A stretch of DNA of 64,000 bases from Shimia sp. (lineage in GTDB: Bacteria; Pseudomonadota; Alphaproteobacteria; Rhodobacterales; Rhodobacteraceae), in the NCBI GenBank assembly GCA_024224295.1, contig JAAENN010000255.1:1-64000 (forward strand). Reading direction: 5' to 3'. Below are positions 1 to 64,000 of the stretch, one piece after another (the stretch's first letter is position 1; the number at the start of each line of letters is the position of its first letter). Below the pieces are notes generated by a model. It was given only the letters and a program-made list of their open reading frames with translations. It had not been told where the DNA came from and did not search any database. Position numbers and translations under genes: made by a program.

Positions 1-789
1 CACACCGGCCTCGTATTCTGGACGCTCTTGATCCGCAGGCAGGATCGGGCGGCGGCAGGCATGGCACAACAGATGCGGGCCTTCCTTCAGCCCATGACCA
101 ACGGAAACGCGGCCATCAAACACAAAGCACTCGCCATCCCAAGTGCTCTCTTCCTGCGGCACCTCTTCGAGATACTTCAGGATGCCACCTTTCAGGTGAT
201 ACACGTCTTCCACACCCTGACTCATTAGAAAGTTGGTGGATTTCTCACAGCGAATGCCGCCGGTACAGAACATCGCCACACGTTTGTTGTGGAACCGCTC
301 TTTGTTTTCTTCCCACCACGCTGGGAACTCACGGAAGGTGGCGGTCTCCGGATCCACAGCCCCCTGAAAGGTGCCAATCGCCACTTCGTAGTCGTTGCGA
401 GTGTCGATGGTCACCACGTCCGGTGACTGGATCAGCTCGTTCCAGTCCTCCGGGTTCACGTAGTTGCCGACATGCAAAGTGGGATCGACATTCGGTTGGC
501 CCAGCGTCACGATCTCTTTTTTGAGTTTCACCTTCATGCGCGGGAACGGCTTTTCAGCGGCGGTGCTCAACTTCCACTCAAAATTGGCGCAGCCCGGTAG
601 CTTTTGGATGTAACCAATCACCGCATCAATGCCAGCCCGCGGACCGGCGATGGTGCCGTTGATCCCCTCGTGGGCCAACAACAATGTGCCGGTGATATCG
701 TGCTTCTGACAAAACTCTAGCAGAGGCGCCCGCAGGGCCTCGTGGTTGTCGAAAGTGGTGAAATGATAGAGAGCGCAGACTGTAAACAT
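1..789 (-). CDS. trhO: tRNA uridine(34) hydroxylase TrhO (rhodanese family), 3' end cut by window
   Basis: Reading leftward from the ATG at 787-789 gives 263 codons open to base 1, so the C-terminus lies outside. The N-terminus (MFTVCALYHFTTFDN) and an acylphosphatase-like first third with GTLLLAHEGINGT fit the YceA/TrhO family. A rhodanese domain follows, with the active-site loop FCTGGIRCEKS, and then the cysteine motif LLCHACRRP near the edge. Family members hydroxylate the wobble uridine of tRNA to 5-hydroxyuridine using O2. It is a single gene transcribed out of the window. The function is family knowledge; the call rests on clear motif agreement. Confidence 0.93.
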   Translation of the reverse strand, partial: MFTVCALYHFTTFDNHEALRAPLLEFCQKHDITGTLLLAHEGINGTIAGPRAGIDAVIGYIQKLPGCANFEWKLSTAAEKPFPRMKVKLKKEIVTLGQPNVDPTLHVGNYVNPEDWNELIQSPDVVTIDTRNDYEVAIGTFQGAVDPETATFREFPAWWEENKERFHNKRVAMFCTGGIRCEKSTNFLMSQGVEDVYHLKGGILKYLEEVPQEESTWDGECFVFDGRVSVGHGLKEGPHLLCHACRRPILPADQERPEYEAGV

Positions 790-848
790 AGCGCCCCATT
801 ACGCCTATTTTACATGTGTATCAAGACGATCAGCCCTGTGGCGTTTTG

Positions 849-1595
849 TCAGAGGAATGTGCTGATCCCGCCCCAGAGCAGGCGCAGCGCAATCAGGATC
901 AGCAACACATTGAGCGCCTTGTGAAATCCGTTGTCAGTCATGCGCCCTAGCACTTGTTTGCCCACCCAAGTGCCAATGGCGCCTGCGAGAATCAACGCGG
1001 CTATAAAGGCCGCCCAGTCCGCGAAAGCAAAACCCAATAGGCCAAACATTGCCACTTTGAGACCGTGCTGCACCGTCATCAGGGCGGCATGCGTGGCGGT
1101 ATGGGCGTGCCGATCAAGCTTGAGCGCCTTGATATAGCCGGCAACAAAGGGTCCCGTTGCGCCAAAGAACATGGTGAGGAAGCTCGAAATGAAGCCGGTG
1201 ACCAACGGCCAGTGGCTTAACCATTTGGGTGGACGGGCAAAGACCACCCACAATATGAACAGTCCAACTACGGATTGCACCATCCAGCCCGGTAGGCTGA
1301 CTACCACGCTGCCGCCGACAGCCACGCCCACCAGTGAGCCGACAACAAATGCGGGCAACGCGCTCCACATCAAATGACGCAAAAACATCGCCGCGCGTAT
1401 GGCGTTGGAGCCCAGTTGCACAACGCCATGCACCGGAATGATCGCCGCTGGTGGCAACAAGATCGCGCAAGCTCCAAGAAAGGCGACGCCGCCACCAATG
1501 CCAAAAGCGGCAGTGATGAAGGAACCAGCAAAGCTCATAGCCAAAAGGCCAAGCGCAGCAGCGTGAGACAGGTCTGGCGGGAGCATTTCAATCAT
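849..1595 (-). CDS. TauE/SafE-family membrane permease
   Basis: This 248-residue protein is almost entirely hydrophobic. It has the glycine-rich first helix (AFGIGGGVAFLGACAILLP) and a second similar repeat (FFGATGPFVAGYIKAL) typical of the TauE/SafE (DUF81) permease family, with about eight membrane segments. Members export sulfite, sulfoacetate or other organic anions; the substrate here is unknown. It lies downstream of the BKACE gene on the same strand with a gap of about 100 bp and no clear terminator, so it may export or import an acid handled by that operon. That link is inference. A second family member in the window (53257-54012) sits in the taurine cluster. Confidence 0.85.
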   Translation of the reverse strand: MIEMLPPDLSHAAALGLLAMSFAGSFITAAFGIGGGVAFLGACAILLPPAAIIPVHGVVQLGSNAIRAAMFLRHLMWSALPAFVVGSLVGVAVGGSVVVSLPGWMVQSVVGLFILWVVFARPPKWLSHWPLVTGFISSFLTMFFGATGPFVAGYIKALKLDRHAHTATHAALMTVQHGLKVAMFGLLGFAFADWAAFIAALILAGAIGTWVGKQVLGRMTDNGFHKALNVLLILIALRLLWGGISTFL

Positions 1596-1694
1596 GGCGC
1601 CACTATGGGCTGTGGCTCTCCTAGTGCAAGCCTTCTTCCCACCCGGACTTATTCTTGCTTAAAATATACTGGAGGTGTGGAGGTCGGCCCCCGC

Positions 1695-2564
1695 TTAAGC
1701 TCCCGTCGGCGGAATGCCCAACATCTCCCGCGCTTCTGCCGGGCTGGCAATGGCGCGCCCAGCGTTTGTGGCGCAACGCGCCAAAGCCTCTATCAACTGC
1801 CCATTGGATCGCGTCTTGTCGCCATTGGGCAGATAGAACGTGTCCTCCACACCGGTGCGCAACATGCCGCCAAGCTCTGCGGCTTTTTGGTGGGTGTGCC
1901 AAATCTCGGCCCGTCCAATCAGCGTGGCTTGCCAGAAACTGTCCTTCAGCAGGTAGGGCATGAGGAATTCCAGAAGTACAGGGTCCACGGGCATGCCCGA
2001 GGCCACACCCATGACCAGATTATATTGCGCGCGGGTGGTCATGCCGTTTTGGACATACATCGCCACAGAGCGCACAATGCCGGTGTCAAAACACTCCAAC
2101 TCCGGAATTGTGTTGGTCTCCACCATCACATCGAGATGGTCCTGAATTTTGGGCGGCTGGTTTTCAAACAACATCGGCGGCCAAGCCCACTCCCCATTGC
2201 TGCGCAGCTTGAGATAGTTGAGCGACCCGGCGTTGCAGGCGGCGATTTCGGGTTTGAGTGCGCGAATGCAGTCTAACGCTCCGGAATAATCCGACCCAAC
2301 CACGCCGGTGGTGGCGTTGATCAGGATGTTGGGGCAGGCATCGCGGATGGCCCCAACGATCTCTGTTGCCACATTGGTGTCCCAGCTGGGCAGGTGGCCC
2401 TTGCCCTCTTCCTGCTGTCGGAAATGGATGTGGATCACGGTGGCGCCCGCGCCCATCGCCTCGCGGGCGGAAGCGGCGCACTCCGCGGGCGTGACCGGCA
2501 CGGGGTGCTGTGTGGGATCGGTCAGAACGCCGTTGAGCGCGCATGTGAGGATCGCCTTGTCCAT
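1695..2564 (-). CDS. BKACE (beta-keto acid cleavage enzyme, DUF849) family protein
   Basis: The 289-residue protein starts at the ATG MDKAILTCALNG. An upstream in-frame extension exists but overlaps the preceding gene. Hallmarks are the N-terminal strand ILTCALNG, the zinc-type motif VIHIHFR, and INATTGVVGSDYS. The BKACE family cleaves a 3-keto acid with acetyl-CoA, giving acetoacetate or another 3-ketoacid plus a new CoA ester (Kce in lysine fermentation is the reference enzyme). The start codon is 1 nt after the stop of the TIGR03084 gene, so translation is probably coupled and it belongs to the carboxylase operon. The actual substrate cannot be read from the sequence. Confidence 0.88.
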   Translation of the reverse strand: MDKAILTCALNGVLTDPTQHPVPVTPAECAASAREAMGAGATVIHIHFRQQEEGKGHLPSWDTNVATEIVGAIRDACPNILINATTGVVGSDYSGALDCIRALKPEIAACNAGSLNYLKLRSNGEWAWPPMLFENQPPKIQDHLDVMVETNTIPELECFDTGIVRSVAMYVQNGMTTRAQYNLVMGVASGMPVDPVLLEFLMPYLLKDSFWQATLIGRAEIWHTHQKAAELGGMLRTGVEDTFYLPNGDKTRSNGQLIEALARCATNAGRAIASPAEAREMLGIPPTGA

Positions 2565-2565
2565 C

Positions 2566-3366
2566 TTAGCCGTCCAGCCTGTGGCGGCTGCCTGGCGCGG
2601 GCGGCGTCTCTGGTGGCCCCGCAAAACATTGTGCGTTGGCCATCCATGTTTGGGCAACCTCGCCACTGGCGGTCAACGCGGTGTCGGCAAAGGCACGGGT
2701 CTGGGTGACCACGGCGGCAAAATCTGCGGCAGGGCCGGTGATGCTGTTGTCGCCCTCTTCACCAAACTCCCACGTGGCACCAGAGGGCGCGGTCAGGGAC
2801 AGTTTGGGCATCGCGTCCGGCACGCGCAGGCTGTGCACCTGATGGGACCAGCCAAAGGTGTTCACGCCGAGGATCACGATGTTTTTGATGCGGTCGCTGT
2901 CCGCGCGGACCTTGCCCAGCAGATCAAATACCTCAAACCCATGCGCCCAGGTTTCCATTTGCCGGGCGGTCATTGATGAGCGGGCCGACATCGATGGACC
3001 CACCCACGGCAGGCACGCCTTAGGGTTCATGTCTCGCCAACGGGCGGCGATGTCCCGCGCAGTGTCGATCCAAAGGGCGCGCAGGTCTGCGCCGCGCTCC
3101 GCAATGGTTTCATTCTCATAGGTGCGCAGGGAGCCGGTGGCCTTGAGCGAGGCCATAGCGCCCCCCATGCGGGCCATAAAGGCGGTCTCGTCAGAGGCGG
3201 AGAGGTCCGCGCCGGTGTTCCAGAAATGCAGGTGCACCAACACGTCTTCGATGGTCCAGCCTTTGAACTGGGTTTGGGTGCGCAGCTCCGAATCCGACAA
3301 GCCAGACAAGGCGTCGTGCAGCACTTCGGACTCGGTGAGAAAATCGTCAGCTTGGGTGAGGGTCAT
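2566..3366 (-). CDS. TIGR03084-type DinB/MDMPI-fold metal-binding protein
   Basis: The 266-residue protein has an N-terminal DinB/mycothiol-dependent-isomerase-like four-helix region. A histidine pair (VLVHLHFWN) and a later ETWAHGFEVFD motif are candidate metal ligands. The remainder includes WSHQVHSLRVP. It resembles the family annotated TIGR03084, which as far as I know has no assigned reaction. Its ATG overlaps the stop of the biotin carboxylase gene by 4 nt (ATGA), and its own stop is 1 nt from the BKACE start, so it sits in the middle of a tightly coupled operon. A thiol- or CoA-related catabolic step is plausible but inferred. Confidence 0.75.
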   Translation of the reverse strand: MTLTQADDFLTESEVLHDALSGLSDSELRTQTQFKGWTIEDVLVHLHFWNTGADLSASDETAFMARMGGAMASLKATGSLRTYENETIAERGADLRALWIDTARDIAARWRDMNPKACLPWVGPSMSARSSMTARQMETWAHGFEVFDLLGKVRADSDRIKNIVILGVNTFGWSHQVHSLRVPDAMPKLSLTAPSGATWEFGEEGDNSITGPAADFAAVVTQTRAFADTALTASGEVAQTWMANAQCFAGPPETPPAPGSRHRLDG

Positions 3367-5318
3367 GTTGGGTCTTCCGTGGTCAGAATCAGCGCGCCTT
3401 TGCTCAGCTGTTGTCCCGCCGCCACGTGGAGCGCGGCGACAACGCCGTCGGTGGCAGCGGTCAATTGATGTTGCATTTTCATGGCTTCAAGAACGGCCAG
3501 CGTGTCGCCTTTTTTGACGGTGTCCCCCGCGGTCACGTTGAGCGCCACCAATAAGCCGGGCATCGGCGCGGTGAGCGCGCCGGAGGCGGTCGTGTCTGTT
3601 TTTTCCCAAGGTTGCGCCCGCAAGACGTGAAGATGGTGATCTGTGGTTTGCAGGTAAAGACCGCCGGTTCCGTCAGGCGCGTGATGAGGAGATTTGCGCA
3701 GTCCATCGATGCGGAGATCATGGGTGACCTGATGGGCAAACCCTCCGCCGGTGATGGTGATAAGGGGGGTACCGACACCTGTCGCGGTGAGCGAGTAAAG
3801 CTGGCTGTTGAGCGATAGATCCAGTGGGATCGGCAGGCCTCCGTCGCTCGAAAAACCCAAAAGCGCGGTGTCTCTAAGGGAGCTATGCGCCGCAAACGCC
3901 TCGGTTTCGCCGCGCAGAAAAAGAGCGGCCGCAAGCGCAACAGTCTGCGTTGTGATAGCCGGTTCCGGTGGACCGTCGGGATAGGTTTCGTCCAAGAATG
4001 TGGTGGTCGTTGCGCCGTCCCTGACCGTTGGGTGCGCAAGCAGGGTGCGCAGAAACGGCAGGTTGGTGGTGACACCGAGAACCGCAGTTTTGTCCAGGGC
4101 CTGACGCAACTGCAACAGGGCGTCGTCGCGGGTGTCCCCGAAGGCAATCAGTTTGGCCAGCATCGGGTCATAGTAGGGTGTGATGACGTCGCCGCTGCGC
4201 ACGCCGGCATCAGCTCGAATAGCGCTATCTACATTGAATTTATGGAGTTTTCCGGTTGATGGCAGGAAGTCGTTGAAGGCGTCTTCGGCGTATAGCCGGA
4301 CTTCGATGGCGTGACCTTCGGGTGAGATGTCATCAAGGTTGATGTCAATTTTTCCATCCCGTGCAAGAATCAGTTGCCATGCGACCAGATCAATCCTTCT
4401 GATCAGTTCGGTGACCGGATGTTCGACCTGCAGGCGGGTGTTCATCTCCAGAAAATAGAAGTCCTCGCCGTTTTCATCGAGCAAAAATTCGACGGTGCCG
4501 GCCCCGACATATCTGACGGACAGGGCGGCGGCGATGGCGGCCTTTTCCATACGTTGACGTATGGTTTGGCTGAGACCCGGCGCCGGCGCTTCCTCGACCA
4601 CCTTCTGATGGCGGCGCTGTACCGAACAATCACGTTCACCCAGTGTTAGCGTGTTGCCGTAACGATCCGCGAAGACCTGAATTTCGATGTGTCGGGCATT
4701 TTGAACGGCGCGTTCGAGAATGAGGACATCTGAACCAAAGGCCGCCAGTGCTTCGGCGCGGGCCAGCGCAAGATCGTCGGCGAGAGTTTCGTGCCCTGTC
4801 ACCAAACGCATGCCTTTTCCGCCGCCGCCGGCCGCGGCCTTGACCATAAGTGGAAAGCCGATTTCGCGGGCATGAGACAGAAGGGTCGCGTCGCTTTGAT
4901 CCTCGCCCTGATAGCCTGGAATGCAGGGCACCCCGGCGTCCAGCATATGCGCTTTGGCGATGGCCTTGTCGCCCATGGTCTCGATGGAGTCGGCTGAAGG
5001 TCCCACAAAGATGAGCTCGGCGCTTTCAACCGCGCGGGCAAAATCCGCGTTCTCGGACAGGAAGCCGTAACCGGGGTGGATCGCCCCTGCGCCAGAGGCT
5101 TTCGCGGCGGCCAAAATGGCGTCGATGTTAAGGTAGCTTTCTGCGGCAGGGGCGGCGCCGATATGATGTGCCTCATCCGCCATGGACACATGCAACGCAT
5201 TTGCGTCTGCGTCCGAATACACTGCGACCGTGCGCAGGCCGAGGTCGCGCGCGGTGCGGATGATGCGACAAGCAATTTCGCCACGGTTGGCAATCAGGAG
5301 TGTGTCAAACGTGCTCAT
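3363..5318 (-). CDS. Acyl-CoA carboxylase alpha subunit (biotin carboxylase + biotin carrier)
   Basis: The 651-residue protein starts with MSTFDTLLIANRGEIACRI. I prefer this ATG because GAGGA lies 7 nt upstream; a GTG two codons earlier has no room for a ribosome site. Domains in order: biotin carboxylase N-domain (1-110), ATP-grasp (about 115-320, with KAAAGGGGKGM), BC C-domain, a linker, and a C-terminal biotinyl domain with the biotinylation site EAMKMQHQ. The layout matches methylcrotonyl-, propionyl- or geranyl-CoA carboxylase alpha chains. It starts 2 nt after the carboxyltransferase stop. Substrate specificity is set by the beta subunit, which here appears frameshifted. Confidence 0.93.
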   Translation of the reverse strand: MSTFDTLLIANRGEIACRIIRTARDLGLRTVAVYSDADANALHVSMADEAHHIGAAPAAESYLNIDAILAAAKASGAGAIHPGYGFLSENADFARAVESAELIFVGPSADSIETMGDKAIAKAHMLDAGVPCIPGYQGEDQSDATLLSHAREIGFPLMVKAAAGGGGKGMRLVTGHETLADDLALARAEALAAFGSDVLILERAVQNARHIEIQVFADRYGNTLTLGERDCSVQRRHQKVVEEAPAPGLSQTIRQRMEKAAIAAALSVRYVGAGTVEFLLDENGEDFYFLEMNTRLQVEHPVTELIRRIDLVAWQLILARDGKIDINLDDISPEGHAIEVRLYAEDAFNDFLPSTGKLHKFNVDSAIRADAGVRSGDVITPYYDPMLAKLIAFGDTRDDALLQLRQALDKTAVLGVTTNLPFLRTLLAHPTVRDGATTTTFLDETYPDGPPEPAITTQTVALAAALFLRGETEAFAAHSSLRDTALLGFSSDGGLPIPLDLSLNSQLYSLTATGVGTPLITITGGGFAHQVTHDLRIDGLRKSPHHAPDGTGGLYLQTTDHHLHVLRAQPWEKTDTTASGALTAPMPGLLVALNVTAGDTVKKGDTLAVLEAMKMQHQLTAATDGVVAALHVAAGQQLSKGALILTTEDPT

Positions 5319-5320
5319 GC

Positions 5321-6941
5321 TCACATCCTCGCCACGCCAAAACTGTTGGGGTTGAGGTCGCGACGACGGGCCTCAGCCACGGTACCAAGGCAGAAGGCAA
5401 TCACTTTGCGGCTATCGCGCGGGTCAATCACGCCGTGGTCGAGCACCTTGCCGGAGGTGAAGAAAGGCGAACTCTGCGCATCAAACAGGCCTTGAATGGC
5501 GGCTTCCTGTTGCGCCATGTGGGCCTCGTCCACGTCGACGCCTTTGCGGGCGGCGCCTGCGCGGGCGACGAGGCTCATGGTTTTTGCGGCTTGCGCGCCG
5601 CCCATGACGCCAGAGCGGGAGGTGGGCCAGGCAAACAAGAAATCCGGCTGGTAGGCGATGCCACACATGCCGTAGTTGCCCGCGCCAAAGCTGGCGCCGC
5701 AATAGAGCGTGATTTTGGGCACGCGGGCGTTGGACACGGCCTGGATCATCTTGGAGCCGTGTTTGATCATCCCGGCCTGTTCATAGGCGGTGCCGACCAT
5801 GTAGCCGGTGGTGTTGTTGAGGAAGACAAGTGGCGTGCCTGCCTGATCACAGGCCTGAATAAAATGTGTGGCCTTGTTGGCGCCTGCCGGATCAATTGGG
5901 CCGTTGTTGGCAAGGATGCCGACGGTGTGGCCGTGGACTTGCGCCTGAATGCAAAGGGTCGCGGGGCCAAAATCTGGTTTGAATTCGTCAAAATCAGAAC
6001 CGTCGACAAGGCGGGCGATCAATTCGCGCGCGTCATAGGGTGTGGACCAGTCAGCAGGCACGACGCCTGCGATTTCATCCACATCAAAACGCGGTTCGTC
6101 AAAGTCGCGCGCCTCGGGTTTGCTTATGTCGCGGTTCCAGTCCAGCCGCGCCATGACTCGGCGGGCCTGCGCGATGGCATGCACGTCGTCTTCGGCCAGG
6201 TATTCCACCAGACCGGAGGTGGTCGCGTGCATTTCCGCGCCGCCAAGGTCAGCGTCTTTGGCTACTTCACCGGTGGCCGCATTGACCAGCGCGGCCCCCG
6301 CAAGCGCGGCCATACCGTTTTTCTTCACGCCGATCACATAGTCAGACAGGCCGGGCATGTAGGCGCCGCCCGCAGTAGAGGGGCCGTGCAAAACCGCAAT
6401 AGTGGGCAAGCCCGCCGCCGAGAGGCGCGCGAGATTTCGGAACACGCCCCCGCCCAAAGCCCAGTCTTCGACGCGGTAGTTCATCAGGTTGGCGCCTGCG
6501 CTCTCGACCAAATGCACAAATGGCAGTTTCTGGCGCAGCGCGATTTCTTGGGCGGACAGCATGGCTTGCAACGACATCGGAGACAGCGCGCCAGCATTGA
6601 TGCCGCTGTCATCCACATATCACCATGCAGCGCACGCCGGAGACAAAGCCTATGCCCATAAGGAAGGTGCTGCCCGGCAGGGATTTCTCTGGGTCATCGC
6701 TGTCTTGCAGATAGCCCGCGAGACTGTGCAGACGCAGGAAGGGCAGGCCGGGGTCCAGCAAGCGAGCGAGCCGCTCGCGCGGGGTGATCTGCCCCCGCGC
6801 GGCAAAGCGCTCCCGGCGTTGTTCGGATTTCTCTGCTGTCCGGGATTCCAGCGCGCGCAGCTCCGCCACTGCAGCCAACATCGCATCGCGGTTTTCGCCA
6901 AACGCAGGGGCGTTGGGCGTGATCTGTGTTTCAAACGACAT
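5321..6941 (-). pseudogene. Acyl-CoA carboxylase carboxyltransferase (beta) subunit, apparent +1 frameshift
   Basis: Two consecutive reading frames together make one methylcrotonyl-CoA-carboxylase-beta-like protein of about 540 residues. The first part runs from the ATG at 6941 (AGGAGGAGG just upstream) through the N-terminal helices RFAARGQITPRERLARLLD to GFVSGVRCMVI. It stops at 6609. The second frame continues without loss at VDDSGINAGALSPMS from 6616 and includes the oxyanion loops GPSTAGGAYMPGLSDY and GASFGAGNYGMCG. One extra base near 6617 explains the break. It may be a true inactivating mutation, an assembly error, or a split gene with a coupled GTG start at 6616. Everything else looks intact, so recent origin or error is likely. 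It is the first gene of the carboxylase operon. Confidence 0.8.
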
Positions 6942-7011
6942 GGGGGCTCCTCCTCCTGAGCGGTCCCGATATTTGAAACCACTCTGAGCCGCGGGGGCGG
7001 GCGCATCAAGA

Positions 7012-7030
7012 CAGCGTGATTGTGACGCTG
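7012..7030. promoter_or_regulatory. Inverted repeat, candidate PaaX-type operator
   Basis: CAGCGT and ACGCTG face each other across 7 nt in the 134-bp gap between the divergent carboxylase operon and the PaaX-like regulator. The position suits an operator controlling both. Assignment to this regulator is inference. Confidence 0.4.
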
Positions 7031-7075
7031 CGGCCAAAGCTTGTTGTTGTTGACTGGGCGGCGTAGGATTGGCCC

Positions 7076-7864
7076 ATGCAAACTGTTGATCTGCAAGAAG
7101 ATATCAATGCGGTCGCCGCCTGTGGCCCGATCAAGGTCTGGTCGGTTGTGGTCACTATTCTTGGCGACCTGCTGCAAAGCGAAGATGCCTGGTTGTCAGG
7201 TCCGGTGTTGGATGCGCTGGTCAGTCGACTTGGAATCAACAATCAGGCGTTGCGGGTGGCAGTCCATCGATTGCGCCGCGATGGCTGGATCACCTCGGAG
7301 AAACGCGGACGGCTGTCGGCGCATCAATTGACGGCCAAAGGTTGGGCGGAAACGGAGGCTGTGCGGGCACAGATCTACGGTAGGGCGGATACGACGGAGT
7401 CGGTGTGGTTGGCGGTTGGTGGCCCTAATCTGACGGCGGCGGAGTTTCTGGAGCTCTTACCGGCGCATGCGGTCGCCTTGTCAGCACGCAGTGCGCTGGG
7501 GGCAGGGGCCTTGCGTCCAAGTGAAGACATCTTGCTGAGTACGTTCACGCCCGATCGGGTTCCGGCGTGGGCAGTCAGTGCTTTGGCGCCCCCTGAGCTG
7601 GCGGCGGAATATGATGTGCTGTCAGCGGCGGTCGGGCGTGTGCTCGCGCATAGCACGCCGGAAGGCACTTTGGAGCGCACCGCGCTGCGGCTGGTGATCT
7701 TGCACCACTGGCGGCGGTTGCGGCTGCGCCATGGCGCAGTGCAGGATGCGGTTCTGCCGTCCGACTGGCCAGGCGCACGGGCACAGCGGCTGGTGATGCA
7801 GGCTCTTACGCGGCTGGAGCGCCCAGAGGTGGCAGAGCTTGAGCGGCAGGTGGCGCTGGGCTAG
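7076..7864 (+). CDS. PaaX-family transcriptional regulator
   Basis: The 262-residue protein has an N-terminal winged-helix region (GPIKVWSVVVTILGDLL, then the recognition part INNQALRVAVHRLRRDGW) followed by the PaaX-like central and C-terminal domains. Length and layout match PaaX, the GntR-like repressor that senses phenylacetyl-CoA. It is transcribed away from the carboxylase operon across a 134-bp gap with an inverted repeat, so it probably represses that operon and responds to one of its CoA-ester intermediates. That role is inferred from position. There are no paa genes nearby, so the name paaX is not used. Confidence 0.88.
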   Translation: MQTVDLQEDINAVAACGPIKVWSVVVTILGDLLQSEDAWLSGPVLDALVSRLGINNQALRVAVHRLRRDGWITSEKRGRLSAHQLTAKGWAETEAVRAQIYGRADTTESVWLAVGGPNLTAAEFLELLPAHAVALSARSALGAGALRPSEDILLSTFTPDRVPAWAVSALAPPELAAEYDVLSAAVGRVLAHSTPEGTLERTALRLVILHHWRRLRLRHGAVQDAVLPSDWPGARAQRLVMQALTRLERPEVAELERQVALG

Positions 7865-7951
7865 GCTTTTGGGAAATGGTTTGAGGCAATAGATTTAGGG
7901 CATGATGATCCGGGGTTTGGCGGACATTACCAAAGACGGAGCGCACAGCGC

Positions 7952-9082
7952 ATGAGCGTTCTTGCGGCGCCAAACTTGCGGGTCGAGGCCAGCGACGGGC
8001 GTGCCACTGTCCGTTTGTCCGGGGCATTGCTGACTGAGTTTCTCGCCGACATGGAAGCGCCTCTTGCACAGGCGGCGCCGCCGGAGAAACTTGTTGATAT
8101 TGACCTTTCACCGCTTACCGCCTTTGACACAGGGGGCGCGTGGCTGGTCTCTCAACTGCGCAGGCGATTGCAGGCACAGGGTGCCGAGGTGCAGATCACG
8201 GGCGCAGCGGATCATTTGGCGCTTCTGGAAACCGTGGCCACCGCCACACCGGAAGAGACACCGCATGAACTGCCGGAACACGGACGCTGGGAGTGGGTTG
8301 CCAACATTGGCCGCAAGCTGGTGTCCGGATGGGGTGATGCGCTGTCACTGGTCAGTTTTCTGGGGCAAACGCTGGCCGGATTGGCGGATGTGATTGTCCG
8401 CCCACACAAAGTCCGCTGGGCCAGCTTGTTCACGCATATGCAAGACGTCGGCTTCAACGCGGTGCCGATTGTCGCGCTGATGGGGTTTCTGATCGGCGTG
8501 GTGCTTGGCTTTCAGGGCGCAAGCCAGTTGCAGCAGTTTGGCGCAGAGGTTTTTGTGGTCGAACTGATTGGCATTTCGGTGCTGCGGGAATTGGGCATCT
8601 TGCTGACCGCGATCATCGTTGCCGGTCGCTCCGGGTCTGCCTTCACCGCCTCGGTTGGCTCGATGAAAGTGCAGCAGGAAATCGATGCGATGCAGACGCT
8701 TGGCCTTGATCCGGTGCGGGTGCTGGTGGTGCCGCGGGTGCTGGCGCTGTTGATCATGTTGCCGCTTTTGGGCTTTGTCGCCAATCTGTTTGGCCTGTTT
8801 GGCGGCGCGCTGATGAGTTGGGTTAGCCTTGACGTGAACCCTGGCATGTTCCTCACCCGCCTGCATGACAACATTGCCGTGAAACATCTTCTGGTCGGCA
8901 TGGTGAAAGCGCCGTTCTTTGCGCTGGTGATTGGGGTGGTGGCTTGTTGGCAGGCCTTCCAAGTGAAGGGAAGCTCTACCAGCGTGGGACAGCGCACCAC
9001 CTCCAGTGTGGTGCAGGGCATCTTTCTGGTGATCGCGCTGGATGCGTTGTTTTCGATCTTCTTTGCGCAGTTGGGGGTGTGA
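7952..9082 (+). CDS. MlaE-family ABC transporter permease with N-terminal STAS domain
   Basis: The 376 residues comprise an N-terminal STAS-like domain (about 1-100, with DIDLSPLTAFDTGGAWLV) fused to an MlaE/YrbE permease. The permease has the conserved ELIGISVLRELGILLTAII and ASVGSMKVQQEIDAMQTLG segments and about five membrane helices. In E. coli the STAS protein MlaB is a separate subunit, so this is a fusion of two Mla-type components. The gene leads a four-gene operon for an MCE transporter that moves lipids across the envelope in the inner membrane. Its stop lies 2 nt before the ATPase start. Confidence 0.93.
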   Translation: MSVLAAPNLRVEASDGRATVRLSGALLTEFLADMEAPLAQAAPPEKLVDIDLSPLTAFDTGGAWLVSQLRRRLQAQGAEVQITGAADHLALLETVATATPEETPHELPEHGRWEWVANIGRKLVSGWGDALSLVSFLGQTLAGLADVIVRPHKVRWASLFTHMQDVGFNAVPIVALMGFLIGVVLGFQGASQLQQFGAEVFVVELIGISVLRELGILLTAIIVAGRSGSAFTASVGSMKVQQEIDAMQTLGLDPVRVLVVPRVLALLIMLPLLGFVANLFGLFGGALMSWVSLDVNPGMFLTRLHDNIAVKHLLVGMVKAPFFALVIGVVACWQAFQVKGSSTSVGQRTTSSVVQGIFLVIALDALFSIFFAQLGV

Positions 9083-9084
9083 AT

Positions 9085-9876
9085 ATGACTGACACGCCAG
9101 AACGTGACGCCATCATCAAAGTCCGCGGGTTGCGCAATCAGTTTGGGCCACAGGTCGTGCATGACAATCTCGACTTGGATGTGTGGCGCGGTGAGGTGTT
9201 GGGTATTGTCGGCGGCTCGGGCACCGGTAAATCGGTGCTGTTGCGCACTATTGTTGGATTAAACAAGCCTGCGGCTGGTACGATTGAGGTGCTGGGCACC
9301 AATGTGCTTACCGCGCCTGAAGAGGAACGGCGCAGGGTGGAAACCCGTTGGGGTGTGGCGTTCCAGGACGGGGCGCTGTTCTCCTCGCTCACGGTTTTGC
9401 AGAACGTGATGGCGCCAATGCGCGAGCATCTGAAGCTGTCGAGCAATCTGATGACGGACCTGGGCGCGCTCAAGATCAGCCTTGTGGGGCTGCCGCAACT
9501 GGCCTGTGACAAGCTGCCCAGCGAGCTGTCGGGTGGGATGCGCAAACGCGCGGCCTTGGCGCGGGCGCTTGCACTGGACCCGCAGATTGTCTTTCTGGAC
9601 GAGCCGACTGCGGGCCTCGATCCCGTGGGAGCCGCCGCTTACGATGATTTGATTGGTGAGTTACAACGCAGTCTGGGCATCACCGTCTTTATGGTGACAC
9701 ATGATCTGGACAGTCTTTATGCGATTTGTGATCGCATTGCGGTGCTTGCCGAGAAGCGTGTTCTGGTAGAAGGTCCCATAGAAACAATGACCGATGTCGA
9801 TCATCCGTGGGTGCAGGAATATTTTACCGGCCCACGTGCGCGGGCGGCGCAGGTCAAAGGTATTGGGGGCACTTAG
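9085..9876 (+). CDS. ABC transporter ATP-binding protein, MlaF type
   Basis: The 263-residue ATPase has Walker A GGSGTGKSVLL, signature LSGGMRKRAALARAL, Walker B IVFLDEPTAGLDP and the switch histidine in VTHDL. The start MTDTPERD is chosen because it follows the permease stop by 2 nt; an upstream in-frame ATG lies deep inside the permease. Similarity to MlaF and operon position between permease and MCE protein make it the energy subunit of the lipid transporter. It contains 'RGLRNQFGPQVV', typical of MlaF proteins. Confidence 0.94.
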   Translation: MTDTPERDAIIKVRGLRNQFGPQVVHDNLDLDVWRGEVLGIVGGSGTGKSVLLRTIVGLNKPAAGTIEVLGTNVLTAPEEERRRVETRWGVAFQDGALFSSLTVLQNVMAPMREHLKLSSNLMTDLGALKISLVGLPQLACDKLPSELSGGMRKRAALARALALDPQIVFLDEPTAGLDPVGAAAYDDLIGELQRSLGITVFMVTHDLDSLYAICDRIAVLAEKRVLVEGPIETMTDVDHPWVQEYFTGPRARAAQVKGIGGT

Positions 9877-9879
9877 GGC

Positions 9880-11994
9880 ATGGAGACACGGGCAAACTAC
9901 CTCCTGATTGGGGTGTTCGCGCTGGTCGGCCTGATCGGCTCGTTCCTGTTTGTGCTCTGGCTTGCGAAAATCGATCTGGAAAAGCAATACGCCTATTACG
10001 ATGTGCTGTTTGAAAACGTTGGTGGCCTCGGAATGGCGGGCAGCGTGCGCTACAATGGCTTGCCGGTGGGGCAGGTTGTGATGCTGGAACTGGATGACGA
10101 GAATCCGTCGCTGGTGCGGGTGCGTATTGAGGTGGGCGCCGACACGCCCGTGAAAACTGACACGATTGCGAAACTGCAGGGACAAGGCGTCACCGGTGTG
10201 AGCTTTGTGGCGTTATCAGGTGGGACGGCGGATGCGGCGGCCTTGCAGCAATTCGGCGAGATCACGACGGAGAAGAGTGCCCTGCAATCCGTGGTCGAAG
10301 GCGCGCCACACTTGATGGAAAAGGCCATTGGCCTGCTTGAGAACCTGCAGGGTGTGGTCAGTGAAGAAAACACCGCAGCGGTGAACGAGTTGCTGGGTAA
10401 TCTTGCCAGCGCATCGGGACGACTGGATCGCACTTTGGCGGAGTTTGAGGAGCTGTCCGAGGATGTGGGCAGCGCAGCCCGGGAGATTGCGGCGTTCACC
10501 ACGCGGCTTGAGACGCTTTCGGACACAGCAGAAGAGACGCTGGTAGAGGCAACCGGCGCGCTTGGCTCCATCAAGGAAGCTGCGGAGCGCACCAAGGGCA
10601 CGCTGGACAATGCAGAAAGCGCCTTTGCCACGGCTGATAGCCTGATGAAAGAAGACCTCAAGGATTTCATTCAACGGGGTGCAGACGCGGCGGCGGCGCT
10701 GGAGAATGTGGTTGAGGTGCTGGAACCTTCGGCGGTTTCTGCGATGCAATCGGCGCAGGCGTTGATCGATGAACGTCTTCCCGCCTTGGTGCAGCAGGTG
10801 CAGGACACGGCGGCAGTTATGGAAACCCAGATCGCGCAGGTTGGCACCGATGCATCAAGCCTGATGGCGCGGTATGAGGACGTTGGCATCAGCGTGCAGG
10901 CGCGCGTGGAGCAGACCCAGACCGCCATTTCCGCTTTTGAGACAGCCACAAATGCGGCCACTGACACGCTCAACTCGGTGCGCGTGGCTTCAGATACGGC
11001 GACCACGGTGATGAACACAGACCTGCAACCCTTGGCGGATGAGGCCACAGCTGCCCTAACCACGGTGCGCGACTTGGCGACCACCAAAGTCTCGCCTCTT
11101 ATTGATCAAACCAATGCAACGCTGGTGGCGATTGAGACCGGTGTGGAAGAAATTACAGACCAGGGCGCGCTGATGTTGGAAACAGCCACGGCACGGTTGG
11201 TTGAGGCGCGGGGCACGCTTGAGAACTTCAATGAAGCGCTGGAGTTGTTTGACGAAATGCTGCGTTCGCTGGATGACACGGCGGATGGGGTGAACACGCT
11301 GGTGCGCGGTGGCGCAACCGAGATGGTGGAGGATGCCCGTGAAGCAGCGGCCAGCGCGCGCAGTGCTTTGGATGCCATCCGTGTGGCCGTGGATGAACGC
11401 CTGCCGGAGGTGGTGGACAATATCTCTGAAGCGGCGCAGTCGGCCAACACCATGATTGCCAGCATTGACACGTTGGCGGTGGATGCGACTGGCCAATTGG
11501 CCACGCTGTCTCCACAGGCCAGCGACGCTTTGCTGACCGCGATCGATACATTTGAGCGCTCCAACCGCACCCTGGAGGCGATCTATCAGGCGATGGAAAC
11601 CGCCGACGACACGCTATCAACGGCGGGGGAGACCTTTTCCGGTGTAAACCGGATTCTGGAGGAGGATGTGGACCAGATCGTTGCCGACATAGGCGGCGCC
11701 GTAGCGGCCGTGTCCGGTGCGGTGGATAGCGTGACCGGGGACATCGAAGTGGCCGCCAGCGACGTGCGCGCCGCCTCGCAATCCGCGGCCAACCTCATTG
11801 GCACGGTGGAGGCCGTGGTGGTTCAAAATGAACGCCAAGTTTCGGAGTTCTTGCGGCTTGGACTGCCGGAAACTGTACGTTTTGTGGAAGAAGCGCGCTT
11901 CCTTGTGCGCAATCTGGACCGTTTGGTGGAGCGCATTCGGCGCGATCCAGCGCGGTTCCTTTTAGGTACTCAAGGCTCGGAGTTCAGCCGATGA
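9880..11994 (+). CDS. MCE (MlaD-type) protein with very long C-terminal helical region
   Basis: The 704-residue protein has one N-terminal membrane helix (about 8-28: LIGVFALVGLIGSFLFVLWL) and a single MCE domain (about 38-118, with YNGLPVGQV and QGVTGVSFVALSGG). More than 550 residues of Ala/Thr/Asp/Glu-rich predicted helix follow, with recurring motifs such as SDTAEETL, ASDTATTVM and ADDTLSTAGETF. E. coli MlaD is only about 180 residues, so the tail is much longer and may form a periplasmic tunnel or needle as in Mce1/PqiB-like systems. It lies 3 nt after the ATPase gene and overlaps the lipoprotein gene by 4 nt. Confidence 0.92.
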   Translation: METRANYLLIGVFALVGLIGSFLFVLWLAKIDLEKQYAYYDVLFENVGGLGMAGSVRYNGLPVGQVVMLELDDENPSLVRVRIEVGADTPVKTDTIAKLQGQGVTGVSFVALSGGTADAAALQQFGEITTEKSALQSVVEGAPHLMEKAIGLLENLQGVVSEENTAAVNELLGNLASASGRLDRTLAEFEELSEDVGSAAREIAAFTTRLETLSDTAEETLVEATGALGSIKEAAERTKGTLDNAESAFATADSLMKEDLKDFIQRGADAAAALENVVEVLEPSAVSAMQSAQALIDERLPALVQQVQDTAAVMETQIAQVGTDASSLMARYEDVGISVQARVEQTQTAISAFETATNAATDTLNSVRVASDTATTVMNTDLQPLADEATAALTTVRDLATTKVSPLIDQTNATLVAIETGVEEITDQGALMLETATARLVEARGTLENFNEALELFDEMLRSLDDTADGVNTLVRGGATEMVEDAREAAASARSALDAIRVAVDERLPEVVDNISEAAQSANTMIASIDTLAVDATGQLATLSPQASDALLTAIDTFERSNRTLEAIYQAMETADDTLSTAGETFSGVNRILEEDVDQIVADIGGAVAAVSGAVDSVTGDIEVAASDVRAASQSAANLIGTVEAVVVQNERQVSEFLRLGLPETVRFVEEARFLVRNLDRLVERIRRDPARFLLGTQGSEFSR

Positions 11995-12653
11995 TGCGAT
12001 GGATGTCTCTTGTTTTGCTTGGTTGCAGTTTGGCCGTGTCCGGCTGTAGTGGGCTTGGCACAATCAGCCGGGCCACCGCGCCCACCGATCTTTACACGCT
12101 GACTCCAAAGAGCACGTTTGATACCGGTCTGCCGCGCCTGCGGCAGCAGTTAACGGTTGAGGAACCAACGGCTTCCTCAGCGGTGAATACCGATCAGGTC
12201 GCGGTGCAGCCTACGCCTTACCGGTTTGAATACCTGCCCCGCGCACGCTGGGTCGATCGTGCGCCGGTTATGCTGCAGACGCTGCTGATTGAGAGCTATG
12301 AGAACAGTGGTAAAGTGGGGGCCGTCGGCCGCTCATCTGTTGGACTGCGCCCGGACTACATGATCGTCAGTGACCTGCGCGAGTTTCAGGCCCGCCTACC
12401 CAAAGCGGACAGTGAAAGCGAAACGCTTGAGATTCATGTGATGCTTAACATCAAGATTGTCGATGCGTTTGACGATCACATCATTGGCTCAAAAACCTTT
12501 GAGCGGGTGGCCATTTCGCCATCTGATGAAATGGATGACATCGTTTTGGCCTTTGATGAGGCACTGGGCAAAAGCATGCGGCGTGCCGTCGAGTGGAGCG
12601 TGAAAACCATTTACAGCCATGGGCAGCGCAACCCGCGCCCCACGCTGCGTTAG
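11991..12653 (+). CDS. ABC-type transport auxiliary lipoprotein (PqiC/DUF330-like)
   Basis: The 220-residue protein has a lipoprotein signal ending in the lipobox LAVSGC. The mature part has the YTLTPKSTF strand near the N-terminus and a PqiC/ABC_trans_aux-like fold (VAVQPTPYRFEYLPRARWVDRAPVMLQTLL). In pqi-type operons such lipoproteins sit at the outer membrane and complete the MCE bridge. The ATG overlaps the MCE stop (ATGA), so it is the last gene of the four-gene operon. Its 3' end overlaps the convergent secreted-protein gene by 3 nt. No terminator is visible. Confidence 0.87.
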   Translation: MMRWMSLVLLGCSLAVSGCSGLGTISRATAPTDLYTLTPKSTFDTGLPRLRQQLTVEEPTASSAVNTDQVAVQPTPYRFEYLPRARWVDRAPVMLQTLLIESYENSGKVGAVGRSSVGLRPDYMIVSDLREFQARLPKADSESETLEIHVMLNIKIVDAFDDHIIGSKTFERVAISPSDEMDDIVLAFDEALGKSMRRAVEWSVKTIYSHGQRNPRPTLR

Positions 12654-13288
12654 TAGACCTTCAGACGGCACAACATCGTGTTGTTGGTTTCCAAGTCTGG
12701 GCCCCAGATGAACTCCGCCGCGCGGTCCCATGAAATTTCTGTGTAGCCACCTTTGGGACGCACATCGCGTTTCTGATATTCGGTGGCGTTGGACCAGTCT
12801 GAGTCGTCAAAGTAATTGGCGGTCCACCCGCGTGGAGGTGTGGTGGCCTCAAATCCACAGGGGCCTTGGCCAACTCTGGGGTTGCGTTCTTTTGCGCAGG
12901 CTTTGTTCAGGGGCGCGTTGTGGATCACCTTACAGCGCCAGTCGCTGTTGGACACCGCTACGCTCTCACCAGCGGCATTTTTGATCTGTAGAATAACCCC
13001 ACCATCGCCCATCTGCTGTTTGCGCGTGCCGATGTATTCTAACCCGGTGTCGTTCTCTTTGAAATCTTTGGCGATGATCGCCAGTGTGAACGGGCGCTCT
13101 GCCTGAAAGGTGAAGCTTTCCGCGTTGAACGATCGTTTTGTGGCAATGGAGATCCGGTCCTCGCCCACCTTTGACCCTTTGGCATAAAGCGCGAACCAGT
13201 TGTCGGCCCAAACATCCGCTTTGAAGGTTTCTGCGGTTGCGGCGGTACTGAGAACCAGCGTGAGGGCGCCCCCGAGGACATGTTTCAT
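12650..13288 (-). CDS. Secreted protein of unknown function
   Basis: Starting at MKHVLGG (GGAGG 6 nt upstream), the 212-residue protein begins with a signal peptide (LVLSTAATAETFKADVW, cleavage near ATA-ET). The mature part has several Trp residues and paired Cys (SDWRCKVIHN, NKACAKERN, GQGPCGFEA). It has a YFDDSDW segment typical of galactose-binding-like beta-sandwich domains, and ends in NNTMLCRLKVY. I do not recognise a named family. It is a lone minus-strand gene convergent with the MCE operon. A periplasmic or extracellular binding role is only a guess. Confidence 0.75.
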   Translation of the reverse strand: MKHVLGGALTLVLSTAATAETFKADVWADNWFALYAKGSKVGEDRISIATKRSFNAESFTFQAERPFTLAIIAKDFKENDTGLEYIGTRKQQMGDGGVILQIKNAAGESVAVSNSDWRCKVIHNAPLNKACAKERNPRVGQGPCGFEATTPPRGWTANYFDDSDWSNATEYQKRDVRPKGGYTEISWDRAAEFIWGPDLETNNTMLCRLKVY

Positions 13289-13354
13289 GTCGACCTCCAA
13301 AACTTGCCTTACCTAGTGGTAGCAGCTTGTCGGCTCTGTCGGAAAACAAATTGC

Positions 13355-13387
13355 CAAAAGGGTAAAGGCGCCCCTAAGGACGCCTTT
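13355..13387 (-). terminator. Rho-independent terminator after leuB
   Basis: Read on the minus strand, AAAGGCGTCC, the loop TTAG and GGGCGCCTTT form a 10-bp stem with one G-T pair, followed by a T-rich run, 28 bp past the leuB stop. Confidence 0.75.
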
Positions 13388-13414
13388 GGCAATTTTGATA
13401 AGAAGCGCTTGCGC

Positions 13415-14518
13415 TTACAGGCTGGCGTCCAGTGCGGCCAACAGGGCATCGCCCATCTCAGAGGTGGACACCGGGGTGCCGCCGTCCGCTTGCATCAGGT
13501 CACCGGTGCGCACACCATCGGCCAGCACTTTCTCAACAGCCGCTTCCAGTCGGTCCGCCTCTGCACCTTCGCTGAAGGAGTAGCGCAGCGCCATGGCAAA
13601 GGAGAGCACACAAGCGCATGGGTTGGCTTTGCCTTCGCCAGCGATGTCTGGCGCGGAACCATGTACGGGTTCGTAAAGAGCTTTCGGGCGGCCGTTGTCC
13701 ATTGGCGCGCCAAGGGAGGCCGATGGCAGCATGCCGAGCGAGCCGGTCAGCATCGCGGCACAGTCGGACAGGATGTCGCCAAACAGGTTGTCGGTGTAGA
13801 TCACGTCAAACTGCTTTGGTGCGCGTACCAACTGCATCGCGCCGTTGTCGGCATACATGTGGGAGACTTCCACCTCTGGGTAGTCTTTGGCCACTTCGTT
13901 GACCACTTCACGCCACAGGATACCGCTTTCCATCACGTTGGCTTTTTCCATGGAGCACAGACGCTTGTCGCGCTTCATCGCCAGTTCAAACGCAGAGCGT
14001 GCACCGCGTTCGATTTCGGATTCAGTGTAGCGCTGGGTGTTGATACCCACACGCTCGTTGCCTTCTTCGAAGATGCCGCGCGGCTCGCCGAAGTACACGC
14101 CAGAAGTCAGCTCGCGCACGATCATGATGTCCAGGCCGGCCACAATGTGAGTTTTCAGCGAGGAAAAATCTGCCAGCGCGTCAAAGCATTGCGCAGGGCG
14201 CAGGTTGGCATAAAGATCCATCTCTTTGCGCAGACGCAGCAGGCCGCGCTCTGGTTTTACCGAGAAGTCCAGATCGTCGTATTTTGGACCACCCACAGCG
14301 CCGAGCAGAACCGCGTCCACTTGTTGGGCTTTCGCCATGGTGTTGTCGTGCAGCGGTACGCCGTGTTTGTCATAGGCTGCGCCGCCAACAAGGTCTTCGC
14401 TCACGTCAAATTTCAGGCCACGCTTGTCGCCAAACCAGCCAATAATACGCTGGACTTGGGCCATGACTTCGGGGCCGATGCCGTCGCCGGCGAGGATGAG
14501 AAGCGAAGGGGTGCTCAT
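13415..14518 (-). CDS. leuB: 3-isopropylmalate dehydrogenase
   Basis: The 367-residue protein opens with [17 protein letters not shown] and has the substrate loop [19 protein letters not shown], the catalytic region [23 protein letters not shown], and the NAD motif [18 protein letters not shown]. It oxidatively decarboxylates 3-isopropylmalate to 2-oxoisocaproate in leucine synthesis. It is separated from leuCD (19244-21268, same strand) by six genes, a dispersed arrangement. A strong terminator follows. Confidence 0.97.
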
Positions 14519-14576
14519 TGCGGTGCGTCCTTGATCAAATAGGTTCGCTACGGGTTACCGATTGGCGGGTGAAAGA

Positions 14577-15473
14577 TCAAGAAACAAAGGGCTTTAATGC
14601 GCTCTCCAGCAGGCTCCAGACGCGGGAAATGCGAGGGGTGTGGCGCAGGCTTTCATGGGCGGTGAGCCAGACCGGCAAATGCGGGATTGGAAAGTCGATT
14701 TTGATCTCTTCGATTCCCGGTGTCTGTCGCGCAATGTGGCTTTGGCAAAACCCCAATCCGCAACCTGCACGCACCAACTCCCAATAGGTGGTTTGATGGT
14801 CGCAGCGCACCGGAAACCAGTCCCGAGTGGCGGGGATGCTCATGGCGCGCATTTCGCGGATAATGTCGTCATTGGCGTCATAGCCTACGATGTCATGGTG
14901 CGGCAGGTCGTGGGCCCCAGACGGTCGGCCTTTGCGGGCGATGTAGCTCTCGGCAGCAAACATGCCAAGCGCGATGTCGCCGAGATGTTTGGTGATCATG
15001 TCGAGTTGCGCGGGGCGGTACATCCGCACGGCAATATCGGCCTCGCGAAACAGCAGGTTTTGCGATTGATCGGATGGCACCAGCTCGACCTGGATTTGCG
15101 GTTCCTGTTGGCGGAGGTCAGCCAGAATGTTGGGCATCACGTGATGCGCCATGAAGACAGAGGTGGAGATGCGCACGGTGCCGGCCAGGTCGGTTTCCCC
15201 ACCGGCGGCGGCCAGCGACAGGTCGGCCATGGCGGCGGCCATACGTTGCGCGGGTGCGAGCAAGGCTTGACCTGTGTCCGTCAACTCAAAGCCGCGCGCG
15301 TGGCGGTGGAAGACCTCAACTTTCAGCGTGTCCTCGAGCGTTTTGATATGGCGTCCCAATGTGGGTTGGGAGGCATTGAGCTGCCGCGCCGCACCAGACA
15401 AAGAGCCGGTTTCCGCCACAGCCAGAAAGGACTGGATCAACGACCAGTCAAGGTTTGAGAGTGTTTTGTCCAT
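14577..15473 (-). CDS. LysR-family transcriptional regulator
   Basis: The 298-residue protein has a canonical LysR N-terminal helix-turn-helix (LIQSFLAVAETGSLSGAARQLNASQPTLGRHIKTLEDT, quoted in parts) and a periplasmic-binding-like effector domain. It is divergent from an NAD(P)-binding oxidoreductase gene at 15571. A 14-bp palindrome overlaps its own start codon, which suits autoregulation and control of the neighbour. The effector is unknown. Confidence 0.93.
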   Translation of the reverse strand: MDKTLSNLDWSLIQSFLAVAETGSLSGAARQLNASQPTLGRHIKTLEDTLKVEVFHRHARGFELTDTGQALLAPAQRMAAAMADLSLAAAGGETDLAGTVRISTSVFMAHHVMPNILADLRQQEPQIQVELVPSDQSQNLLFREADIAVRMYRPAQLDMITKHLGDIALGMFAAESYIARKGRPSGAHDLPHHDIVGYDANDDIIREMRAMSIPATRDWFPVRCDHQTTYWELVRAGCGLGFCQSHIARQTPGIEEIKIDFPIPHLPVWLTAHESLRHTPRISRVWSLLESALKPFVS

Positions 15474-15485
15474 TCATTTATGAAT
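15472..15485. promoter_or_regulatory. 14-bp palindrome, candidate LysR operator
   Basis: ATTCATTTATGAAT is a perfect palindrome (6-bp arms, TT centre) that overlaps the LysR start codon in the 97-bp gap between the divergent genes. It fits the LysR-type palindromic operator pattern. Binding is inferred. Confidence 0.45.
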
Positions 15486-15570
15486 AACATGGCTGCACAT
15501 TTCGCCAATACCTAACTGACTTCGAATGCCGCATGTTTGTCTCAGGACGCCAGACAGCAGGAGACAGATC

Positions 15571-16467
15571 ATGGCAAAGACGGTTTTGATACTTGGCGCA
15601 AATGGCCGGTTTGGACGCAACGCAGCACAAGCTTTTGCCAAGGCTGGATGGAGCGTACGCCGTTTCGATCGCAGCAAAGACCGGCTGCGCGAGGCTGTGC
15701 ATGGGGTGCAGGTCATCGTGAACGCCTGGAACCCGCAATATTTTGACTGGGCGACGCAGGTGCCCAAGCTGCACGACGAGGTGATTGCCGCTGCCAAGAT
15801 GGTGGATGCCACGGTGATTGTGCCGGGCAACGTCTATGTCTATGGCGAACAAGCCCCTAGCCCGTGGGGTGTGACCACCCCGCATCAGGCAGAAAACCCA
15901 TTGGGCCAAATCCGGCGGGACATGGAACGAGCCTATCGCTTTAGCGAGGTGCGCACGATCATTCTACGGGCTGGTGATTTCATCGACATTGAGGCTTCAG
16001 GTAATTGGTTTGACATGATCATGACGCCCAAAATTGGCCGGGGCGTGATGACCTATCCGGGCAAGCGCGACGTGGACCATGCTTGGGCCTATCTGCCGGA
16101 TCTTTGCCGTGCCACCGTGATGTTGGCGGAGAAGCGCGATCAGCTGAACCGTTTTGAAGACGTGCCGTTCCCGGGTTACACGCTGACAGGCAATGACCTG
16201 TCGCAGGCTTTGGAGCAGGTTCTGGGGCGCACGTTGAAGGTCAAATCCATGGCGTGGTGGGCCATCCAGCTGGCCTCGCCGGTGTGGAAGCTGGCGCCGC
16301 ATCTGCTAGAAATGCGCTACCTGTGGAACACGCCGCATCGTCTGGATGGCGCACGGTTTGAAGAGTTGCTGCCGGAGTTTGAACCCACCGAGTTGCACAA
16401 GGCATTGGCTATCGCACTGACTGAGACAGCCGTGCCTCAAAAAGCGATGTCGACCCAAACCATATGA
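15571..16467 (+). CDS. NAD(P)-binding epimerase/NmrA-like oxidoreductase
   Basis: The 298-residue protein has an N-terminal Rossmann motif TVLILGANGRFGRNAAQAF, and the body resembles atypical short-chain/NAD-dependent epimerase proteins (VIVPGNVYVYGEQ with Tyr). The ATG is set by CAGGAGA just upstream; an upstream in-frame ATG lacks a site. Members bind NAD(P)H and act as reductases or redox sensors. It is divergent from the LysR gene, which probably controls it. Its 3' end overlaps the convergent nuclease-family gene by 31 bp. Confidence 0.85.
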   Translation: MAKTVLILGANGRFGRNAAQAFAKAGWSVRRFDRSKDRLREAVHGVQVIVNAWNPQYFDWATQVPKLHDEVIAAAKMVDATVIVPGNVYVYGEQAPSPWGVTTPHQAENPLGQIRRDMERAYRFSEVRTIILRAGDFIDIEASGNWFDMIMTPKIGRGVMTYPGKRDVDHAWAYLPDLCRATVMLAEKRDQLNRFEDVPFPGYTLTGNDLSQALEQVLGRTLKVKSMAWWAIQLASPVWKLAPHLLEMRYLWNTPHRLDGARFEELLPEFEPTELHKALAIALTETAVPQKAMSTQTI

Positions 16468-17582
16468 TGGCGGCTGGCCTTGATGTCTTTCACGGACAAC
16501 AACTCATGGCCCGGCGCGCCGGGCTTGGGCCAGAAAATCCCGGCATCGATCACCTTCAGATCGGTGCTGGGCAGGACGTAATCAACACGTAAATCCCCGG
16601 GCGTCGGCTCGCGCCAATCGACGGTTGGGCCGGCCTGTGCCAGCGGGTCTTGCAGGCGCGGATCATTGAGCAGTGTTTGAATGGCTTCGTGCCGACCCTC
16701 GCCTTGTGTGGGATCAAGGTTCGCCCCGCCCATCACAACAATTGGCGGCTGTGGCGCGGCGCCAAGCTTGCCATCAAGCAGGTGGCTCCAAATCCGAATT
16801 TCATCCGCATTGCGCAGCCCGTTTAGATTCTCCGGCCCGTCAAACACCGGCGGCCCTGCGGCAAAAAGCATGAGTGTCACCGGGCCATCTGGGTGCCTTA
16901 CGGGCAATACCCAGTGGCCGTTGGATGAAAGGCGCTGGATGGCCTGCGCCTCCTCTGACGGGAACGGAACCCCATCAGCTTCGGGAAGGGTGGCCTCCGG
17001 CAAATCACGCCACAGCAGTGCAGAGAAATCCGTTGCGTCCCCAAAGGGCCAGCGTGACAAGACAATCATACCGCTTGCCCCGCGGAACTTGCCATATCCC
17101 TGCGCATCCGCAGGTGTGTGCAGCCGCCCGTCGCCGTTCATGTCGAGCCCTGTTGGGATTCCCGTGTTTGGGGGCAGCGCAAAGACATGCGGATAGTCCA
17201 GGCCGCCTTTGCCAAAGTGGTCGCGCAACGCTGTGGCACCGAGCAGATCGGCGTCATAGTCCACGCCTTGAAGGAACAGGATGTCGGGGGCGAGATGCGT
17301 CACAACTTGCGTGATTGCCACAACCTGCGGATCGTCTCGCGTGATGTCGCGCAGCATGATGCCCGGCCCCTTGCGGGTCAGTTCCACATCATAGGTTGCC
17401 ACGCGGATGGTTTCCGCGTGGGCAATGCTAACAAATAATAGAAGGCCAATCAGGCGGCCGAGGACACCGGATGCGTGCCGCGCGACGCGGCGTAGGCGCG
17501 ACGACGGTTCTCGTCGATCATGGTGGCAATGCGGCTCATGGCAATGCCGCGCATGATCATGCTGGCCGGTATGAAAGCCCAT
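16437..17582 (-). CDS. Endonuclease/exonuclease/phosphatase-family secreted protein (start uncertain)
   Basis: The conserved part begins at ETIRVATYDVELTRKGPG and carries the EEP-fold elements DILFLQGVDYD, VVMGGANLDPTQGEG, and DWREPTPGDLRVDYVLPS ending in a catalytic SKHHMVW-like stretch (ASRHHMVWVD). A signal-peptide-like run (LIGLLLFVSIAHA) precedes it. The only standard start codon in frame is the ATG at 17582, which would overlap the upstream gene by 133 bp and place about 43 unusual His/Arg-rich residues before the signal. A CTG at 17453 beside the upstream stop is an alternative. The substrate (nucleic acid or phosphoester) is not determined. Confidence 0.78.
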   Translation of the reverse strand: MGFHTGQHDHARHCHEPHCHHDRREPSSRLRRVARHASGVLGRLIGLLLFVSIAHAETIRVATYDVELTRKGPGIMLRDITRDDPQVVAITQVVTHLAPDILFLQGVDYDADLLGATALRDHFGKGGLDYPHVFALPPNTGIPTGLDMNGDGRLHTPADAQGYGKFRGASGMIVLSRWPFGDATDFSALLWRDLPEATLPEADGVPFPSEEAQAIQRLSSNGHWVLPVRHPDGPVTLMLFAAGPPVFDGPENLNGLRNADEIRIWSHLLDGKLGAAPQPPIVVMGGANLDPTQGEGRHEAIQTLLNDPRLQDPLAQAGPTVDWREPTPGDLRVDYVLPSTDLKVIDAGIFWPKPGAPGHELLSVKDIKASRHHMVWVDIAF

Positions 17583-18295
17583 GCGCTGATGGTCCAGATC
17601 ATTGTCATCGGATCGCTTAAGTAGATTGGATCAATCAGGTCCGACATCATCTGAATGATCGCCGGGATTAAGAATGGCATAAGAAATCCTAACGCAATGT
17701 TAAGACGGCCATCCCGTTGCAGACGTGGTAGCACATCGCCGCCCGCTGTTGGGTCAAAAAGCGGCAGGTTGATCCAGACGTTAAACGCCCCGTTTCGCGC
17801 GGGCCATTCCAGGATGCGCACGAAGAAATAGAAAACAGCCAACGTCATCAGGGAGATCAGATAGCTGAGACCAGACGCGGTGCGCACCTCTTTGATCAGC
17901 TCCGGCGTGGCGTTGTCTGGCAGCATGATCACCATCAGCCGCACAGGCGAGTATGGGAAATCAATCGCGTCGCCCACAATGATGCCAAGCGCATGCAAAA
18001 AGGCGGTTAAGGCGTTGGGCGCCACTTCGCCACGGGCAATCACCGAAAGTGCAAACACGGTGGAAAAGATCGCCAGAAACCGCAGCCGGTTGAACGGCGG
18101 GGCGTGGCGGAATTCGATGAAGGACGGGCTTGTGGTCACATACTCTATGAACACTAGGATTGAGCTAAAGATCGCAAACAGCAGAACAATATGCACCACA
18201 TCTTCGCTCACGGTGGGCAAGATGATGGCTGGCAATGCAAAGAGCAATGCCACCAGTCCCGCACGCGTTGCCGCGCCAATGATTCTGCCTATCAC
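17450..18295 (-). CDS. Conserved multi-pass membrane protein of unknown function
   Basis: The 281-residue protein has six or seven hydrophobic segments, for example AGLVALLFALPAIILP, IVLLFAIFSSILVFIEYV, LISLMTLAVFYFFVRIL and IALGFLMPFLIPAII. The start is GTG at 18295; no better ATG lies near. The C-terminal tail is basic (AMSRIATMIDENRRRAYAASRG). I recognise no family. It lies immediately upstream of the nuclease-family gene, with overlapping frames, so the two are probably co-transcribed. There is no evidence for a substrate. Confidence 0.75.
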   Translation of the reverse strand: MIGRIIGAATRAGLVALLFALPAIILPTVSEDVVHIVLLFAIFSSILVFIEYVTTSPSFIEFRHAPPFNRLRFLAIFSTVFALSVIARGEVAPNALTAFLHALGIIVGDAIDFPYSPVRLMVIMLPDNATPELIKEVRTASGLSYLISLMTLAVFYFFVRILEWPARNGAFNVWINLPLFDPTAGGDVLPRLQRDGRLNIALGFLMPFLIPAIIQMMSDLIDPIYLSDPMTMIWTISAWAFIPASMIMRGIAMSRIATMIDENRRRAYAASRGTHPVSSAA

Positions 18296-18630
18296 AGCTC
18301 GTGTCCCTTCAAACCGGATGTCGCGTTTTGTGGCTCTTTGGCCGTGCGATCTTGTTCCAACTTGATCCCGCCCTTACGGCGGGGTGCCTCATTTATGCCT
18401 TATTGTGGCATTGGATCCCGGCAAGTCTCAAGGTTTTGTTTGGAAACTCTGTCGAAATCCCTACCCGCAAGCACGAACTGGTGCGCGATTGCATCATGTT
18501 TGCTTCCCGAAAAAGCGATGTTTTTCAGGATGATGCTAAATATTGTGGTAGGTTTTTGTGCAGACACAAGGATGGTCGTCGGGGTGATCGGCGCCAAAAG
18601 GCATGCGCCACATTTCCGCCTTAATTCGCC
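18296..18630. other. 335-bp intergenic region, no gene supported
   Basis: It holds short open frames on both strands, the longest 107 codons on plus from 18301. None has a convincing ribosome site or recognisable protein features. It presumably carries the promoter of the minus-strand membrane protein gene. No hairpin terminator was found for the flanking genes. Confidence 0.5.
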
Positions 18631-19179
18631 TCAGTCTTCAGAAAGGCATTTGTCTGGCGCTTTCAGGGACCAGTATTCGCAGTCTTCAAACCGTTGACGG
18701 GCCGGGGCCCAAACGGCCTCAACGGCGTCTCGTTTCATCCCGAGTTTTTCGAGCAATGCGAGCGAGGCGGTATTGGCAACCTGCGCGCCAGCCCGGATCA
18801 ACGTCACGCCCAGCTGTTCAAAGGCAAAAGCAATCGCGCCACGCGACAGCTCCAGCGCAAAGCCTTGGCGCTGATAGGCTTCGCCAATCCAATAACCCAA
18901 TTCAGTCTGATCGTCGGCAATGTCGAGCTTGCACCAGCCGATGATGTCACCGCTGTCTTTGGACATAACCACGGCGGCAATAACCGCGCCATGTCGCATG
19001 GTTTCGATGTTGCTGTGGAGAATGTCTTGAGTGTCTTGCTTCAAAAGCGGGGTCGGCCAGGCCGCCACCCACCGGCTGATTTCGGGCGTCATCAAGGCGG
19101 TGAGCGCGTCGGCGTCTTCCATCCGGCAGGGGCGGAGCAGAAGGCGTTCGGTTTCGAAAGATGCCGTTGTTAGATTCAT
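18631..19179 (-). CDS. GNAT-family N-acetyltransferase (RimJ/RimL type)
   Basis: The 182-residue protein starts at MNLTTASFETERLLLRPCR; GGAAG lies about 8 nt before this ATG, while a longer frame upstream runs through the leuD terminator. The RimJ/RimL signature is clear: ETERLLLR at the start, ELGYWIGEAYQRQGFALE (acetyl-CoA loop), and VANTASLALLEKLGMKR near the end. Members acetylate N-termini or small amines with acetyl-CoA. It lies downstream of leuD but beyond its terminator, so it is likely a separate unit. Confidence 0.88.
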   Translation of the reverse strand: MNLTTASFETERLLLRPCRMEDADALTALMTPEISRWVAAWPTPLLKQDTQDILHSNIETMRHGAVIAAVVMSKDSGDIIGWCKLDIADDQTELGYWIGEAYQRQGFALELSRGAIAFAFEQLGVTLIRAGAQVANTASLALLEKLGMKRDAVEAVWAPARQRFEDCEYWSLKAPDKCLSED

Positions 19180-19190
19180 TTGCATCTTCC

Positions 19191-19223
19191 AAAAGAAAAG
19201 CGCGGCCCCCAGAGGGGCCGCGC
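19191..19223 (-). terminator. Rho-independent terminator after leuD
   Basis: On the minus strand GCGCGGCCCC and GGGGCCGCGC form a perfect 10-bp stem with a 4-nt loop, followed by TTTTCTTTT. It lies 20 bp after the leuD stop. Confidence 0.92.
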
Positions 19224-19243
19224 ATGGTGTTTCAAATTTAGGC

Positions 19244-19849
19244 TTACACCCAAGGACGCGCTGCGCCCGCTTTGGCCTCAAAGGCGTCGATGGAGGCTTC
19301 TTTCTCCATGGTCAGGCCAATGTCATCCAGACCGTTCAGCAGGCAGTGCTTTTTAAACGCGTCCACCTCGAATTTGATCACGTCACCATCCGAAGTGGTG
19401 ATTTCCTGCGCCTCCAGATCCACGGTCATGCGAGCGTTTTCGCCCTTCTCCGCGTCCGCCATCAGCACATCAACCTGCTCTTGCGGCAGCACGATCGGCA
19501 GCATGCCGTTCTTGAAGCTGTTGTTGAAGAAGATGTCGGCAAAGGACGTTGACACAATCACCTTGATGCCAAAATCATCCAGTGCCCAAGGGGCGTGCTC
19601 CCGCGAAGAGCCACAGCCAAAGTTGTCGCCCGCAATCAGGATCTGCGCGCTGCGGTACTGCGGTTTGTTCAGCACAAAATCAGGGATCTCGGTGCCGTCA
19701 CGGTTAAACCGCATCTCATCAAACAGATTGGCTCCAAAGCCGGTACGGGCAATGGATTTCAAGAACACCTTTGGGATGATCATGTCGGTGTCGATATTCA
19801 CCAGCGGCATAGGCGCGGCGATACCGGAGAAGGTTTCGAATTTTTCCAT
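19244..19849 (-). CDS. leuD: 3-isopropylmalate dehydratase small subunit
   Basis: The 201-residue protein begins [27 protein letters not shown] and has the swivelling-domain motif [17 protein letters not shown]. With LeuC it isomerises 2-isopropylmalate to 3-isopropylmalate in leucine synthesis. It lies 12 bp after leuC and is followed by a strong terminator, so leuCD is a two-gene operon. Confidence 0.97.
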
Positions 19850-19861
19850 AACGCTGGCTCC

Positions 19862-21268
19862 TTACATCAGCTCGCGAATATCAGTCAGCTTGCCGGTGAG
19901 GGCAGCGGCGGCAGCCATGGCTGGGGACACAAGATGTGTGCGGCCCTTATAACCCTGACGTCCTTCGAAGTTGCGGTTGGAGGTTGCCGCGCACCGCTCA
20001 CCTTCGCTCAGCTGATCAGGGTTCATCGCCAGACACATGGAGCAGCCCGCCAGTCGCCATTCAAAGCCTGCCTCGCGGAAAATATCCGCCAGACCTTCTT
20101 CTTCGGCTTGTGCGCGAACAAGACCAGAGCCTGGGACAATCATCGCCCGCATGCCGTCTTTGATCTTCTTGCCTTTGACAACGTCGGCCACAGCGCGGAA
20201 ATCTTCGATCCGGCCGTTGGTGCAGGAGCCGATGAACACTGTGTCGATCTCGATGTCGGTCAGTTTCTGACCTGGGGTCAGACCCATGTATTCAATCGAA
20301 CGCCGCGCGGCTTCAACCTTGCCGCCTTCGAAGTCTTCCGGGTTTGGCACCACACCGGTGATTGGCAGTACGTCCTCGGGTGAGGTGCCCCAGGTCACAA
20401 CCGGCTGAATGTCTTCGCCTTTCAGAGTCACAACTTTGTCAAAATGCGCCCCTTCGTCGGTGAACAGCGTCTTCCAGTACTCAAGCGCCTGCTCAAAAGC
20501 ACCCGCTTTTGGCGCGTGTGGACGGCCTTTGACGTAGTTGAACGTTGTCTCATCCGGTGCGATCAAACCGGCGCGCGCGCCGCCTTCAATCGCCATATTG
20601 CAGACGGTCATACGGCCTTCCATCGACAGATCGCGGATCGCTTCCCCGCAATATTCGATGACGTACCCAGTCCCACCACCGGTGCCGGTCTCACCAATCA
20701 CGGCCAGCGTGATGTCTTTGGCGGTCACACCCGGCTTCAATTTGCCAGTGATCTCCACCTTCATGTTTTTGGACTTCTTCTGGATCAGCGTCTGCGTGGC
20801 AAGCACGTGCTCCACCTCAGAGGTGCCGATGCCGTGGGCCAATGCGCCAAACGCACCGTGGGTCGCGGTGTGGCTGTCACCACAGACCACAGTCATGCCC
20901 GGCAAAGTCCAGCCCTGCTCAGGGCCAACAATGTGCACAATGCCCTGACGCACGTCAGACACCGGATAGTAATGCACACCAAACTCCTTGGCGTTGGTGT
21001 CCAGCGCTTGCACCTGAATGCGCGACTCTTCGGTCATCTGCGCCGGGTCATCGCGACCTTCTGTGGTCGGCACGTTGTGGTCCGGCACAGCAATGGTTTT
21101 CTCTGGCGCACGCACCTTGCGGCCCGCCATGCGCAGGCCTTCAAACGCCTGCGCGCTGGTCACTTCGTGGACGAGGTGACGGTCAATATACAAAAGGCAG
21201 GTGCCATCGTCGGCTTCATGCGCAACATGGGCATCCCAGATCTTATCATAGAGCGTTTTGGGGGACAT
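19862..21268 (-). CDS. leuC: 3-isopropylmalate dehydratase large subunit
   Basis: The 468-residue aconitase-family protein has [21 protein letters not shown] and the [4Fe-4S] ligands in [13 protein letters not shown] and [13 protein letters not shown]. The N-terminus [15 protein letters not shown] is typical. It is the first gene of leuCD. The 260-bp gap upstream to the divergent MscS gene should hold its promoter; I saw no leucine-rich leader peptide there. Confidence 0.97.
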
Positions 21269-21528
21269 AGGTCCTCTCCATTCTGTTTGGATAGCTGAAG
21301 TTATGGCTGACTAACGGGCACAGCTTAGCTGCGCCAAAAGCTCATAGCGCGGCGATGACAGACTTGGACTGACCAAAGAATCGCCAAGGCAAAAAGGCGC
21401 GGTCAGCAATGTCATAGATGCGTTTCATGCCTCTCCCCTACATTGTCGCGCAGATTCCTTCAAGCAGAAGCACACAATCCGTGACTGCCGCGTTGCCGCA
21501 AGGGCATCGGACGTGCAAGGATACCCCT

Positions 21529-22950
21529 ATGGCTGAGGAGAACACCGCAGAGACCCAAGGCATTGGGGACACCCAAGAATCCGAGTTGGACCGCATTGCC
21601 GGTGCTGAGCGCGAAGTTGCGTCACAGCCGCCTGCGGAGGACACAACCGAAACCACAGAAATTGCTTTGGGCATATGGGAGCAGCTGGTGGCGTTTGGCG
21701 AAAGCTTGCTGCGGCCCTGGGCGTTTTACCAAGTTGTCATCGCGCTGGGTTTGCTCGGGCTTTCTTTTGCCATTGCCGCCTGGCTCAAGCCGCGGTTCTA
21801 CGCTTGGCTAAAGTCGCGCGAGGGGTGGTCCAAACTGCGCTACCGTTATGCAATGATGATGCATCGGCGTATGCCGTTGTTTGTGTTCAACCTATTGATT
21901 TGGTTCACTGTCTGGCTAATGCAGGCAGTGACATGGCCGAGCCGGTCCTACCTGTTGGTGGGCTTGGCCAATTTGGCGTTGGCGTGGCTGGTTGTGGTCG
22001 CGGTGCTGCGGGTGGTGCAGAACACGACTTTGCGGGCCTTCCTACGCTATGGTGCCTGGATCTGGGTTACGCTGGTGCTGACCGGGCTGCGCGACGATGC
22101 TGTGCAGCTTATGGACAGCATGGCGCTGGTTTTCGGTGAGACCCGCATTTCGCTCTGGATGATTGCACAGGCGGTGCTGCTGCTGGGCCTGACTTTCGCC
22201 ATTACCCGCCTTCTGTCGCGCCAAGCCGACGCCCGGCTCAAACGCAGCGAAGACATTTCTCCTTCCATGCGGGTGCTGTTTGGCAAACTGTTGCAGGTGT
22301 TCCTATACACTGCCGCCTTTTTTGTCGGCCTGCGTATCATTGGCTTTGATCTCAAGGGGCTCGCCTTCCTCACCGGGTTTATTGGCGTTGGCCTCGGTTT
22401 TGGATTGCAAAAGGTGGTCTCCAATCTGGTCTCTGGCCTGATCATTGTGATGGATAAATCGATCAAACCCGGCGACGTGATTTCGCTGGGGGAGACCTTT
22501 GGCTGGATCAATTCTCTGGGCGCGCGCTACATCTCGGTGGTTACGCGCGATGGCAAAGAGTTCCTCATTCCCAATGAAGACTTGATCACCAATCAGGTGG
22601 TGAACTGGTCGCATTCCGACAGCTATGTGCGGCTCGATATCTTCTTCGGCACGGCCTATGGCGATGATCCACATCTGGTGCGCAAAGTGGCGATTGAGGC
22701 GGCCAAATCCGTCAAGCGCGTTTTGCACTACCCCAATACCCCCGTCTGTCACATCGTCGGCTTTGGGGACAGTAGCGTGGATTACATCCTGCGCTTCTGG
22801 ATCGAAGACCCCACCGGCGGGCTGACCAATATTCGCGGCAATGTCTACCTGGCGCTGTGGGACGCCTTCCACGAGCACGGTATTTCCCTGCCGTTCCCGC
22901 AGCGTGAGGTGCGTATGCTGGAGGGCGGCGGCGAAGGCACGCCCGCGTAA
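21529..22950 (+). CDS. MscS-family mechanosensitive ion channel
   Basis: The 473-residue protein starts at MAEENTAETQG (CAAGG upstream), with about 60 hydrophilic residues, then roughly six membrane helices. The MscS pore and beta-domain core follow: GFIGVGLGFGLQKVVSNLVSG, then DKSIKPGDVI and RDGKEFLIPNEDLITNQVVNWSHSD (quoted in parts). The extra N-terminal helices make it a larger MscS relative than E. coli MscS (286 residues). It probably releases solutes on osmotic downshock. It is followed by a double hairpin terminator. Confidence 0.92.
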   Translation: MAEENTAETQGIGDTQESELDRIAGAEREVASQPPAEDTTETTEIALGIWEQLVAFGESLLRPWAFYQVVIALGLLGLSFAIAAWLKPRFYAWLKSREGWSKLRYRYAMMMHRRMPLFVFNLLIWFTVWLMQAVTWPSRSYLLVGLANLALAWLVVVAVLRVVQNTTLRAFLRYGAWIWVTLVLTGLRDDAVQLMDSMALVFGETRISLWMIAQAVLLLGLTFAITRLLSRQADARLKRSEDISPSMRVLFGKLLQVFLYTAAFFVGLRIIGFDLKGLAFLTGFIGVGLGFGLQKVVSNLVSGLIIVMDKSIKPGDVISLGETFGWINSLGARYISVVTRDGKEFLIPNEDLITNQVVNWSHSDSYVRLDIFFGTAYGDDPHLVRKVAIEAAKSVKRVLHYPNTPVCHIVGFGDSSVDYILRFWIEDPTGGLTNIRGNVYLALWDAFHEHGISLPFPQREVRMLEGGGEGTPA

Positions 22951-22981
22951 CCACATTCATGGTCCCCAAATATCCCGGGGG

Positions 22982-23020
22982 TTGGCTTGGCGGAGCCAAG
23001 CGAGGGGGCTGGCCCCCTTT
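22982..23020 (+). terminator. Double-hairpin terminator after the MscS gene
   Basis: TTGGCT/AGCCAA is followed at once by GGGGG-CTGG-CCCCC and TTT. This sits 30-70 bp past the channel stop. Confidence 0.7.
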
Positions 23021-23143
23021 CCACCAAAAACCATGCAAATCCGCGCGCCAGGAGGTCAATCTTGGCGAATCCCCCTTGCCTTTCGTTGAGAAAACCGCCA
23101 ACCGGTGCTATCTTGAATTTATGCTCGGCACCGGGGCTTACGG

Positions 23144-23569
23144 GTGCGATTTAAGGAGGACAGACTTCTGTCTCTGAACACTGACGTGGCCAATGCTACT
23201 GACACGGGTTCGATTGTGACGTCGGACTCTTCGGATACGACAAGCGAGGCACTGCTTGCCCGTATTCTCACCTCTCTGGATGAAGATAAAGCCGAAGATA
23301 TTGTGCAGATCGATCTGCGCGGTAAGACCTCTATTGGCGATTACATGGTGATCTGCACCGGGCGCTCCTCGCGTCAGGTAACCGCAATTGCCGAAAAGCT
23401 GGTAGAGCGGCTGAAAGCTGAGTTTGGGCGCGGCGCCAAAATTGAAGGCAAGGACACAGGCGACTGGGTTCTGGTCGATACCGGCGACGTGATTTTGCAC
23501 ATCTTCCGCCCGGAAGTGCGCGAGTTCTACCAGCTCGAAAAGATGTGGGTGCCAGGCGGCGAAGCATAA
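23144..23569 (+). CDS. rsfS: Ribosomal silencing factor RsfS (start ambiguous)
   Basis: From LLARILTSLDEDKAEDIVQIDL onward the protein matches RsfS (DUF143/Iojap), with GDYMVICTGRSSRQVTAIAE and GDWVLVDTGDVILHIF. RsfS binds L14 (uL14) and blocks subunit joining in starvation. The frame as given opens at GTG 23144. However, a perfect AAGGAGGA at 23153-23160 lies inside it and is best spaced for a CTG at 23168 in frame; no ATG, GTG or TTG is suitably placed. The true start may thus be CTG, giving 133 residues. The gene precedes rlmH, the usual bacterial pairing. Confidence 0.92.
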   Translation: MRFKEDRLLSLNTDVANATDTGSIVTSDSSDTTSEALLARILTSLDEDKAEDIVQIDLRGKTSIGDYMVICTGRSSRQVTAIAEKLVERLKAEFGRGAKIEGKDTGDWVLVDTGDVILHIFRPEVREFYQLEKMWVPGGEA

Positions 23570-23613
23570 GAATTCAGACGGCCTGCACCATGCTGCGGGC
23601 CGGAGGGCATGAC

Positions 23614-24090
23614 ATGGCACTGAAGGTGCACATCTGCGCCGTGGGAAAGCTGCGGTCTGGTCCTGAGCGCGACCTCCTTGATGACTACCTCACCCGATTT
23701 GATCGCACCGGACGGGCCTTGGGCCTTGGTCCGGTGGCTGTGCATGAGGTGGAGGATCGCAAAGGTGGTGGCATGGCGGCTGAGGCTGCCTTGTTGGATG
23801 GCGTCATTCCCAAAGGTGCGGTGATCTGTGCGCTGGATGAGCGCGGCAAGCTGATGAGCAGCCCGGAGTTTGCCAATATGCTGGGTGGCTGGCGAGATGA
23901 CGGACGTGGCGATCTGGCCTTTGTGATTGGCGGGGCTGATGGCATTGATCCGGCCTTGCGGGCAAGGGCAGATGCCAAGCTGAGTTTTGGTAAAATGGTT
24001 TGGCCACATATGCTGGCGCGCGTCATGCTGAGCGAGCAGATTTATCGCGCGGCCAGCATTTTGGCCGGTGCACCTTACCACCGCGTCTAA
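23614..24090 (+). CDS. rlmH: 23S rRNA (pseudouridine1915-N3)-methyltransferase
   Basis: The 158-residue SPOUT methyltransferase begins MALKVHICAVGKLRSGPE and has the C-terminal knot motifs LAFVIGGADGIDPALRARAD and FGKMVWPHMLARVMLSEQIYRA (quoted in part). Length agrees with RlmH (about 155). It methylates pseudouridine 1915 of helix 69 of 23S rRNA. It lies 44 bp after rsfS, probably in one transcript. Confidence 0.96.
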   Translation: MALKVHICAVGKLRSGPERDLLDDYLTRFDRTGRALGLGPVAVHEVEDRKGGGMAAEAALLDGVIPKGAVICALDERGKLMSSPEFANMLGGWRDDGRGDLAFVIGGADGIDPALRARADAKLSFGKMVWPHMLARVMLSEQIYRAASILAGAPYHRV

Positions 24091-24097
24091 ATTTCCC

Positions 24098-24117
24098 TTA
24101 ACCTTTTAGAAGGTTAA
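24098..24117. repeat. Inverted repeat downstream of rlmH
   Basis: TTAACCTT-TTAG-AAGGTTAA is a perfect 8-bp stem, 7 bp after the rlmH stop. It could act as a weak terminator although it is AT-rich and has no T-run. Confidence 0.5.
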
Positions 24118-24140
24118 CGTGCGGGAGGTTTGCGAAAACA

Positions 24141-24183
24141 CACCTCTGCAAAACAGACGCGATACCGACGCAATACCGACGTG
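24141..24183 (+). repeat. Dispersed 43-bp repeat, copy A (three 11-bp units)
   Basis: The block is an 8-nt head (CACCTCTG), then units CAAAACAGACG, CGATACCGACG and CAATACCGACG, then TG. It matches 39 of 43 positions with copy B at 49217-49259 (opposite strand). It lies in the gap between convergent rlmH and the DUF599 gene. I do not recognise the element. Confidence 0.8.
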
Positions 24184-24200
24184 GATTTTGAGGGGTTAAT

Positions 24201-24899
24201 TCAGCGCGGTTCCTGCAATAGCGCCGCACGTGATTGAGAGGCAAACTCACGTCGCCCTAGGACAACGACTGTTACCAAAACCCCAAGCAGCAGCATCACC
24301 GGCCCCAAAATCCACGCAGCCGCCGCCAGACCAAAATAGATCGCCCGAATCCCTCTGTTGAAACTGCGCGAGGCAGTGATGTTGATTGTCCCCGCCTTCT
24401 TGGCGCGCGACAGAGCGGTCGGGTCTTTGGCGTCATTTGGCACGGCTGCCATCAGCACCGAGCAATAGCCGAAGAGCCTGTGAGACCACACAAATTTCAG
24501 AAACGCGTTGCCAATAAACAGCAGCACCAACACCAGTTTGAGCTCCAGAACTGAGGCTGGCTCAGCGGTTTGGGTGAGGTCTTTGGTGACCCCAGCGATT
24601 TGGTCTGTATTCCCGATCAATGCCACCAGGCCCCCGATGGCAATCATCGAGGAGGAGGCGAAAAACGCCGTGCTTTGGCGCAGGTTTCCCATAATTTGTG
24701 CATCAAAAACCCGCACATTTCGCTCCACATAATGCACCATCCATTCTTGCCGATAAAACGCCATGAGGCGTGACACGGACGGGCGGTTTTTCGGAGGGTT
24801 TTCAATAAGATGCGTGGTCATCGCCCAGGCTAACAAAATGGTCAGAACAGCGATTACATCGAGGGAGGAAAACTGGGCGAGGAGCGTGTTTGGAGTCAT
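24201..24899 (-). CDS. DUF599 family membrane protein
   Basis: The 232-residue protein has about four membrane helices and the DUF599 pattern: LAWAMTTHLIENPPKNRPSV near the N-terminus, MVHYVERNVRVFDAQIMGNLRQSTAFFAS (in parts), and FGYCSVLMAAVPN. The function of DUF599 proteins is not known to me. It is a lone minus-strand gene divergent from glcD; the 84-bp gap contains an inverted repeat. Confidence 0.85.
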   Translation of the reverse strand: MTPNTLLAQFSSLDVIAVLTILLAWAMTTHLIENPPKNRPSVSRLMAFYRQEWMVHYVERNVRVFDAQIMGNLRQSTAFFASSSMIAIGGLVALIGNTDQIAGVTKDLTQTAEPASVLELKLVLVLLFIGNAFLKFVWSHRLFGYCSVLMAAVPNDAKDPTALSRAKKAGTINITASRSFNRGIRAIYFGLAAAAWILGPVMLLLGVLVTVVVLGRREFASQSRAALLQEPR

Positions 24900-24943
24900 G
24901 TCAGCAGTCTAACCTGAACATGATACACTTGTCAGTCTGCATT

Positions 24944-24966
24944 ATTGGTTATATTAAATTACCAAT
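24944..24966. promoter_or_regulatory. Inverted repeat upstream of glcD
   Basis: ATTGGT and ACCAAT flank an AT-only 11-nt spacer, ending 7 nt before the glcD ribosome site. TTGGT/ACCAA arms resemble GntR/FadR-family half-sites, although the spacing is longer than usual. It is a candidate operator. Confidence 0.4.
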
Positions 24967-24983
24967 TGAAGCGGAGGTCAGCC

Positions 24984-26423
24984 ATGGACATGCCAACCCC
25001 AAATCCCGAGGTGCTCGCGAAAAAGGCGCGCATCGTGGCGCGTTTAAATGAGGTGCTGCCTCCTGATGCGGTGATCTCAGACGAAGTTGAAGTGCGTGCC
25101 TATGAATGTGACGCGCTGACCGCGTACCGCTGCCCACCATTGGCCGCAGTTCTACCCGCGTCCACCGAAGAGGTCGCAGCAGTGTTGAAAGTCTGCCACG
25201 CAGAGAGCGTACCCGTTGTGCCGCGTGGTGCGGGTACCTCGCTGGCAGGTGGCTCCATGCCGACAGCGGATTCCATTATCCTCGGTGTTGCCCGCATGAC
25301 GGAAGTGATTGAAACAGATTACGAAAATCGCTTCATCCGCGTGCAAACTGGCCGTACAAATTTGAGTGTGTCTGGTGCCGTGGAGGCAGACGGTTTCTTC
25401 TATGCACCTGACCCGTCCAGTCAGTTGGCCTGTGCTATTGCGGGTAATATCGCCATGAATTCGGGTGGGGCGCACTGCCTGAAATATGGCGTAACCACAA
25501 ACAACCTGATGGGCGTGACCATGGTGACCATGGAGGGCGAGGTGGTTGAGATTGGTGGTGCCCATCTGGACACCGGTGGATTAGATTTGTTGGGCGTGAT
25601 CTGCGGCAGCGAAGGCCAGCTTGGTGTGGTGACAGAAGCGACCTTGCGCATTCTGCACAAGCCGGAGGGCGCACGTCCAGTGCTGATGGGCTTTGACAGT
25701 AATGAGGTGGCCGGGCAGTGCGTGTCTGACATCATCAAGGCTGGAATTTTGCCTGTAGCGATTGAGTTTATGGATCGCCCCTGTATCCGAGCAACCGAAG
25801 CCTTTGCTGGGGCAGGGTACCCGGATTGCGAGGCGCTTTTGATTGTTGAAGTGGAAGGTTCGGACGGGGAAATCGACGCGCAGTTGGAGCGGATTTTGGC
25901 CATCGCACGGACTCACAATCCGGTTGAGCTGCGCGAAAGCACCAGCGCGGACGAAAGCGCGCGGATTTGGTTAGGGCGAAAGTCCGCCTTCGGTGCAATG
26001 GGGCAGATCAACGATTACATGTGTTTGGATGGGACCATTCCGGTGAGCCAGTTGCCCTATGTTCTGCGTCGCATTGGAGAATTGAGCACTGATTACGGCT
26101 TGGATGTGGGCAATGTGTTTCACGCAGGCGACGGCAATATGCATCCGTTGATCCTGTTTGATGCCAATAAGCCAGGAGACTTGGAAAAATGCGAAGCTTT
26201 TGGGGCGGACATTCTTCGACTCTGTGTTGAGGTTGGTGGATGTCTGACCGGGGAGCATGGCGTGGGGATCGAAAAACGGGATCTGATGGTCGATCAATAC
26301 CTGCCGGAAGATTTGGATATCCAGATGTCCGTGAAAGATGTGTTTGATCCCAAGTGGTTGCTAAACCCAGCCAAGGTGTTTCCCTTGGCGTCCAGTGAAG
26401 CGCGCCGGATGGCGGCGGAGTGA
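24984..26423 (+). CDS. glcD: Glycolate oxidase subunit GlcD (FAD-linked)
   Basis: The 479-residue protein starts at MDMPTPNPEV (GGAGG 6 nt upstream). It has a PCMH-type FAD domain (PVVPRGAGTSLAGGSMPT, YAPDPSSQLACAIAGNIAMNSGG in parts) and an FAD-oxidase C-terminal domain with VFHAGDGNMHP and CLTGEHGVGIEKRDLM. It oxidises glycolate (and D-lactate) to glyoxylate as part of the GlcDEF complex. The gene is first in a three-gene plus-strand operon. For a marine heterotroph this fits use of phytoplankton glycolate. Confidence 0.95.
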   Translation: MDMPTPNPEVLAKKARIVARLNEVLPPDAVISDEVEVRAYECDALTAYRCPPLAAVLPASTEEVAAVLKVCHAESVPVVPRGAGTSLAGGSMPTADSIILGVARMTEVIETDYENRFIRVQTGRTNLSVSGAVEADGFFYAPDPSSQLACAIAGNIAMNSGGAHCLKYGVTTNNLMGVTMVTMEGEVVEIGGAHLDTGGLDLLGVICGSEGQLGVVTEATLRILHKPEGARPVLMGFDSNEVAGQCVSDIIKAGILPVAIEFMDRPCIRATEAFAGAGYPDCEALLIVEVEGSDGEIDAQLERILAIARTHNPVELRESTSADESARIWLGRKSAFGAMGQINDYMCLDGTIPVSQLPYVLRRIGELSTDYGLDVGNVFHAGDGNMHPLILFDANKPGDLEKCEAFGADILRLCVEVGGCLTGEHGVGIEKRDLMVDQYLPEDLDIQMSVKDVFDPKWLLNPAKVFPLASSEARRMAAE

Positions 26424-26444
26424 CGGGCAGGGTGTAGCCTCACC

Positions 26445-26461
26445 TGGCAGAAAATCTGCCA
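26445..26461. repeat. Small hairpin between glcD and glcE
   Basis: TGGCAGA-AAA-TCTGCCA is a perfect 7-bp stem with a 3-nt loop in the 71-bp spacer. It may stabilise mRNA or tune relative glcD/glcE expression. Confidence 0.45.
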
Positions 26462-26494
26462 ATACCCCCCGAGACATTTGAAGGCCAAGAGAAA

Positions 26495-27634
26495 ATGATG
26501 ACACCATCAACAGAAGTTGAACTGGCAGAAGCCGTTGCGGGAGCCCAATCGGCGTTGCGCATTCAGGGTGGCGGCACGCGTGACATCGGTGCGCCGGTGC
26601 AAGGTGCGGTGTTGTCGACAACTGGTTTATCTGGTGTGTCGCTTTATGAGCCGGGCGCACTGACCTTGGTGGCAGGTGCGGGAACGCCTCTGGAGGAAAT
26701 CGAGGCTACGTTGGCGGCGGAAGGACAGCGGTTGGCCTTTGAGCCAATGGATCATCGCGCATTGCTTGGCACGGCAGGCACTTCAACAATCGGCGGCGTT
26801 GTTGCGGGCAACATGAGCGGTCCGCGTCGGATTCAGGTAGGTGCGTGTCGGGATAGCCTGCTGGGTGTTCGGTTCGTGGACGGGGCCGGACGCTTGTTGA
26901 AAAACGGCGGGCGGGTGATGAAGAATGTCACCGGCTATGATTTGGTTAAGCTCATGGCCGGGAGCTGGGGCACGCTCGGGGTGCTAACCGAGGTGAGCCT
27001 GAAAGTGCAGGCGGTGCCCGAGGCGGTGGGGTGTGTTTTGATCAACGGGTTGTCGGATGTAGATGCTGCGGCGGCGATGAGTGCGGCGCTTGGATCACCC
27101 TATGATGTGAGCGGCGCGGCGCATGCGCCTTCCGGTGTCGATAGGCATCCGATGACAATGATCCGCATTGAGGGGCTGGAGGCATCCGTGTCCTATCGTG
27201 CCGCAAAGTTGGCGGAGGCACTGGCCAAGTTCGGCGGTGAAATGAGCGTTGAACGTGATGCCGACAAGGTCGCGGCTGGTTGGGCCTGGGTGCGTGACGT
27301 TGCGGTGATGCAGTGTGGATCCGGTGATGTTTGGCGGATGTCCGTGAAGCCAAGCGATGGGCCGAAATTGGTCGAAAAGCTGCGCGCTTTACATGCAGGA
27401 CTCCATGTTCTGTACGACTGGGGTGGTGGGCTTGTCTGGGTGCAAGTGCCCGAGGGAACAGACGTGCGATCTTTGAGTTTTGAAGGCCATGCGACCTTGA
27501 TCCGAGGTTCAAGCAAAACTCGTGCTTCTCTGCCGGTGTTTCAGCCGGAACCTGCGCCTTTAGCGGCTTTGTCGCAAGGCTTGCGGGCCAAGTTTGATCC
27601 GCGCGGCATTTTGAATCCGGGATTGATGGGATAA
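26495..27634 (+). CDS. glcE: Glycolate oxidase FAD-binding subunit GlcE
   Basis: The 379-residue protein is a second PCMH FAD-domain protein, shorter than GlcD, with RIQGGGTRDIGAP, LGTAGTSTIGGVVAGNMSGPRR and KNVTGYDLVKLMAGSWGTLGVLTE (in parts). These are typical of GlcE. It partners GlcD and GlcF in membrane-associated glycolate dehydrogenase. It lies 71 bp after glcD and ends 4 nt before glcF. Confidence 0.95.
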   Translation: MMTPSTEVELAEAVAGAQSALRIQGGGTRDIGAPVQGAVLSTTGLSGVSLYEPGALTLVAGAGTPLEEIEATLAAEGQRLAFEPMDHRALLGTAGTSTIGGVVAGNMSGPRRIQVGACRDSLLGVRFVDGAGRLLKNGGRVMKNVTGYDLVKLMAGSWGTLGVLTEVSLKVQAVPEAVGCVLINGLSDVDAAAAMSAALGSPYDVSGAAHAPSGVDRHPMTMIRIEGLEASVSYRAAKLAEALAKFGGEMSVERDADKVAAGWAWVRDVAVMQCGSGDVWRMSVKPSDGPKLVEKLRALHAGLHVLYDWGGGLVWVQVPEGTDVRSLSFEGHATLIRGSSKTRASLPVFQPEPAPLAALSQGLRAKFDPRGILNPGLMG

Positions 27635-27638
27635 ATCG

Positions 27639-28961
27639 ATGCAGACGACTTTCACCGAAGACCAACTGAAAGATCCTGGTATTCAGCGAGCCAACGAGAT
27701 TTTGCGCGCCTGTGTACATTGCGGGTTTTGCACGGCGACTTGCCCGACCTATCAGGTTCTTGGGGATGAACTCGACAGTCCGCGTGGCCGGATTTATCAG
27801 ATCAAGGATATGCTGGAAAATGAGCGGGTGCCGGATGCCAAAACGGTCAAGCATATTGACCGCTGTCTGAGCTGTCTTGCCTGTATGACCACCTGTCCAA
27901 GTGGCGTGCATTATATGCATCTCGTAGATCATGCGCGGGAGTATATTGAGGAGAATTACAAACGACCTATGGGCGATCGAGTGTTGCGGTGGGTGTTGGC
28001 GCAGATCTTGCCATACCCGATGCGATTTCGCTGGGCCTTGATTGGTGCCAAACTTGGACGTCCATTCCGGTTTTTGATGCCGGATGCCCGGTTAAGAGCG
28101 ATGTTGGACATGGCGCCGAAGTCCATTCCGCCAGTCAGCCGTAACGATGATCCACAGAGTTTTACGCCAACGGCGGAGAAAAAGATGCGGGTGGCTTTGA
28201 TGACGGGTTGTGCGCAGAAGGCACTGAACACCGACATCAATGATGCCACCATTCGGCTGCTCACGCGATTGGGTTGTGAAGTTGTGGTGGCCGAGGGCGC
28301 AGGCTGTTGTGGGGCGTTGACGCATCACATGGGTAAGGCTCGCGAGAGTCACGCAACGGCGGCCAAAAACATCAGAGCCTGGTGTATGGAAATGGATGGC
28401 GACGGGTTGGATGCGATAGTGGTAAACACCTCAGGCTGCGGCACAACCGTGAAGGACTACGGACACATGTTCCGCAATGATGCTCTCGCTAACGACGCCG
28501 CGCGGGTGAGTGGCATCGCGGTGGATGTGTCGGAAGTTCTGATGAAACTCGATATGCCGGAAAGTGCCGATAAGGAGACTGTGGTAGCTTATCACGCGGC
28601 CTGTTCTTTGCAGCACGGACAGCAAATTAAGACATATCCAAAAGACCTGTTGAAGAGGGCTGGATTTAAGGTGGTGGAGCCTGCGGATAGCCATTTATGT
28701 TGCGGCTCTGCGGGGACGTATAATCTGATGCAGCCGGAGATTTCTGGGCAACTCAAGGCACGCAAGGTGCGTACCTTGGAGGCCAAAAATCCTGATATCA
28801 TCGCAGCAGGTAACATTGGGTGCATGATTCAGGTTGGGTCGGGCACAGATGTGCCAATTGTGCACACGGTTGAGTTGCTTGATTGGGCGACGGGTGGGCC
28901 GCAACCACCTGCATTGACAGAACCAGGGAAGCGGGTTCCGGAGATCCCTATTCTGCGGTGA
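27639..28961 (+). CDS. glcF: Glycolate oxidase iron-sulfur subunit GlcF
   Basis: The 440-residue protein has two N-terminal 4Fe-4S clusters (CVHCGFCTATCPTYQ near residue 26; CLSCLACMTTCPSG near residue 76). Two cysteine-rich CCG domains follow (GAGCCGALTHHMG and HLCCGSAGTYNLM). It passes electrons from GlcDE to the respiratory chain. It is the last gene of the operon and is followed by a hairpin terminator. Confidence 0.95.
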   Translation: MQTTFTEDQLKDPGIQRANEILRACVHCGFCTATCPTYQVLGDELDSPRGRIYQIKDMLENERVPDAKTVKHIDRCLSCLACMTTCPSGVHYMHLVDHAREYIEENYKRPMGDRVLRWVLAQILPYPMRFRWALIGAKLGRPFRFLMPDARLRAMLDMAPKSIPPVSRNDDPQSFTPTAEKKMRVALMTGCAQKALNTDINDATIRLLTRLGCEVVVAEGAGCCGALTHHMGKARESHATAAKNIRAWCMEMDGDGLDAIVVNTSGCGTTVKDYGHMFRNDALANDAARVSGIAVDVSEVLMKLDMPESADKETVVAYHAACSLQHGQQIKTYPKDLLKRAGFKVVEPADSHLCCGSAGTYNLMQPEISGQLKARKVRTLEAKNPDIIAAGNIGCMIQVGSGTDVPIVHTVELLDWATGGPQPPALTEPGKRVPEIPILR

Positions 28962-28984
28962 AATTCGACTTTTCCTTTTGATCA

Positions 28985-29012
28985 AGGGCATGACAAGGTC
29001 GTGCCCTATTTC
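28985..29012 (+). terminator. Terminator after glcDEF
   Basis: AGGGCATGAC, loop AAG, GTCGTGCCCT form a 10-bp stem with one wobble pair, followed by ATTTCC, 24 bp after glcF. Confidence 0.7.
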
Positions 29013-29062
29013 CGCCGCAGGACGGCTGTAGATCAAAGGCAACCTGAGCGTGGAGAACTGAT

Positions 29063-29854
29063 GTGGTTCGGTTACTGACAATTCTGGCTATGATGTTTTG
29101 GACTAGCCTATGCACGGCGCAGGATTCGGCGTTGCAACGCTTGGACACCGGCGACGACGGGCGCGATTGGGGGGCTGTTGGCCGCCTTGAAATCGATGGA
29201 CGAGGGTTTTGTACTGGTGCCTTGATTGCACCCGATTTGGTTTTGACTGCAGCTCATTGCCTTTATGACAAGACCGATGGCGCGGCCTATAACGTAGACA
29301 AGATCGAATTTCGCGCTGGTTGGCGCAATGGGCGTGCGGAGGCGTATCGGTCTGTGCGGCGCGCTGTGGTGCATCCGAAATACGCGTACAGCGGTGATGT
29401 TACGATTGAGAACGTGCAAAATGACTTGGCGATTCTGGAATTGCATCACCCTATTCGCAACACGTGGATCGCGCCGTTTGAGACCACAGGCGGCCTTAGA
29501 AAGGGGTCTAAAATTGGCGTGGTTTCTTATGCGGTAGGGCGGGATACTGCGCCGTCCTTTCAGGAGGTGTGCCAAGTGATGGGACGACAGCGCGGCGTAT
29601 ATGTTCTGTCTTGCAACATTGACTTTGGAAGCAGTGGTGCCCCGGTTTTTGTATTTGAAGATGGCACAGTTCGGGTCGCGTCCGTTGTTGCGGCGAAAGC
29701 GGAGGTGCGTGGTAGCAAGGTTTCGCTTGGTGCGGCTCTGGATCACACTTTGCCGGAACTGTTCACCGAACATGGGAGCACCTCCGTTTCGTCGGGTGGC
29801 TTGAGGTCCCTGCAGGATCGAAACAGCACCGGCGCTAAGTTTGTGCGCCCTTAG
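29063..29854 (+). CDS. Secreted trypsin-like serine protease (first of a tandem pair)
   Basis: The 263-residue protein starts at GTG (GGAGAA upstream; the ATG two bases earlier is out of frame and stops at once). A signal peptide (LLTILAMMFWTSLCTAQ) is followed by an S1 peptidase domain. The catalytic His is in LVLTAAHCLYD, the Asp in NVQNDLAILEL and the Ser in DFGSSGAPVF. The usual GDSGGP is replaced by GSSGAP, as in V8/glutamyl-like bacterial proteases. Cys pairs are present. It is followed 16 bp later by a paralogue with the same architecture and the same C-terminal GAKFV(R/K)P ending. It probably acts in the periplasm or outside the cell. Confidence 0.9.
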   Translation: MVRLLTILAMMFWTSLCTAQDSALQRLDTGDDGRDWGAVGRLEIDGRGFCTGALIAPDLVLTAAHCLYDKTDGAAYNVDKIEFRAGWRNGRAEAYRSVRRAVVHPKYAYSGDVTIENVQNDLAILELHHPIRNTWIAPFETTGGLRKGSKIGVVSYAVGRDTAPSFQEVCQVMGRQRGVYVLSCNIDFGSSGAPVFVFEDGTVRVASVVAAKAEVRGSKVSLGAALDHTLPELFTEHGSTSVSSGGLRSLQDRNSTGAKFVRP

Positions 29855-29870
29855 TTTTTGGAGAATTGTT

Positions 29871-30689
29871 ATGCGGATTTCAGCTTTTGTTGTTTGGGCG
29901 CTTGCCTCTGTTGTCTCGCTACCCGTTACCGCAGGGGAGCGCCTGCAACCTTTGACCAGCCGTGGTGACTTATTGGGATGGGAAGCTTTGGGTCGGCTGG
30001 ACATGCGCGGGACAGGGTTTTGTTCCGGCGCGCTTATTGCCCCGGATCAAGTATTGACGGCGGCACATTGTGTTTTTGACCAGAACGGAGCGCCAATTCC
30101 ACCGGAGCAGATTGTGTTTCGCGCGGGATATGTTGCCGGTGACGCGTTGGCTGAACGTCGCGTAAATCGAGTGGTCGTCGACAGTGGGTATCAAGATGCC
30201 GGGAGCGGGAAGATCAGTGGCAAAATGATCCCGCATGACGTTGCTTTGTTGCGATTGGAGTCCCCCATTTCGACGGGCGAGGCCAATCCGTTTGCCATTC
30301 ATGTTGATCCTCAGGAGGGTGAGAAAGTGTCTGTGCTGAGCTACGGGCGGGGCCGTAGCGAGCATCTTTCCTGGCAGCGTGATTGTTCCATTCTGGAGCG
30401 TGGTTGGGGGATTTTGACCTTTGATTGTAATGTCACCTTTGGCTCATCAGGTGCGCCAGTGTTTGTGCGTTATGGCAATCGGGTACGGATATTGTCGGTG
30501 GTGTCGGCAACCGGCGACAATGGTCAGGGTCAGAATGTGGCTTTTGGGATGGAACTGCCGGAGGTTGTGGCTCAGCTAAAACATCGGATGCGTGTTGGAG
30601 ACCGGCCAGCGGTTAAAACTGCGACAGGTGTCACGCGCCTAAAGGTGGGAACTCGCAGTGGCGGAGGGGCAAAATTTGTGAAGCCCTAA
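29871..30689 (+). CDS. Secreted trypsin-like serine protease (second of the pair)
   Basis: The 272-residue protein starts at MRISAFVVWALASVV (GGAG upstream), with a signal peptide to about VTAGE. The triad is in VLTAAHCVFD, IPHDVALLRLE and TFGSSGAPVF. It shares with the preceding gene the GWEALGRLDMRGTGFCSGALIAPD block, the active-site variant GSSGAP and the C-terminal GGAKFVKP. The pair therefore looks like a tandem duplication that has since diverged. The targets are unknown. Confidence 0.9.
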   Translation: MRISAFVVWALASVVSLPVTAGERLQPLTSRGDLLGWEALGRLDMRGTGFCSGALIAPDQVLTAAHCVFDQNGAPIPPEQIVFRAGYVAGDALAERRVNRVVVDSGYQDAGSGKISGKMIPHDVALLRLESPISTGEANPFAIHVDPQEGEKVSVLSYGRGRSEHLSWQRDCSILERGWGILTFDCNVTFGSSGAPVFVRYGNRVRILSVVSATGDNGQGQNVAFGMELPEVVAQLKHRMRVGDRPAVKTATGVTRLKVGTRSGGGAKFVKP

Positions 30690-30697
30690 AGCGCAGG

Positions 30698-30724
30698 GGT
30701 TGAAACCGAATTTCGCCACCATAG
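30698..30724 (+). promoter_or_regulatory. Candidate RpoH (sigma-32) promoter of hsp20
   Basis: GGTTGAAA and CCACCATAG are separated by 11 nt between the hexamers, resembling the sigma-32 pattern CTTGAAA-N11-16-CCCCAT. It lies about 100 bp before the hsp20 start and downstream of the protease stop. Confidence 0.5.
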
Positions 30725-30734
30725 GTCTGTATTC

Positions 30735-30760
30735 GTAAGGCGCCGATGATCGGGCCTTAC
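30735..30760 (+). promoter_or_regulatory. Strong hairpin in the hsp20 5' leader
   Basis: GTAAGGC and GCCTTAC enclose CCGA-TGA-TCGG with one bulged G, giving an 11-bp interrupted stem. It lies between the predicted RpoH promoter and the gene. There is no T-run, so it is more likely an mRNA structure than a terminator. Confidence 0.45.
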
Positions 30761-30824
30761 ACATTCATCGCCTGTCCGAATGGAAGGCATTTACATATCG
30801 TTGTCGCTCAATGGAGGATAACCC

Positions 30825-31298
30825 ATGCGCACTTTTGATCTGGCTCCGCTGTACCGGTCGACCGTTGGTTTTGATCAGTTGGCAAATATGATGGACCGCG
30901 TTCTGTCCAATGACGTCGCTCAGCCGAGCTACCCCCCGTACAACATCGAAAAAACCGCTGAGGATGCCTATCGCATTTCACTGGCTGTGGCTGGTTTTTC
31001 GGCCGATGACCTGAGCATCGAGGTGAAACAGAATGCCTTGGTCGTGACCGCCAAGAAAGGCGAAGAGTCTTCGGAGAAGGCATATTTGCATCGCGGCATC
31101 GCCACCCGCGCATTTGAACGCCGCTTCCATTTGGCGGACCATGTGCGTGTGATCGGTGCAAGCCATGAAGACGGCATGCTGCACGTTGATTTGGAACGTG
31201 AAATCCCCGAGGCGTTGAAGCCTCGCCGGATTGAAATCTCCAGCGGCGCCACCAAGGCGGTGGACCAAGATGTGGTCGACGCCAAAGCCGTCAACTGA
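30825..31298 (+). CDS. Small heat-shock protein (Hsp20/IbpA type)
   Basis: The 157-residue protein has the IbpA-like N-terminus MRTFDLAPLYRSTVGFDQL and an alpha-crystallin domain (about 35-130: YRISLAVAGFSADDLSIEV, RAFERRFHLADHV, GMLHVDLEREIPE). It is an ATP-independent holdase. The ATG has GGAGG 9 nt before it. An RpoH-like promoter and a leader hairpin suggest heat control. A terminator follows. Confidence 0.95.
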   Translation: MRTFDLAPLYRSTVGFDQLANMMDRVLSNDVAQPSYPPYNIEKTAEDAYRISLAVAGFSADDLSIEVKQNALVVTAKKGEESSEKAYLHRGIATRAFERRFHLADHVRVIGASHEDGMLHVDLEREIPEALKPRRIEISSGATKAVDQDVVDAKAVN

Positions 31299-31353
31299 CC
31301 TCCAAATGTAAACTGACAAATTTCCTTCCCTTGTTGTCAGGCCCTATTGGGCG

Positions 31354-31384
31354 ACGCGCGTTCCGTTTGGACCGCGCGTTTTTG
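31354..31384 (+). terminator. Terminator after hsp20
   Basis: ACGCGCG and CGCGCGT pair across a 12-nt loop and are followed by TTTTT, 55-85 bp after the hsp20 stop. Confidence 0.75.
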
Positions 31385-31451
31385 ATTGGTTGTGTTCTTA
31401 ACCTGTGAAGGGCATGTTGGCCGGACGTTTTCCAACAATCGGGAGTGGCGC

Positions 31452-32654
31452 GTGAATCTGGGCGCTTTGAAATCGGGCAATTTCCGTGCCTATGTCTTTG
31501 GCGCCGCTTTTGGTCTGCTGGCGATCTGGATGCAGCGGATCACCATTGGTTGGCTGGCCTGGGAAATGACGGAGTCTGCCAGCTTTGTTGGCGCGGTGGC
31601 GTTTTTGCTGTTTGCGCCCTCTATTGTGCTGTCACCATTGTTTGGCGTTTGGGTGGACCGTTGGCGGGTGAAACACACCATGTTGGTGCTACAAAGCATC
31701 AATGCGGTGTTGAGTGCCGTGCTTTGGGCGGTTGTGGCGCTGGGCTGGGCCACACCGTTTTGGATTGCCTTGATAACACTTCTGATTGGCATGGTGATTG
31801 CCGCGAACCACCCTGTACGGATGGCGCTAACACCGCGACTTGTGCGACGTGAGCACTTGGGGTCTGTTGTTACAATTGTTGCCATCAATTTCAACATCGC
31901 GCGGATGGTCGGACCTGCCGTCGGTGGCTTCCTGATTGCGGTAATCGGTGTGGCGGAAACGCTGTTTGTGCAGACGCTGTTGTTTGGTCCTTATTTGTTT
32001 GTGATTGCGAGGCTGACGCTTCGTCCGCGCCGAGACAGCGGCAGCGCGCAGGAACCCTTTTTCAAGGCATTGGGCGCTGGCGTCCGATACGTGTGGCAGA
32101 CAGGGGCGGTGCGCGAGGCGATGTTTATCGCCGGCGTTTTGGCACTGGTCGCGAGGGGCGCGCTGGAAGTTTTGCCACCTCTCGCAGACGGGGTGTTTGA
32201 GCGTGGTGCGGACGGGCTTGGCATGTTGATGAGCGTGACCGGCGTAGGCGCAATTTTGGGTGGGTTCTTGCAGGCGGCACTGCCGCCGCAAGAGCCGGGA
32301 AGATTGCCTTTGACCACGAGGATAGCGATTGTCTTTGGTCTTGTGCTTGTCGCGGTTCTGGGGTTGTCACCAACCTGGGAAGTAGCCTTAGTGGTGGCCG
32401 CTGGGATGTCTTTTGTGACCACGGTGACGGCGATTTCGACACAAACAGCCATTCAACTGGATCTGGAAGACGATATGCGCGGGCGTGTCATGAGCCTATG
32501 GGCGGTGATTGCTGCGGGTGGCTCGGCCTTGGGCGCAGGCGCGATGGGGATCTTGGCCGATTGGCTGGGATATCAGACCGCGTTGATCTGGACAGGGAGT
32601 TTTGCGGCTATAGCTGTGGCGGCCTATCTTTTTCTGGCTCGCCTCAAAGCATAA
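31452..32654 (+). CDS. MFS transporter (EntS/MFS_3-like exporter)
   Basis: The protein has about 400 residues from a GTG start (GGGAG upstream; an upstream TTG runs through the hsp20 terminator). It has around 11-12 membrane helices, with NFRAYVFGAAFGLLAIWMQRI opening and the MFS motif A-like GVWVDRWRVKH and PVRMALTPRLVRREHLGSV loops. The latter is characteristic of the enterobactin-exporter-like MFS_3 group. The substrate is not evident and no siderophore genes are near. A shared terminator separates it from the convergent phytase-like gene. Confidence 0.87.
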   Translation: MNLGALKSGNFRAYVFGAAFGLLAIWMQRITIGWLAWEMTESASFVGAVAFLLFAPSIVLSPLFGVWVDRWRVKHTMLVLQSINAVLSAVLWAVVALGWATPFWIALITLLIGMVIAANHPVRMALTPRLVRREHLGSVVTIVAINFNIARMVGPAVGGFLIAVIGVAETLFVQTLLFGPYLFVIARLTLRPRRDSGSAQEPFFKALGAGVRYVWQTGAVREAMFIAGVLALVARGALEVLPPLADGVFERGADGLGMLMSVTGVGAILGGFLQAALPPQEPGRLPLTTRIAIVFGLVLVAVLGLSPTWEVALVVAAGMSFVTTVTAISTQTAIQLDLEDDMRGRVMSLWAVIAAGGSALGAGAMGILADWLGYQTALIWTGSFAAIAVAAYLFLARLKA

Positions 32655-32683
32655 GCCCCGATGCCAAGCGGCACCGGGGCTTT
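32653..32683. terminator. Bidirectional hairpin terminator
   Basis: AAGCCCCG-A-TGCC, loop, GGCA-C-CGGGGCTT forms a 12-bp stem with one mismatch, followed by TTTCTG on plus. It sits between the convergent MFS and phytase-like genes. Confidence 0.8.
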
Positions 32684-32709
32684 CTGCCGGTCTGACGGGG
32701 AGGGTCAGA

Positions 32710-34893
32710 TCAGTTGGCGGCAGGTTCGATGTTTCCGATGTTCACGAACATCGTCTCGCCGGAGTGATCGTCCACACCATCGTTGTCGGTGGAGAAGATA
32801 GCTGTGCCGTCTTCAAAGATCGCCAGACCCTCGACTTTATCCAGAACATAACCACCGGTGGCGGTCAGATCGCTCAGCAGGTCGCGGACCAGAGCTTTGG
32901 AGACAACCGGCAGCTCGCCACCCAGTGGGGCCGGGACCATTTCGGACGCTGGCACGCGGTAGATCTTCTTGGTTACGGCGCGGTGATCGTGCTGGTTGTC
33001 ACGCTCCACAATGTAAACCCAATCGCCATGGGCGACGATTTCGGACAGCCCCACCCAGCCGGTGTCCGGCTTGGCTTTCGGATAGTGCACTGCGCCCCAT
33101 TCCTTGGTTTCAAGGTTGTAGGATACGAGTTTCACGTGATCCGTAGGATCACCCTTCCACTCGCGTTGTACGGCCATCCAAAGGGTGTCGCCGATCTTGG
33201 TAATGCCTTCAAAACCGAAGCGCTTTTCAACAGCTGCTAGCTCTGCCGGGATGCCAAATTCGCCTTTCAGGTTCTTGATCGAGCCGTCGGCTTGCACGTG
33301 ATAGACCGCGTGCGGGATCAGGCGCTCGGTGCGGCCTTCAGAGGCAACGTAGAAGCCGCCTTTGCCGTCCAGCGTGATGCCTTCGAGGTCAAGTTTCTGT
33401 GCTGGTGCGCCGTTACGAGTCACGCGGATCACGTCCACGATGCGAGCCGGGGTCTGGTTGGTGTCGATCTTGAAGATCGAAGGTTGGAAGCCGTAGAAGC
33501 TGTCATTTACAGCCCAGACGATGCCGTCCTTGTCTGCTACCATGCCGGAGATCGCTCCCCAGCCGATCAGCTCATCCGCGCCTTCAGATGTCAGGTGCGG
33601 ATAGGTTGCTGGCGCGTCCTGATATTCAAAGAGCATAACGTGCGCACGTGCGCCGCCGTCTTCGATCAGGTCTTTTTCGTTGGCAGAAACCAGCAGGTTT
33701 CGCTCTGGAATGGCGACATAGCCTTCTGGACCTACACCAGAGGGCAGCAGCTGCTTTAGAACAGGCGCGGCTGGGTTGGTAACGTCATAGACACCCACCA
33801 CGGAAGCACGTTCGGCGCCAACAAACACGTAAGGTGTGCCGTTGAAGGTGGCGAAGGTCACGCTTTCAGGCTCGACACCTTTGCTATCGGAGCGCTTGTC
33901 CGGGTAGTGACCGATCTGGATGATGGCTTTCTCAAAGTCGGTGCCGCTTTCGTACACGACGGTGCCGTCCTTTTGGAAGATGGTCCAGCCGCGGGAGCCG
34001 CCGCCCATATCACCTTCGTTTGCGGTGGCGAAGTGGTTGTCGCCGATCCATGCAACGGCGTCAGGCTCGCGCAGGCGACTTTTCTGGCTTTCAGTGAAGA
34101 TCAGCGCGCCGCGTTCATCCGTGGCGTCGATGCCTTCCAGATCAACAGCTCCAGCAGAGAAATGCGAGGTGATTTCGCCGTCTTTGGAGACAACCACCAT
34201 GTGGTTGTTTTCCTGCAGGCTCACAACAGTTTCACCCAGAGCGTTGATGGAGACATACTCTGGCTCCGGATCTTCCGGGGAGACTTCTGCCAGGCCGGTC
34301 ATGTCGACCATTCGCAGCGTGTCGCAGGCCGGTTCGCCGTTTTTCAGGTCTATCATGGCGAGCATACCTGCTGGCATCTGACCGGTACGGCCGTCGCCGA
34401 GGTCTTCGTCACGTTCGTTTTCGATGGCAACGGATACGAAGGAGGCGTCGGGTGCAACTGCGACGCTGTCAGGCTGACCTCCGAGGTGACAGGACGTCGC
34501 AACGGAGCCGGTCTTGATATTGATGGCTTGCAGGCTGCCAGAGGGTGCGGTGAAGCTCTCAGACGTGTTGACTCCCACGATGGCAAAGTCATTCAGAATG
34601 CCAACTGAGGTTGGCTCGCCGGATAGCGCGATGTTGCCAAGTGGTTTGGGGTTGGATGGATCAGTAATGTCGATGCGGCCCAGAACGCCCAGCGGGCTGT
34701 CGGTGTAGACCAAGGTCATACCGTCCGCGGAGGCGGCGATGATCTCTGGGGATGTCTCACGCGTGGTGTCCTCGCCTGCAGCCATGTTTTTGACCACGGG
34801 GAAAGAGGCAATCCGGTTGAAGTTCATCTCTGCGGCGGCGTGACCTGCGGTCAGCGCCAGCGCGGAGGTCAGGCAAAGGCTGCGAAGCAACAT
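32710..34893 (-). CDS. Secreted esterase-like-activity-of-phytase family protein
   Basis: The 727-residue protein starts at MLLRSLCLTSALALTAGHAAA (GGAG 8 nt upstream), a clear signal peptide. The N-terminal half is a beta-propeller with repeated strands (IDITDPSNPKPLG, SVAVAPDASFVSVAIENERDED, YDVTNPAAPVLKQ; choice-of-anchor-like). The C-terminal part has the phytase-like esterase motifs LDLEGITLDGKGGFYVASEGR and FGFEGITKIGDTLWMAVQRE. It is expected in the periplasm as a phosphoester hydrolase. A three-repeat PHO-box-like sequence upstream supports phosphate control. This is a single-gene unit. Confidence 0.88.
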   Translation of the reverse strand: MLLRSLCLTSALALTAGHAAAEMNFNRIASFPVVKNMAAGEDTTRETSPEIIAASADGMTLVYTDSPLGVLGRIDITDPSNPKPLGNIALSGEPTSVGILNDFAIVGVNTSESFTAPSGSLQAINIKTGSVATSCHLGGQPDSVAVAPDASFVSVAIENERDEDLGDGRTGQMPAGMLAMIDLKNGEPACDTLRMVDMTGLAEVSPEDPEPEYVSINALGETVVSLQENNHMVVVSKDGEITSHFSAGAVDLEGIDATDERGALIFTESQKSRLREPDAVAWIGDNHFATANEGDMGGGSRGWTIFQKDGTVVYESGTDFEKAIIQIGHYPDKRSDSKGVEPESVTFATFNGTPYVFVGAERASVVGVYDVTNPAAPVLKQLLPSGVGPEGYVAIPERNLLVSANEKDLIEDGGARAHVMLFEYQDAPATYPHLTSEGADELIGWGAISGMVADKDGIVWAVNDSFYGFQPSIFKIDTNQTPARIVDVIRVTRNGAPAQKLDLEGITLDGKGGFYVASEGRTERLIPHAVYHVQADGSIKNLKGEFGIPAELAAVEKRFGFEGITKIGDTLWMAVQREWKGDPTDHVKLVSYNLETKEWGAVHYPKAKPDTGWVGLSEIVAHGDWVYIVERDNQHDHRAVTKKIYRVPASEMVPAPLGGELPVVSKALVRDLLSDLTATGGYVLDKVEGLAIFEDGTAIFSTDNDGVDDHSGETMFVNIGNIEPAAN

Positions 34894-34939
34894 CTGTGCG
34901 TCTCCGTGTTGAATACTACGCGGGACATCGCACGGGCAG

Positions 34940-34968
34940 GTGACGCATCTGTAACGGAGGAGTGACAG
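34940..34968 (-). promoter_or_regulatory. Candidate PHO box (PhoB site) with three 11-bp repeats
   Basis: On the minus strand CTGTCAC, CCGTTAC and GCGTCAC recur exactly every 11 bp, matching the PHO-box layout (7-bp repeats with 4-bp spacers; consensus CTGTCAT). It ends 46 bp upstream of the phytase-like gene start. Confidence 0.6.
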
Positions 34969-35062
34969 AATTGTTAAAGCCCATAGAGCAGGTGTCACAA
35001 AAGGTGTTTGAGGTTTGAAATAGTTTCGCCCAGAGTACTTTTCAGTCTTGGGGAGAGAGCAG

Positions 35063-35842
35063 ATGGATTGGGACGACGCATATTCAAATGGCGCCTATAT
35101 TGAGGGCGCAGAGACGTATCCGCCGCGCTGGGAGCAGGAGGCCGCTGCGTTTCGCGAAACGAGTGATGCAGAGTTGGATGTCGCTTATAGCGAAGGGGAA
35201 CGTCACAAGTTTGATCTGTTTCGACCTGAGGGTGCGGCCAAGGGCCTACTTATCTTTGTGCACGGCGGCTATTGGATGGCATTTGATAAGTCTTACTGGA
35301 GCCACTTTGCACAGGGGGCTGTAGAGTGCGGGTGGGCAGTGGCGCTGCCGTCGTATGACCTCGCGCCCGATGTGCGGATTTCTGATATTACCAAGCAGAT
35401 AGCGGCGGCTGCGACCAAAGCGTGTTCGCTTGTTGAAGGACCTGTTGTCTTGGCCGGGCACTCGGCGGGCGGGCACCTTGTGGCGAGGATGATCTGTGAC
35501 GGGGTGTTGCCGGAAGACGTGGCCGCGCGGGTGGCTCGGGTGGTGCCGATCTCGCCGCTGGCCGATCTACGTCCGCTGAAGAAGACGGCGATGAATGAGA
35601 AGCTGCAACTGGATGCAGCGGAGGCGGATGCGGAAAGCCCGATGTGGCAGGAACCGCGCGCGGGTGTCGATGTGACTGTGCTGGTTGGTGCGGCGGAGCG
35701 GCCTGTGTTCCTAGATCAAGCGCGATGGTTGTCGGAGGCTTGGGGTTGCGATTTGGTCGTGGCGGGCGGCAAGCACCATTTTGATGTGATTGATGCGTTT
35801 GCCGATCCAGACAGCAAAATGGCACGGATGCTGTTTTCCTAA
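35063..35842 (+). CDS. Alpha/beta hydrolase, kynurenine-formamidase-like
   Basis: The 259-residue protein starts at MDWDDAYSNGAYIEGAE (GGGGAGAG upstream). It has the oxyanion-hole motif IFVHGGYWMAFDKSYW, characteristic of arylformamidase-like esterases, the nucleophile elbow LAGHSAGGHLVAR, and a C-terminal His in GKHHFDVID. Formamidases of this kind hydrolyse N-formylkynurenine in tryptophan breakdown. No other kynurenine genes are visible, so the substrate is open. It converges on the P1 peptidase gene with a 4-nt 3' overlap. Confidence 0.85.
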   Translation: MDWDDAYSNGAYIEGAETYPPRWEQEAAAFRETSDAELDVAYSEGERHKFDLFRPEGAAKGLLIFVHGGYWMAFDKSYWSHFAQGAVECGWAVALPSYDLAPDVRISDITKQIAAAATKACSLVEGPVVLAGHSAGGHLVARMICDGVLPEDVAARVARVVPISPLADLRPLKKTAMNEKLQLDAAEADAESPMWQEPRAGVDVTVLVGAAERPVFLDQARWLSEAWGCDLVVAGGKHHFDVIDAFADPDSKMARMLFS

Positions 35843-36810
35843 GCGCGAAAGCAGGGAAGCGTGTCACTTTCCTTGGGGGTGGCATGCCACACGCCACGCG
35901 CAATGGCTCGTGCGAGACAAGTGGCGGCCGCGTGGCCGAGCCAAAGCGTGTCGGCGATGTCGTTGTCCAAAGGTTTGGCGTTGGTGCTGACACCAAAGGT
36001 CAAATCTCCGTCCATTGGTGTATGAGACGGCACCAACGCGCGGGCCATGCCGTCGTGCGCGGCGGTGGCCATGCGGGTGCATTGGGCTTGTGTTAGGTCC
36101 GCGTCAGTTGCGACTATTGCGATAGTGGTGTTGTGGCTGGAGAGTTTGGTGTTGGGTAAGTCGCTGGGAGCGGAAGGTAGGAGGCCTTCGCCGCCAAATT
36201 CGGTGCCAATTTCCCAAGGCGCGGCCCAGAAGTGTTTGCCATCCGGTGAGGCGTCGCCAAGGGCATTCACAGCAACCAAAGCGCCGACCGTGTGACCCGA
36301 TGGGAGCACCATGCTAGCCGAGCCAAGCCCGCCTTTTTGGCTGGCAAGGGTTCCCCCTGTGCCTGCGCCGACAGAGCCAAGCGAGAACGTCTCAGAAGCG
36401 GTTTCTAAAGCCGCCGCGCCGAGGGCTTTGTAAGGATTTGAGTTCCAGTTTTTGTCTCCGCCATTCAGCAGATCGAAGAGGATCGCGCCGGGCACAATCG
36501 GGACAGTTTGATCACCGACAGGAAAGCCGCGGCCTTGGGTGCGGAGGGCATCTGCCACGCCGGACGGTGCGTCCAGACCAAATGCAGAGCCGCCGGATAG
36601 GGTGAGTGCATCGACTTGCTGTACGGTTTTGTCCGGTGCCAGCAGGTCTGTCTCACGGGTGCCAGGCGCACCGCCCATCACAGAGACGCCACAGGTAAAA
36701 GGCGTATCGCCAATCAACACGGTGGTGCCGGTTTTGATGTGGTCGTCCTGCGCGTTTCCAACGCGCAAGCCGGCAACGTCTGTGATTAGGTTCTTCGGTC
36801 CGGTCTGCAT
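35839..36810 (-). CDS. P1-family (DmpA/NylC-type) self-processing peptidase/amidase
   Basis: The 323-residue protein starts at MQTGPKNLITDVAG (AGGAGG upstream). It has the P1/S58 signatures VAGLRVGNAQDD, ALTLSGGSAFGLDAPSGV and TEFGGEGLLPS. The sequence HN-TTIAIVATDADL places Asn227-Thr228 at the expected autocleavage point that exposes the N-terminal nucleophile, as in NylC-type enzymes. Members cleave N-terminal amino acids, beta-peptides or amide oligomers. It is divergent from the creatinase gene (212 bp), so both may act on amide nitrogen compounds. That link is inference. Confidence 0.88.
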   Translation of the reverse strand: MQTGPKNLITDVAGLRVGNAQDDHIKTGTTVLIGDTPFTCGVSVMGGAPGTRETDLLAPDKTVQQVDALTLSGGSAFGLDAPSGVADALRTQGRGFPVGDQTVPIVPGAILFDLLNGGDKNWNSNPYKALGAAALETASETFSLGSVGAGTGGTLASQKGGLGSASMVLPSGHTVGALVAVNALGDASPDGKHFWAAPWEIGTEFGGEGLLPSAPSDLPNTKLSSHNTTIAIVATDADLTQAQCTRMATAAHDGMARALVPSHTPMDGDLTFGVSTNAKPLDNDIADTLWLGHAAATCLARAIARGVWHATPKESDTLPCFRA

Positions 36811-37022
36811 TTTATCGCCTCCTGTTGGGGGCACAGTAGGCGGGTAAATATTGGGCGCAAGGTCGCGGTTGATACATCTGTGTCGGATTCTGCTTGTCCC
36901 TGTGTCGGGGGATTTGGCAGAATGTCTTCAGCACTGGCGATGGCGTCGCCACATTCCGGAGTGGAATGCGCTCTAATCTTTTCCAGTCCTGAACGCCGGG
37001 ACCTCTTTGATCGGAGGTCAAA

Positions 37023-38231
37023 ATGACTGCACGTCCAGAATTCTATCGTTTTCACAATGGCGAAAAAGCGCCGTTGCAATTTGCCGAGGCTGAGTATGCC
37101 AACCGCGTGGCCGGTCTGCGTGCCATCATGGTTGAGCATGGTGTCAATGCGGCTGTGTTCACATCCATGCACAATGTGTCATATTATTCGGGCTTCACCT
37201 ACTGCGCCTTTGGGCGGCCTTATGCGGTGGTGGTGACACCCACCGAATGTGTCACCATTTCTGCGGGCATTGACGCGGGGCAGCCTTGGCGGCGGTGTTA
37301 TGGCGACAACATCACCTACACTGATTGGCAGCGCGACAATTACTGGCGGGCAATTAAGTCGATCACTGGCGGCGGCGTGGTAATTGGCATAGAGGGCGAT
37401 CACCTGACTTTGATGCAGCAGGGCAAGTTGGAGAGCCTTCTGTCGCCGTCCAAGGTTGTTGATTTGTATGAACCCACCATGCGCCAGCGGATGCACAAAA
37501 GCGCGGCGGAGATCGAGATGATCCGTGCCGGTGCAGCTGTGGCCGATGTGGGGGGCTATGCGATCCGAGATGCCATCAAAGAAGGCGTGCGAGAGATTGA
37601 TGTGGCTATGGCCGGTCGCGATGCAATGGAGCTGGAGATTGCGAAGCGGTTTCCGGACGCGGAGTATCGCGACACCTGGGTATGGTTCCAGTCGGGCATC
37701 AACACCGATGGGGCGCATAACCCTGTGACAGCCCGCAAACTGCAACGTGGCGATATTCTGTCACTCAACACATTTCCGATGATCTCTGGCTACTACACCG
37801 CGCTGGAGCGCACGCTGTTTGTCGGTGAAGTGGATGACATGAGCCTGAAGGTCTGGGAGGCCAATGTCGGCGCGCATGAGTTGGGCATTTCTTTGCTGAA
37901 ACCCGGTGCGAGCTGTGCGGAGGTGACCGAGCAGATCAATGACTTCTTCGCAGAGCGCGACCTGTTGCAATATCGTACGTTTGGCTACGGTCATAGTTTT
38001 GGCGTGCTGAGTCACTACTATGGGCGCGAAGCTGGATTGGAGTTGCGCGAAGACATTCCAACGGTTCTGGAACCGGGCATGGTGATTTCTATGGAGCCGA
38101 TGTTGACCATTGCGGATGGTCAGCCGGGGGCCGGTGGCTACCGAGAGCATGACATTCTGGTGATCAACGACGATGGCAATGAAAACATCACCGGCTACCC
38201 CTATGGGCCAGAGTTCAACGTCGTCGGCTAA
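37023..38231 (+). CDS. Creatinase (creatine amidinohydrolase), M24 pita-bread fold
   Basis: The 402-residue protein aligns along its length with Pseudomonas creatinase as I recall it, including NYYS-like NVSYYSGFTYCAFGRPYAVVV, GQPWRR, YTDWQRDNYW and GEHDHL-like GIEGDHLTL. It has the catalytic region TWVWFQSGINTDGAHNP with the active-site His, and YYTALERTLF, YRTFGYGHSFGVLSHYYGREAG and MVISMEPM with substrate-binding Glu residues. It hydrolyses creatine to sarcosine and urea. The start has CGGAGG upstream. Sarcosine oxidase and urease genes are not in the window. It is a single gene followed by an inverted repeat. Confidence 0.93.
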   Translation: MTARPEFYRFHNGEKAPLQFAEAEYANRVAGLRAIMVEHGVNAAVFTSMHNVSYYSGFTYCAFGRPYAVVVTPTECVTISAGIDAGQPWRRCYGDNITYTDWQRDNYWRAIKSITGGGVVIGIEGDHLTLMQQGKLESLLSPSKVVDLYEPTMRQRMHKSAAEIEMIRAGAAVADVGGYAIRDAIKEGVREIDVAMAGRDAMELEIAKRFPDAEYRDTWVWFQSGINTDGAHNPVTARKLQRGDILSLNTFPMISGYYTALERTLFVGEVDDMSLKVWEANVGAHELGISLLKPGASCAEVTEQINDFFAERDLLQYRTFGYGHSFGVLSHYYGREAGLELREDIPTVLEPGMVISMEPMLTIADGQPGAGGYREHDILVINDDGNENITGYPYGPEFNVVG

Positions 38232-38250
38232 GGCAATGTGAGAAGTATTG

Positions 38251-38280
38251 GGTTTTGGCTGCGCGACTTCGTGGCCAAAA
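38251..38280 (+). terminator. Hairpin after the creatinase gene
   Basis: GTTTTGGC and GCCAAAAC form a perfect 8-bp stem around a 14-nt loop, 20 bp after the stop. There is no T-run, so it is a weak terminator candidate. Confidence 0.45.
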
Positions 38281-38358
38281 CCTCGCGAAATGCGGGTGTG
38301 CGACAGCAAGCCCTTTCTTTTGCCGTGCACATTTGCAACACTCTGCCCAAATTGAGTC

Positions 38359-38402
38359 TGAGACCGATGTAAATGGGCGTAACATTTCCCATATCAGTCT
38401 CA
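38359..38402. promoter_or_regulatory. Nested inverted repeat upstream of the AAA cluster
   Basis: TGAGAC and GTCTCA form outer arms and ATGGG and CCCAT inner arms, symmetrical about position 38382, in the gap before the coiled-coil gene. It may be an operator or leader structure for the cluster. Confidence 0.4.
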
Positions 38403-38427
38403 ACATATTGGAAATAGGGAGTGTTTT

Positions 38428-39504
38428 ATGGCGAATTTTGAAACCCAAGTGCGTGAGTCTCAGGCGCAAGTGGCCGAAGCACAAAGCAAGATTGCCGAGC
38501 TGACCGGGCGCATCGATGCGGCACGGGCGAAGATGAAAACCGGCGATGATGTTGCGATTGATATTGAGAACGCGACGCTGGACGATGTGCACGCGCATAC
38601 GGATGTGATGAACGCCAATATCGCTGAGCTGATCATGGGGCTGGATGACGTGACATCCGCCTTCTCCAAAGACTTCGATCAGATGCGGGATAAGACCGGT
38701 TGGGAAGCTTTTGTTGGTGTGTTCAGCCGTGGCAAATCTGACTCCATGCGCGCCGAGCGGATCAAAACCGCAAACATTGATGACAAGCTGCAGGACCTGA
38801 TTGCCAAATCCGACGTGATCACCAAGCTGTTGGAGGGCCAGCTGACCGTGCTCGAAGAGCAGAAGCTCAAGGTCGAGCAAAACCTGACCGAGACCCTAGA
38901 TGAGCGCGAGTTCACTGTTGGCGAGCTGGAAAGCCTGCGCGCCGAGATTTTGGGCATGGATCCCAAGATCATCGAGATCGAAAACAAGATTGCGGTGGAG
39001 CAGGACGCGGCGGCGCGGACCAAGCTTGAGACTGAGCTGGCGGACCTGAACAAAGCCTACAACGATTTGGTGCAGCAGGAGCAGGTGAAACTGTCCAAGA
39101 GCCAGACACTGGAGCGTTATATCGAGAAGGGCAAGACCTGGGTCGACTCGCTGCAGAACCAGGCGGCGACGCAGATGGTGCTGATCAACAAGCTGCAAAC
39201 AGACACCAAGCAGCGCGTGGTGCTCTACGATGCGCTGACCAAATCGTTGAAGACCGCACAGCAGCAGGACATCGCTCACCGGATCAACGAGATTGGTGTG
39301 GAAACCGACAAAGAGGCACAGGCGTCAATGGCGGCGATTGGCACGGCGACCAATCAGAAAATGGCCGACATGATGGAAGCCCACGAGGAGCATATGGTGT
39401 TTGCACGCGATGTGTTGGAAGCGAAGGCCAAGGCGGATGAACGCTTTGCCCGGCGGTTCCAGAAGATTGTCGAGAAGCACGACAAGAACCTATATGGGGC
39501 GTAA
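38428..39504 (+). CDS. Coiled-coil protein, TelA-like in layout; first gene of AAA cluster
   Basis: The 358-residue soluble protein is nearly all predicted helix. It has no signal peptide, and long heptad-rich segments (FETQVRESQAQVAEAQSKIAEL, LTVLEEQKLKVEQNLTETLDE in parts). The middle and C-terminal thirds (QTLERYIEKGKTWVDSLQNQAATQMVLINKLQTDTKQRVV, in parts) resemble the helical organisation of TelA/KlaA toxic-anion-resistance proteins. That is a fold-level impression only. It opens the plus-strand cluster that includes an AAA+ ATPase. A scaffold or membrane-stress role is speculative. Confidence 0.8.
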   Translation: MANFETQVRESQAQVAEAQSKIAELTGRIDAARAKMKTGDDVAIDIENATLDDVHAHTDVMNANIAELIMGLDDVTSAFSKDFDQMRDKTGWEAFVGVFSRGKSDSMRAERIKTANIDDKLQDLIAKSDVITKLLEGQLTVLEEQKLKVEQNLTETLDEREFTVGELESLRAEILGMDPKIIEIENKIAVEQDAAARTKLETELADLNKAYNDLVQQEQVKLSKSQTLERYIEKGKTWVDSLQNQAATQMVLINKLQTDTKQRVVLYDALTKSLKTAQQQDIAHRINEIGVETDKEAQASMAAIGTATNQKMADMMEAHEEHMVFARDVLEAKAKADERFARRFQKIVEKHDKNLYGA

Positions 39505-39510
39505 GGCAAT

Positions 39511-39888
39511 TTGATTGTGTCTCGTGTCTTCCTAAGGTGGGGAACTCTGGCAGCAATCATTGGGCTTGTCATGGCGGTTTATGGGCTGCTTTCGGGGGAG
39601 TTCTCGATTGCGCAGCTGGGTGAGCGAGCCCCTATTCAGCTTACCGGTAACTCAACACGAAATGGCCAGTTGTTCTTTGCTCTCATAATTTCTGTACAGT
39701 TCCTTATTGGGGGCATCTTTGGAATTTTGGGTCGGGCTAACATGTTGAGAATTTGGTGCGATCCCCAGATTTGGGACCGTTTGAAGCAGAGTAAGTGGCG
39801 CCTGTTCATGAATGGAAATTCCTATCGCTTGATGGTTTGGCTGCTTGATTTGCCGCCAGTTCCGAAGCCAGAGCAGGCTAAACACTAA
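39511..39888 (+). CDS. Small membrane protein of unknown function, AT-richer insert
   Basis: The 125-residue frame starts at TTG 39511 (GTG 39517 is also possible; AAGG is nearby) just after the coiled-coil gene. It has two membrane helices (GTLAAIIGLVMAVYGLL and LFFALIISVQFLIGGIFGIL) and a basic cytoplasmic tail (LRIWCDPQIWDRLKQSKWRLF). I recognise no family. Base composition is visibly lower in GC than in the neighbouring genes, suggesting later insertion. Possible roles include toxin, immunity or a membrane regulator; none is shown. Confidence 0.55.
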   Translation: MIVSRVFLRWGTLAAIIGLVMAVYGLLSGEFSIAQLGERAPIQLTGNSTRNGQLFFALIISVQFLIGGIFGILGRANMLRIWCDPQIWDRLKQSKWRLFMNGNSYRLMVWLLDLPPVPKPEQAKH

Positions 39889-39979
39889 TGTCACTGGTGT
39901 TAGGCGAACAGGGCAAATTGGAACGGGGTTTTCTTTATGAGGAATTGGTTTTGACATGTGAATTCAACATAGGAGAGCG

Positions 39980-39998
39980 CCCGCCCTGGGGGGGCGGG
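39980..39998. repeat. GC-rich hairpin beside AT-rich inserts
   Basis: CCCGCCC-TGGGG-GGGCGGG forms a 7-bp stem in otherwise AT-leaning sequence. It resembles the block at 44345-44386 (GCGCCC, CC, GGGGGG, TCGG in the same order). Confidence 0.45.
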
Positions 39999-40052
39999 GT
40001 CGGACGCGATCCGTGACACTGCGTGTCTCGGGATTGCAATGGGGCTGACAAA

Positions 40053-40364
40053 ATGAAGCATGCGACAAAAATGGCGATTTTCACCCCCGGAGTTCTGGTT
40101 GCGGGCGGTCTGCTAGAGGCAATGGTCGACGCTAGCTTTGATTTGCGGGCGTTGTGGCAGCTATTCGGCCTAGCCGAGATTCTATACATTTCTGTGCTTG
40201 GCGGGCTTGGCGGCTATTTCTTCGTTGGCAAATTGGGTCCAAGCCTCTTTCAAATAGTGTTATTCAGTTTACCACACGAAAAGAGAACGCAGGCGCTTCG
40301 AGGTGCAAGTAGCTTCTCTTTAAGTTTGTTGGGGCTGGATAGATTTGGCAACAAACTGCCTTGA
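40053..40364 (+). CDS. Small membrane protein of unknown function, AT-richer insert
   Basis: The 103-residue frame starts at MKHATKMAIFTPGVL (GGGGCTGACAAA upstream). It has two hydrophobic segments (MAIFTPGVLVAGGLLEAMV and LYISVLGGLGGYFFVGKL) followed by a basic, Ser/Leu-rich tail. I recognise no family. It sits between the first insert and the conserved 375-residue gene, and its lower GC suggests acquisition. The coding call rests on frame length, ribosome-site spacing and membrane pattern, so it is tentative. Confidence 0.5.
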   Translation: MKHATKMAIFTPGVLVAGGLLEAMVDASFDLRALWQLFGLAEILYISVLGGLGGYFFVGKLGPSLFQIVLFSLPHEKRTQALRGASSFSLSLLGLDRFGNKLP

Positions 40365-40389
40365 ACGCGCATTGGTATGATGAACTGAT

Positions 40390-41517
40390 ATGACCAACTC
40401 CAATCCTCACCAAGACCACACCGCTCTGATGGAGACCCGCGCGTCGCGGCGGTATTTCCAGAAGTTTGAGCGTATCACCGAGCATCTGACACAGGTGGCG
40501 GCGGCGCGGGCGGCTGAGGGGGCGATTGGCGACAATGAGGTGGAAATCCTCACGCGCTATCTGGCGGCGATTGGCTACACCTTCAAAGCGCTGAGCATGA
40601 AGTATTTGTTGGTGGGGCGTTCGACCGGGCAGTTTTTTGGCAGTCTCGCGATGGATGCGGTGGAGAGCGGTTTTCCGGTGTTCAACGAGCTGTTGGTGAT
40701 GGCCAATGACGCGCAGCAAGCGGAAAGCCATTTGCGCAATATGCCAAGCGCGGAACAGCTCAAGGACGACATGCTGCGCAGCATCGTTGGTGATCAGGAG
40801 ATTCCGACGAAGCTGCAATTCGCGTTGAGCCAGCGGCTTTATTATGAGGAGCTGCTGAAAGGTGAGCTGTTCTGGGCGCAGAACCATCCGGAGGTGCGCT
40901 GGCAGGGCAATCTGTCGGAACGGCGGCGCCAGTATTTGGTGCATTGGGCGGTCTATGACAGTCAGGTGAACCTGCCGACGATCTACCTGATGGACCTTGA
41001 GGACACCGGGCGCCGTGCCTTGCCCAAGGACGAGCGGCGCTGGCCAGAGGTTCAGGCACATCTGATGGCGCAGGCGGTGGGCGGTTTAAAGCTGGTGACC
41101 ATTGCCAAAGGCTTTGATGAGAGCTTTGACGATCTGCATCCCAAGCGGCTGCGGCGAATCCACGTGGGGCCGATGTACTCGAGTGCATTTACCAAGCAAA
41201 CCGGGCCGATCCGCGAAGTCCTGGAAGCCGCACGAGCGCCGGACGGTGAAGATTGGACGCTGGCTTGGACCACTGAGGATTTGGTGAGCGAGCGCGTCAC
41301 CGATGAACGGTCTGGCTGGTTTGGCACGGTGGAGCGCGAAGTCTTTGCGCTGGATCCGTTTTCCGGGCGCGGCGTGGACACAGGCGCAACCAGCATGGAG
41401 CGTTCGATCATTCTGCCACAGCGGCCGTTCCAGGCGCTGGAAGAGCTGAACCCACCGGGGTTTGGCAATGTGACGAAGTATGTGGTGAGCCCGCAGGGCC
41501 GGGTGTTGCGGTATTGA
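40390..41517 (+). CDS. Conserved protein of unknown function in the AAA cluster
   Basis: The 375-residue, probably cytoplasmic protein has no signal peptide or membrane helix. It is helical at the N-terminus (TRASRRYFQKFERITEHLTQVAAARAAEG in parts) and mixed toward the C-terminus (PKRLRRIHVGPMYSSAFTKQTGPIREVLE, SMERSIILPQRPFQALEELNPPGFGNVTKYVVSPQGRVLRY, in parts). I recognise no motif of a catalytic family. Codon use is GC-rich like the ATPase gene, and I take it as a core component of the cluster. It may be an adaptor or substrate-recognition partner of the ATPase, but that is speculation. Confidence 0.8.
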   Translation: MTNSNPHQDHTALMETRASRRYFQKFERITEHLTQVAAARAAEGAIGDNEVEILTRYLAAIGYTFKALSMKYLLVGRSTGQFFGSLAMDAVESGFPVFNELLVMANDAQQAESHLRNMPSAEQLKDDMLRSIVGDQEIPTKLQFALSQRLYYEELLKGELFWAQNHPEVRWQGNLSERRRQYLVHWAVYDSQVNLPTIYLMDLEDTGRRALPKDERRWPEVQAHLMAQAVGGLKLVTIAKGFDESFDDLHPKRLRRIHVGPMYSSAFTKQTGPIREVLEAARAPDGEDWTLAWTTEDLVSERVTDERSGWFGTVEREVFALDPFSGRGVDTGATSMERSIILPQRPFQALEELNPPGFGNVTKYVVSPQGRVLRY

Positions 41518-41528
41518 GTGGAAACGGA

Positions 41529-41897
41529 ATGAATTGGTTTCTAAAATTTCTCGCCATAGTCACATTATTCGGTTGCGCAAAAATTCCGGAAGCGGACGAA
41601 CAATGGGCGAACCAAAATGTACCCCTAGGTGGTGAACGAATAGATGTCGAAGATCGCTTGATTCATCGAGGTTTTGGTTTCAGCGACTATGGTTACCGTC
41701 CTGAGAGTTCAGCCCGCGAACCATTTGGATCTGTTGGCTTCGTTGCGGCACATTCCGCTGCACCTAGCGCCCCTCAATGTTATGCCAAGCCTTACTCTCG
41801 GTTGATAGCATCGGGGGACCGATTGATTTGTGTAAGTTATTCTAAAACCGGCGAAGTTCTTTGGCGAGGGGTCGGGTGGTTTGGAGCGAGTTTGTAA
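41529..41897 (+). CDS. Putative lipoprotein, AT-richer insert
   Basis: The 122-residue frame starts at MNWFLKFLAIVTLFGCAKIPEAD. It has a short hydrophobic signal and the lipobox LFGC, so it is probably a lipoprotein. The mature part has Cys pairs (PQCYAKPYS, DRLICVSYS) and aromatic residues. A sampled 60-bp line within it (41641-41700) is 45% GC, against 67% for one in the next gene (42121-42180). It lies between the 375-residue gene and the ATPase. The function is unknown. Confidence 0.6.
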   Translation: MNWFLKFLAIVTLFGCAKIPEADEQWANQNVPLGGERIDVEDRLIHRGFGFSDYGYRPESSAREPFGSVGFVAAHSAAPSAPQCYAKPYSRLIASGDRLICVSYSKTGEVLWRGVGWFGASL

Positions 41898-41913
41898 TGA
41901 AAGGTCGAAATGA

Positions 41914-43854
41914 ATGAGCCTGACAAGTGATCAGATGGAGCTGCGCGAAGAGGATATTCGCAAGCATTATGACGCGGCTGTGGGAATGCTTGATGGCTTT
42001 GATCACACGCCGCGGATTGCCAAAGGCAAAGACCCTGTGGCCGCGCCGGAACGCTCTAGCGGGATTGGCACGCGGCGGCGGTTTCGCAGCACCACGCCGG
42101 GGTTGGTGACACGCTCAACCGCGCGGCCGGAAGGTGTGCATCTGGTGGAGCGTATCGAGGGTGCAGGTGGGGAAGATCCGCTGGTGTCGCCGGTGCAGGC
42201 CAATGTGCTGCATGGGATGCGGCGCGCGTTGGCGATTGCTTTGGCCGTGGGGGAGAATTTCGCAGAGGCGTCAGGCTTGGCGGCGTTGAAGCGGGAAAAT
42301 CTCGCCGGGGCACTGGGTGCCGATAAGAAGGCCGCGTTCTCAGAACTCTTGGCGGCAGAGGCTTTAGCGGTTGCCTATGTTTTTGCCAATGCGACCTCGT
42401 TCCTGCTGGCGCCTTTGTTGGGCGAGACGCAGGTTGAGGTGGGCGAGGTTGAAGAGGTTTTGACCGACAATGCGCAGCTGGCGTTGCATGGCGCGTTGTG
42501 GGAGCTGGATCAGGACATCGCCGCGTTGGTCAGCGATGAAGATCGGCTGGTTTCCTGTGTTTGTGCCTTTGCCGAGCAGTTGATGGAGAAGGTCGCGTTG
42601 CGGGCGCAGAACGCGCCGCAGCTGGGCGCTTTTGTGGGCGCGAGCTGGAAGGTAGAGGCCGATGAGCTGACGATCAATGGGTTCACACCCGCGCGGGCGG
42701 CGAAGGGCTCTACGCTGACCATGAGTTTCAAAAAGCCCAATGAGGTGGTGGGCAACCACATTGCCAAATACCAGGCAATGAAATTGGCCAAAATGTTGAT
42801 GGCTTATGACTTTGATCGGCGGCTCAATCCGTTTGCGGAGCTGGGTGGGTTCATTTTTACCTTCATGGGTGACGGCGCGCCGGGCACCGGGAAAACCACG
42901 CTCATTCAGATGATGGCCGGGTTGATCAACGACTATTGTCAGGTTGCCGGATACGCCTTCCGCTATCAGAACTTTGGCATCGACAATATCGACAGCTATC
43001 AGGGCAAATCGGGGCAGAATGCCAAGGCTTTTGTGCAGAATGTGCTGGACCCGCAGGTGATAGGTTTTGGCACGATTGATGACATCGACCAAATTGCGGG
43101 CAAACGTGGGGATCGGCAGAGTTCTGCCGGGCAACAGGAGGTCACAGCGGTGTTTATGGAGGCCTTTGCAGGCGCCAACACCGTGGTGCGCGGGAATTGT
43201 ACATTTGGCATGTTCTCGAACTATCCGGAGAATGTGGATGATGCCTTGCGCCAGCGGGCCGGGGCACGGTTTCTGGTGGATGGGCCGCAAACACAAGAGG
43301 ATTACATCGACATCCTTGCGCTGTTGATGGGCAAGAACCATGACATTGCGCTGGGCGATCACGAGCTGTTTGAGGCGCAGGCCATTCAAAAGGCTGTGGC
43401 GGCAAGCTTTGAGAGCCATTCCCGGCCCCATGAGCCGGGGTTGTTGAACGTGTTTGACAAGGTGCATGGGCAGGTGGGCGCGTTGGACACAATTGCCAAG
43501 ATGGGCACGTACCTAAAGGCCATTCAGGAGGCTGATCCGCGCTTTACCGGTCGTGCGATCAAGAACATCACCGACGCCGTGAAAGTGCGGGCGATGGATT
43601 TTGAATTGCCGGATGAATGGATGGAGCAGCCGGAGTTATTCTTGCAGAAAGACTACGACACCAAGAAGGCGATGATAAACGAACTGCGGGTGCCGACCAC
43701 CACCGACATGGTGGTGCAGGAAATCAACCGCTATGCCGATAGCGAGTTCCGCTATGCCGACAAATCCGATGAGGTCGCGATCTCCAATATGGTGCGCGAC
43801 ATGCAGCGGTCCGAGGCGGCGAAGCGGCGGTATCTGGAGGGCAAAACCTCGTGA
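41914..43854 (+). CDS. AAA+ ATPase with uncharacterised 300-residue N-terminal region
   Basis: In the 646-residue protein the first 60 residues are polar and likely disordered, and residues about 60-300 are a helical domain I do not recognise. The AAA module starts near 300, with Walker A GAPGTGKTTLI (about 320-330), Walker B GFGTIDDID (about 384-391), and sensor-1/arginine-finger region GMFSNYPENVDDALRQRAG (about 432-450). A C-terminal lid and helical tail follow. An invariant-looking Asp-Asp-Ile-Asp and the RQR arginines argue for an active hexameric ATPase. It could remodel a protein or membrane complex formed by cluster partners. Its stop overlaps the next gene by 4 nt (GTGA). Confidence 0.88.
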   Translation: MSLTSDQMELREEDIRKHYDAAVGMLDGFDHTPRIAKGKDPVAAPERSSGIGTRRRFRSTTPGLVTRSTARPEGVHLVERIEGAGGEDPLVSPVQANVLHGMRRALAIALAVGENFAEASGLAALKRENLAGALGADKKAAFSELLAAEALAVAYVFANATSFLLAPLLGETQVEVGEVEEVLTDNAQLALHGALWELDQDIAALVSDEDRLVSCVCAFAEQLMEKVALRAQNAPQLGAFVGASWKVEADELTINGFTPARAAKGSTLTMSFKKPNEVVGNHIAKYQAMKLAKMLMAYDFDRRLNPFAELGGFIFTFMGDGAPGTGKTTLIQMMAGLINDYCQVAGYAFRYQNFGIDNIDSYQGKSGQNAKAFVQNVLDPQVIGFGTIDDIDQIAGKRGDRQSSAGQQEVTAVFMEAFAGANTVVRGNCTFGMFSNYPENVDDALRQRAGARFLVDGPQTQEDYIDILALLMGKNHDIALGDHELFEAQAIQKAVAASFESHSRPHEPGLLNVFDKVHGQVGALDTIAKMGTYLKAIQEADPRFTGRAIKNITDAVKVRAMDFELPDEWMEQPELFLQKDYDTKKAMINELRVPTTTDMVVQEINRYADSEFRYADKSDEVAISNMVRDMQRSEAAKRRYLEGKTS

Positions 43855-44231
43855 TCGTGCTCGACAGCATTGGGTTTGTGAACACGGGACTGCCGTTGAT
43901 TATGCTTGGTGTACTTGCCGTGCTGATCCCGCGGTTTGTGATTGATCGGGCGACACGGTCGCATGGCGACGTGTTTCGCGGGATCTGCAGGACAGTGATG
44001 TTTTTGCTGAGCGTCGGCTTTTTGATGTCGTACGTGTTGACCTACACACGTGGCGTGCACGCCTTGGCGCTTGGGGCCTCGCCAGAGCTTGGAACAGCCT
44101 TTTGGATGCATCTGCGGCTGTCGTTGATGGCGGCAATTGTTTGGGCACCAATCTTGGCGCTGGTGTGGTTTGGTAAAGCGCAGGGCGTGGAAGCGCGGCG
44201 CGGGCAGGATATTGCGGCGGGGAAGCGGTGA
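43851..44231 (+). CDS. Small membrane protein coupled to the AAA ATPase
   Basis: The 126-residue protein begins at GTG overlapping the ATPase stop. It has three hydrophobic segments (GLPLIMLGVLAVLIPRFVI, ICRTVMFLLSVGFLMSYVL, LRLSLMAAIVWAPILALVW) and a short basic tail. I recognise no family. GC-rich codon use and the 4-nt overlap make it a core cluster member, presumably anchoring the complex in the inner membrane. Confidence 0.75.
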   Translation: MIVLDSIGFVNTGLPLIMLGVLAVLIPRFVIDRATRSHGDVFRGICRTVMFLLSVGFLMSYVLTYTRGVHALALGASPELGTAFWMHLRLSLMAAIVWAPILALVWFGKAQGVEARRGQDIAAGKR

Positions 44232-44344
44232 TGCTGGCGATGAGGACCGCGCCCGACCTGGTGGGCGCTTTGAATTGGTTCGGAGTTGGTGCTTTGGTGC
44301 AAGGAGCGCAGGTGTTGGTGTGTGTGGCTGACGGTGCAAACGCG

Positions 44345-44386
44345 CCCTCCGGGGGGAGGTCGGGTGCGGCCCGGCTTGAGGCCGGG
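44345..44386. repeat. GC-rich palindromic block before AT-rich insert
   Basis: CCCTCCGGGGGGAGG is followed by CCCGGC-TTGAG-GCCGGG. It lies between two cluster genes and just upstream of the AT-richer gene at 44425. A related GC-rich hairpin sits beside the inserts at 39980. Confidence 0.45.
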
Positions 44387-44424
44387 TCGATTGCATTCAT
44401 GGCTGCAGACAAAGGTTTCGCAGT

Positions 44425-45288
44425 ATGATCGATGCCGAAAAAAGAAAGAGCAAATCCTTTTGGCGAATAGGCAATCCGATCATGTGGGCGTGTACCGCGA
44501 CCACAGTGTTTGTCGGCCTAATTGTTTGGTTCGGGATGGCCGAAACCTGCAATATTGACCTTTTCCCAAAAGGCGATTGTCCTCCAAAATGGCGACACCT
44601 TCGTGCTGCCCCGTTTAACGAGGTCGGAGATACACTGGCCGGGATTGCAGGTGTTCTTGCTTTCATCTGGCTAATCGCGACGGTTTTGCTGCAATCCATC
44701 GAATTGGGGGAACAGCGAAAAGTGCTTGCATTGCAAAAAGAAGAAATGGAGGAGCAGAGAAAAGCCACCCAAGACATGGCGCGATCTATGTCGGCTCAAG
44801 CGAAGGTTTTTGAAGATGAGATGAAACATAGCGACCAAGTTTCTGCTCGTGAGGAATTCTCTGAATTAGTGTTATCGACGCTACAGTTAACAGAGAACTG
44901 TGCTGCCAGTTGGCGAATAAGGCGCAAAGCACAGGTTGGTTACAACGAGGTGGAGCTCGACTTGTTTCAGGACTACTACAACGACGTTAGGGAAGATCGA
45001 GGAAGGCTACCGACGTTTGATGATGCTTTGGATGTATTTCCTTCGATGAACAATGAGGTCGAATGCGTGGTAAGAGACGCAAGTTCAAAGGCGTTTAATA
45101 TCGTCAAGCGGCCCCTAAAAAGCAGCTTCCCGGCAAATCTTCTTTTGAAAGCACAACTTGCTTGCGCCTTAATTCCTCGTTTGAGTCCAGCTGATGTCGA
45201 GAAAATCGATCGATCTGAGTTGGCGGAGCTGGCTAACAACCTTCAAGTTGCTGAAAACGCAAAGATTTGGGCGGAGGATGAAGTATGA
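44425..45288 (+). CDS. Two-helix membrane protein with coiled coil, AT-richer insert
   Basis: The 287-residue protein has a basic N-terminus, a first helix (IMWACTATTVFVGLIVWFGMA), a short loop with Cys (ETCNIDLFPKGDCPP), and a second helix (LAGIAGVLAFIWLIATVLLQ). A coiled coil (GEQRKVLALQKEEMEEQRKATQ in parts) and a soluble C-terminal domain of about 140 residues follow. GC is visibly lower than in flanking genes (47-50% in two sampled 60-bp lines against 60% in one line of the next gene). Its stop overlaps the next start (ATGA), so it is integrated in the transcript. The helix-helix-coiled-coil-soluble layout recalls membrane sensors of phage-defence loci, but no known domain was recognised. 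Confidence 0.75.
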   Translation: MIDAEKRKSKSFWRIGNPIMWACTATTVFVGLIVWFGMAETCNIDLFPKGDCPPKWRHLRAAPFNEVGDTLAGIAGVLAFIWLIATVLLQSIELGEQRKVLALQKEEMEEQRKATQDMARSMSAQAKVFEDEMKHSDQVSAREEFSELVLSTLQLTENCAASWRIRRKAQVGYNEVELDLFQDYYNDVREDRGRLPTFDDALDVFPSMNNEVECVVRDASSKAFNIVKRPLKSSFPANLLLKAQLACALIPRLSPADVEKIDRSELAELANNLQVAENAKIWAEDEV

Positions 45289-46640
45289 AACGTCTCATTG
45301 AACGCGGCTTGATGTTTGGCAACCTGATTGAAGTGGTCTCGCCGGTTTTAGTGGAGCGTTACAATCGTGCGCTGAAACATCTGACGGGCAAGACCACCAA
45401 TCTCACCGATTTTCACATCGATATCTCGGGCTATTCGCCGGAGATTGGCGATGAGCTGAACGACCACCTCTACCTCAACCACGGGGGCTGCAACCGGCAG
45501 TTCATCCTGCTGACCACGGATCAGAAATCCGCGCCGTTGTTGAACATTAAGTTTTCCACCAGCCGCGATATCCTGCGGCATTTCATTGAGGAAAACGAGC
45601 CGCAGCTGTTTGCCCTGACCGCGCGGGATGCCGTCGCAGGCGAGTTGGTGAACTCGGTGTTTTCTGTGAGCCAGCCCAGCAAGCTGATGGACATTCGTAA
45701 GGTCACGATTGAGGCGGACACGACTGAAGGCACGCTGCGCGACGCGGAGAAGCTGGGCGAACTGGCGGATCGGTTCAAGCAGGAGGAAGACGGCTGGTTT
45801 GATGATGTGCTTATCGCGGACATGATCACGCTCGCGAAACGCACTGGCGACGTGACGCGCAATCCGGTGACGCTCAAACACATGGCGTTTGATCAGCAGG
45901 ATTACTGGACCGCGCATTTTGGCGGGGTCTACTTGTTCCGAGGATTGGCGCATCCAGCGGTGATCACGGCGGGCGACAAGGCCGAGCTGGGCAAGCTGCC
46001 GATCAAATACACGTTTGATTTCAAAGACCGAAATCAGATTGCGAAGTTTCTGGACTACAATGATCTGGCCGAGCCAATTGTGAAGGCGCGGGGCGTGGAT
46101 GGCGCGGCCATTCTGCGCCAAAAGATGGATTTCATAGTGGTTGATGCGGCGCAGGAAGCGGGGGTGGACCTAACGGGCGCGACGCGCAGTGACATTCGCC
46201 GATTGGCGCGTAATCATGCAGAGCAATTGCCACCAGAATACCATGAGCTGCGCAAGATGGTGGATTGGGCGGAAAGCGATGGCAAATGGCCGAAGATCAC
46301 CAGCGATCATCCGGCGTATTTCTATACGCTGCGGGCCACGGACACGGATCAGCGCGATCTGGTGAATATGCTGCTGTCAGAGCTGGCGCCAAAGGATATT
46401 CGACAGCTGTTTATTTGCCATAAGGAAGTGTTTTATCGCCTCTATCAAGGCTGGTCGGAGACCAAGAAGAGCTTTGTGGCGGATTTCTTGGAGCGAGAGT
46501 ATCAGGTCGACAAAGTGGGCGCGCGCGAGGCGTTGTTTGGCTTTGATGCGCCGCTGGAGATGCCCCGTGTGACGCGACGGGCGTCTGAGGATATGATATC
46601 GCGGGTTGGTCCGTGGGGCGCAGTCAAATCGGGACGGTGA
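45285..46640 (+). CDS. DUF6638-like protein of unknown function
   Basis: The 451-residue protein is soluble, with mixed alpha/beta sequence (MKRLIERGLMFGNLIEVVSPVLVERYNRALKHL, GGCNRQFILLTTDQKSAPLL, in parts). From memory it resembles the Rhodobacteraceae family DUF6638; I cannot confirm this here. The C-terminal third contains KDIRQLFICHKEVFYRLYQGW. It is a core cluster member by GC content and gene order. It begins inside the stop of the AT-richer gene and ends 11 bp before the next gene. Confidence 0.75.
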   Translation: MKRLIERGLMFGNLIEVVSPVLVERYNRALKHLTGKTTNLTDFHIDISGYSPEIGDELNDHLYLNHGGCNRQFILLTTDQKSAPLLNIKFSTSRDILRHFIEENEPQLFALTARDAVAGELVNSVFSVSQPSKLMDIRKVTIEADTTEGTLRDAEKLGELADRFKQEEDGWFDDVLIADMITLAKRTGDVTRNPVTLKHMAFDQQDYWTAHFGGVYLFRGLAHPAVITAGDKAELGKLPIKYTFDFKDRNQIAKFLDYNDLAEPIVKARGVDGAAILRQKMDFIVVDAAQEAGVDLTGATRSDIRRLARNHAEQLPPEYHELRKMVDWAESDGKWPKITSDHPAYFYTLRATDTDQRDLVNMLLSELAPKDIRQLFICHKEVFYRLYQGWSETKKSFVADFLEREYQVDKVGAREALFGFDAPLEMPRVTRRASEDMISRVGPWGAVKSGR

Positions 46641-46651
46641 GGAGGTAGAGC

Positions 46652-46918
46652 ATGTTTGCATTGGCGAGATTGTCGGTTGTGGGCTTTGTTGTGCTCACCA
46701 TCATCTATGTCTGTCTGTCACTTTATTCGCGCTCCAAACGGCGCGACAAGTTAGAGGCAGAGTGGGACAGTGAAGGCATGAGCGGTGATCGGGATGCCTT
46801 TATTGAGCAAGGGCTGCAAGACTATGATGGCTCTTTGCGTCGCAAATTGATCTGGGGTGTCTATATCATTCCCGTGACCATCGTGATCGCTTTGATCTAC
46901 TTTATGAATTTCCACTAG
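46652..46918 (+). CDS. Small two-helix membrane protein
   Basis: The 88-residue protein starts at MFALARLSVVGFVVL with a good GGAGG. It has an N-terminal membrane helix (SVVGFVVLTIIYVCLSLY), a charged middle (SRSKRRDKLEAEWDSEGMSGDRDAFIEQGL in parts) and a C-terminal helix (YIIPVTIVIALIYFMNF). Such small proteins commonly precede DUF1523 genes in this group, in my recollection. It is followed 12 bp later by the DUF1523 gene. Confidence 0.8.
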   Translation: MFALARLSVVGFVVLTIIYVCLSLYSRSKRRDKLEAEWDSEGMSGDRDAFIEQGLQDYDGSLRRKLIWGVYIIPVTIVIALIYFMNFH

Positions 46919-46930
46919 GGGGACCAAGGA

Positions 46931-47581
46931 ATGGTCTATGTGAAATGGGGTTTCTGGACGCTGTTCTGGCTATTTGTGGCGGCGTTCTTTCACTACACGC
47001 TGCCGCAACATGATGTGGTGCGTGTGACCGATACCTATGAGAAGCGGATTGATTTTGGCGAGAACTCGATTTTCTGGGCCAAATCGGATGCGGGCAATGC
47101 CGAGACAACTGTCAATCGTGACGTGTTTTTTATCGAGACAAAGATGCCCAACGATCGGGTTATGGTCTATCGCAACGAGGACACCAGCGCCGGTTGGCCA
47201 CCATATTTCAAGTTTGATACTGCCAACCTTCAGGCTGAAGCAGGCGACCTGAAATCTAGTTCGGATGCGCCGAAATGGGTGGCGGTGAAGCACTATGGCT
47301 GGCGCAACGAGTTCCTGTCGATTTATCCTAACGCGGTGGGTGTGAAGCCCGTGGATGGTCCGGATGTGACGTTCATTCCTTGGCTGAACATCCTGATCCT
47401 GGCGGTGTTTTTCGCAATGGTTTGGGCAATTTACGTGCGCTGGCGTCGGTTCCGTCAGGCGCGGATTGATCCGGTGCTTGAAGATATGGGCGACAGCTTT
47501 GAAGCAGCTGGAGACAATCTGGCAGAGAAGCGGGGGCGGTTCCGCGCCTGGCTCGACACCTGGCGCGGGAAGGCGCGTTAA
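46931..47581 (+). CDS. DUF1523 family membrane protein
   Basis: The 216-residue protein has an N-terminal helix (WGFWTLFWLFVAAFFHYTL), a periplasmic domain and a second helix (FIPWLNILILAVFFAMVWAIYVRW). The periplasmic domain has the DUF1523 hallmark VVRVTDTYEKRIDFGENSIFW, then DVFFIETKMPNDRVMVYRNEDTSAGWPPYFKFD (in parts). A basic tail ends it. The function of DUF1523 is unknown. It is the last gene of the cluster; its stop overlaps the convergent soeC by 4 nt. Confidence 0.88.
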   Translation: MVYVKWGFWTLFWLFVAAFFHYTLPQHDVVRVTDTYEKRIDFGENSIFWAKSDAGNAETTVNRDVFFIETKMPNDRVMVYRNEDTSAGWPPYFKFDTANLQAEAGDLKSSSDAPKWVAVKHYGWRNEFLSIYPNAVGVKPVDGPDVTFIPWLNILILAVFFAMVWAIYVRWRRFRQARIDPVLEDMGDSFEAAGDNLAEKRGRFRAWLDTWRGKAR

Positions 47582-48450
47582 CGCATGCCGTAGTAGAGGC
47601 CGACCACGTGTTCGGCCTCTGCAAAAAACAGCCAGCGCGAGGTTGCGACACCCGCGACGTGGCTGAGGACTGCGAGGATTGCCAAAACGTGGCTGAAGGG
47701 CAGTAGCAGGCAGATGATGGGCAGCACAAAGGTGAGCCCAAAGGCGATACGGCGCAGTTTTTGTGCGTGTTTTCGGCCAATTACGTAGATGAACTCTTTC
47801 ACTAGATAGTTCGGCGCGGTGTGGGGATGTGCCATGGAACGCACAGTGCCGCGCTCGCCCAGACCTGTGGCTGTGCCGAGGTCTGTGCCGCTATCCGAGA
47901 GGGCTGCGTCGCCGCGTTGCCACCAGATGAACTGGCAAATGGCGGCTATCACCAGCAGTAGGATGGCCATGTTCACTCGACCAGAAAGAAGTGCCCCGCC
48001 TGCCAGGGAGAAGCTCAGGTAAAGCGCTGGTGTCAAAGGAGTTTTCCAGCGAGGTACAGTGTCGAGTTGGGCGTAAATCATTGAGGTTGTGAAGACAGTG
48101 AACAGGGCCAGAGCGGCACCGATCAGGCCCAAAGCGGTGGCGTTCATTTCAAGGAAGATTAGCGATATCGCGTATAGCCCCATAAAAAGAAGGGCGAGGA
48201 CGGCGCTGACGCCTTCGCGCGATAGCCAGCTGCTGCGCCACTGGGAGAGGGCGCGCCAGGCGCGTTCCGGGTGGCCAAGGTGGAAGGTTGAAGAGATCAG
48301 GCCACCAACGGACAGGGCGTAAGCGATTGCAAAGAATACAAAAGCTGTGAGACCGGTTGGCGGAGTTGGATCAATGCCAAGCCAGAACAGGAGACCGAAG
48401 CCGAGGCCAGAGAGCGTTGAGAAGACGATAACGGATGGGGCTGGATGCAT
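47578..48450 (-). CDS. soeC: Sulfite dehydrogenase membrane subunit SoeC (DmsC-like)
   Basis: The 290-residue protein has eight hydrophobic segments and the DmsC/NrfD-type opening HPAPSVIVFSTLSGLGFGLLFWLG. Conserved points include STFHLGHPERAWRALSQWRSSWLSREG (in parts) and LYYGMR at the end. It anchors SoeAB at the cytoplasmic face and passes electrons from sulfite to the quinone pool. Its ATG shares one base with the soeB stop. Position after soeAB within a taurine cluster makes the specific name safe. Confidence 0.92.
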   Translation of the reverse strand: MHPAPSVIVFSTLSGLGFGLLFWLGIDPTPPTGLTAFVFFAIAYALSVGGLISSTFHLGHPERAWRALSQWRSSWLSREGVSAVLALLFMGLYAISLIFLEMNATALGLIGAALALFTVFTTSMIYAQLDTVPRWKTPLTPALYLSFSLAGGALLSGRVNMAILLLVIAAICQFIWWQRGDAALSDSGTDLGTATGLGERGTVRSMAHPHTAPNYLVKEFIYVIGRKHAQKLRRIAFGLTFVLPIICLLLPFSHVLAILAVLSHVAGVATSRWLFFAEAEHVVGLYYGMR

Positions 48451-49211
48451 CAGGCGGTCCCTCCGGGCAGTTTGTCTAGGGCTTTGTCGAGCCAGCCAAG
48501 GAAGCCTTGAGGCTCCTCAGCGACCGGTTCCAGAAGTGGCGCCAAAAGGCTTTGGTCGTCCCAGGAATCCTTCAGGCGTGGTGGCAAATACTTGTTGATA
48601 GGCAAGGTGCCCATTTCCGGCATGAGGTCAAATCCGCCTCTGGATTCAACAAGTTGGCTGACATCAGAGTTTGGATCTGAGAGGTCTCCAAAGTGTCTTG
48701 CGCCGGCGGGGCAGGTGCGGACGCAGGAGGGGATTTGGTCTTCTTCCGGTAGGTTTTCGTTGTAGATGCGGTCCACGCAGAGAGTACACTTTTTCATCAC
48801 GCCTTCTGCTTGGTCCAGCTCACGGGCGCCGTACGGGCAGGCCCAGGCGCAGAGACCACAGCCAATGCAGTGGTCTTCGTTGACCAGCACGATGCCGTCC
48901 TCGACGCGCTTGTAGCTTGCCCCGGTGGGGCAAACGGTGACACAGGGGGCATTTTCGCAATGTAGACAAGACTTTGGGAAGTGCACAGTTTGCGCATTAC
49001 CTTGTTCAGGCTGGACCTCATAGCTGTGCACACGGTTTAGAAACGTGCCCATGGGTTCGGTGCCATAGGGGCGCTGGTCACTCAGCGGGGCGCCATAGTT
49101 TTCGGTGTTCCAGCCTTTGCAAGAAATCACACAGGCATGGCAGCCGACGCAGGTGTCTAGATCGATCACAAGGCCGAGGGTGCGGTCGGTTTTGGTGGGT
49201 AAATCGGTCAT
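48450..49211 (-). CDS. soeB: Sulfite dehydrogenase iron-sulfur subunit SoeB
   Basis: The 253-residue ferredoxin-like subunit has four 4Fe-4S motifs: CVGCHACVISCKGWN, CLHCENAPCVTVCP, CIGCGLCAWACPYGA and CTLCVDRI with CVRTCPAGA. The start at MTDLPTKTDR is the family-like N-terminus, though its ribosome site is poor. An upstream in-frame ATG at 49274 would add 21 residues encoded by a 43-bp repeat. It transfers electrons from SoeA to SoeC. It is the middle gene of soeABC. Confidence 0.93.
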   Translation of the reverse strand: MTDLPTKTDRTLGLVIDLDTCVGCHACVISCKGWNTENYGAPLSDQRPYGTEPMGTFLNRVHSYEVQPEQGNAQTVHFPKSCLHCENAPCVTVCPTGASYKRVEDGIVLVNEDHCIGCGLCAWACPYGARELDQAEGVMKKCTLCVDRIYNENLPEEDQIPSCVRTCPAGARHFGDLSDPNSDVSQLVESRGGFDLMPEMGTLPINKYLPPRLKDSWDDQSLLAPLLEPVAEEPQGFLGWLDKALDKLPGGTA

Positions 49212-49216
49212 TTTTT

Positions 49217-49259
49217 CACGTCGGTATTGCGTCGGTATTGCGACTGTATTGCGGAGGTG
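49217..49259 (-). repeat. Dispersed 43-bp repeat, copy B (three 11-bp units)
   Basis: On the minus strand the block is CACCTCCG, units CAATACAGTCG, CAATACCGACG and CAATACCGACG, then TG. It matches copy A (24141-24183) at 39 of 43 positions. It fills most of the soeA-soeB spacer and ends 5 nt before the soeB ATG. Confidence 0.8.
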
Positions 49260-49281
49260 CGAATTTTGAGGCATTGATGTC

Positions 49282-52092
49282 TCATTTATCCACCTTCCAT
49301 TCCAAATGATCCGGGCCTTGGGGGACCGGTGACTTGATGGGATCAAGGGCCGGCTGACTTTCGCTTTGGGCCTCGGCCTTTGCGATTTTCACACGTAGAT
49401 CAAACCAAGCGGCTTGACCGGTGATGGGGTCTGAGTTGGCCCACCGCAAGCCATCGCCTTTGGGCGGTAGGAGCTCGTGGATCAGGTGATTGAGTAAGAA
49501 ACCTTTGTTGGCTTCCGGCGCGTCCTCGGAGAGCGCCCAGGCTCCTTTGCGTTTGCCAATCGCGTTCCAGGTCCAGACGGTGTTTTCGTTAAGTGCGGCC
49601 TGATGCGCCACAGGCACTGTGATCTCGCCATGAACTGACGTCACGCGGGCCCAGTCACCCTCCGAAAATCCGTGTTTCTCCCAAAGCTTGGTTGGGAGAT
49701 AAAGCGGATTCTCACCGTGCAGCTGCCGCAGCCAAGCGTTTTGGGTGCCCCAACTGTGGTACATTGCCATCGGGCGTTGGGTGAGGGCGTGCACGTCAAA
49801 TTCGTCAGGATCGACGCTGCTGTCTTCCAGCGGTGCATACCAGATTGGTAGCGGGTCCATGACCTCTTTGAGGCGGTCGCGCATGTGATCTGGTGGCTGG
49901 ATGTCGCCGTGGCCTTCGGCGGCACGTTGGAATTTACGCATTGGTTCTACGTAGAGCTGGAACAGGTAAGGTTGGGGGGCATCAAACAGGCCGATTTTCA
50001 CCGCCCAATCCTGATAATCTTGATTCCAGGGTTTCATGTAGCGGGCGGCATCTGGCACGTGTTCAATCGCAAAGCCGCCGTTTTCGATGTATTTGTCGAG
50101 TTGCTCGGGATTGACAGTACCGCGACCAAACTGATCACCATCTTCGCCGCGGAATCCTGCGAGGGGGCCAACGCCTGGGCGGCGTTCGTGGTTTACGATG
50201 TAGTCGGCGTAGTCCTTCCATTTTGGTGTGCCGTCCTCATTGAGGAAGTGTGGCAAGCCGATGCGGGCACCAAGCTCAATAAGCACGGATTGAAAGCCGC
50301 GCACGTCCCGATCCGGCTCTACCACCGGCCAACGGATCGCGTCGGCGGCGCCGTCAGCTTCGCAAATGGGGCGGTCCAAGAGTGAGATGCAGTCGTGTCG
50401 TTCCAGATAGGTGGTGTCGGGCAGGATCAGGTCGGCATAGGCGACCATCTCAGAGCTGTAGGCATCGGAATAGATGATGCGAGGGATGCGGTAGCCGCCG
50501 TCGTCATTGCGGTCGGTGAGCATCTTGATCACGCCGGAGGTGTTCATGCTGGAGTTCCACGACATGTTGGCCATGTACATGAACAGCGTGTCGATTGGGT
50601 AGGGATCCTGTGCGTGGGCGTTCGAGATCACCATATGCATCAAGCCATGCACGGACATGGGGTTTTCCCATGTGAAGGCTTTGTCGATGCGGCAGGCGGA
50701 GCCGTCTTCGTTGATTTGCAGGTCTTCTGGACCGCGTGGGAAGCCGAGGTGGGGCCCGGCGAGCGGTTTGCCGGGACGGCCGTAGCCGTGCGGTGTTGGG
50801 TGGGCCTCTACCGGCTTTGGATAGGGCGGTTTAAAGCGGAAGCCGCCAGGGACTTCGACGGTGCCGAGGAGGATTTGAAGCACATGCAGGGCGCGGCAGG
50901 TTTGGAAGCCGTTGGAATGGGCCGAAATGCCACGCATGGCGTGGAAGCTGACCGGGCGGCCCGTCATGGTCTTGTGAGTTTCGCCCCGGAAATCGGTCCA
51001 TTCCTGTTCCAGTTCAAAGGCCTCGTCAAAGGCGACACGCGCCAATTCGGCAGCGATGGTTTTGATCTTTTGGGCGGCGATGCCGGTTTTCTCGGCGACG
51101 TTTTCCGGCGCGTACTGCGGGTCGAGATACTTTTCGGCCATCAAGTGCATCACCGTGCGATGGGTGACACCGGCTTGGCGATAGGTGGCGGAGAGATCAG
51201 GGCGTACGCCCTTTTGGTCAAACGGTGTCGGTTTGCCAGTGGTGCGGTCAATCACCAACTGTTTGCCATCCTCATCGCGCATCAACAGGCCAGTTTCGGC
51301 GTCCACCAGCACGGCGGCGTTGGTGTATTGCGCTAGGTAGTGCAGGTCGATCTTACCGGCTTTCATCAGTTCGTGCACGAGGCTGAGAATGAAGAGACCG
51401 TCGGTGCCGGGTGTAATCCCAACCCATTCATCTGCCACAGCGTTGTAGCCGGAGCGTACAGGGTTCACGCCAATGACTTTCGCACCGCGCGCTTTGATTT
51501 TACCGATGCCGGCTTTGATCGGGTTGCTGTCGTGGTCTTCGGCGACGCCAAAGATCATGAAGAGTTTGGTGTGGTCCCAATCTGGTTGGCCAAATTCCCA
51601 GAAGGCGCCGCCCATGGTGTAGATGCCTGCCGCAGCCATATTGACCGAGCAAAAGCCGCCGTGTGCCGCGTAGTTGGGTGTACCGAAGTGTTGTGCCCAA
51701 AAGCTGGTGAAGCTTTGGGATTGGTCACGACCGGTGAAGAACGCCAATTTGTGTGGCGCGGTTTCGTGCAACTCCGTGAGCCAACCAACGGCGGTGCTCA
51801 TGGCCTCTTCCCAGCTTATCTCCTCATATTCGCCGGAACCACGGGGGCCGACCCGTTTGAGTGGTTTTTTGAGGCGAGAAGGCGCGTTCACCTGCATGAT
51901 CCCGGCGGAGCCTTTGGCGCAGAGCACGCCTTTGTTCACTGGGTGATCGCGGTTGCCTTCGATATAGGCAACTTTGCCGTCTTTCATGTGCACGTTGATG
52001 CCACAGCGGCAGGCGCACATGTAACAGGTCGTCTGACGTATCTCGTCAGAGACTTTTGGACTGATGTTGAGGTCGGGTTGCTGGAACGTCAT
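49282..52092 (-). CDS. soeA: Sulfite dehydrogenase molybdopterin subunit SoeA
   Basis: The 936-residue member of the DMSO-reductase superfamily has an N-terminal 4Fe-4S motif CYMCACRCGINVHMKDGKV ending in GVLCAKGSAG. Molybdopterin-binding domains follow (FFTGRDQSQSFTSFW, GVNPVRSGYNAVADEWVGI in parts, RIIYSDAYSSEMVAYADLILPDTTYLE in parts), then a C-terminal dinucleotide-binding domain. No twin-arginine signal is present, agreeing with the cytoplasmic SoeA. It oxidises sulfite to sulfate, removing the product of Xsc. It is the first of soeABC and lies 20 bp after the YeiH-type exporter gene. Confidence 0.93.
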   Translation of the reverse strand: MTFQQPDLNISPKVSDEIRQTTCYMCACRCGINVHMKDGKVAYIEGNRDHPVNKGVLCAKGSAGIMQVNAPSRLKKPLKRVGPRGSGEYEEISWEEAMSTAVGWLTELHETAPHKLAFFTGRDQSQSFTSFWAQHFGTPNYAAHGGFCSVNMAAAGIYTMGGAFWEFGQPDWDHTKLFMIFGVAEDHDSNPIKAGIGKIKARGAKVIGVNPVRSGYNAVADEWVGITPGTDGLFILSLVHELMKAGKIDLHYLAQYTNAAVLVDAETGLLMRDEDGKQLVIDRTTGKPTPFDQKGVRPDLSATYRQAGVTHRTVMHLMAEKYLDPQYAPENVAEKTGIAAQKIKTIAAELARVAFDEAFELEQEWTDFRGETHKTMTGRPVSFHAMRGISAHSNGFQTCRALHVLQILLGTVEVPGGFRFKPPYPKPVEAHPTPHGYGRPGKPLAGPHLGFPRGPEDLQINEDGSACRIDKAFTWENPMSVHGLMHMVISNAHAQDPYPIDTLFMYMANMSWNSSMNTSGVIKMLTDRNDDGGYRIPRIIYSDAYSSEMVAYADLILPDTTYLERHDCISLLDRPICEADGAADAIRWPVVEPDRDVRGFQSVLIELGARIGLPHFLNEDGTPKWKDYADYIVNHERRPGVGPLAGFRGEDGDQFGRGTVNPEQLDKYIENGGFAIEHVPDAARYMKPWNQDYQDWAVKIGLFDAPQPYLFQLYVEPMRKFQRAAEGHGDIQPPDHMRDRLKEVMDPLPIWYAPLEDSSVDPDEFDVHALTQRPMAMYHSWGTQNAWLRQLHGENPLYLPTKLWEKHGFSEGDWARVTSVHGEITVPVAHQAALNENTVWTWNAIGKRKGAWALSEDAPEANKGFLLNHLIHELLPPKGDGLRWANSDPITGQAAWFDLRVKIAKAEAQSESQPALDPIKSPVPQGPDHLEWKVDK

Positions 52093-52112
52093 CTGGCCTC
52101 CCTTGGGCGCGT

Positions 52113-53165
52113 TTATCCGGTGAGCAAGTAAATCCCCGCGAGAATGAAGCCTGCGATGAAGAGGGTTTCGACGAAAATAAGCGCGATGGCTGCGCCGCCG
52201 ACGCCAAGTACCTGTTTGAGGTTTGTTTTCATGCCCACGGCAGCGACGGCGGTAAGCAGGAGATAACGGGAGGTTTCGCCCAGCAGGTCAGAGAGGAATG
52301 CTGGAATGAAGCCAAGTGAATTGAGCGCTGCAAGGGCTAGAAAGCCTATCACGAAGCCAGGCAGGACCGGGGGGCGCTCGCCGGTTTCCGGGGCCTCGGC
52401 AAAGTTGCGGATCAGCATGGAGGTGATCAGAACCACGGGGGCCAGCATGGCGACGCGGATCAACTTAACCAGCACGGCGGTGTCGCCTGCCTCCTGGCTG
52501 ATAGAGAAGCCTGCGCCAGCAACCTGAGCCACATCATGGATGGTGCCTCCGAGGAAGACACCCGCCATTTGGTCGTTGAGCCCAAAGACATCTACCAGCG
52601 GTGGATAAGCGATCATCGCGACGGTGGACATAACGGTGACGCCCATGACGGTGAAGAGCAAGCGCTCTTCAGAGCGGGCGTCTTTGGGCAAAATTGCCGC
52701 AATGGCCATGGCGGCAGAGGCGCCGCAGATGGCAACGGAGCTGGCCGTGAGTGTCGAAAAGCGCCACTTGTGGCCGAACAGTGGCGCCACGAGCAAGCCA
52801 AAGAGGATGGTTGCAACCACGCCGAGGATGATCAGCAGGAGTAGTTGCCAGCCCAGTTCCATGACCATCATTGCGGAAACACGAGCGCCAAGCAGGGCCA
52901 CGCCCAGGCGGAGGACTGTTTTAGCCGCAAAGCCGACGCCCTCGACGGTGCGGCCTTCTTCGCCAAGGAAATTGAGCGCAATGCCAAACAAGAGCGCAAG
53001 CAACATAGCGGGTGCGCCGTGGTGCTCTGACAGAAGCTGTGCGGTTGCGGCCACCGTGACCGCGACGGCTACGCCAGGAAAATACCGGGCAAAATCTTCC
53101 CGAAGACGCCATTTGGTCTGCGCAGTGCGGCTAATTTGAGAGTTGGTTCTGTCTGCTTGGGTCAC
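52113..53165 (-). CDS. YeiH-family putative sulfate/sulfonate exporter
   Basis: The 350-residue protein has about ten membrane helices. YeiH/UPF0324 motifs are present: LSEHHGAPAMLLALLFGIALN, RLGVALLGARVSAMM, SVAICGASAAMAIAAILP, and FLGGTIHDVAQVAGAGFSIS. GTG serves as start (AAGGA upstream). The family is often annotated as putative sulfate exporter, and location between soeA and a TauE/SafE gene supports sulfur-anion export. The transported ion has not been shown by sequence. Confidence 0.88.
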   Translation of the reverse strand: MTQADRTNSQISRTAQTKWRLREDFARYFPGVAVAVTVAATAQLLSEHHGAPAMLLALLFGIALNFLGEEGRTVEGVGFAAKTVLRLGVALLGARVSAMMVMELGWQLLLLIILGVVATILFGLLVAPLFGHKWRFSTLTASSVAICGASAAMAIAAILPKDARSEERLLFTVMGVTVMSTVAMIAYPPLVDVFGLNDQMAGVFLGGTIHDVAQVAGAGFSISQEAGDTAVLVKLIRVAMLAPVVLITSMLIRNFAEAPETGERPPVLPGFVIGFLALAALNSLGFIPAFLSDLLGETSRYLLLTAVAAVGMKTNLKQVLGVGGAAIALIFVETLFIAGFILAGIYLLTG

Positions 53166-53256
53166 GCGCGGAAATCCTTCTTCTCCGAAGCTGTGGCAGA
53201 TTGGGTGTCTAGGTCAAGAGCGCGTTGTGTGCATGCCGTTGAGTTAGCAAGATCAG

Positions 53257-54012
53257 TCATGCGCCAATCCCTTGCCGAAGGATGCCTATTGTCGCCAACG
53301 TGATCAGCAGGCAGAGGCAAAACGGTTTATAGTATGGTTCCCAGTTGGGGCGGAACAGTGTCTTGCCGGCCATAACACCAAGCGCGGAGGCAGGGGCGAG
53401 CGCAAGGCCGCGAAGGGCGGATTGGGTATTCATGGCACCAAAGTAGGTCAAGGTTGCCAGAGAAATGACCGAGGATGCAAAGAGGAAAATCACCAGAGAC
53501 GCGCGCATTTCGCGGGCGGGGGCATTTGAGACCAGCACGTAGAGCGCAACAACCATGCCACCGACGCCAGCCAAACCGGTGACTATGCCAGCCAGTATTC
53601 CGGATCCCCAGAGGCCGGGGCGTGTGGCCAAGACTGGCAAGCGTAATTTGGCGAGCTGCGTGGCGGCAAGCACAACAATCACGCTTAAGGCGACCAGTTT
53701 GGAGGTTTCAACTGGCAAAGCCTGGGTCAGGCTAAGACCAAGGGGCAGGCCGAATGCAGAGCCCAGAACCAGTCCGGTCACCACGCGGCGGTTGGCGTCT
53801 TTCATACCGCCGCGCACCATTAGCAGCGACGCGGTCATTTCCTGAAACCAAAGAATCGGAATGAGCGCGATGGGAGCGAGGAACATCACTGCGATTGCCA
53901 TAACAACTGCCGACAAAGCAAAACCTGAGAAGCCGCGCACCATCCCTGCGGCAAAGCAAATCAGGATGAGCCAGAAAAAGTGGTCAGCGGGCAATGCGAG
54001 GGTGTCGAGCAT
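53257..54012 (-). CDS. TauE/SafE-family sulfite exporter of the taurine cluster
   Basis: The 251-residue protein has about seven membrane helices, with AAGMVRGFSGFALSAVVMAIA and GIVTGLAGVGGMVVALYVL as the two family repeats. In taurine clusters this gene (tauE, or the differently built tauZ) is proposed to export sulfite made by Xsc. Its ATG shares one base with the citrate synthase stop, so the two are translationally coupled. Confidence 0.88.
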   Translation of the reverse strand: MLDTLALPADHFFWLILICFAAGMVRGFSGFALSAVVMAIAVMFLAPIALIPILWFQEMTASLLMVRGGMKDANRRVVTGLVLGSAFGLPLGLSLTQALPVETSKLVALSVIVVLAATQLAKLRLPVLATRPGLWGSGILAGIVTGLAGVGGMVVALYVLVSNAPAREMRASLVIFLFASSVISLATLTYFGAMNTQSALRGLALAPASALGVMAGKTLFRPNWEPYYKPFCLCLLITLATIGILRQGIGA

Positions 54013-55145
54013 TAACGGTCTTTCATGGGCGTGTAGGGACGCATGTCGGGGCCGTTATAAAGCGTGAGAGGGCGGATAAGGATATTGCTTTCTTGTTGGT
54101 CGACGCATTGAATGATCCAGCCCGGCATGCGGCCAATGGCGAAGATCGGCACGTAGAGGTCCATCGGGATACCGTGCAGTTGATAGATCACACCGGAATA
54201 AAAATCGACATTCACGTTCAGGCCATGGCGGGCGTAGGGTTTCATCGCTTCCACCACGCCTTGCAGGATTTCATACCATTCTGGGGCGCCCATCTCTTCG
54301 CCGAGTTTTTTAACACCGTCGCGCATGTGGCGGGCGCGGGGGTCTTCGGCGCGATAGACGCGGTGACCGAAGCCGGTGACCGCCTCGCGGTTTTTGCGCT
54401 TGGCTTTGACGTAGGCGGCGGCGTTGTCCGGCGTGCCAATTTCTTGCACCATTTTCATCACGTCTTCGGCTGCACCGCCGTGTGCGGGGCCGGCCAGCGT
54501 GGAAAGCGCGGTGACGATGCCGCCGTGTAGGTTAGTGTCGGTGCCGATCGTGACGCGCGCGGCAAAGGAAGATGCGTTGGCGCCGTGTTCCGCGTGCAGG
54601 ATGAAGTCAACGTCGGCCAGTTTGGCAGCGTCTTCCGAAGGTTTTTCGCCCTTGAGCATCCAGAGCCAGTTGGCGGCGTGCGACAGGGTTTTGTCCGCAG
54701 GAACCGGATCGCGGCCGTTGCGGATGTTTTCATGCGCGGCGATGATCATTGGCACCTGGGAAGTCAGGCGCAGTCCGTTGGCAACGAAGGCGTCTCGGCC
54801 AACGTTTTGACTGTTGGCTTCCAGCGCCGCGAGGGCCGAGACAGCGGTGCGCAGCACGTCCATTGGGTGGCCGTCTTTGGTTGCGCGGATGATCTCGTGG
54901 ACTTGTTCCGGCAGTTCGCGGGCGGCTTTTAGCGTGGCGTCGAATTCTGCCAGTTCCACCTCGGTGGGAAGTTCTCCGTGAATCAGCAGATAGCAGACTT
55001 CCTCAAAGGTGGATTGTGTGGCCAGATCGTGGATGGAGTAGCCGCGATAGGACAGATCTCCTTTGGCGCCATCGATGTGGGAAACGCCGGAGCGTTCGAA
55101 ATAAATGCCTTTGAGGCCGCGGTTGATCTTGACGTTTTCGGTCAC
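54012..55145 (-). CDS. Citrate synthase (citrate/2-methylcitrate synthase family) in the taurine cluster
   Basis: The 377-residue protein has GTG as start with AGGAG 7 nt upstream. It has the short-type citrate synthase layout: GLKGIYFERSGVSHIDG, LRTAVSALAALE, the catalytic His regions LAGPAHGGAAEDVM and GFGHRVYRAEDPR, and the catalytic Asp in NVNVDFYSGVIY. Short citrate synthases can accept acetyl-CoA or propionyl-CoA. Its place beside two phosphotransacylase genes and xsc suggests it condenses taurine-derived acetyl-CoA with oxaloacetate. No prpB/prpD genes are near, which argues against methylcitrate. It is divergent from the short Pta paralogue. Confidence 0.9.
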   Translation of the reverse strand: MTENVKINRGLKGIYFERSGVSHIDGAKGDLSYRGYSIHDLATQSTFEEVCYLLIHGELPTEVELAEFDATLKAARELPEQVHEIIRATKDGHPMDVLRTAVSALAALEANSQNVGRDAFVANGLRLTSQVPMIIAAHENIRNGRDPVPADKTLSHAANWLWMLKGEKPSEDAAKLADVDFILHAEHGANASSFAARVTIGTDTNLHGGIVTALSTLAGPAHGGAAEDVMKMVQEIGTPDNAAAYVKAKRKNREAVTGFGHRVYRAEDPRARHMRDGVKKLGEEMGAPEWYEILQGVVEAMKPYARHGLNVNVDFYSGVIYQLHGIPMDLYVPIFAIGRMPGWIIQCVDQQESNILIRPLTLYNGPDMRPYTPMKDR

Positions 55146-55177
55146 GGATGGCTCCTGTTGCGTATGCGGAGGTATAC

Positions 55178-56029
55178 ATGAAGTTTATGGATGCGCTGTC
55201 GGTCAAAGTGGCGGAAAAAAATGCGCGTGTGGTGTTTCCTGAACATAGGGAACCGCGCACGGCTGAGGCCATGCGGGCTTTGGATCGGGAAGGCCTGTGT
55301 CGGCCTGTGACACTTGGTGAAAACACAGACCGCTATGTGCAGGCGCTGGTGAATACGCGCGGCATGAAAGAGAAGATCGCTCGGCGACTGGTGGAGAAAC
55401 CTCTTTACCGAGCGGCTGCCATGGTCGCAGCGGGGGAGGCCGATGCCATGACCGCTGGAGCAGAGGCGCCGACGCGTCGTGTAATCGAGGCGGCATCCAT
55501 GGCAATAGGCTTGGCTGATGGGGTCACTGTTCCATCGAGCTTCTTCTTGATGAACTTCCCGGATGGCCGGTCGCTGATTTTTGCTGATTGTGGTTTGACG
55601 GTGGACCCTGACGCCGAAGGTTTGGCGGCAATTGCTACGGCGTCGGCGCGCAGCGGTGAGATGCTGCTTGGCGACGCGCGAGTGGCGCTGCTGTCGTTCT
55701 CCACGGGCACCAGCGGCGCGGGCGCATGTGTCGACAAGGTGCGCGAGGCCGCCGAAATCAGCGGTTTTGCGGGGCCGTTGCAGGGCGACGCTGCATTGAT
55801 CCCCGAAGTGGCTGCACGCAAGGATGCGGGGGCGGGAGACGCGAATGTTCTGGTGTTTCCCGATCTTGATGCGGGCAATATCGCCTACAAACTGGCGGTT
55901 GCTTTGGGCGGCGCACAGGCCTTGGGGCCAATCCTTCAAGGCTTCCGTAAACCGGTTTGCGACCTGAGTCGTGGCGCGAGCGCGCAAGACATTGTCGCGG
56001 CGACCATTGTGACGCTGGCTTTGGGATAG
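55178..56029 (+). CDS. Phosphotransacetylase-like protein, shortened paralogue
   Basis: The 283-residue protein starts at MKFMDALSVKVAEKN (GGAGG 6 nt before). It has Pta elements: ARVVFPEHREPRTAEAM, GEADAMTAGAEAPTRRVIEAA, SLIFADCGLTVDPDAEGLA, ANVLVFPDLDAGNIAYKLA and GPILQGFRKPVCDLSRG. Compared with the neighbouring 347-residue Pta it lacks about 50 residues between the first strand-helix unit and REPLY-like EKPLYRAAAMV. It is the only plus-strand catabolic gene here, converging on pta. It may have a different acyl specificity, as in phosphate butyryltransferase-like proteins, or may be inactive. Confidence 0.85.
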   Translation: MKFMDALSVKVAEKNARVVFPEHREPRTAEAMRALDREGLCRPVTLGENTDRYVQALVNTRGMKEKIARRLVEKPLYRAAAMVAAGEADAMTAGAEAPTRRVIEAASMAIGLADGVTVPSSFFLMNFPDGRSLIFADCGLTVDPDAEGLAAIATASARSGEMLLGDARVALLSFSTGTSGAGACVDKVREAAEISGFAGPLQGDAALIPEVAARKDAGAGDANVLVFPDLDAGNIAYKLAVALGGAQALGPILQGFRKPVCDLSRGASAQDIVAATIVTLALG

Positions 56030-56043
56030 TGATGCAGAGGGGA

Positions 56044-57087
56044 TCATGCGGCCCCCTCCGGCGCATTTTGTGCCTGATCCAACGCGTCGGATTGCGCGAC
56101 AGTGATAGCAACCATGTGCAGGATGTCTTCAGCGGTACACCCGCGCGATAGATCGTTCGCGGGTTTGGCCAAACCCTGCAGGACCGGGCCGATGGCCGTT
56201 GCGCCGCCAACACGCTGGGCGATTTTGTAGCCCAAGTTACCGGCGTTCAGGCTGGGGAAGACAAAAACGTTGGCTGCGCCGCCAAGGGACGATTTTTCAG
56301 CCTTGGAGGCCGCGACTTCGGGGACAAACGCAGCGTCGAATTGCAGCTCGCCGTCGATAATCAGGCCGGGATCTGCCACTTTGGCCAAATGCGTCGCGGC
56401 CACCACTTTGGACACTTTTGGGTGATCAGCACTTCCTGCGGTGGAGAAGGACAACATCGCAACGCGCGGTGTCTCGCCGGTCAGCGCGCGGTATGACGCG
56501 GCAGAGGCGCGGGCGATTTCGGCCATTTCATTGGCGTCGGGGTCCACCACAAGGCCACAATCAGCGAAGATATGTGCCCCTTTCACCGTGTGGTGTTCTT
56601 TGCAGTAGAGCATAAAGAAGAAGGATGAGACTAGCGCGGCATCAGGTGCTTTTCCGATGATTTGCAGCGCTGTGCGTACTGTATCAGACGTGGTTTCGGC
56701 CGCGCCGCCGACTGTGCCGTGGGCGCGATCCGTTTGCACCAAAAGTGCTGCATAGGTCAGGCGATGGCGAACCTGTTTGGCCGCTTGTTCCGGAGTCATG
56801 CCTTTGTGGGCGCGCAAGGACACCAACGTGTCGCGGAATTCATCCAAGAGAGGAGAGTGGTCAGGGTCGTGGATGTCGATGGCACCGGCGACTTCCGTGG
56901 GTTTGGTGTCATGGGTGGCGAGATGCCCGGCGATGGTTGTCGGGTTGCCGATCAACAGGACACGGGCCACCGCCTCTTCACGGATCATCAGTGCTGCTTC
57001 AACAACACGAGAATCATCGCCCTCGGAAAGGGCGATGATTTTGTCAGAGCCGCTGGCGGCACCAAGTATTTGGCGGAGCGGCTTCAA
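56044..57087 (-). CDS. pta: Phosphate acetyltransferase
   Basis: The 347-residue protein starts at TTG just after the xsc stop, encoding KPLRQILGAASGSDKIIALSEGDDSRVVEAA (in parts), which is the expected N-terminus. Pta motifs are complete: HKGMTPEQAAKQV, VQTDRAHGTVGGAAETTSDTVR (in parts), HIFADCGLVVDPDANEMAEIA (in parts), ANVFVFPSLNAGNLGYKIAQR (in parts) and GLAKPANDLSRGCTAEDI. It converts acetyl phosphate from Xsc to acetyl-CoA. It lies 4 nt from the xsc stop, so the two are coupled, as in known taurine clusters. Confidence 0.95.
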   Translation of the reverse strand: MKPLRQILGAASGSDKIIALSEGDDSRVVEAALMIREEAVARVLLIGNPTTIAGHLATHDTKPTEVAGAIDIHDPDHSPLLDEFRDTLVSLRAHKGMTPEQAAKQVRHRLTYAALLVQTDRAHGTVGGAAETTSDTVRTALQIIGKAPDAALVSSFFFMLYCKEHHTVKGAHIFADCGLVVDPDANEMAEIARASAASYRALTGETPRVAMLSFSTAGSADHPKVSKVVAATHLAKVADPGLIIDGELQFDAAFVPEVAASKAEKSSLGGAANVFVFPSLNAGNLGYKIAQRVGGATAIGPVLQGLAKPANDLSRGCTAEDILHMVAITVAQSDALDQAQNAPEGAA

Positions 57088-57091
57088 AAGG

Positions 57092-58873
57092 TCAGGTTCC
57101 GGTCTGTTTGATCATGTCCGCCGCATCGATGCCAGCAACGGACACAGGCTTTTTCATCGCGTCGCGACGGAAGGGCTCGCCCAGTTCCTGGTTGATCATG
57201 GCTTCGATCAAAGTGGTTTTGCCGTGGTTCATTTGATCGTCGATGGCCTTGTTTAGCGCGGCGGTTAATTCGTCCATGGTGCGCGCTACAACGCCTTCCA
57301 GACCGCAGGCCTGTGCGATACCGGCGTAAGACACGGATGTGTCCAGCTCGGTACCGACAAAGTTGTCATCAAACCAGAGGGTGGAGTTCCGCTTTTCGGC
57401 GCCCCACTGGTAATTGCGGAAGACAATTTGGGTTACCGCAGGCCATTCGCCGCGGCCAATGGCGGTTAACTCGTTTACCGCGATGCCAAAGGCTCCGTCG
57501 CCTGCGAAGCCACAGACCGGCACATCCGGTTGGCCGATTTTTGCGCCAACGATGGCCGGCAGGCCGTAGCCGCAGGGGCCAAACAGGCCAGGTGCAAGGT
57601 ATTTGCGGCCTTCCTCAAAGGACGGGTAGGCGTTGCCGATGGCGCAGTTGTTGCCGATGTCGGAGCTGATGATGGCTTCGCGTGGCAGAGCGGATTGGAT
57701 CGCGCGCCAGGCCATACGCGGTGACATCCAGTCTGGCTTATCCGCGCGGGCGCGTTCGTTCCAGCTTGTGCCTGGATCGTCGTCTTCGTGGTCCATCGAA
57801 GACAGTTGCTGTGCCCAGGCAGATTTGGTTTTGGAAATGCGGGCTTTGCGCTCTTCGCGGCCTGTGTCGCCAGCGTTGTCTGCAAGCTGTTCCAGAATGC
57901 CGGTGGCCACTTTGGCGGCGTCACCCACGATCCCCACTTCAACCTTTTTGGTTAGGCCAATGCGGTTGGGGTTGATGTCCACTTGGATGATCTTGGCGTC
58001 CGCTGGCCAATATTCCATGCCATAGCCAGGCAGAGTCGAGAAGGGGTTCAGGCGTGTGCCGAGAGCCAACACAACGTCGGCCTCTTTGATCAGCTCCATG
58101 CCCGCCTTGGAACCATTGTAACCCAGAGGGCCCGCAAACAGCGGGTGGTTGCCCGGGAAGGCGTCGTTGTGCTGATAGCCCACGCAGACTGGCGCATCGA
58201 GGCGTTCGGCCAGTGCGATAGACGCTGGGATACCGCCTTCGGACAGAACCGCGCCTGCGCCGTTTAAGATTACCGGGTTTTTGGCGGAGGACAGCAGGGC
58301 TGCGGCATCTGCCACAGAGTTTGTGCCGCCTGAGGAAGCTTCAAATGCGATGGGATCCGGGATCTCGATGTCGACGACTTGAGTCCAGAAGTCACGCGGT
58401 ATGTTGAGCTGTGCCGGACCGCACAGGCGTTTGGCTTGGCTGATCACACGGGTGAGCACCTCAGCTACGCGGGAGGGGTCACGCACCTCTTCCTGATAGG
58501 CCACCATGTCCTCAAACAGTTTCATCTGCTCAACTTCCTGGAAGCCACCCTGACCGATGGTCTTGTTGGCGGCCTGTGGGGTGACCAGCAGCAACGGTGT
58601 GTGGTTCCAGTAGGCGGTTTTCACGGCGGTCACGAAGTTGGTGATACCGGGGCCGTTCTGCGCGATCATCATTGACATTTTTCCGGTCGCGCGGGTGTAG
58701 CCGTCGCTCATCATACCGGCGGAACCTTCGTGAGCGCAGTCCCAGAACATGATGCCAGCTTTGGGAAAAAGATCGGATATGGGCATCATGGCAGAGCCAA
58801 TGATTCCAAAGGCATGCTCGATGCCGTGGCGCTGAAGCACTTTCACAAAAGCTTCTTCGGTGGTCATTTTCAT
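57092..58873 (-). CDS. xsc: Sulfoacetaldehyde acetyltransferase
   Basis: The 593-residue ThDP enzyme has KMTTEEAFVKVLQRHGIEHAFGIIGSAMMPISDLFPKAG (in parts), which is diagnostic of Xsc, the active-site Glu region WDCAHEGSAGMMSDGYTRATGK (in parts), and the ThDP motif GDGAFGIAVNELTAIGRGEWP ending at FRNYQWGAEKRN (in parts). It cleaves sulfoacetaldehyde with phosphate to acetyl phosphate and sulfite. The gene follows tauR and precedes pta. A sequence close to the TauR half-site lies 81 bp upstream. Confidence 0.97.
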   Translation of the reverse strand: MKMTTEEAFVKVLQRHGIEHAFGIIGSAMMPISDLFPKAGIMFWDCAHEGSAGMMSDGYTRATGKMSMMIAQNGPGITNFVTAVKTAYWNHTPLLLVTPQAANKTIGQGGFQEVEQMKLFEDMVAYQEEVRDPSRVAEVLTRVISQAKRLCGPAQLNIPRDFWTQVVDIEIPDPIAFEASSGGTNSVADAAALLSSAKNPVILNGAGAVLSEGGIPASIALAERLDAPVCVGYQHNDAFPGNHPLFAGPLGYNGSKAGMELIKEADVVLALGTRLNPFSTLPGYGMEYWPADAKIIQVDINPNRIGLTKKVEVGIVGDAAKVATGILEQLADNAGDTGREERKARISKTKSAWAQQLSSMDHEDDDPGTSWNERARADKPDWMSPRMAWRAIQSALPREAIISSDIGNNCAIGNAYPSFEEGRKYLAPGLFGPCGYGLPAIVGAKIGQPDVPVCGFAGDGAFGIAVNELTAIGRGEWPAVTQIVFRNYQWGAEKRNSTLWFDDNFVGTELDTSVSYAGIAQACGLEGVVARTMDELTAALNKAIDDQMNHGKTTLIEAMINQELGEPFRRDAMKKPVSVAGIDAADMIKQTGT

Positions 58874-58953
58874 GAGGCAAACTCCATGCTGCGCCCGACT
58901 CTGGCGACGGGCGTTCCTTTTGCAAGGAAACTACGTACTGCGGCAATATGACG

Positions 58954-58963
58954 TTAGGGCCAG
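58954..58963 (-). promoter_or_regulatory. TauR-like half-site upstream of xsc
   Basis: CTGGCCCTAA on the minus strand agrees at 9 of 10 positions with CTGGACYTAA, the TauR repeat I recall from Rhodobacter capsulatus. It lies 81 bp before the xsc start. A second well-spaced copy was not found. Confidence 0.5.
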
Positions 58964-58987
58964 ATAAGGTGGCCGAATATATCCAAA

Positions 58988-60448
58988 TCAACCGTGGCCG
59001 AGTGCGCGGGCAATACGGGTAACGCCTTCAGGAATTCTCTCGGATGGAATTGACGAATAGCCGAGACGGTAAAAGTTTTTTGGCAGGGTATCGCCCGTGA
59101 AAAATGGATGGCCGGGTTCGATGAGGACACCTTCTGACTTGAGCTCTTCGGCCAATATTTCGGTGTTGAGTCCCGGATTGGTTCGCATCCAAAAAGAGGA
59201 GCCGCCAAAGGCACCTTTGCCGGCAACCGTCAGACCTGATTGATCAATAGCGTCTTGCATGACGGCCCTGCGTGTTTTTAGTGCTTCGCGGATTCGTCTT
59301 ATGAGAGCGTCGTAGTGACCAAGTGACAGGAAATAGGCGGCGGTGCGTTGGATGTGGCCCGGGGGATGGCGGATCACAGAAGCGCGTAGAGCGCGGGCTT
59401 CTCTAATGAAGGCTTCGGAGCCCACGAGGTAGCCGAGGCGTAGCCCGGGAAAGAGAGATTTCGAGAAGCTGCCTACATAGATGACGCGGCCTTCCGTATC
59501 GAGCGATTTCAATGCAGGGGAAGGTGCGTCCAGAAAGGACATTTCAAACTCGTAGTCGTCTTCGACCACCAGTGCGTCGATTTCGCGGGCGCGCTCAAGA
59601 AGCGCATGGCGGCGGGCCATCGGCATGGTGGCAGTCGTCGGGCATTGGTGGCTGGGCGTGGTGAAAATCACATCAGCCTCGGACGGAATCAGACCGGGGT
59701 CGAGGCCGTTGCGGTCCACGTTAATGGCGTCCACATGGCAGCGGGATTGGTTCAGGATGTCCCGCAAAGCATGGTAGCAGGGGTTCTCGATCGCGGCCAT
59801 GCGACGCTGGGTCAGTAGGATTTGCGCTGCGATCCAAAGCGCGTTTTGGGCACCAAGTGTGATCAGGATTTCTTCGGGGCGGGCGATGATGCCGCGGCGT
59901 GGGAGCGTATTTCGGGCAATGAATTCGACCAATTCGGGATCATCTTGATCGTAGTAGTCTGCGGTGAGCGCAGTGAAGTCTTTTTGGCCCAGAGCCTGCA
60001 GGGCGCAGAGCCGCCAGTTGGCGTGATCAAATAGGCTCGGATCGGTCTGTCCATAGACAAAGGGAAAGCGGTAGTTGGCCCAGTCTTTGGGTTTGTCCGG
60101 AGTGTCACCGCCGGTGAAGCGGCGCCCCAATGCGCGGGCCCAGTCGATGCGGTCTTCGCGGGGTTTGGGCGGATCAAACGACGGCGGGACCGGGGCGTTT
60201 TCGCTGACGTAATACCCTGAACGGCCGCGCGAGGTCAGGTAATCGTTGGCGAGCAGCTCAGTGTAAGCCAGCGTGATGGTGATGCGGGACACGCCGAGGT
60301 GGGTGGCCAGTTTGCGTGAAGACGGTAGTTTTTCGCCCCGCCGGAAGCGGCCGGATAGGATGCCCTCAGCGATGAGTTGCTGAATTTGCGCCTGAAGCGT
60401 GCCCTGAAAACCGGGCGCGAGGAAGAAGGTTTCGACGGATATTGCCAT
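58988..60448 (-). CDS. tauR: TauR-type MocR transcriptional regulator (GntR HTH + aminotransferase domain)
   Basis: The 486-residue protein has a GntR winged helix (about 18-85: AEGILSGRFRRGEKLPSSRKLATHLGVSRITITLAYTEL in parts) fused to a fold-type I aminotransferase domain. The PLP pocket is present: LVVEDDYEFEMSF and the Lys in GSFSKSLFPGLRLGYLVG. This is the TauR layout, an activator of tpa, tauABC and xsc in the presence of taurine. Two CTGGACTT direct repeats start 15 bp upstream of its ATG, supporting autoregulation. It lies between xsc and a GNAT gene. Confidence 0.93.
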   Translation of the reverse strand: MAISVETFFLAPGFQGTLQAQIQQLIAEGILSGRFRRGEKLPSSRKLATHLGVSRITITLAYTELLANDYLTSRGRSGYYVSENAPVPPSFDPPKPREDRIDWARALGRRFTGGDTPDKPKDWANYRFPFVYGQTDPSLFDHANWRLCALQALGQKDFTALTADYYDQDDPELVEFIARNTLPRRGIIARPEEILITLGAQNALWIAAQILLTQRRMAAIENPCYHALRDILNQSRCHVDAINVDRNGLDPGLIPSEADVIFTTPSHQCPTTATMPMARRHALLERAREIDALVVEDDYEFEMSFLDAPSPALKSLDTEGRVIYVGSFSKSLFPGLRLGYLVGSEAFIREARALRASVIRHPPGHIQRTAAYFLSLGHYDALIRRIREALKTRRAVMQDAIDQSGLTVAGKGAFGGSSFWMRTNPGLNTEILAEELKSEGVLIEPGHPFFTGDTLPKNFYRLGYSSIPSERIPEGVTRIARALGHG

Positions 60449-60462
60449 GACGGGAGGCTATA

Positions 60463-60494
60463 CTGGACTTATGGCGCAAGCAAACTGGACTTTC
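60463..60494 (+). promoter_or_regulatory. TauR direct repeats upstream of tauR
   Basis: CTGGACTTAT (60463-60472) and CTGGACTTTC (60485-60494) are direct repeats 22 bp apart, close to the TauR consensus CTGGACYTAA. They lie 15-46 bp before the tauR start and overlap the stop codon of the upstream GNAT gene. Confidence 0.7.
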
Positions 60495-61077
60495 ACGCAG
60501 GAGCCTTGCGTGCCAGTTTGTGCTCAAGATTTGCGCGCACAGCAGGCCATTCGTGTTGGCATATCGAATAGACCGCCGTGTCACGCAAGGTGCCATTGCC
60601 CATGATCATATGATTGCGCAGCACGCCGTCGAACTTCGCGCCGAGCCGTTCAATCGCGCGGCGAGAGCGGTGGTTCAGAAAGTGGGTGCGGAACTCTACG
60701 GCGATGCAGACCAGATCTTCAAAAGCGTGCCGAAGCATCAGCAGTTTACATTCGGTGTTCATCGGACCGCGCTGGACTGATGCGCGATACCAGGTGGAGC
60801 CGATTTCCACCCGCCGATTGGTTGCGTCGGCATTCATAAAGGTGGTCATGCCCACGGCTTTGCCAGTTGGGTCGAGGATGGCAAAAGGCGTCATGCCTGC
60901 GGTCGCGTTTCGCGCGTCAATGTTGGAGGGCACGTCTTCTGGCGCGGGCACCATCGTGTACCACAGCGCAGAGAGATCACCGTCAGCGGAGGCCGCGGCC
61001 AAATCGCTGGCGTGCTCATGCGACAGAGGTGCCAATGACACATCGGTGCCGGTCAATATGATTGGGGTGGGCCACAT
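60493..61077 (-). CDS. GNAT-family acetyltransferase in the taurine cluster
   Basis: The 194-residue protein starts at MWPTPIILTGTDVSLAPL (AAGGAAG upstream). It has the RimJ/RimL-like fold with VEIGSTWYRASVQRGPMNTECKLLML (in parts) and FRTHFLNHRSRRAIERLGAKFDGVLRNHM (in parts). Closest in type are YesJ/RimL-like proteins. No role in taurine breakdown is established to my knowledge. Its position between tpa and tauR on the same strand suggests co-expression, possibly for detoxifying an amine. It ends inside the TauR repeats. Confidence 0.85.
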   Translation of the reverse strand: MWPTPIILTGTDVSLAPLSHEHASDLAAASADGDLSALWYTMVPAPEDVPSNIDARNATAGMTPFAILDPTGKAVGMTTFMNADATNRRVEIGSTWYRASVQRGPMNTECKLLMLRHAFEDLVCIAVEFRTHFLNHRSRRAIERLGAKFDGVLRNHMIMGNGTLRDTAVYSICQHEWPAVRANLEHKLARKAPA

Positions 61078-61100
61078 GGGTCTTCCTTTTAAGGAAACGA

Positions 61101-61157
61101 GCGCCACCCGCCGTGATGGACAAGTGGCGCGAAGTGACGGCGGGAGGACACCGTCAC
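61101..61157 (-). terminator. Two hairpins between tpa and the GNAT gene
   Basis: GTGACGG/CCGTCAC and GCGCCAC/GTGGCGC form perfect 7-bp stems one after the other in the 98-bp spacer. They may attenuate transcription leaving tpa; T-runs are weak. Confidence 0.45.
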
Positions 61158-61175
61158 CGGACGTTGCAGGTCTGT

Positions 61176-62576
61176 TTAGCCAAACACTTTGGTCAGGGCG
61201 TTGTCGACGGCATTGGTGATGGCGTCGATGTCGTCTGGCGTGGCGATCAGGGCTGGGGAGAAGGCAATCACATTGTTGCGGCCCGGCACGGAACGGTTGG
61301 CCGCACCGATGATGACGCCATGCGCGCCACAATCACCTACAATCGTAGCAATGTCGGCTTCGTCCACCGGCTCCTTGGTGTCGCGATCTTTCACAAGCTC
61401 ACACCCAAGGAACAGGCCTATGCCGCGCACATCGCCTATGACGTCGTGCTTTTCCATCAAGGCCTGAAGGTTGCCCATCATGCGCTCGCCCATGGCGGTG
61501 CAATTTTCTAGCAGACCTTCTTCTTCGATGATCGCCATGTTTTCCAGCGCCGCCGCCGGGCCTGCGGTGCAGCCGCCGAAGGTGGAGATGTCACGGAAAT
61601 GGTCGAGTTTGTCGGATGGGTCCGACTTGAACATCTCGAAGACTTCCTCGGTGGTGACCATGCAGGAGATCGCCGCATAGCCGGACGCCACGCCTTTGGC
61701 CATGGTCACGAAGTCCGGCTTGATGCCGTAGTGCTGATAGCCAAACCAATGGGTGCCGGTGCGGCCGATGCCACAAACCACCTCGTCGATGTGCAGCAGG
61801 ATGTCGTACTGTTTGCAGATTTCCTGCACACGGTCCCAATAGCCTTCGGGTGGGGTGATCACACCGCCGCCTGCGGTCACAGGCTCAAGACAAAGCGCGC
61901 CCACGGTGTCTGGACCTTCGCGCAGAATCACCTCTTCGATTTGATTTGCTGCGGCGATACCGAACTCGCGTCCAGACAGATGGCCGAGTCCCAGCTCGTC
62001 TTTCCGGTACTCCATGCAGTGCGGCACACGCACGAAGTCTGGCGCGAACGGGCCGTATTGCATGTTGCGCTCGTCCTGACCGCCGGCGGACATAGCGGCC
62101 AATGTGGAGCCGTGGTAGTCGCGGTCGCGGTAGAGGATTTTGGTTTTCTTGCCGCCGTATTTCTTATGGGCAATCTGACGGATCAGTTTGAAGGCTTTCT
62201 CATTCGCCTCGGAACCGGAGTTGCAGTAGTAGACGCGGCTCATGCCGGGCATTTTTTCAATTAGCTTTTCCGCATAGAGCGCGCCAGGCACATTGCCTGC
62301 GGCGTTGGCGAAGTAGCACATCTTCATCAGGTTGGCGTGCACGGCGTTTGCAATGCGTTCGCGCCCATAGCCGACGTTTACGGTCCAGACTGCTCCTGAG
62401 ACAGCATCGATATACTCTTTGCCGTTTTGGTCCCACACACGCATTCCTTTACCCTCAATGATGATGCGAGGGTCATTGGTTTCGAACGGCTTGTGCTGCA
62501 CCAAATGATGCCAGACGTGGGCTTTGTCTGCGTTCACGACATGGCTGAGGTCGTTGTCTTTTAATGTGCCATCCAT
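61176..62576 (-). CDS. tpa: Taurine--pyruvate aminotransferase
   Basis: The 466-residue class-III aminotransferase has DKAHVWHHLVQHKPFETNDPRIIIEGKGMRVWD (in parts), characteristic of Tpa, and CNSGSEANEKAFKLIRQIAHKKYGG (in parts). It also has the PLP Asp in LLHIDEVVCGIGRTG and the Schiff-base Lys in FVTMAKGVASGYAAISC. It transfers the amino group of taurine to pyruvate, giving sulfoacetaldehyde and alanine. It is divergent from tauA, with TauR-like repeats in between. Confidence 0.96.
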   Translation of the reverse strand: MDGTLKDNDLSHVVNADKAHVWHHLVQHKPFETNDPRIIIEGKGMRVWDQNGKEYIDAVSGAVWTVNVGYGRERIANAVHANLMKMCYFANAAGNVPGALYAEKLIEKMPGMSRVYYCNSGSEANEKAFKLIRQIAHKKYGGKKTKILYRDRDYHGSTLAAMSAGGQDERNMQYGPFAPDFVRVPHCMEYRKDELGLGHLSGREFGIAAANQIEEVILREGPDTVGALCLEPVTAGGGVITPPEGYWDRVQEICKQYDILLHIDEVVCGIGRTGTHWFGYQHYGIKPDFVTMAKGVASGYAAISCMVTTEEVFEMFKSDPSDKLDHFRDISTFGGCTAGPAAALENMAIIEEEGLLENCTAMGERMMGNLQALMEKHDVIGDVRGIGLFLGCELVKDRDTKEPVDEADIATIVGDCGAHGVIIGAANRSVPGRNNVIAFSPALIATPDDIDAITNAVDNALTKVFG

Positions 62577-62684
62577 GGCGCGAGTCTCCTTGATTGAGAA
62601 TCTACTTTGAGATGTGTTTTGGGCGCAAACCAGCCCGCTACTTGGAATTCGACGCCATCCTCGCGATTTTTTTTGGGATGTTTA

Positions 62685-62716
62685 TAGGGCCAAAAGTTTT
62701 ATCTTTGTAAGGCCAG
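62685..62716 (-). promoter_or_regulatory. TauR-like direct repeats between tpa and tauA
   Basis: On the minus strand CTGGCCTTA and, 23 bp on, TTGGCCCTA share TGGCCYTA and agree at 8 and 7 of 10 positions with the TauR repeat CTGGACYTAA. The centre is about 125 bp upstream of tpa. Confidence 0.5.
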
Positions 62717-62902
62717 TATTTCGGTGAGTGACGGAGAAATAACGAGAGAGAGCGCGTCAAATCCCTATTTTATATGACTTTCAACCAGATGGTCAAATTT
62801 TTTTATGCAGGCCAAGACACGGGTTCGTGACGATTAATTGCCGAAAAAAACATTGATCGGTGCCGGAATTTCCGCTCCCCTCAAGGAGGACGCGCACTGC
62901 CG

Positions 62903-62977
62903 GTGAACAAAAAAGAGGCTCAAAGCCCAACGGCCCGGCTAAAAACCTCGCGCCAGAATCGACAACGGGAGAATTGA
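62903..62977 (+). CDS. Possible 24-codon leader frame of tauA
   Basis: GTG at 62903 opens a 24-codon frame (N-terminus MNKKEAQSPTARLKTSR) that stops at TGA 62975-62977, 2 nt before the tauA ATG. An AAGGAGGA lies 12 nt before the GTG (6 nt before an in-frame CTG). It is too short to judge by composition. If translated it would couple to tauA. Confidence 0.3.
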   Translation: MNKKEAQSPTARLKTSRQNRQREN

Positions 62978-62979
62978 TT

Positions 62980-63975
62980 ATGAGCTTGAAAACGACACTG
63001 ATGGGTGCTGCGGCTTCGACAGCCATGCTGTTGGGAGCACAGGCCGCGACTGCGGAGATTACCGTGGCCTATTTCCTAGAGTGGCCAATGCCGTTCCAAT
63101 ACGCCAAGCAGACCGGTATGTATGAAGAGGCCATGGGCACCACCATTAATTGGGTGAGCTTTGACACTGGTACCGCGATGAGTGCGGCAATGGCGTCTGG
63201 TGATGTGCAGATTTCGGTGAGCCAAGGGGTGCCACCGTTTGTGGTTGCGGCTTCTGCCGGTCAAGACATCCAAATTGTGGATGTCGCGGTCAGCTACTCT
63301 GACAACGACAACTGTGTCGTGGCCTCCGGTCTTGAGATCGACAAAAACAGCGCTGCGGAACTAGCTGGTAAGAAAGTTGCAGTGCCCCTTGGTACAGCTG
63401 CGCATTATGGTTTCCTCAGCCAAATGAACCACTTCGGTGTGGATGTGGCGTCTATGGAAGTTGTGGATATGGCGCCTGCTGAAGGCGCGGCGGCTCTGGC
63501 GCAAGGTTCGCTGGACATGGCCTGTGGCTGGGGTGGCGCGCTGCGTCGCATGACTGAGCACGGCAACGTGTTGCTGACTGGTGCAGAGAAAGAAGAGCTG
63601 GGAATTTTGGTGTTTGACGCCACCACGGCTCCTGCATCTTATATTGCGGAAGAAGGTGAGATGTTGGCGAAGTTTCTGGCTGTGACCGCCGAAGCGAACG
63701 CGATGTGGGCAGACGAAGCCAATCACGCCAAGATGTTGCCGGTGATTGCCAAGGACGCAGGTATGGACGAAGAGTCCACCGCATCCACTCTCGCAACCTT
63801 TAAGTTCCCGACGGTTGACGAGCAGCTCGGCGGCTCTTGGCTTGGCGGTACTGCGCAAGACTTCATGAAAGGTGTGGCAGGTGTGTTTGTGGGCGCAGGC
63901 TCCATTCCAAGCGCCTTGGACAGCTATGACGCTGCTGTAAACACTGGGCCACTGGAATCTGCCAAAGGCATGTAA
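62980..63975 (+). CDS. tauA: Taurine ABC transporter substrate-binding protein
   Basis: The 331-residue protein starts at MSLKTTLMGAAASTAMLLGA (GGGAGAA upstream), a Sec signal cleaved near ATA-EITVAYFLEW. The mature part is a TauA/SsuA-type binding protein: KQTGMYEEAMGTTINWVSFDTGTAMSAAMASGDVQIS (in parts), GLEIDKNSAAELAGKKVAVPLGTAAHYGFLSQM (in parts) and GWGGALRRMTEHGNVLLTG (in parts). It captures taurine in the periplasm. The permease and ATPase genes should follow beyond the window edge. Confidence 0.93.
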   Translation: MSLKTTLMGAAASTAMLLGAQAATAEITVAYFLEWPMPFQYAKQTGMYEEAMGTTINWVSFDTGTAMSAAMASGDVQISVSQGVPPFVVAASAGQDIQIVDVAVSYSDNDNCVVASGLEIDKNSAAELAGKKVAVPLGTAAHYGFLSQMNHFGVDVASMEVVDMAPAEGAAALAQGSLDMACGWGGALRRMTEHGNVLLTGAEKEELGILVFDATTAPASYIAEEGEMLAKFLAVTAEANAMWADEANHAKMLPVIAKDAGMDEESTASTLATFKFPTVDEQLGGSWLGGTAQDFMKGVAGVFVGAGSIPSALDSYDAAVNTGPLESAKGM

Positions 63976-64000
63976 GCTAACAATATAAAAAGCCCACACC

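Follow-up and report, generated by a model that had tools for sequence, protein, structure and literature searches.

Genes and features of the locus

The window, meaning the whole 64,000-nucleotide stretch of DNA that was analysed, belongs to a draft genome of 4.56 Mb, and it carries a plus-strand gene cluster preceded by a candidate dyad operator (Table 1). All seven ORFs named in an earlier note on this DNA (g1, g4, g6, g7, g9, g10, and g11) are present, as is the GTGA coupling of the three-helix protein to the ATPase gene, but four further ORFs inside the same span (g2, g3, g5, and g8) had been overlooked. The description of the genes as GC-rich holds for g1, g4, g6, and g9 (GC 0.56–0.60), for g7 (0.59), and for g11 (0.55), but not for g10 (0.48) or for g2, g3, g5, and g8 (0.48–0.50). 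We refer to the g1–g4, g4–g6, and g6–g9 intervals as slots A, B, and C, respectively.

Table 1. Positions in the window of the candidate operator and the ORFs
Feature	Position	Strand	Description
Dyad	38366..38385	+	Candidate operator with sequence GATGTAAAT-N4-GTAACAT; begins 62 nt upstream of g1
g1	38428-39504	+	358 aa coiled-coil protein; core
g2	39511-39888	+	Small membrane ORF; slot A
g3	40053-40364	+	Small membrane ORF; slot A; longer GTG start possible at 40023
g4	40390-41517	+	375 aa, weakly T-fold-like; core
g5	41514-41897	+	Lipoprotein-like ORF; slot B; lipobox-like Cys by eye
g6	41914-43854	+	Classical-type AAA+ ATPase; core
g7	43851-44231	+	Three-helix membrane ORF; slot C; GTG start overlaps TGA stop of g6
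g8	44425-45288	+	Two-helix ORF; slot C; distant kin of putAbiC-bearing slot proteins
g9	45285-46640	+	DUF6638; core
g10	46652-46918	+	88 aa two-helix protein; neighbouring pair
g11	46931-47581	+	DUF1523; neighbouring pair

A four-gene core and a separable neighbouring pair

A contig search with g6 returned at least 588 stretches from at least 581 relatives, and the best 80 loci were kept, some of them cut by contig ends. Among these best 80 of at least 581, tblastn detected g6 in 80, g4 in 79, g9 in 77, and g1 in 76, followed by g11 (74), g10 (73), and an upstream creatinase-like gene (34). The remaining genes were much rarer in the same 80 loci: g8 was detected in 11 and g7 in 5 (12 by linkage of slot ORFs), and g2, g3, and g5 in none. 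The deep unit is four genes in a fixed order, g1, g4, g6, and g9. At one MAG locus (L102), g6 alone of the tested genes was detected.

The core is found in marine and soil bacteria, in two proteobacterial classes and in more than 40% of 149 sampled Rhodobacteraceae genera, where g1 was counted in 65 genera, g4 in 63, and g9 in 69. In a sample across the phylum, g4 occurred in 26 of 398 genomes. Within the genus, g6 is present in 22 of 24 congeners, and g1, g4, g6, and g9 are 76–98% identical to those of the window in 20 congeners. All nine further regions taken from divergent genomes contain the four core genes, again in order. Among plasmid records, g6 was found on ten replicons, six from Rhizobiaceae (four of Sinorhizobium and one each of Shinella and Rhizobium) and four from Vibrio, and each of the five loci opened among them carries g1, g4, g6, and g9 in this order, with no match to g10 or g11. 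The Vibrio replicons of two loci (L119 and L121) are about 0.9 Mb long and listed as plasmids, and there the core lies directly before an mfd gene. In slot C of Sinorhizobium meliloti Ak57 (L118:11106-12851) we found an endonuclease-domain gene together with an ISRm16 transposase on the opposite strand. Two Halomonas loci (L076 and L088) contain the complete locus of the Rhodobacteraceae type, the core together with g10 and g11, with a g6 that is 75–76% identical to that of the window and a gapless slot C, and they were likely acquired by horizontal transfer.

In six genomes g9 occurs but g4 does not. For three of them g9 lies at a contig edge (G720, G780, and G818), in two the locus survives as decayed pieces (G742 and G819), and in the last (G768) the 3.3 kb upstream on the contig hold no detected core gene.

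The last gene of the cluster, g11, passes the cut-off of DUF1523 (PF07509; E 1e-68, 230.6 bits against a cut-off of 23), which confirms the earlier family assignment, and DUF1523 occurs in 130 of the same 149 Rhodobacteraceae genera. Of nine fetched regions that have DUF1523 but no detected g1, g4, g6, or g9, seven have g10 adjoining DUF1523, and two of these seven also contain a weak g7-like match (G026, E 0.002; G701, E 0.007). Because g10–g11 directly follows remnants of the core, a 60-residue g9 tail in G819 and fragments of both g1 and g9 in G742, the core has decayed in at least two genomes while the pair was retained. We conclude that g10–g11 is a separable neighbouring pair that persists without the core. 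The earlier proposal that seven genes form one system therefore needs to be narrowed: an ATPase-centred system of g1, g4, g6, and g9 stands, but g10–g11 is separable and g7 is slot content. The orthologues of the four core genes are co-conserved and not scattered among relatives, and scattering is seen in part for g10–g11 and g7. Four conserved proteins that are nearly unstudied, in a core that has itself been little studied, are thereby joined into one testable system.

The core proteins

Pfam cut-offs were passed only by g6 (AAA), g9 (DUF6638), and g11 (DUF1523) in a scan of the genes other than g10. The match of g6 to AAA (PF00004; E 7.6e-12, 46.3 bits against a cut-off of 21.2) covers residues 321–454, and all 12 of the 12 members aligned are identical in the ATP-binding, Walker-B-like, and Arg-rich segments, in agreement with the earlier reading of g6 as an AAA+ ATPase with intact motifs. 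The Walker-B-like segment reads TIDDID, with Asp-Asp at the usual Asp-Glu position, and a conserved Tyr-Gln-Gly is a candidate pore loop. The ATPase domain of an i-AAA protease (5ubv) matches g6 with E 2.6e-4, and no protease domain was found in g6, which has an N-region of about 300 residues outside any matched family and a single AAA domain. PADLOC gave weak matches to TRIP13 (7.1e-5) and IetA (0.0023), confined to the AAA domain of g6, and no match for g1, g4, or g9. By its family profile g6 is a classical AAA ATPase, and it is predicted to be active and to form a hexamer.

The match of g9 to DUF6638 (PF20343; E 2.1e-244, 811.6 bits against a cut-off of 27) bears out its earlier description as DUF6638-like. 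The structure models of g4 and g9 have pLDDT values of 87.7 and 86.9, and g4 gives weak T-fold-like (tunnelling-fold) matches, unlike g9, which gives none. No Pfam family is matched by g1 above its cut-off, and the invariant residues of g1 lie mostly in its C-terminal part.

The earlier note had called g1 TelA-like, and the length and helical make-up of g1, which are similar to those of TelA, would suit a tellurite or toxic-anion resistance cluster. However, none of 12 g1 members matched TelA (PF05816) at E 0.1, hhalign gave a probability of 5.8% with shallow profiles, and the true TelA of the window's genome is encoded on another contig (G000:C374:25944-26933, in L176; PF05816, E 5.2e-106). 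We have therefore dropped the TelA label, and we consider a resistance cluster of this kind very improbable indeed.

A hydropathy scan found no transmembrane segments in g1, g4, or g9 and two borderline segments in g6. The membrane proteins of the locus are neighbours or slot genes, and the earlier description of the system as envelope-associated is accordingly not upheld. A coiled-coil protein and a classical AAA+ ATPase adjoining membrane proteins could also point to membrane remodelling of the ESCRT-III/Vps4 or PspA kind, in which g1 would be a membrane-binding polymer, g6 its recycling ATPase, and g10–g11 the membrane partners, and pairings of PspA with AAA+ proteins are described in PMC11237479. 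Yet a profile search found no PspA match among g1 members, hhalign gave a probability of only 0.5% (again with shallow profiles), g10–g11 occurs without the core, and the core proteins have no clear transmembrane segments, so we regard membrane remodelling of this kind as rather unlikely.

A candidate operator before g1

The dyad before g1 is the sole match to its pattern in the window's genome. Its general form is about GATGTAAAT-N4-(T/G)T(A/T)ACAT. The second arm matches at 5/6 or better in 36 of 76 upstream regions, and every one of these has the same spacing. A simple dyad score of at least 12/14 was reached by 40 of 77 upstream regions as opposed to 0 of 385 mononucleotide shuffles. Across 25 whole genomes, GATGTAAANNNNNNTWACAT has 15 sites in 13 genomes, 13 of them before g1 (12 of these assigned from their distance to g6 or from a scan of congener sequences) and two elsewhere, and the reversed-pattern control has no sites in the same genomes. 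A looser dyad precedes g1 in 20 of 21 congener sequences, the window included, and no clear copy was seen by eye in the upstream regions displayed for other families and for Vibrio. Because the dyad is almost alone in the genome, its sequence pattern suggests a candidate operator with a dedicated regulator.

Turnover and content of the slots

Slots A, B, and C range in size from nothing to more than 2 kb. Among 20 congeners, g2 is present in 2, a g8-like gene in 4, and a g7-like gene in 11 (57–92% identity), and g3 and g5 are present in none. In two of these congeners (G004 and G023) the slots are almost empty, which shows that the core has no need of the slot genes. Most slot genes of the window are missing even from the six congeners whose g6 is 97% identical: all six have a g7-like gene (57–92% identity), two have g2, one has a g8-like gene, and none has g3 or g5. 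As a control, we counted two-sided replacement gaps, in which each side has over 150 bases without a match, along the collinear part of the window in these six congeners. The cluster, 54.9 kb in sum, has 16 such gaps versus 5 elsewhere, in about 209 kb; the binomial p of 9e-8 for this excess takes no account of shared ancestry or of the common reference. With one-sided gaps added, the counts are 19 in the cluster versus 22 elsewhere. No two-sided gaps fall at the g9–g10 and g10–g11 junctions in the six congeners. From these comparisons, we conclude that slot content turns over fast and that the core changes little. Elsewhere in the window, 32660-34995 and 52060-53257 are absent from several of the six congeners. 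A GC-rich element resembling a hairpin or inverted repeat was seen by eye in several congeners (L198–L217), where slot A ends and at other places.

When ORFs were called mechanically in slots A and C of all 80 loci and five ORFs of the window were added, the total was 136. At a BLASTP threshold of 1e-4, 77 of these remain singletons, a number to be read with the fact that short, fast-evolving proteins can escape such a search and that some calls will not represent genes. For family scans we used 146 slot ORFs of at least 90 aa on the plus strand, 140 aa on the minus strand, or 95 aa in congeners, and left out six slot ORFs of L208, L214, and L217, whose contigs are the same as those of L032, L034, and L033. 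At 1e-3, no more than 15 of the 146 match Pfam, with DUF4279 (3), Mrr (2), putAbiC (2), and DUF2971 (2) found repeatedly and Hint, PIN_10, DUF5655, DUF433, BrkB, and HATPase once each. PADLOC at 1e-4 matched 9 of the 146: two Mrr, AbiP, PDC-S18, HNH, two PDC-S31, and two partial DrmA-like proteins, one of the last two being inferred from the count. A flank control of 75 ORFs drawn from 492 matched 65 Pfam families, of which the 25 shown are ordinary ones, and three single-member PADLOC families, that is, at most 3 of 75 ORFs. The PADLOC frequency in the slots (9/146) is therefore not clearly raised over that in the flanks (at most 3/75). Slot ORFs are mostly orphans, and conflict-type genes are prominent only among the few that are annotated. 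The window's own g8 has no Pfam match, including to putAbiC (PF16872), and it is 31–32% identical to two putAbiC-bearing slot proteins (111 and 227 aligned columns), with most of the resemblance in the N-terminal half.

These observations can be read in a way that leaves the slot genes without a part in the system. The core would then be a cytoplasmic unfoldase, or a remodeller of polymers, of an ordinary kind that serves cell physiology, and its operon a neutral insertion hotspot where orphan, selfish, or defence genes persist on account of the promoter they acquire, unconnected in function with the core. A core that is conserved and stable within the genus, congeners with empty slots, and slot ORFs that are mostly orphans with no clearly raised PADLOC frequency are all consistent with such a hotspot. 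What speaks against it is that the same three junctions are used repeatedly and the genes are co-oriented (with ORFs taken longest first, slot C has 50 of 120 aa or more on the plus strand and 4 on the minus strand), and also that the g9–g10 and g10–g11 junctions are free of gaps in the six congeners. We hold the neutral hotspot to be a serious possibility, nearly as likely as the functional platform to which we turn now.

A proposed remodelling machine with exchangeable cargo

We tentatively favour the view that the core is an AAA+ remodelling machine passed on by inheritance and that its operon serves as a platform for exchangeable, partly anti-phage genes. In this view the core genes keep their order and are lost or transferred together. 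The mechanism that we infer would have a g6 hexamer pull on the coiled-coil protein g1 through its candidate Tyr-Gln-Gly pore loop, with g4 and g9 possibly serving as adaptors or sensors. The dyad may be the site of action of a dedicated regulator, which might itself be a core product, and slot genes lying between core genes would be produced together with the machine. The operon might answer envelope or phage stress, with slot genes as interchangeable backup effectors; we think this the most likely reading of its role because several of the few recognisable slot genes are of restriction or abortive-infection types. The kind of slot genes lends a stress or defence role indirect support, and the embedded effectors described for BREX and type I restriction loci make a conflict role plausible without proving it, but a slow-evolving core present in 22 of 24 congeners is unlike most defence systems and runs counter to it. 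The stronger proposal, that the core is a chromosomally inherited immune or stress hub of a new kind, consisting of an AAA+ remodeller, a coiled-coil target, two partners, its own operator, and exchangeable effectors that it commands from three fixed slots, seems to us doubtful.

If core and slots cooperate, the locus would be a new case of fast cargo carried by a slow core. The slots offer an ordered place for finding new conflict genes, and strains with empty slots are natural controls.

Comparison with known systems

The closest parallels in arrangement are BREX and type I restriction loci, which likewise have a multi-gene ATPase core and variable nuclease or abortive-infection genes inside the locus. 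PMC12839542 catalogues nucleases among the accessory effectors embedded in BREX loci, and PMC12707154 describes PrrC lodged in a type I restriction locus. The core described here differs in being slow-evolving and without PglZ, methyltransferase, helicase, or restriction subunit. Systems combining PSP or ESCRT-III proteins with AAA+ partners, as covered by PMC11237479, share a coiled coil adjoining an AAA+ ATPase, but no relation in sequence between g1 and PspA was seen (hhalign 0.5%, shallow profiles), and g6 has one AAA domain whereas the AAA+ partner described there has two. With the classical AAA+ remodellers FtsH, Vps4, and TRIP13, g6 shares the PF00004 domain, a candidate pore loop, and an Arg-rich second region, and it differs from them in its N-region of about 300 residues, in that no protease domain was found, and in its partners g1, g4, and g9.
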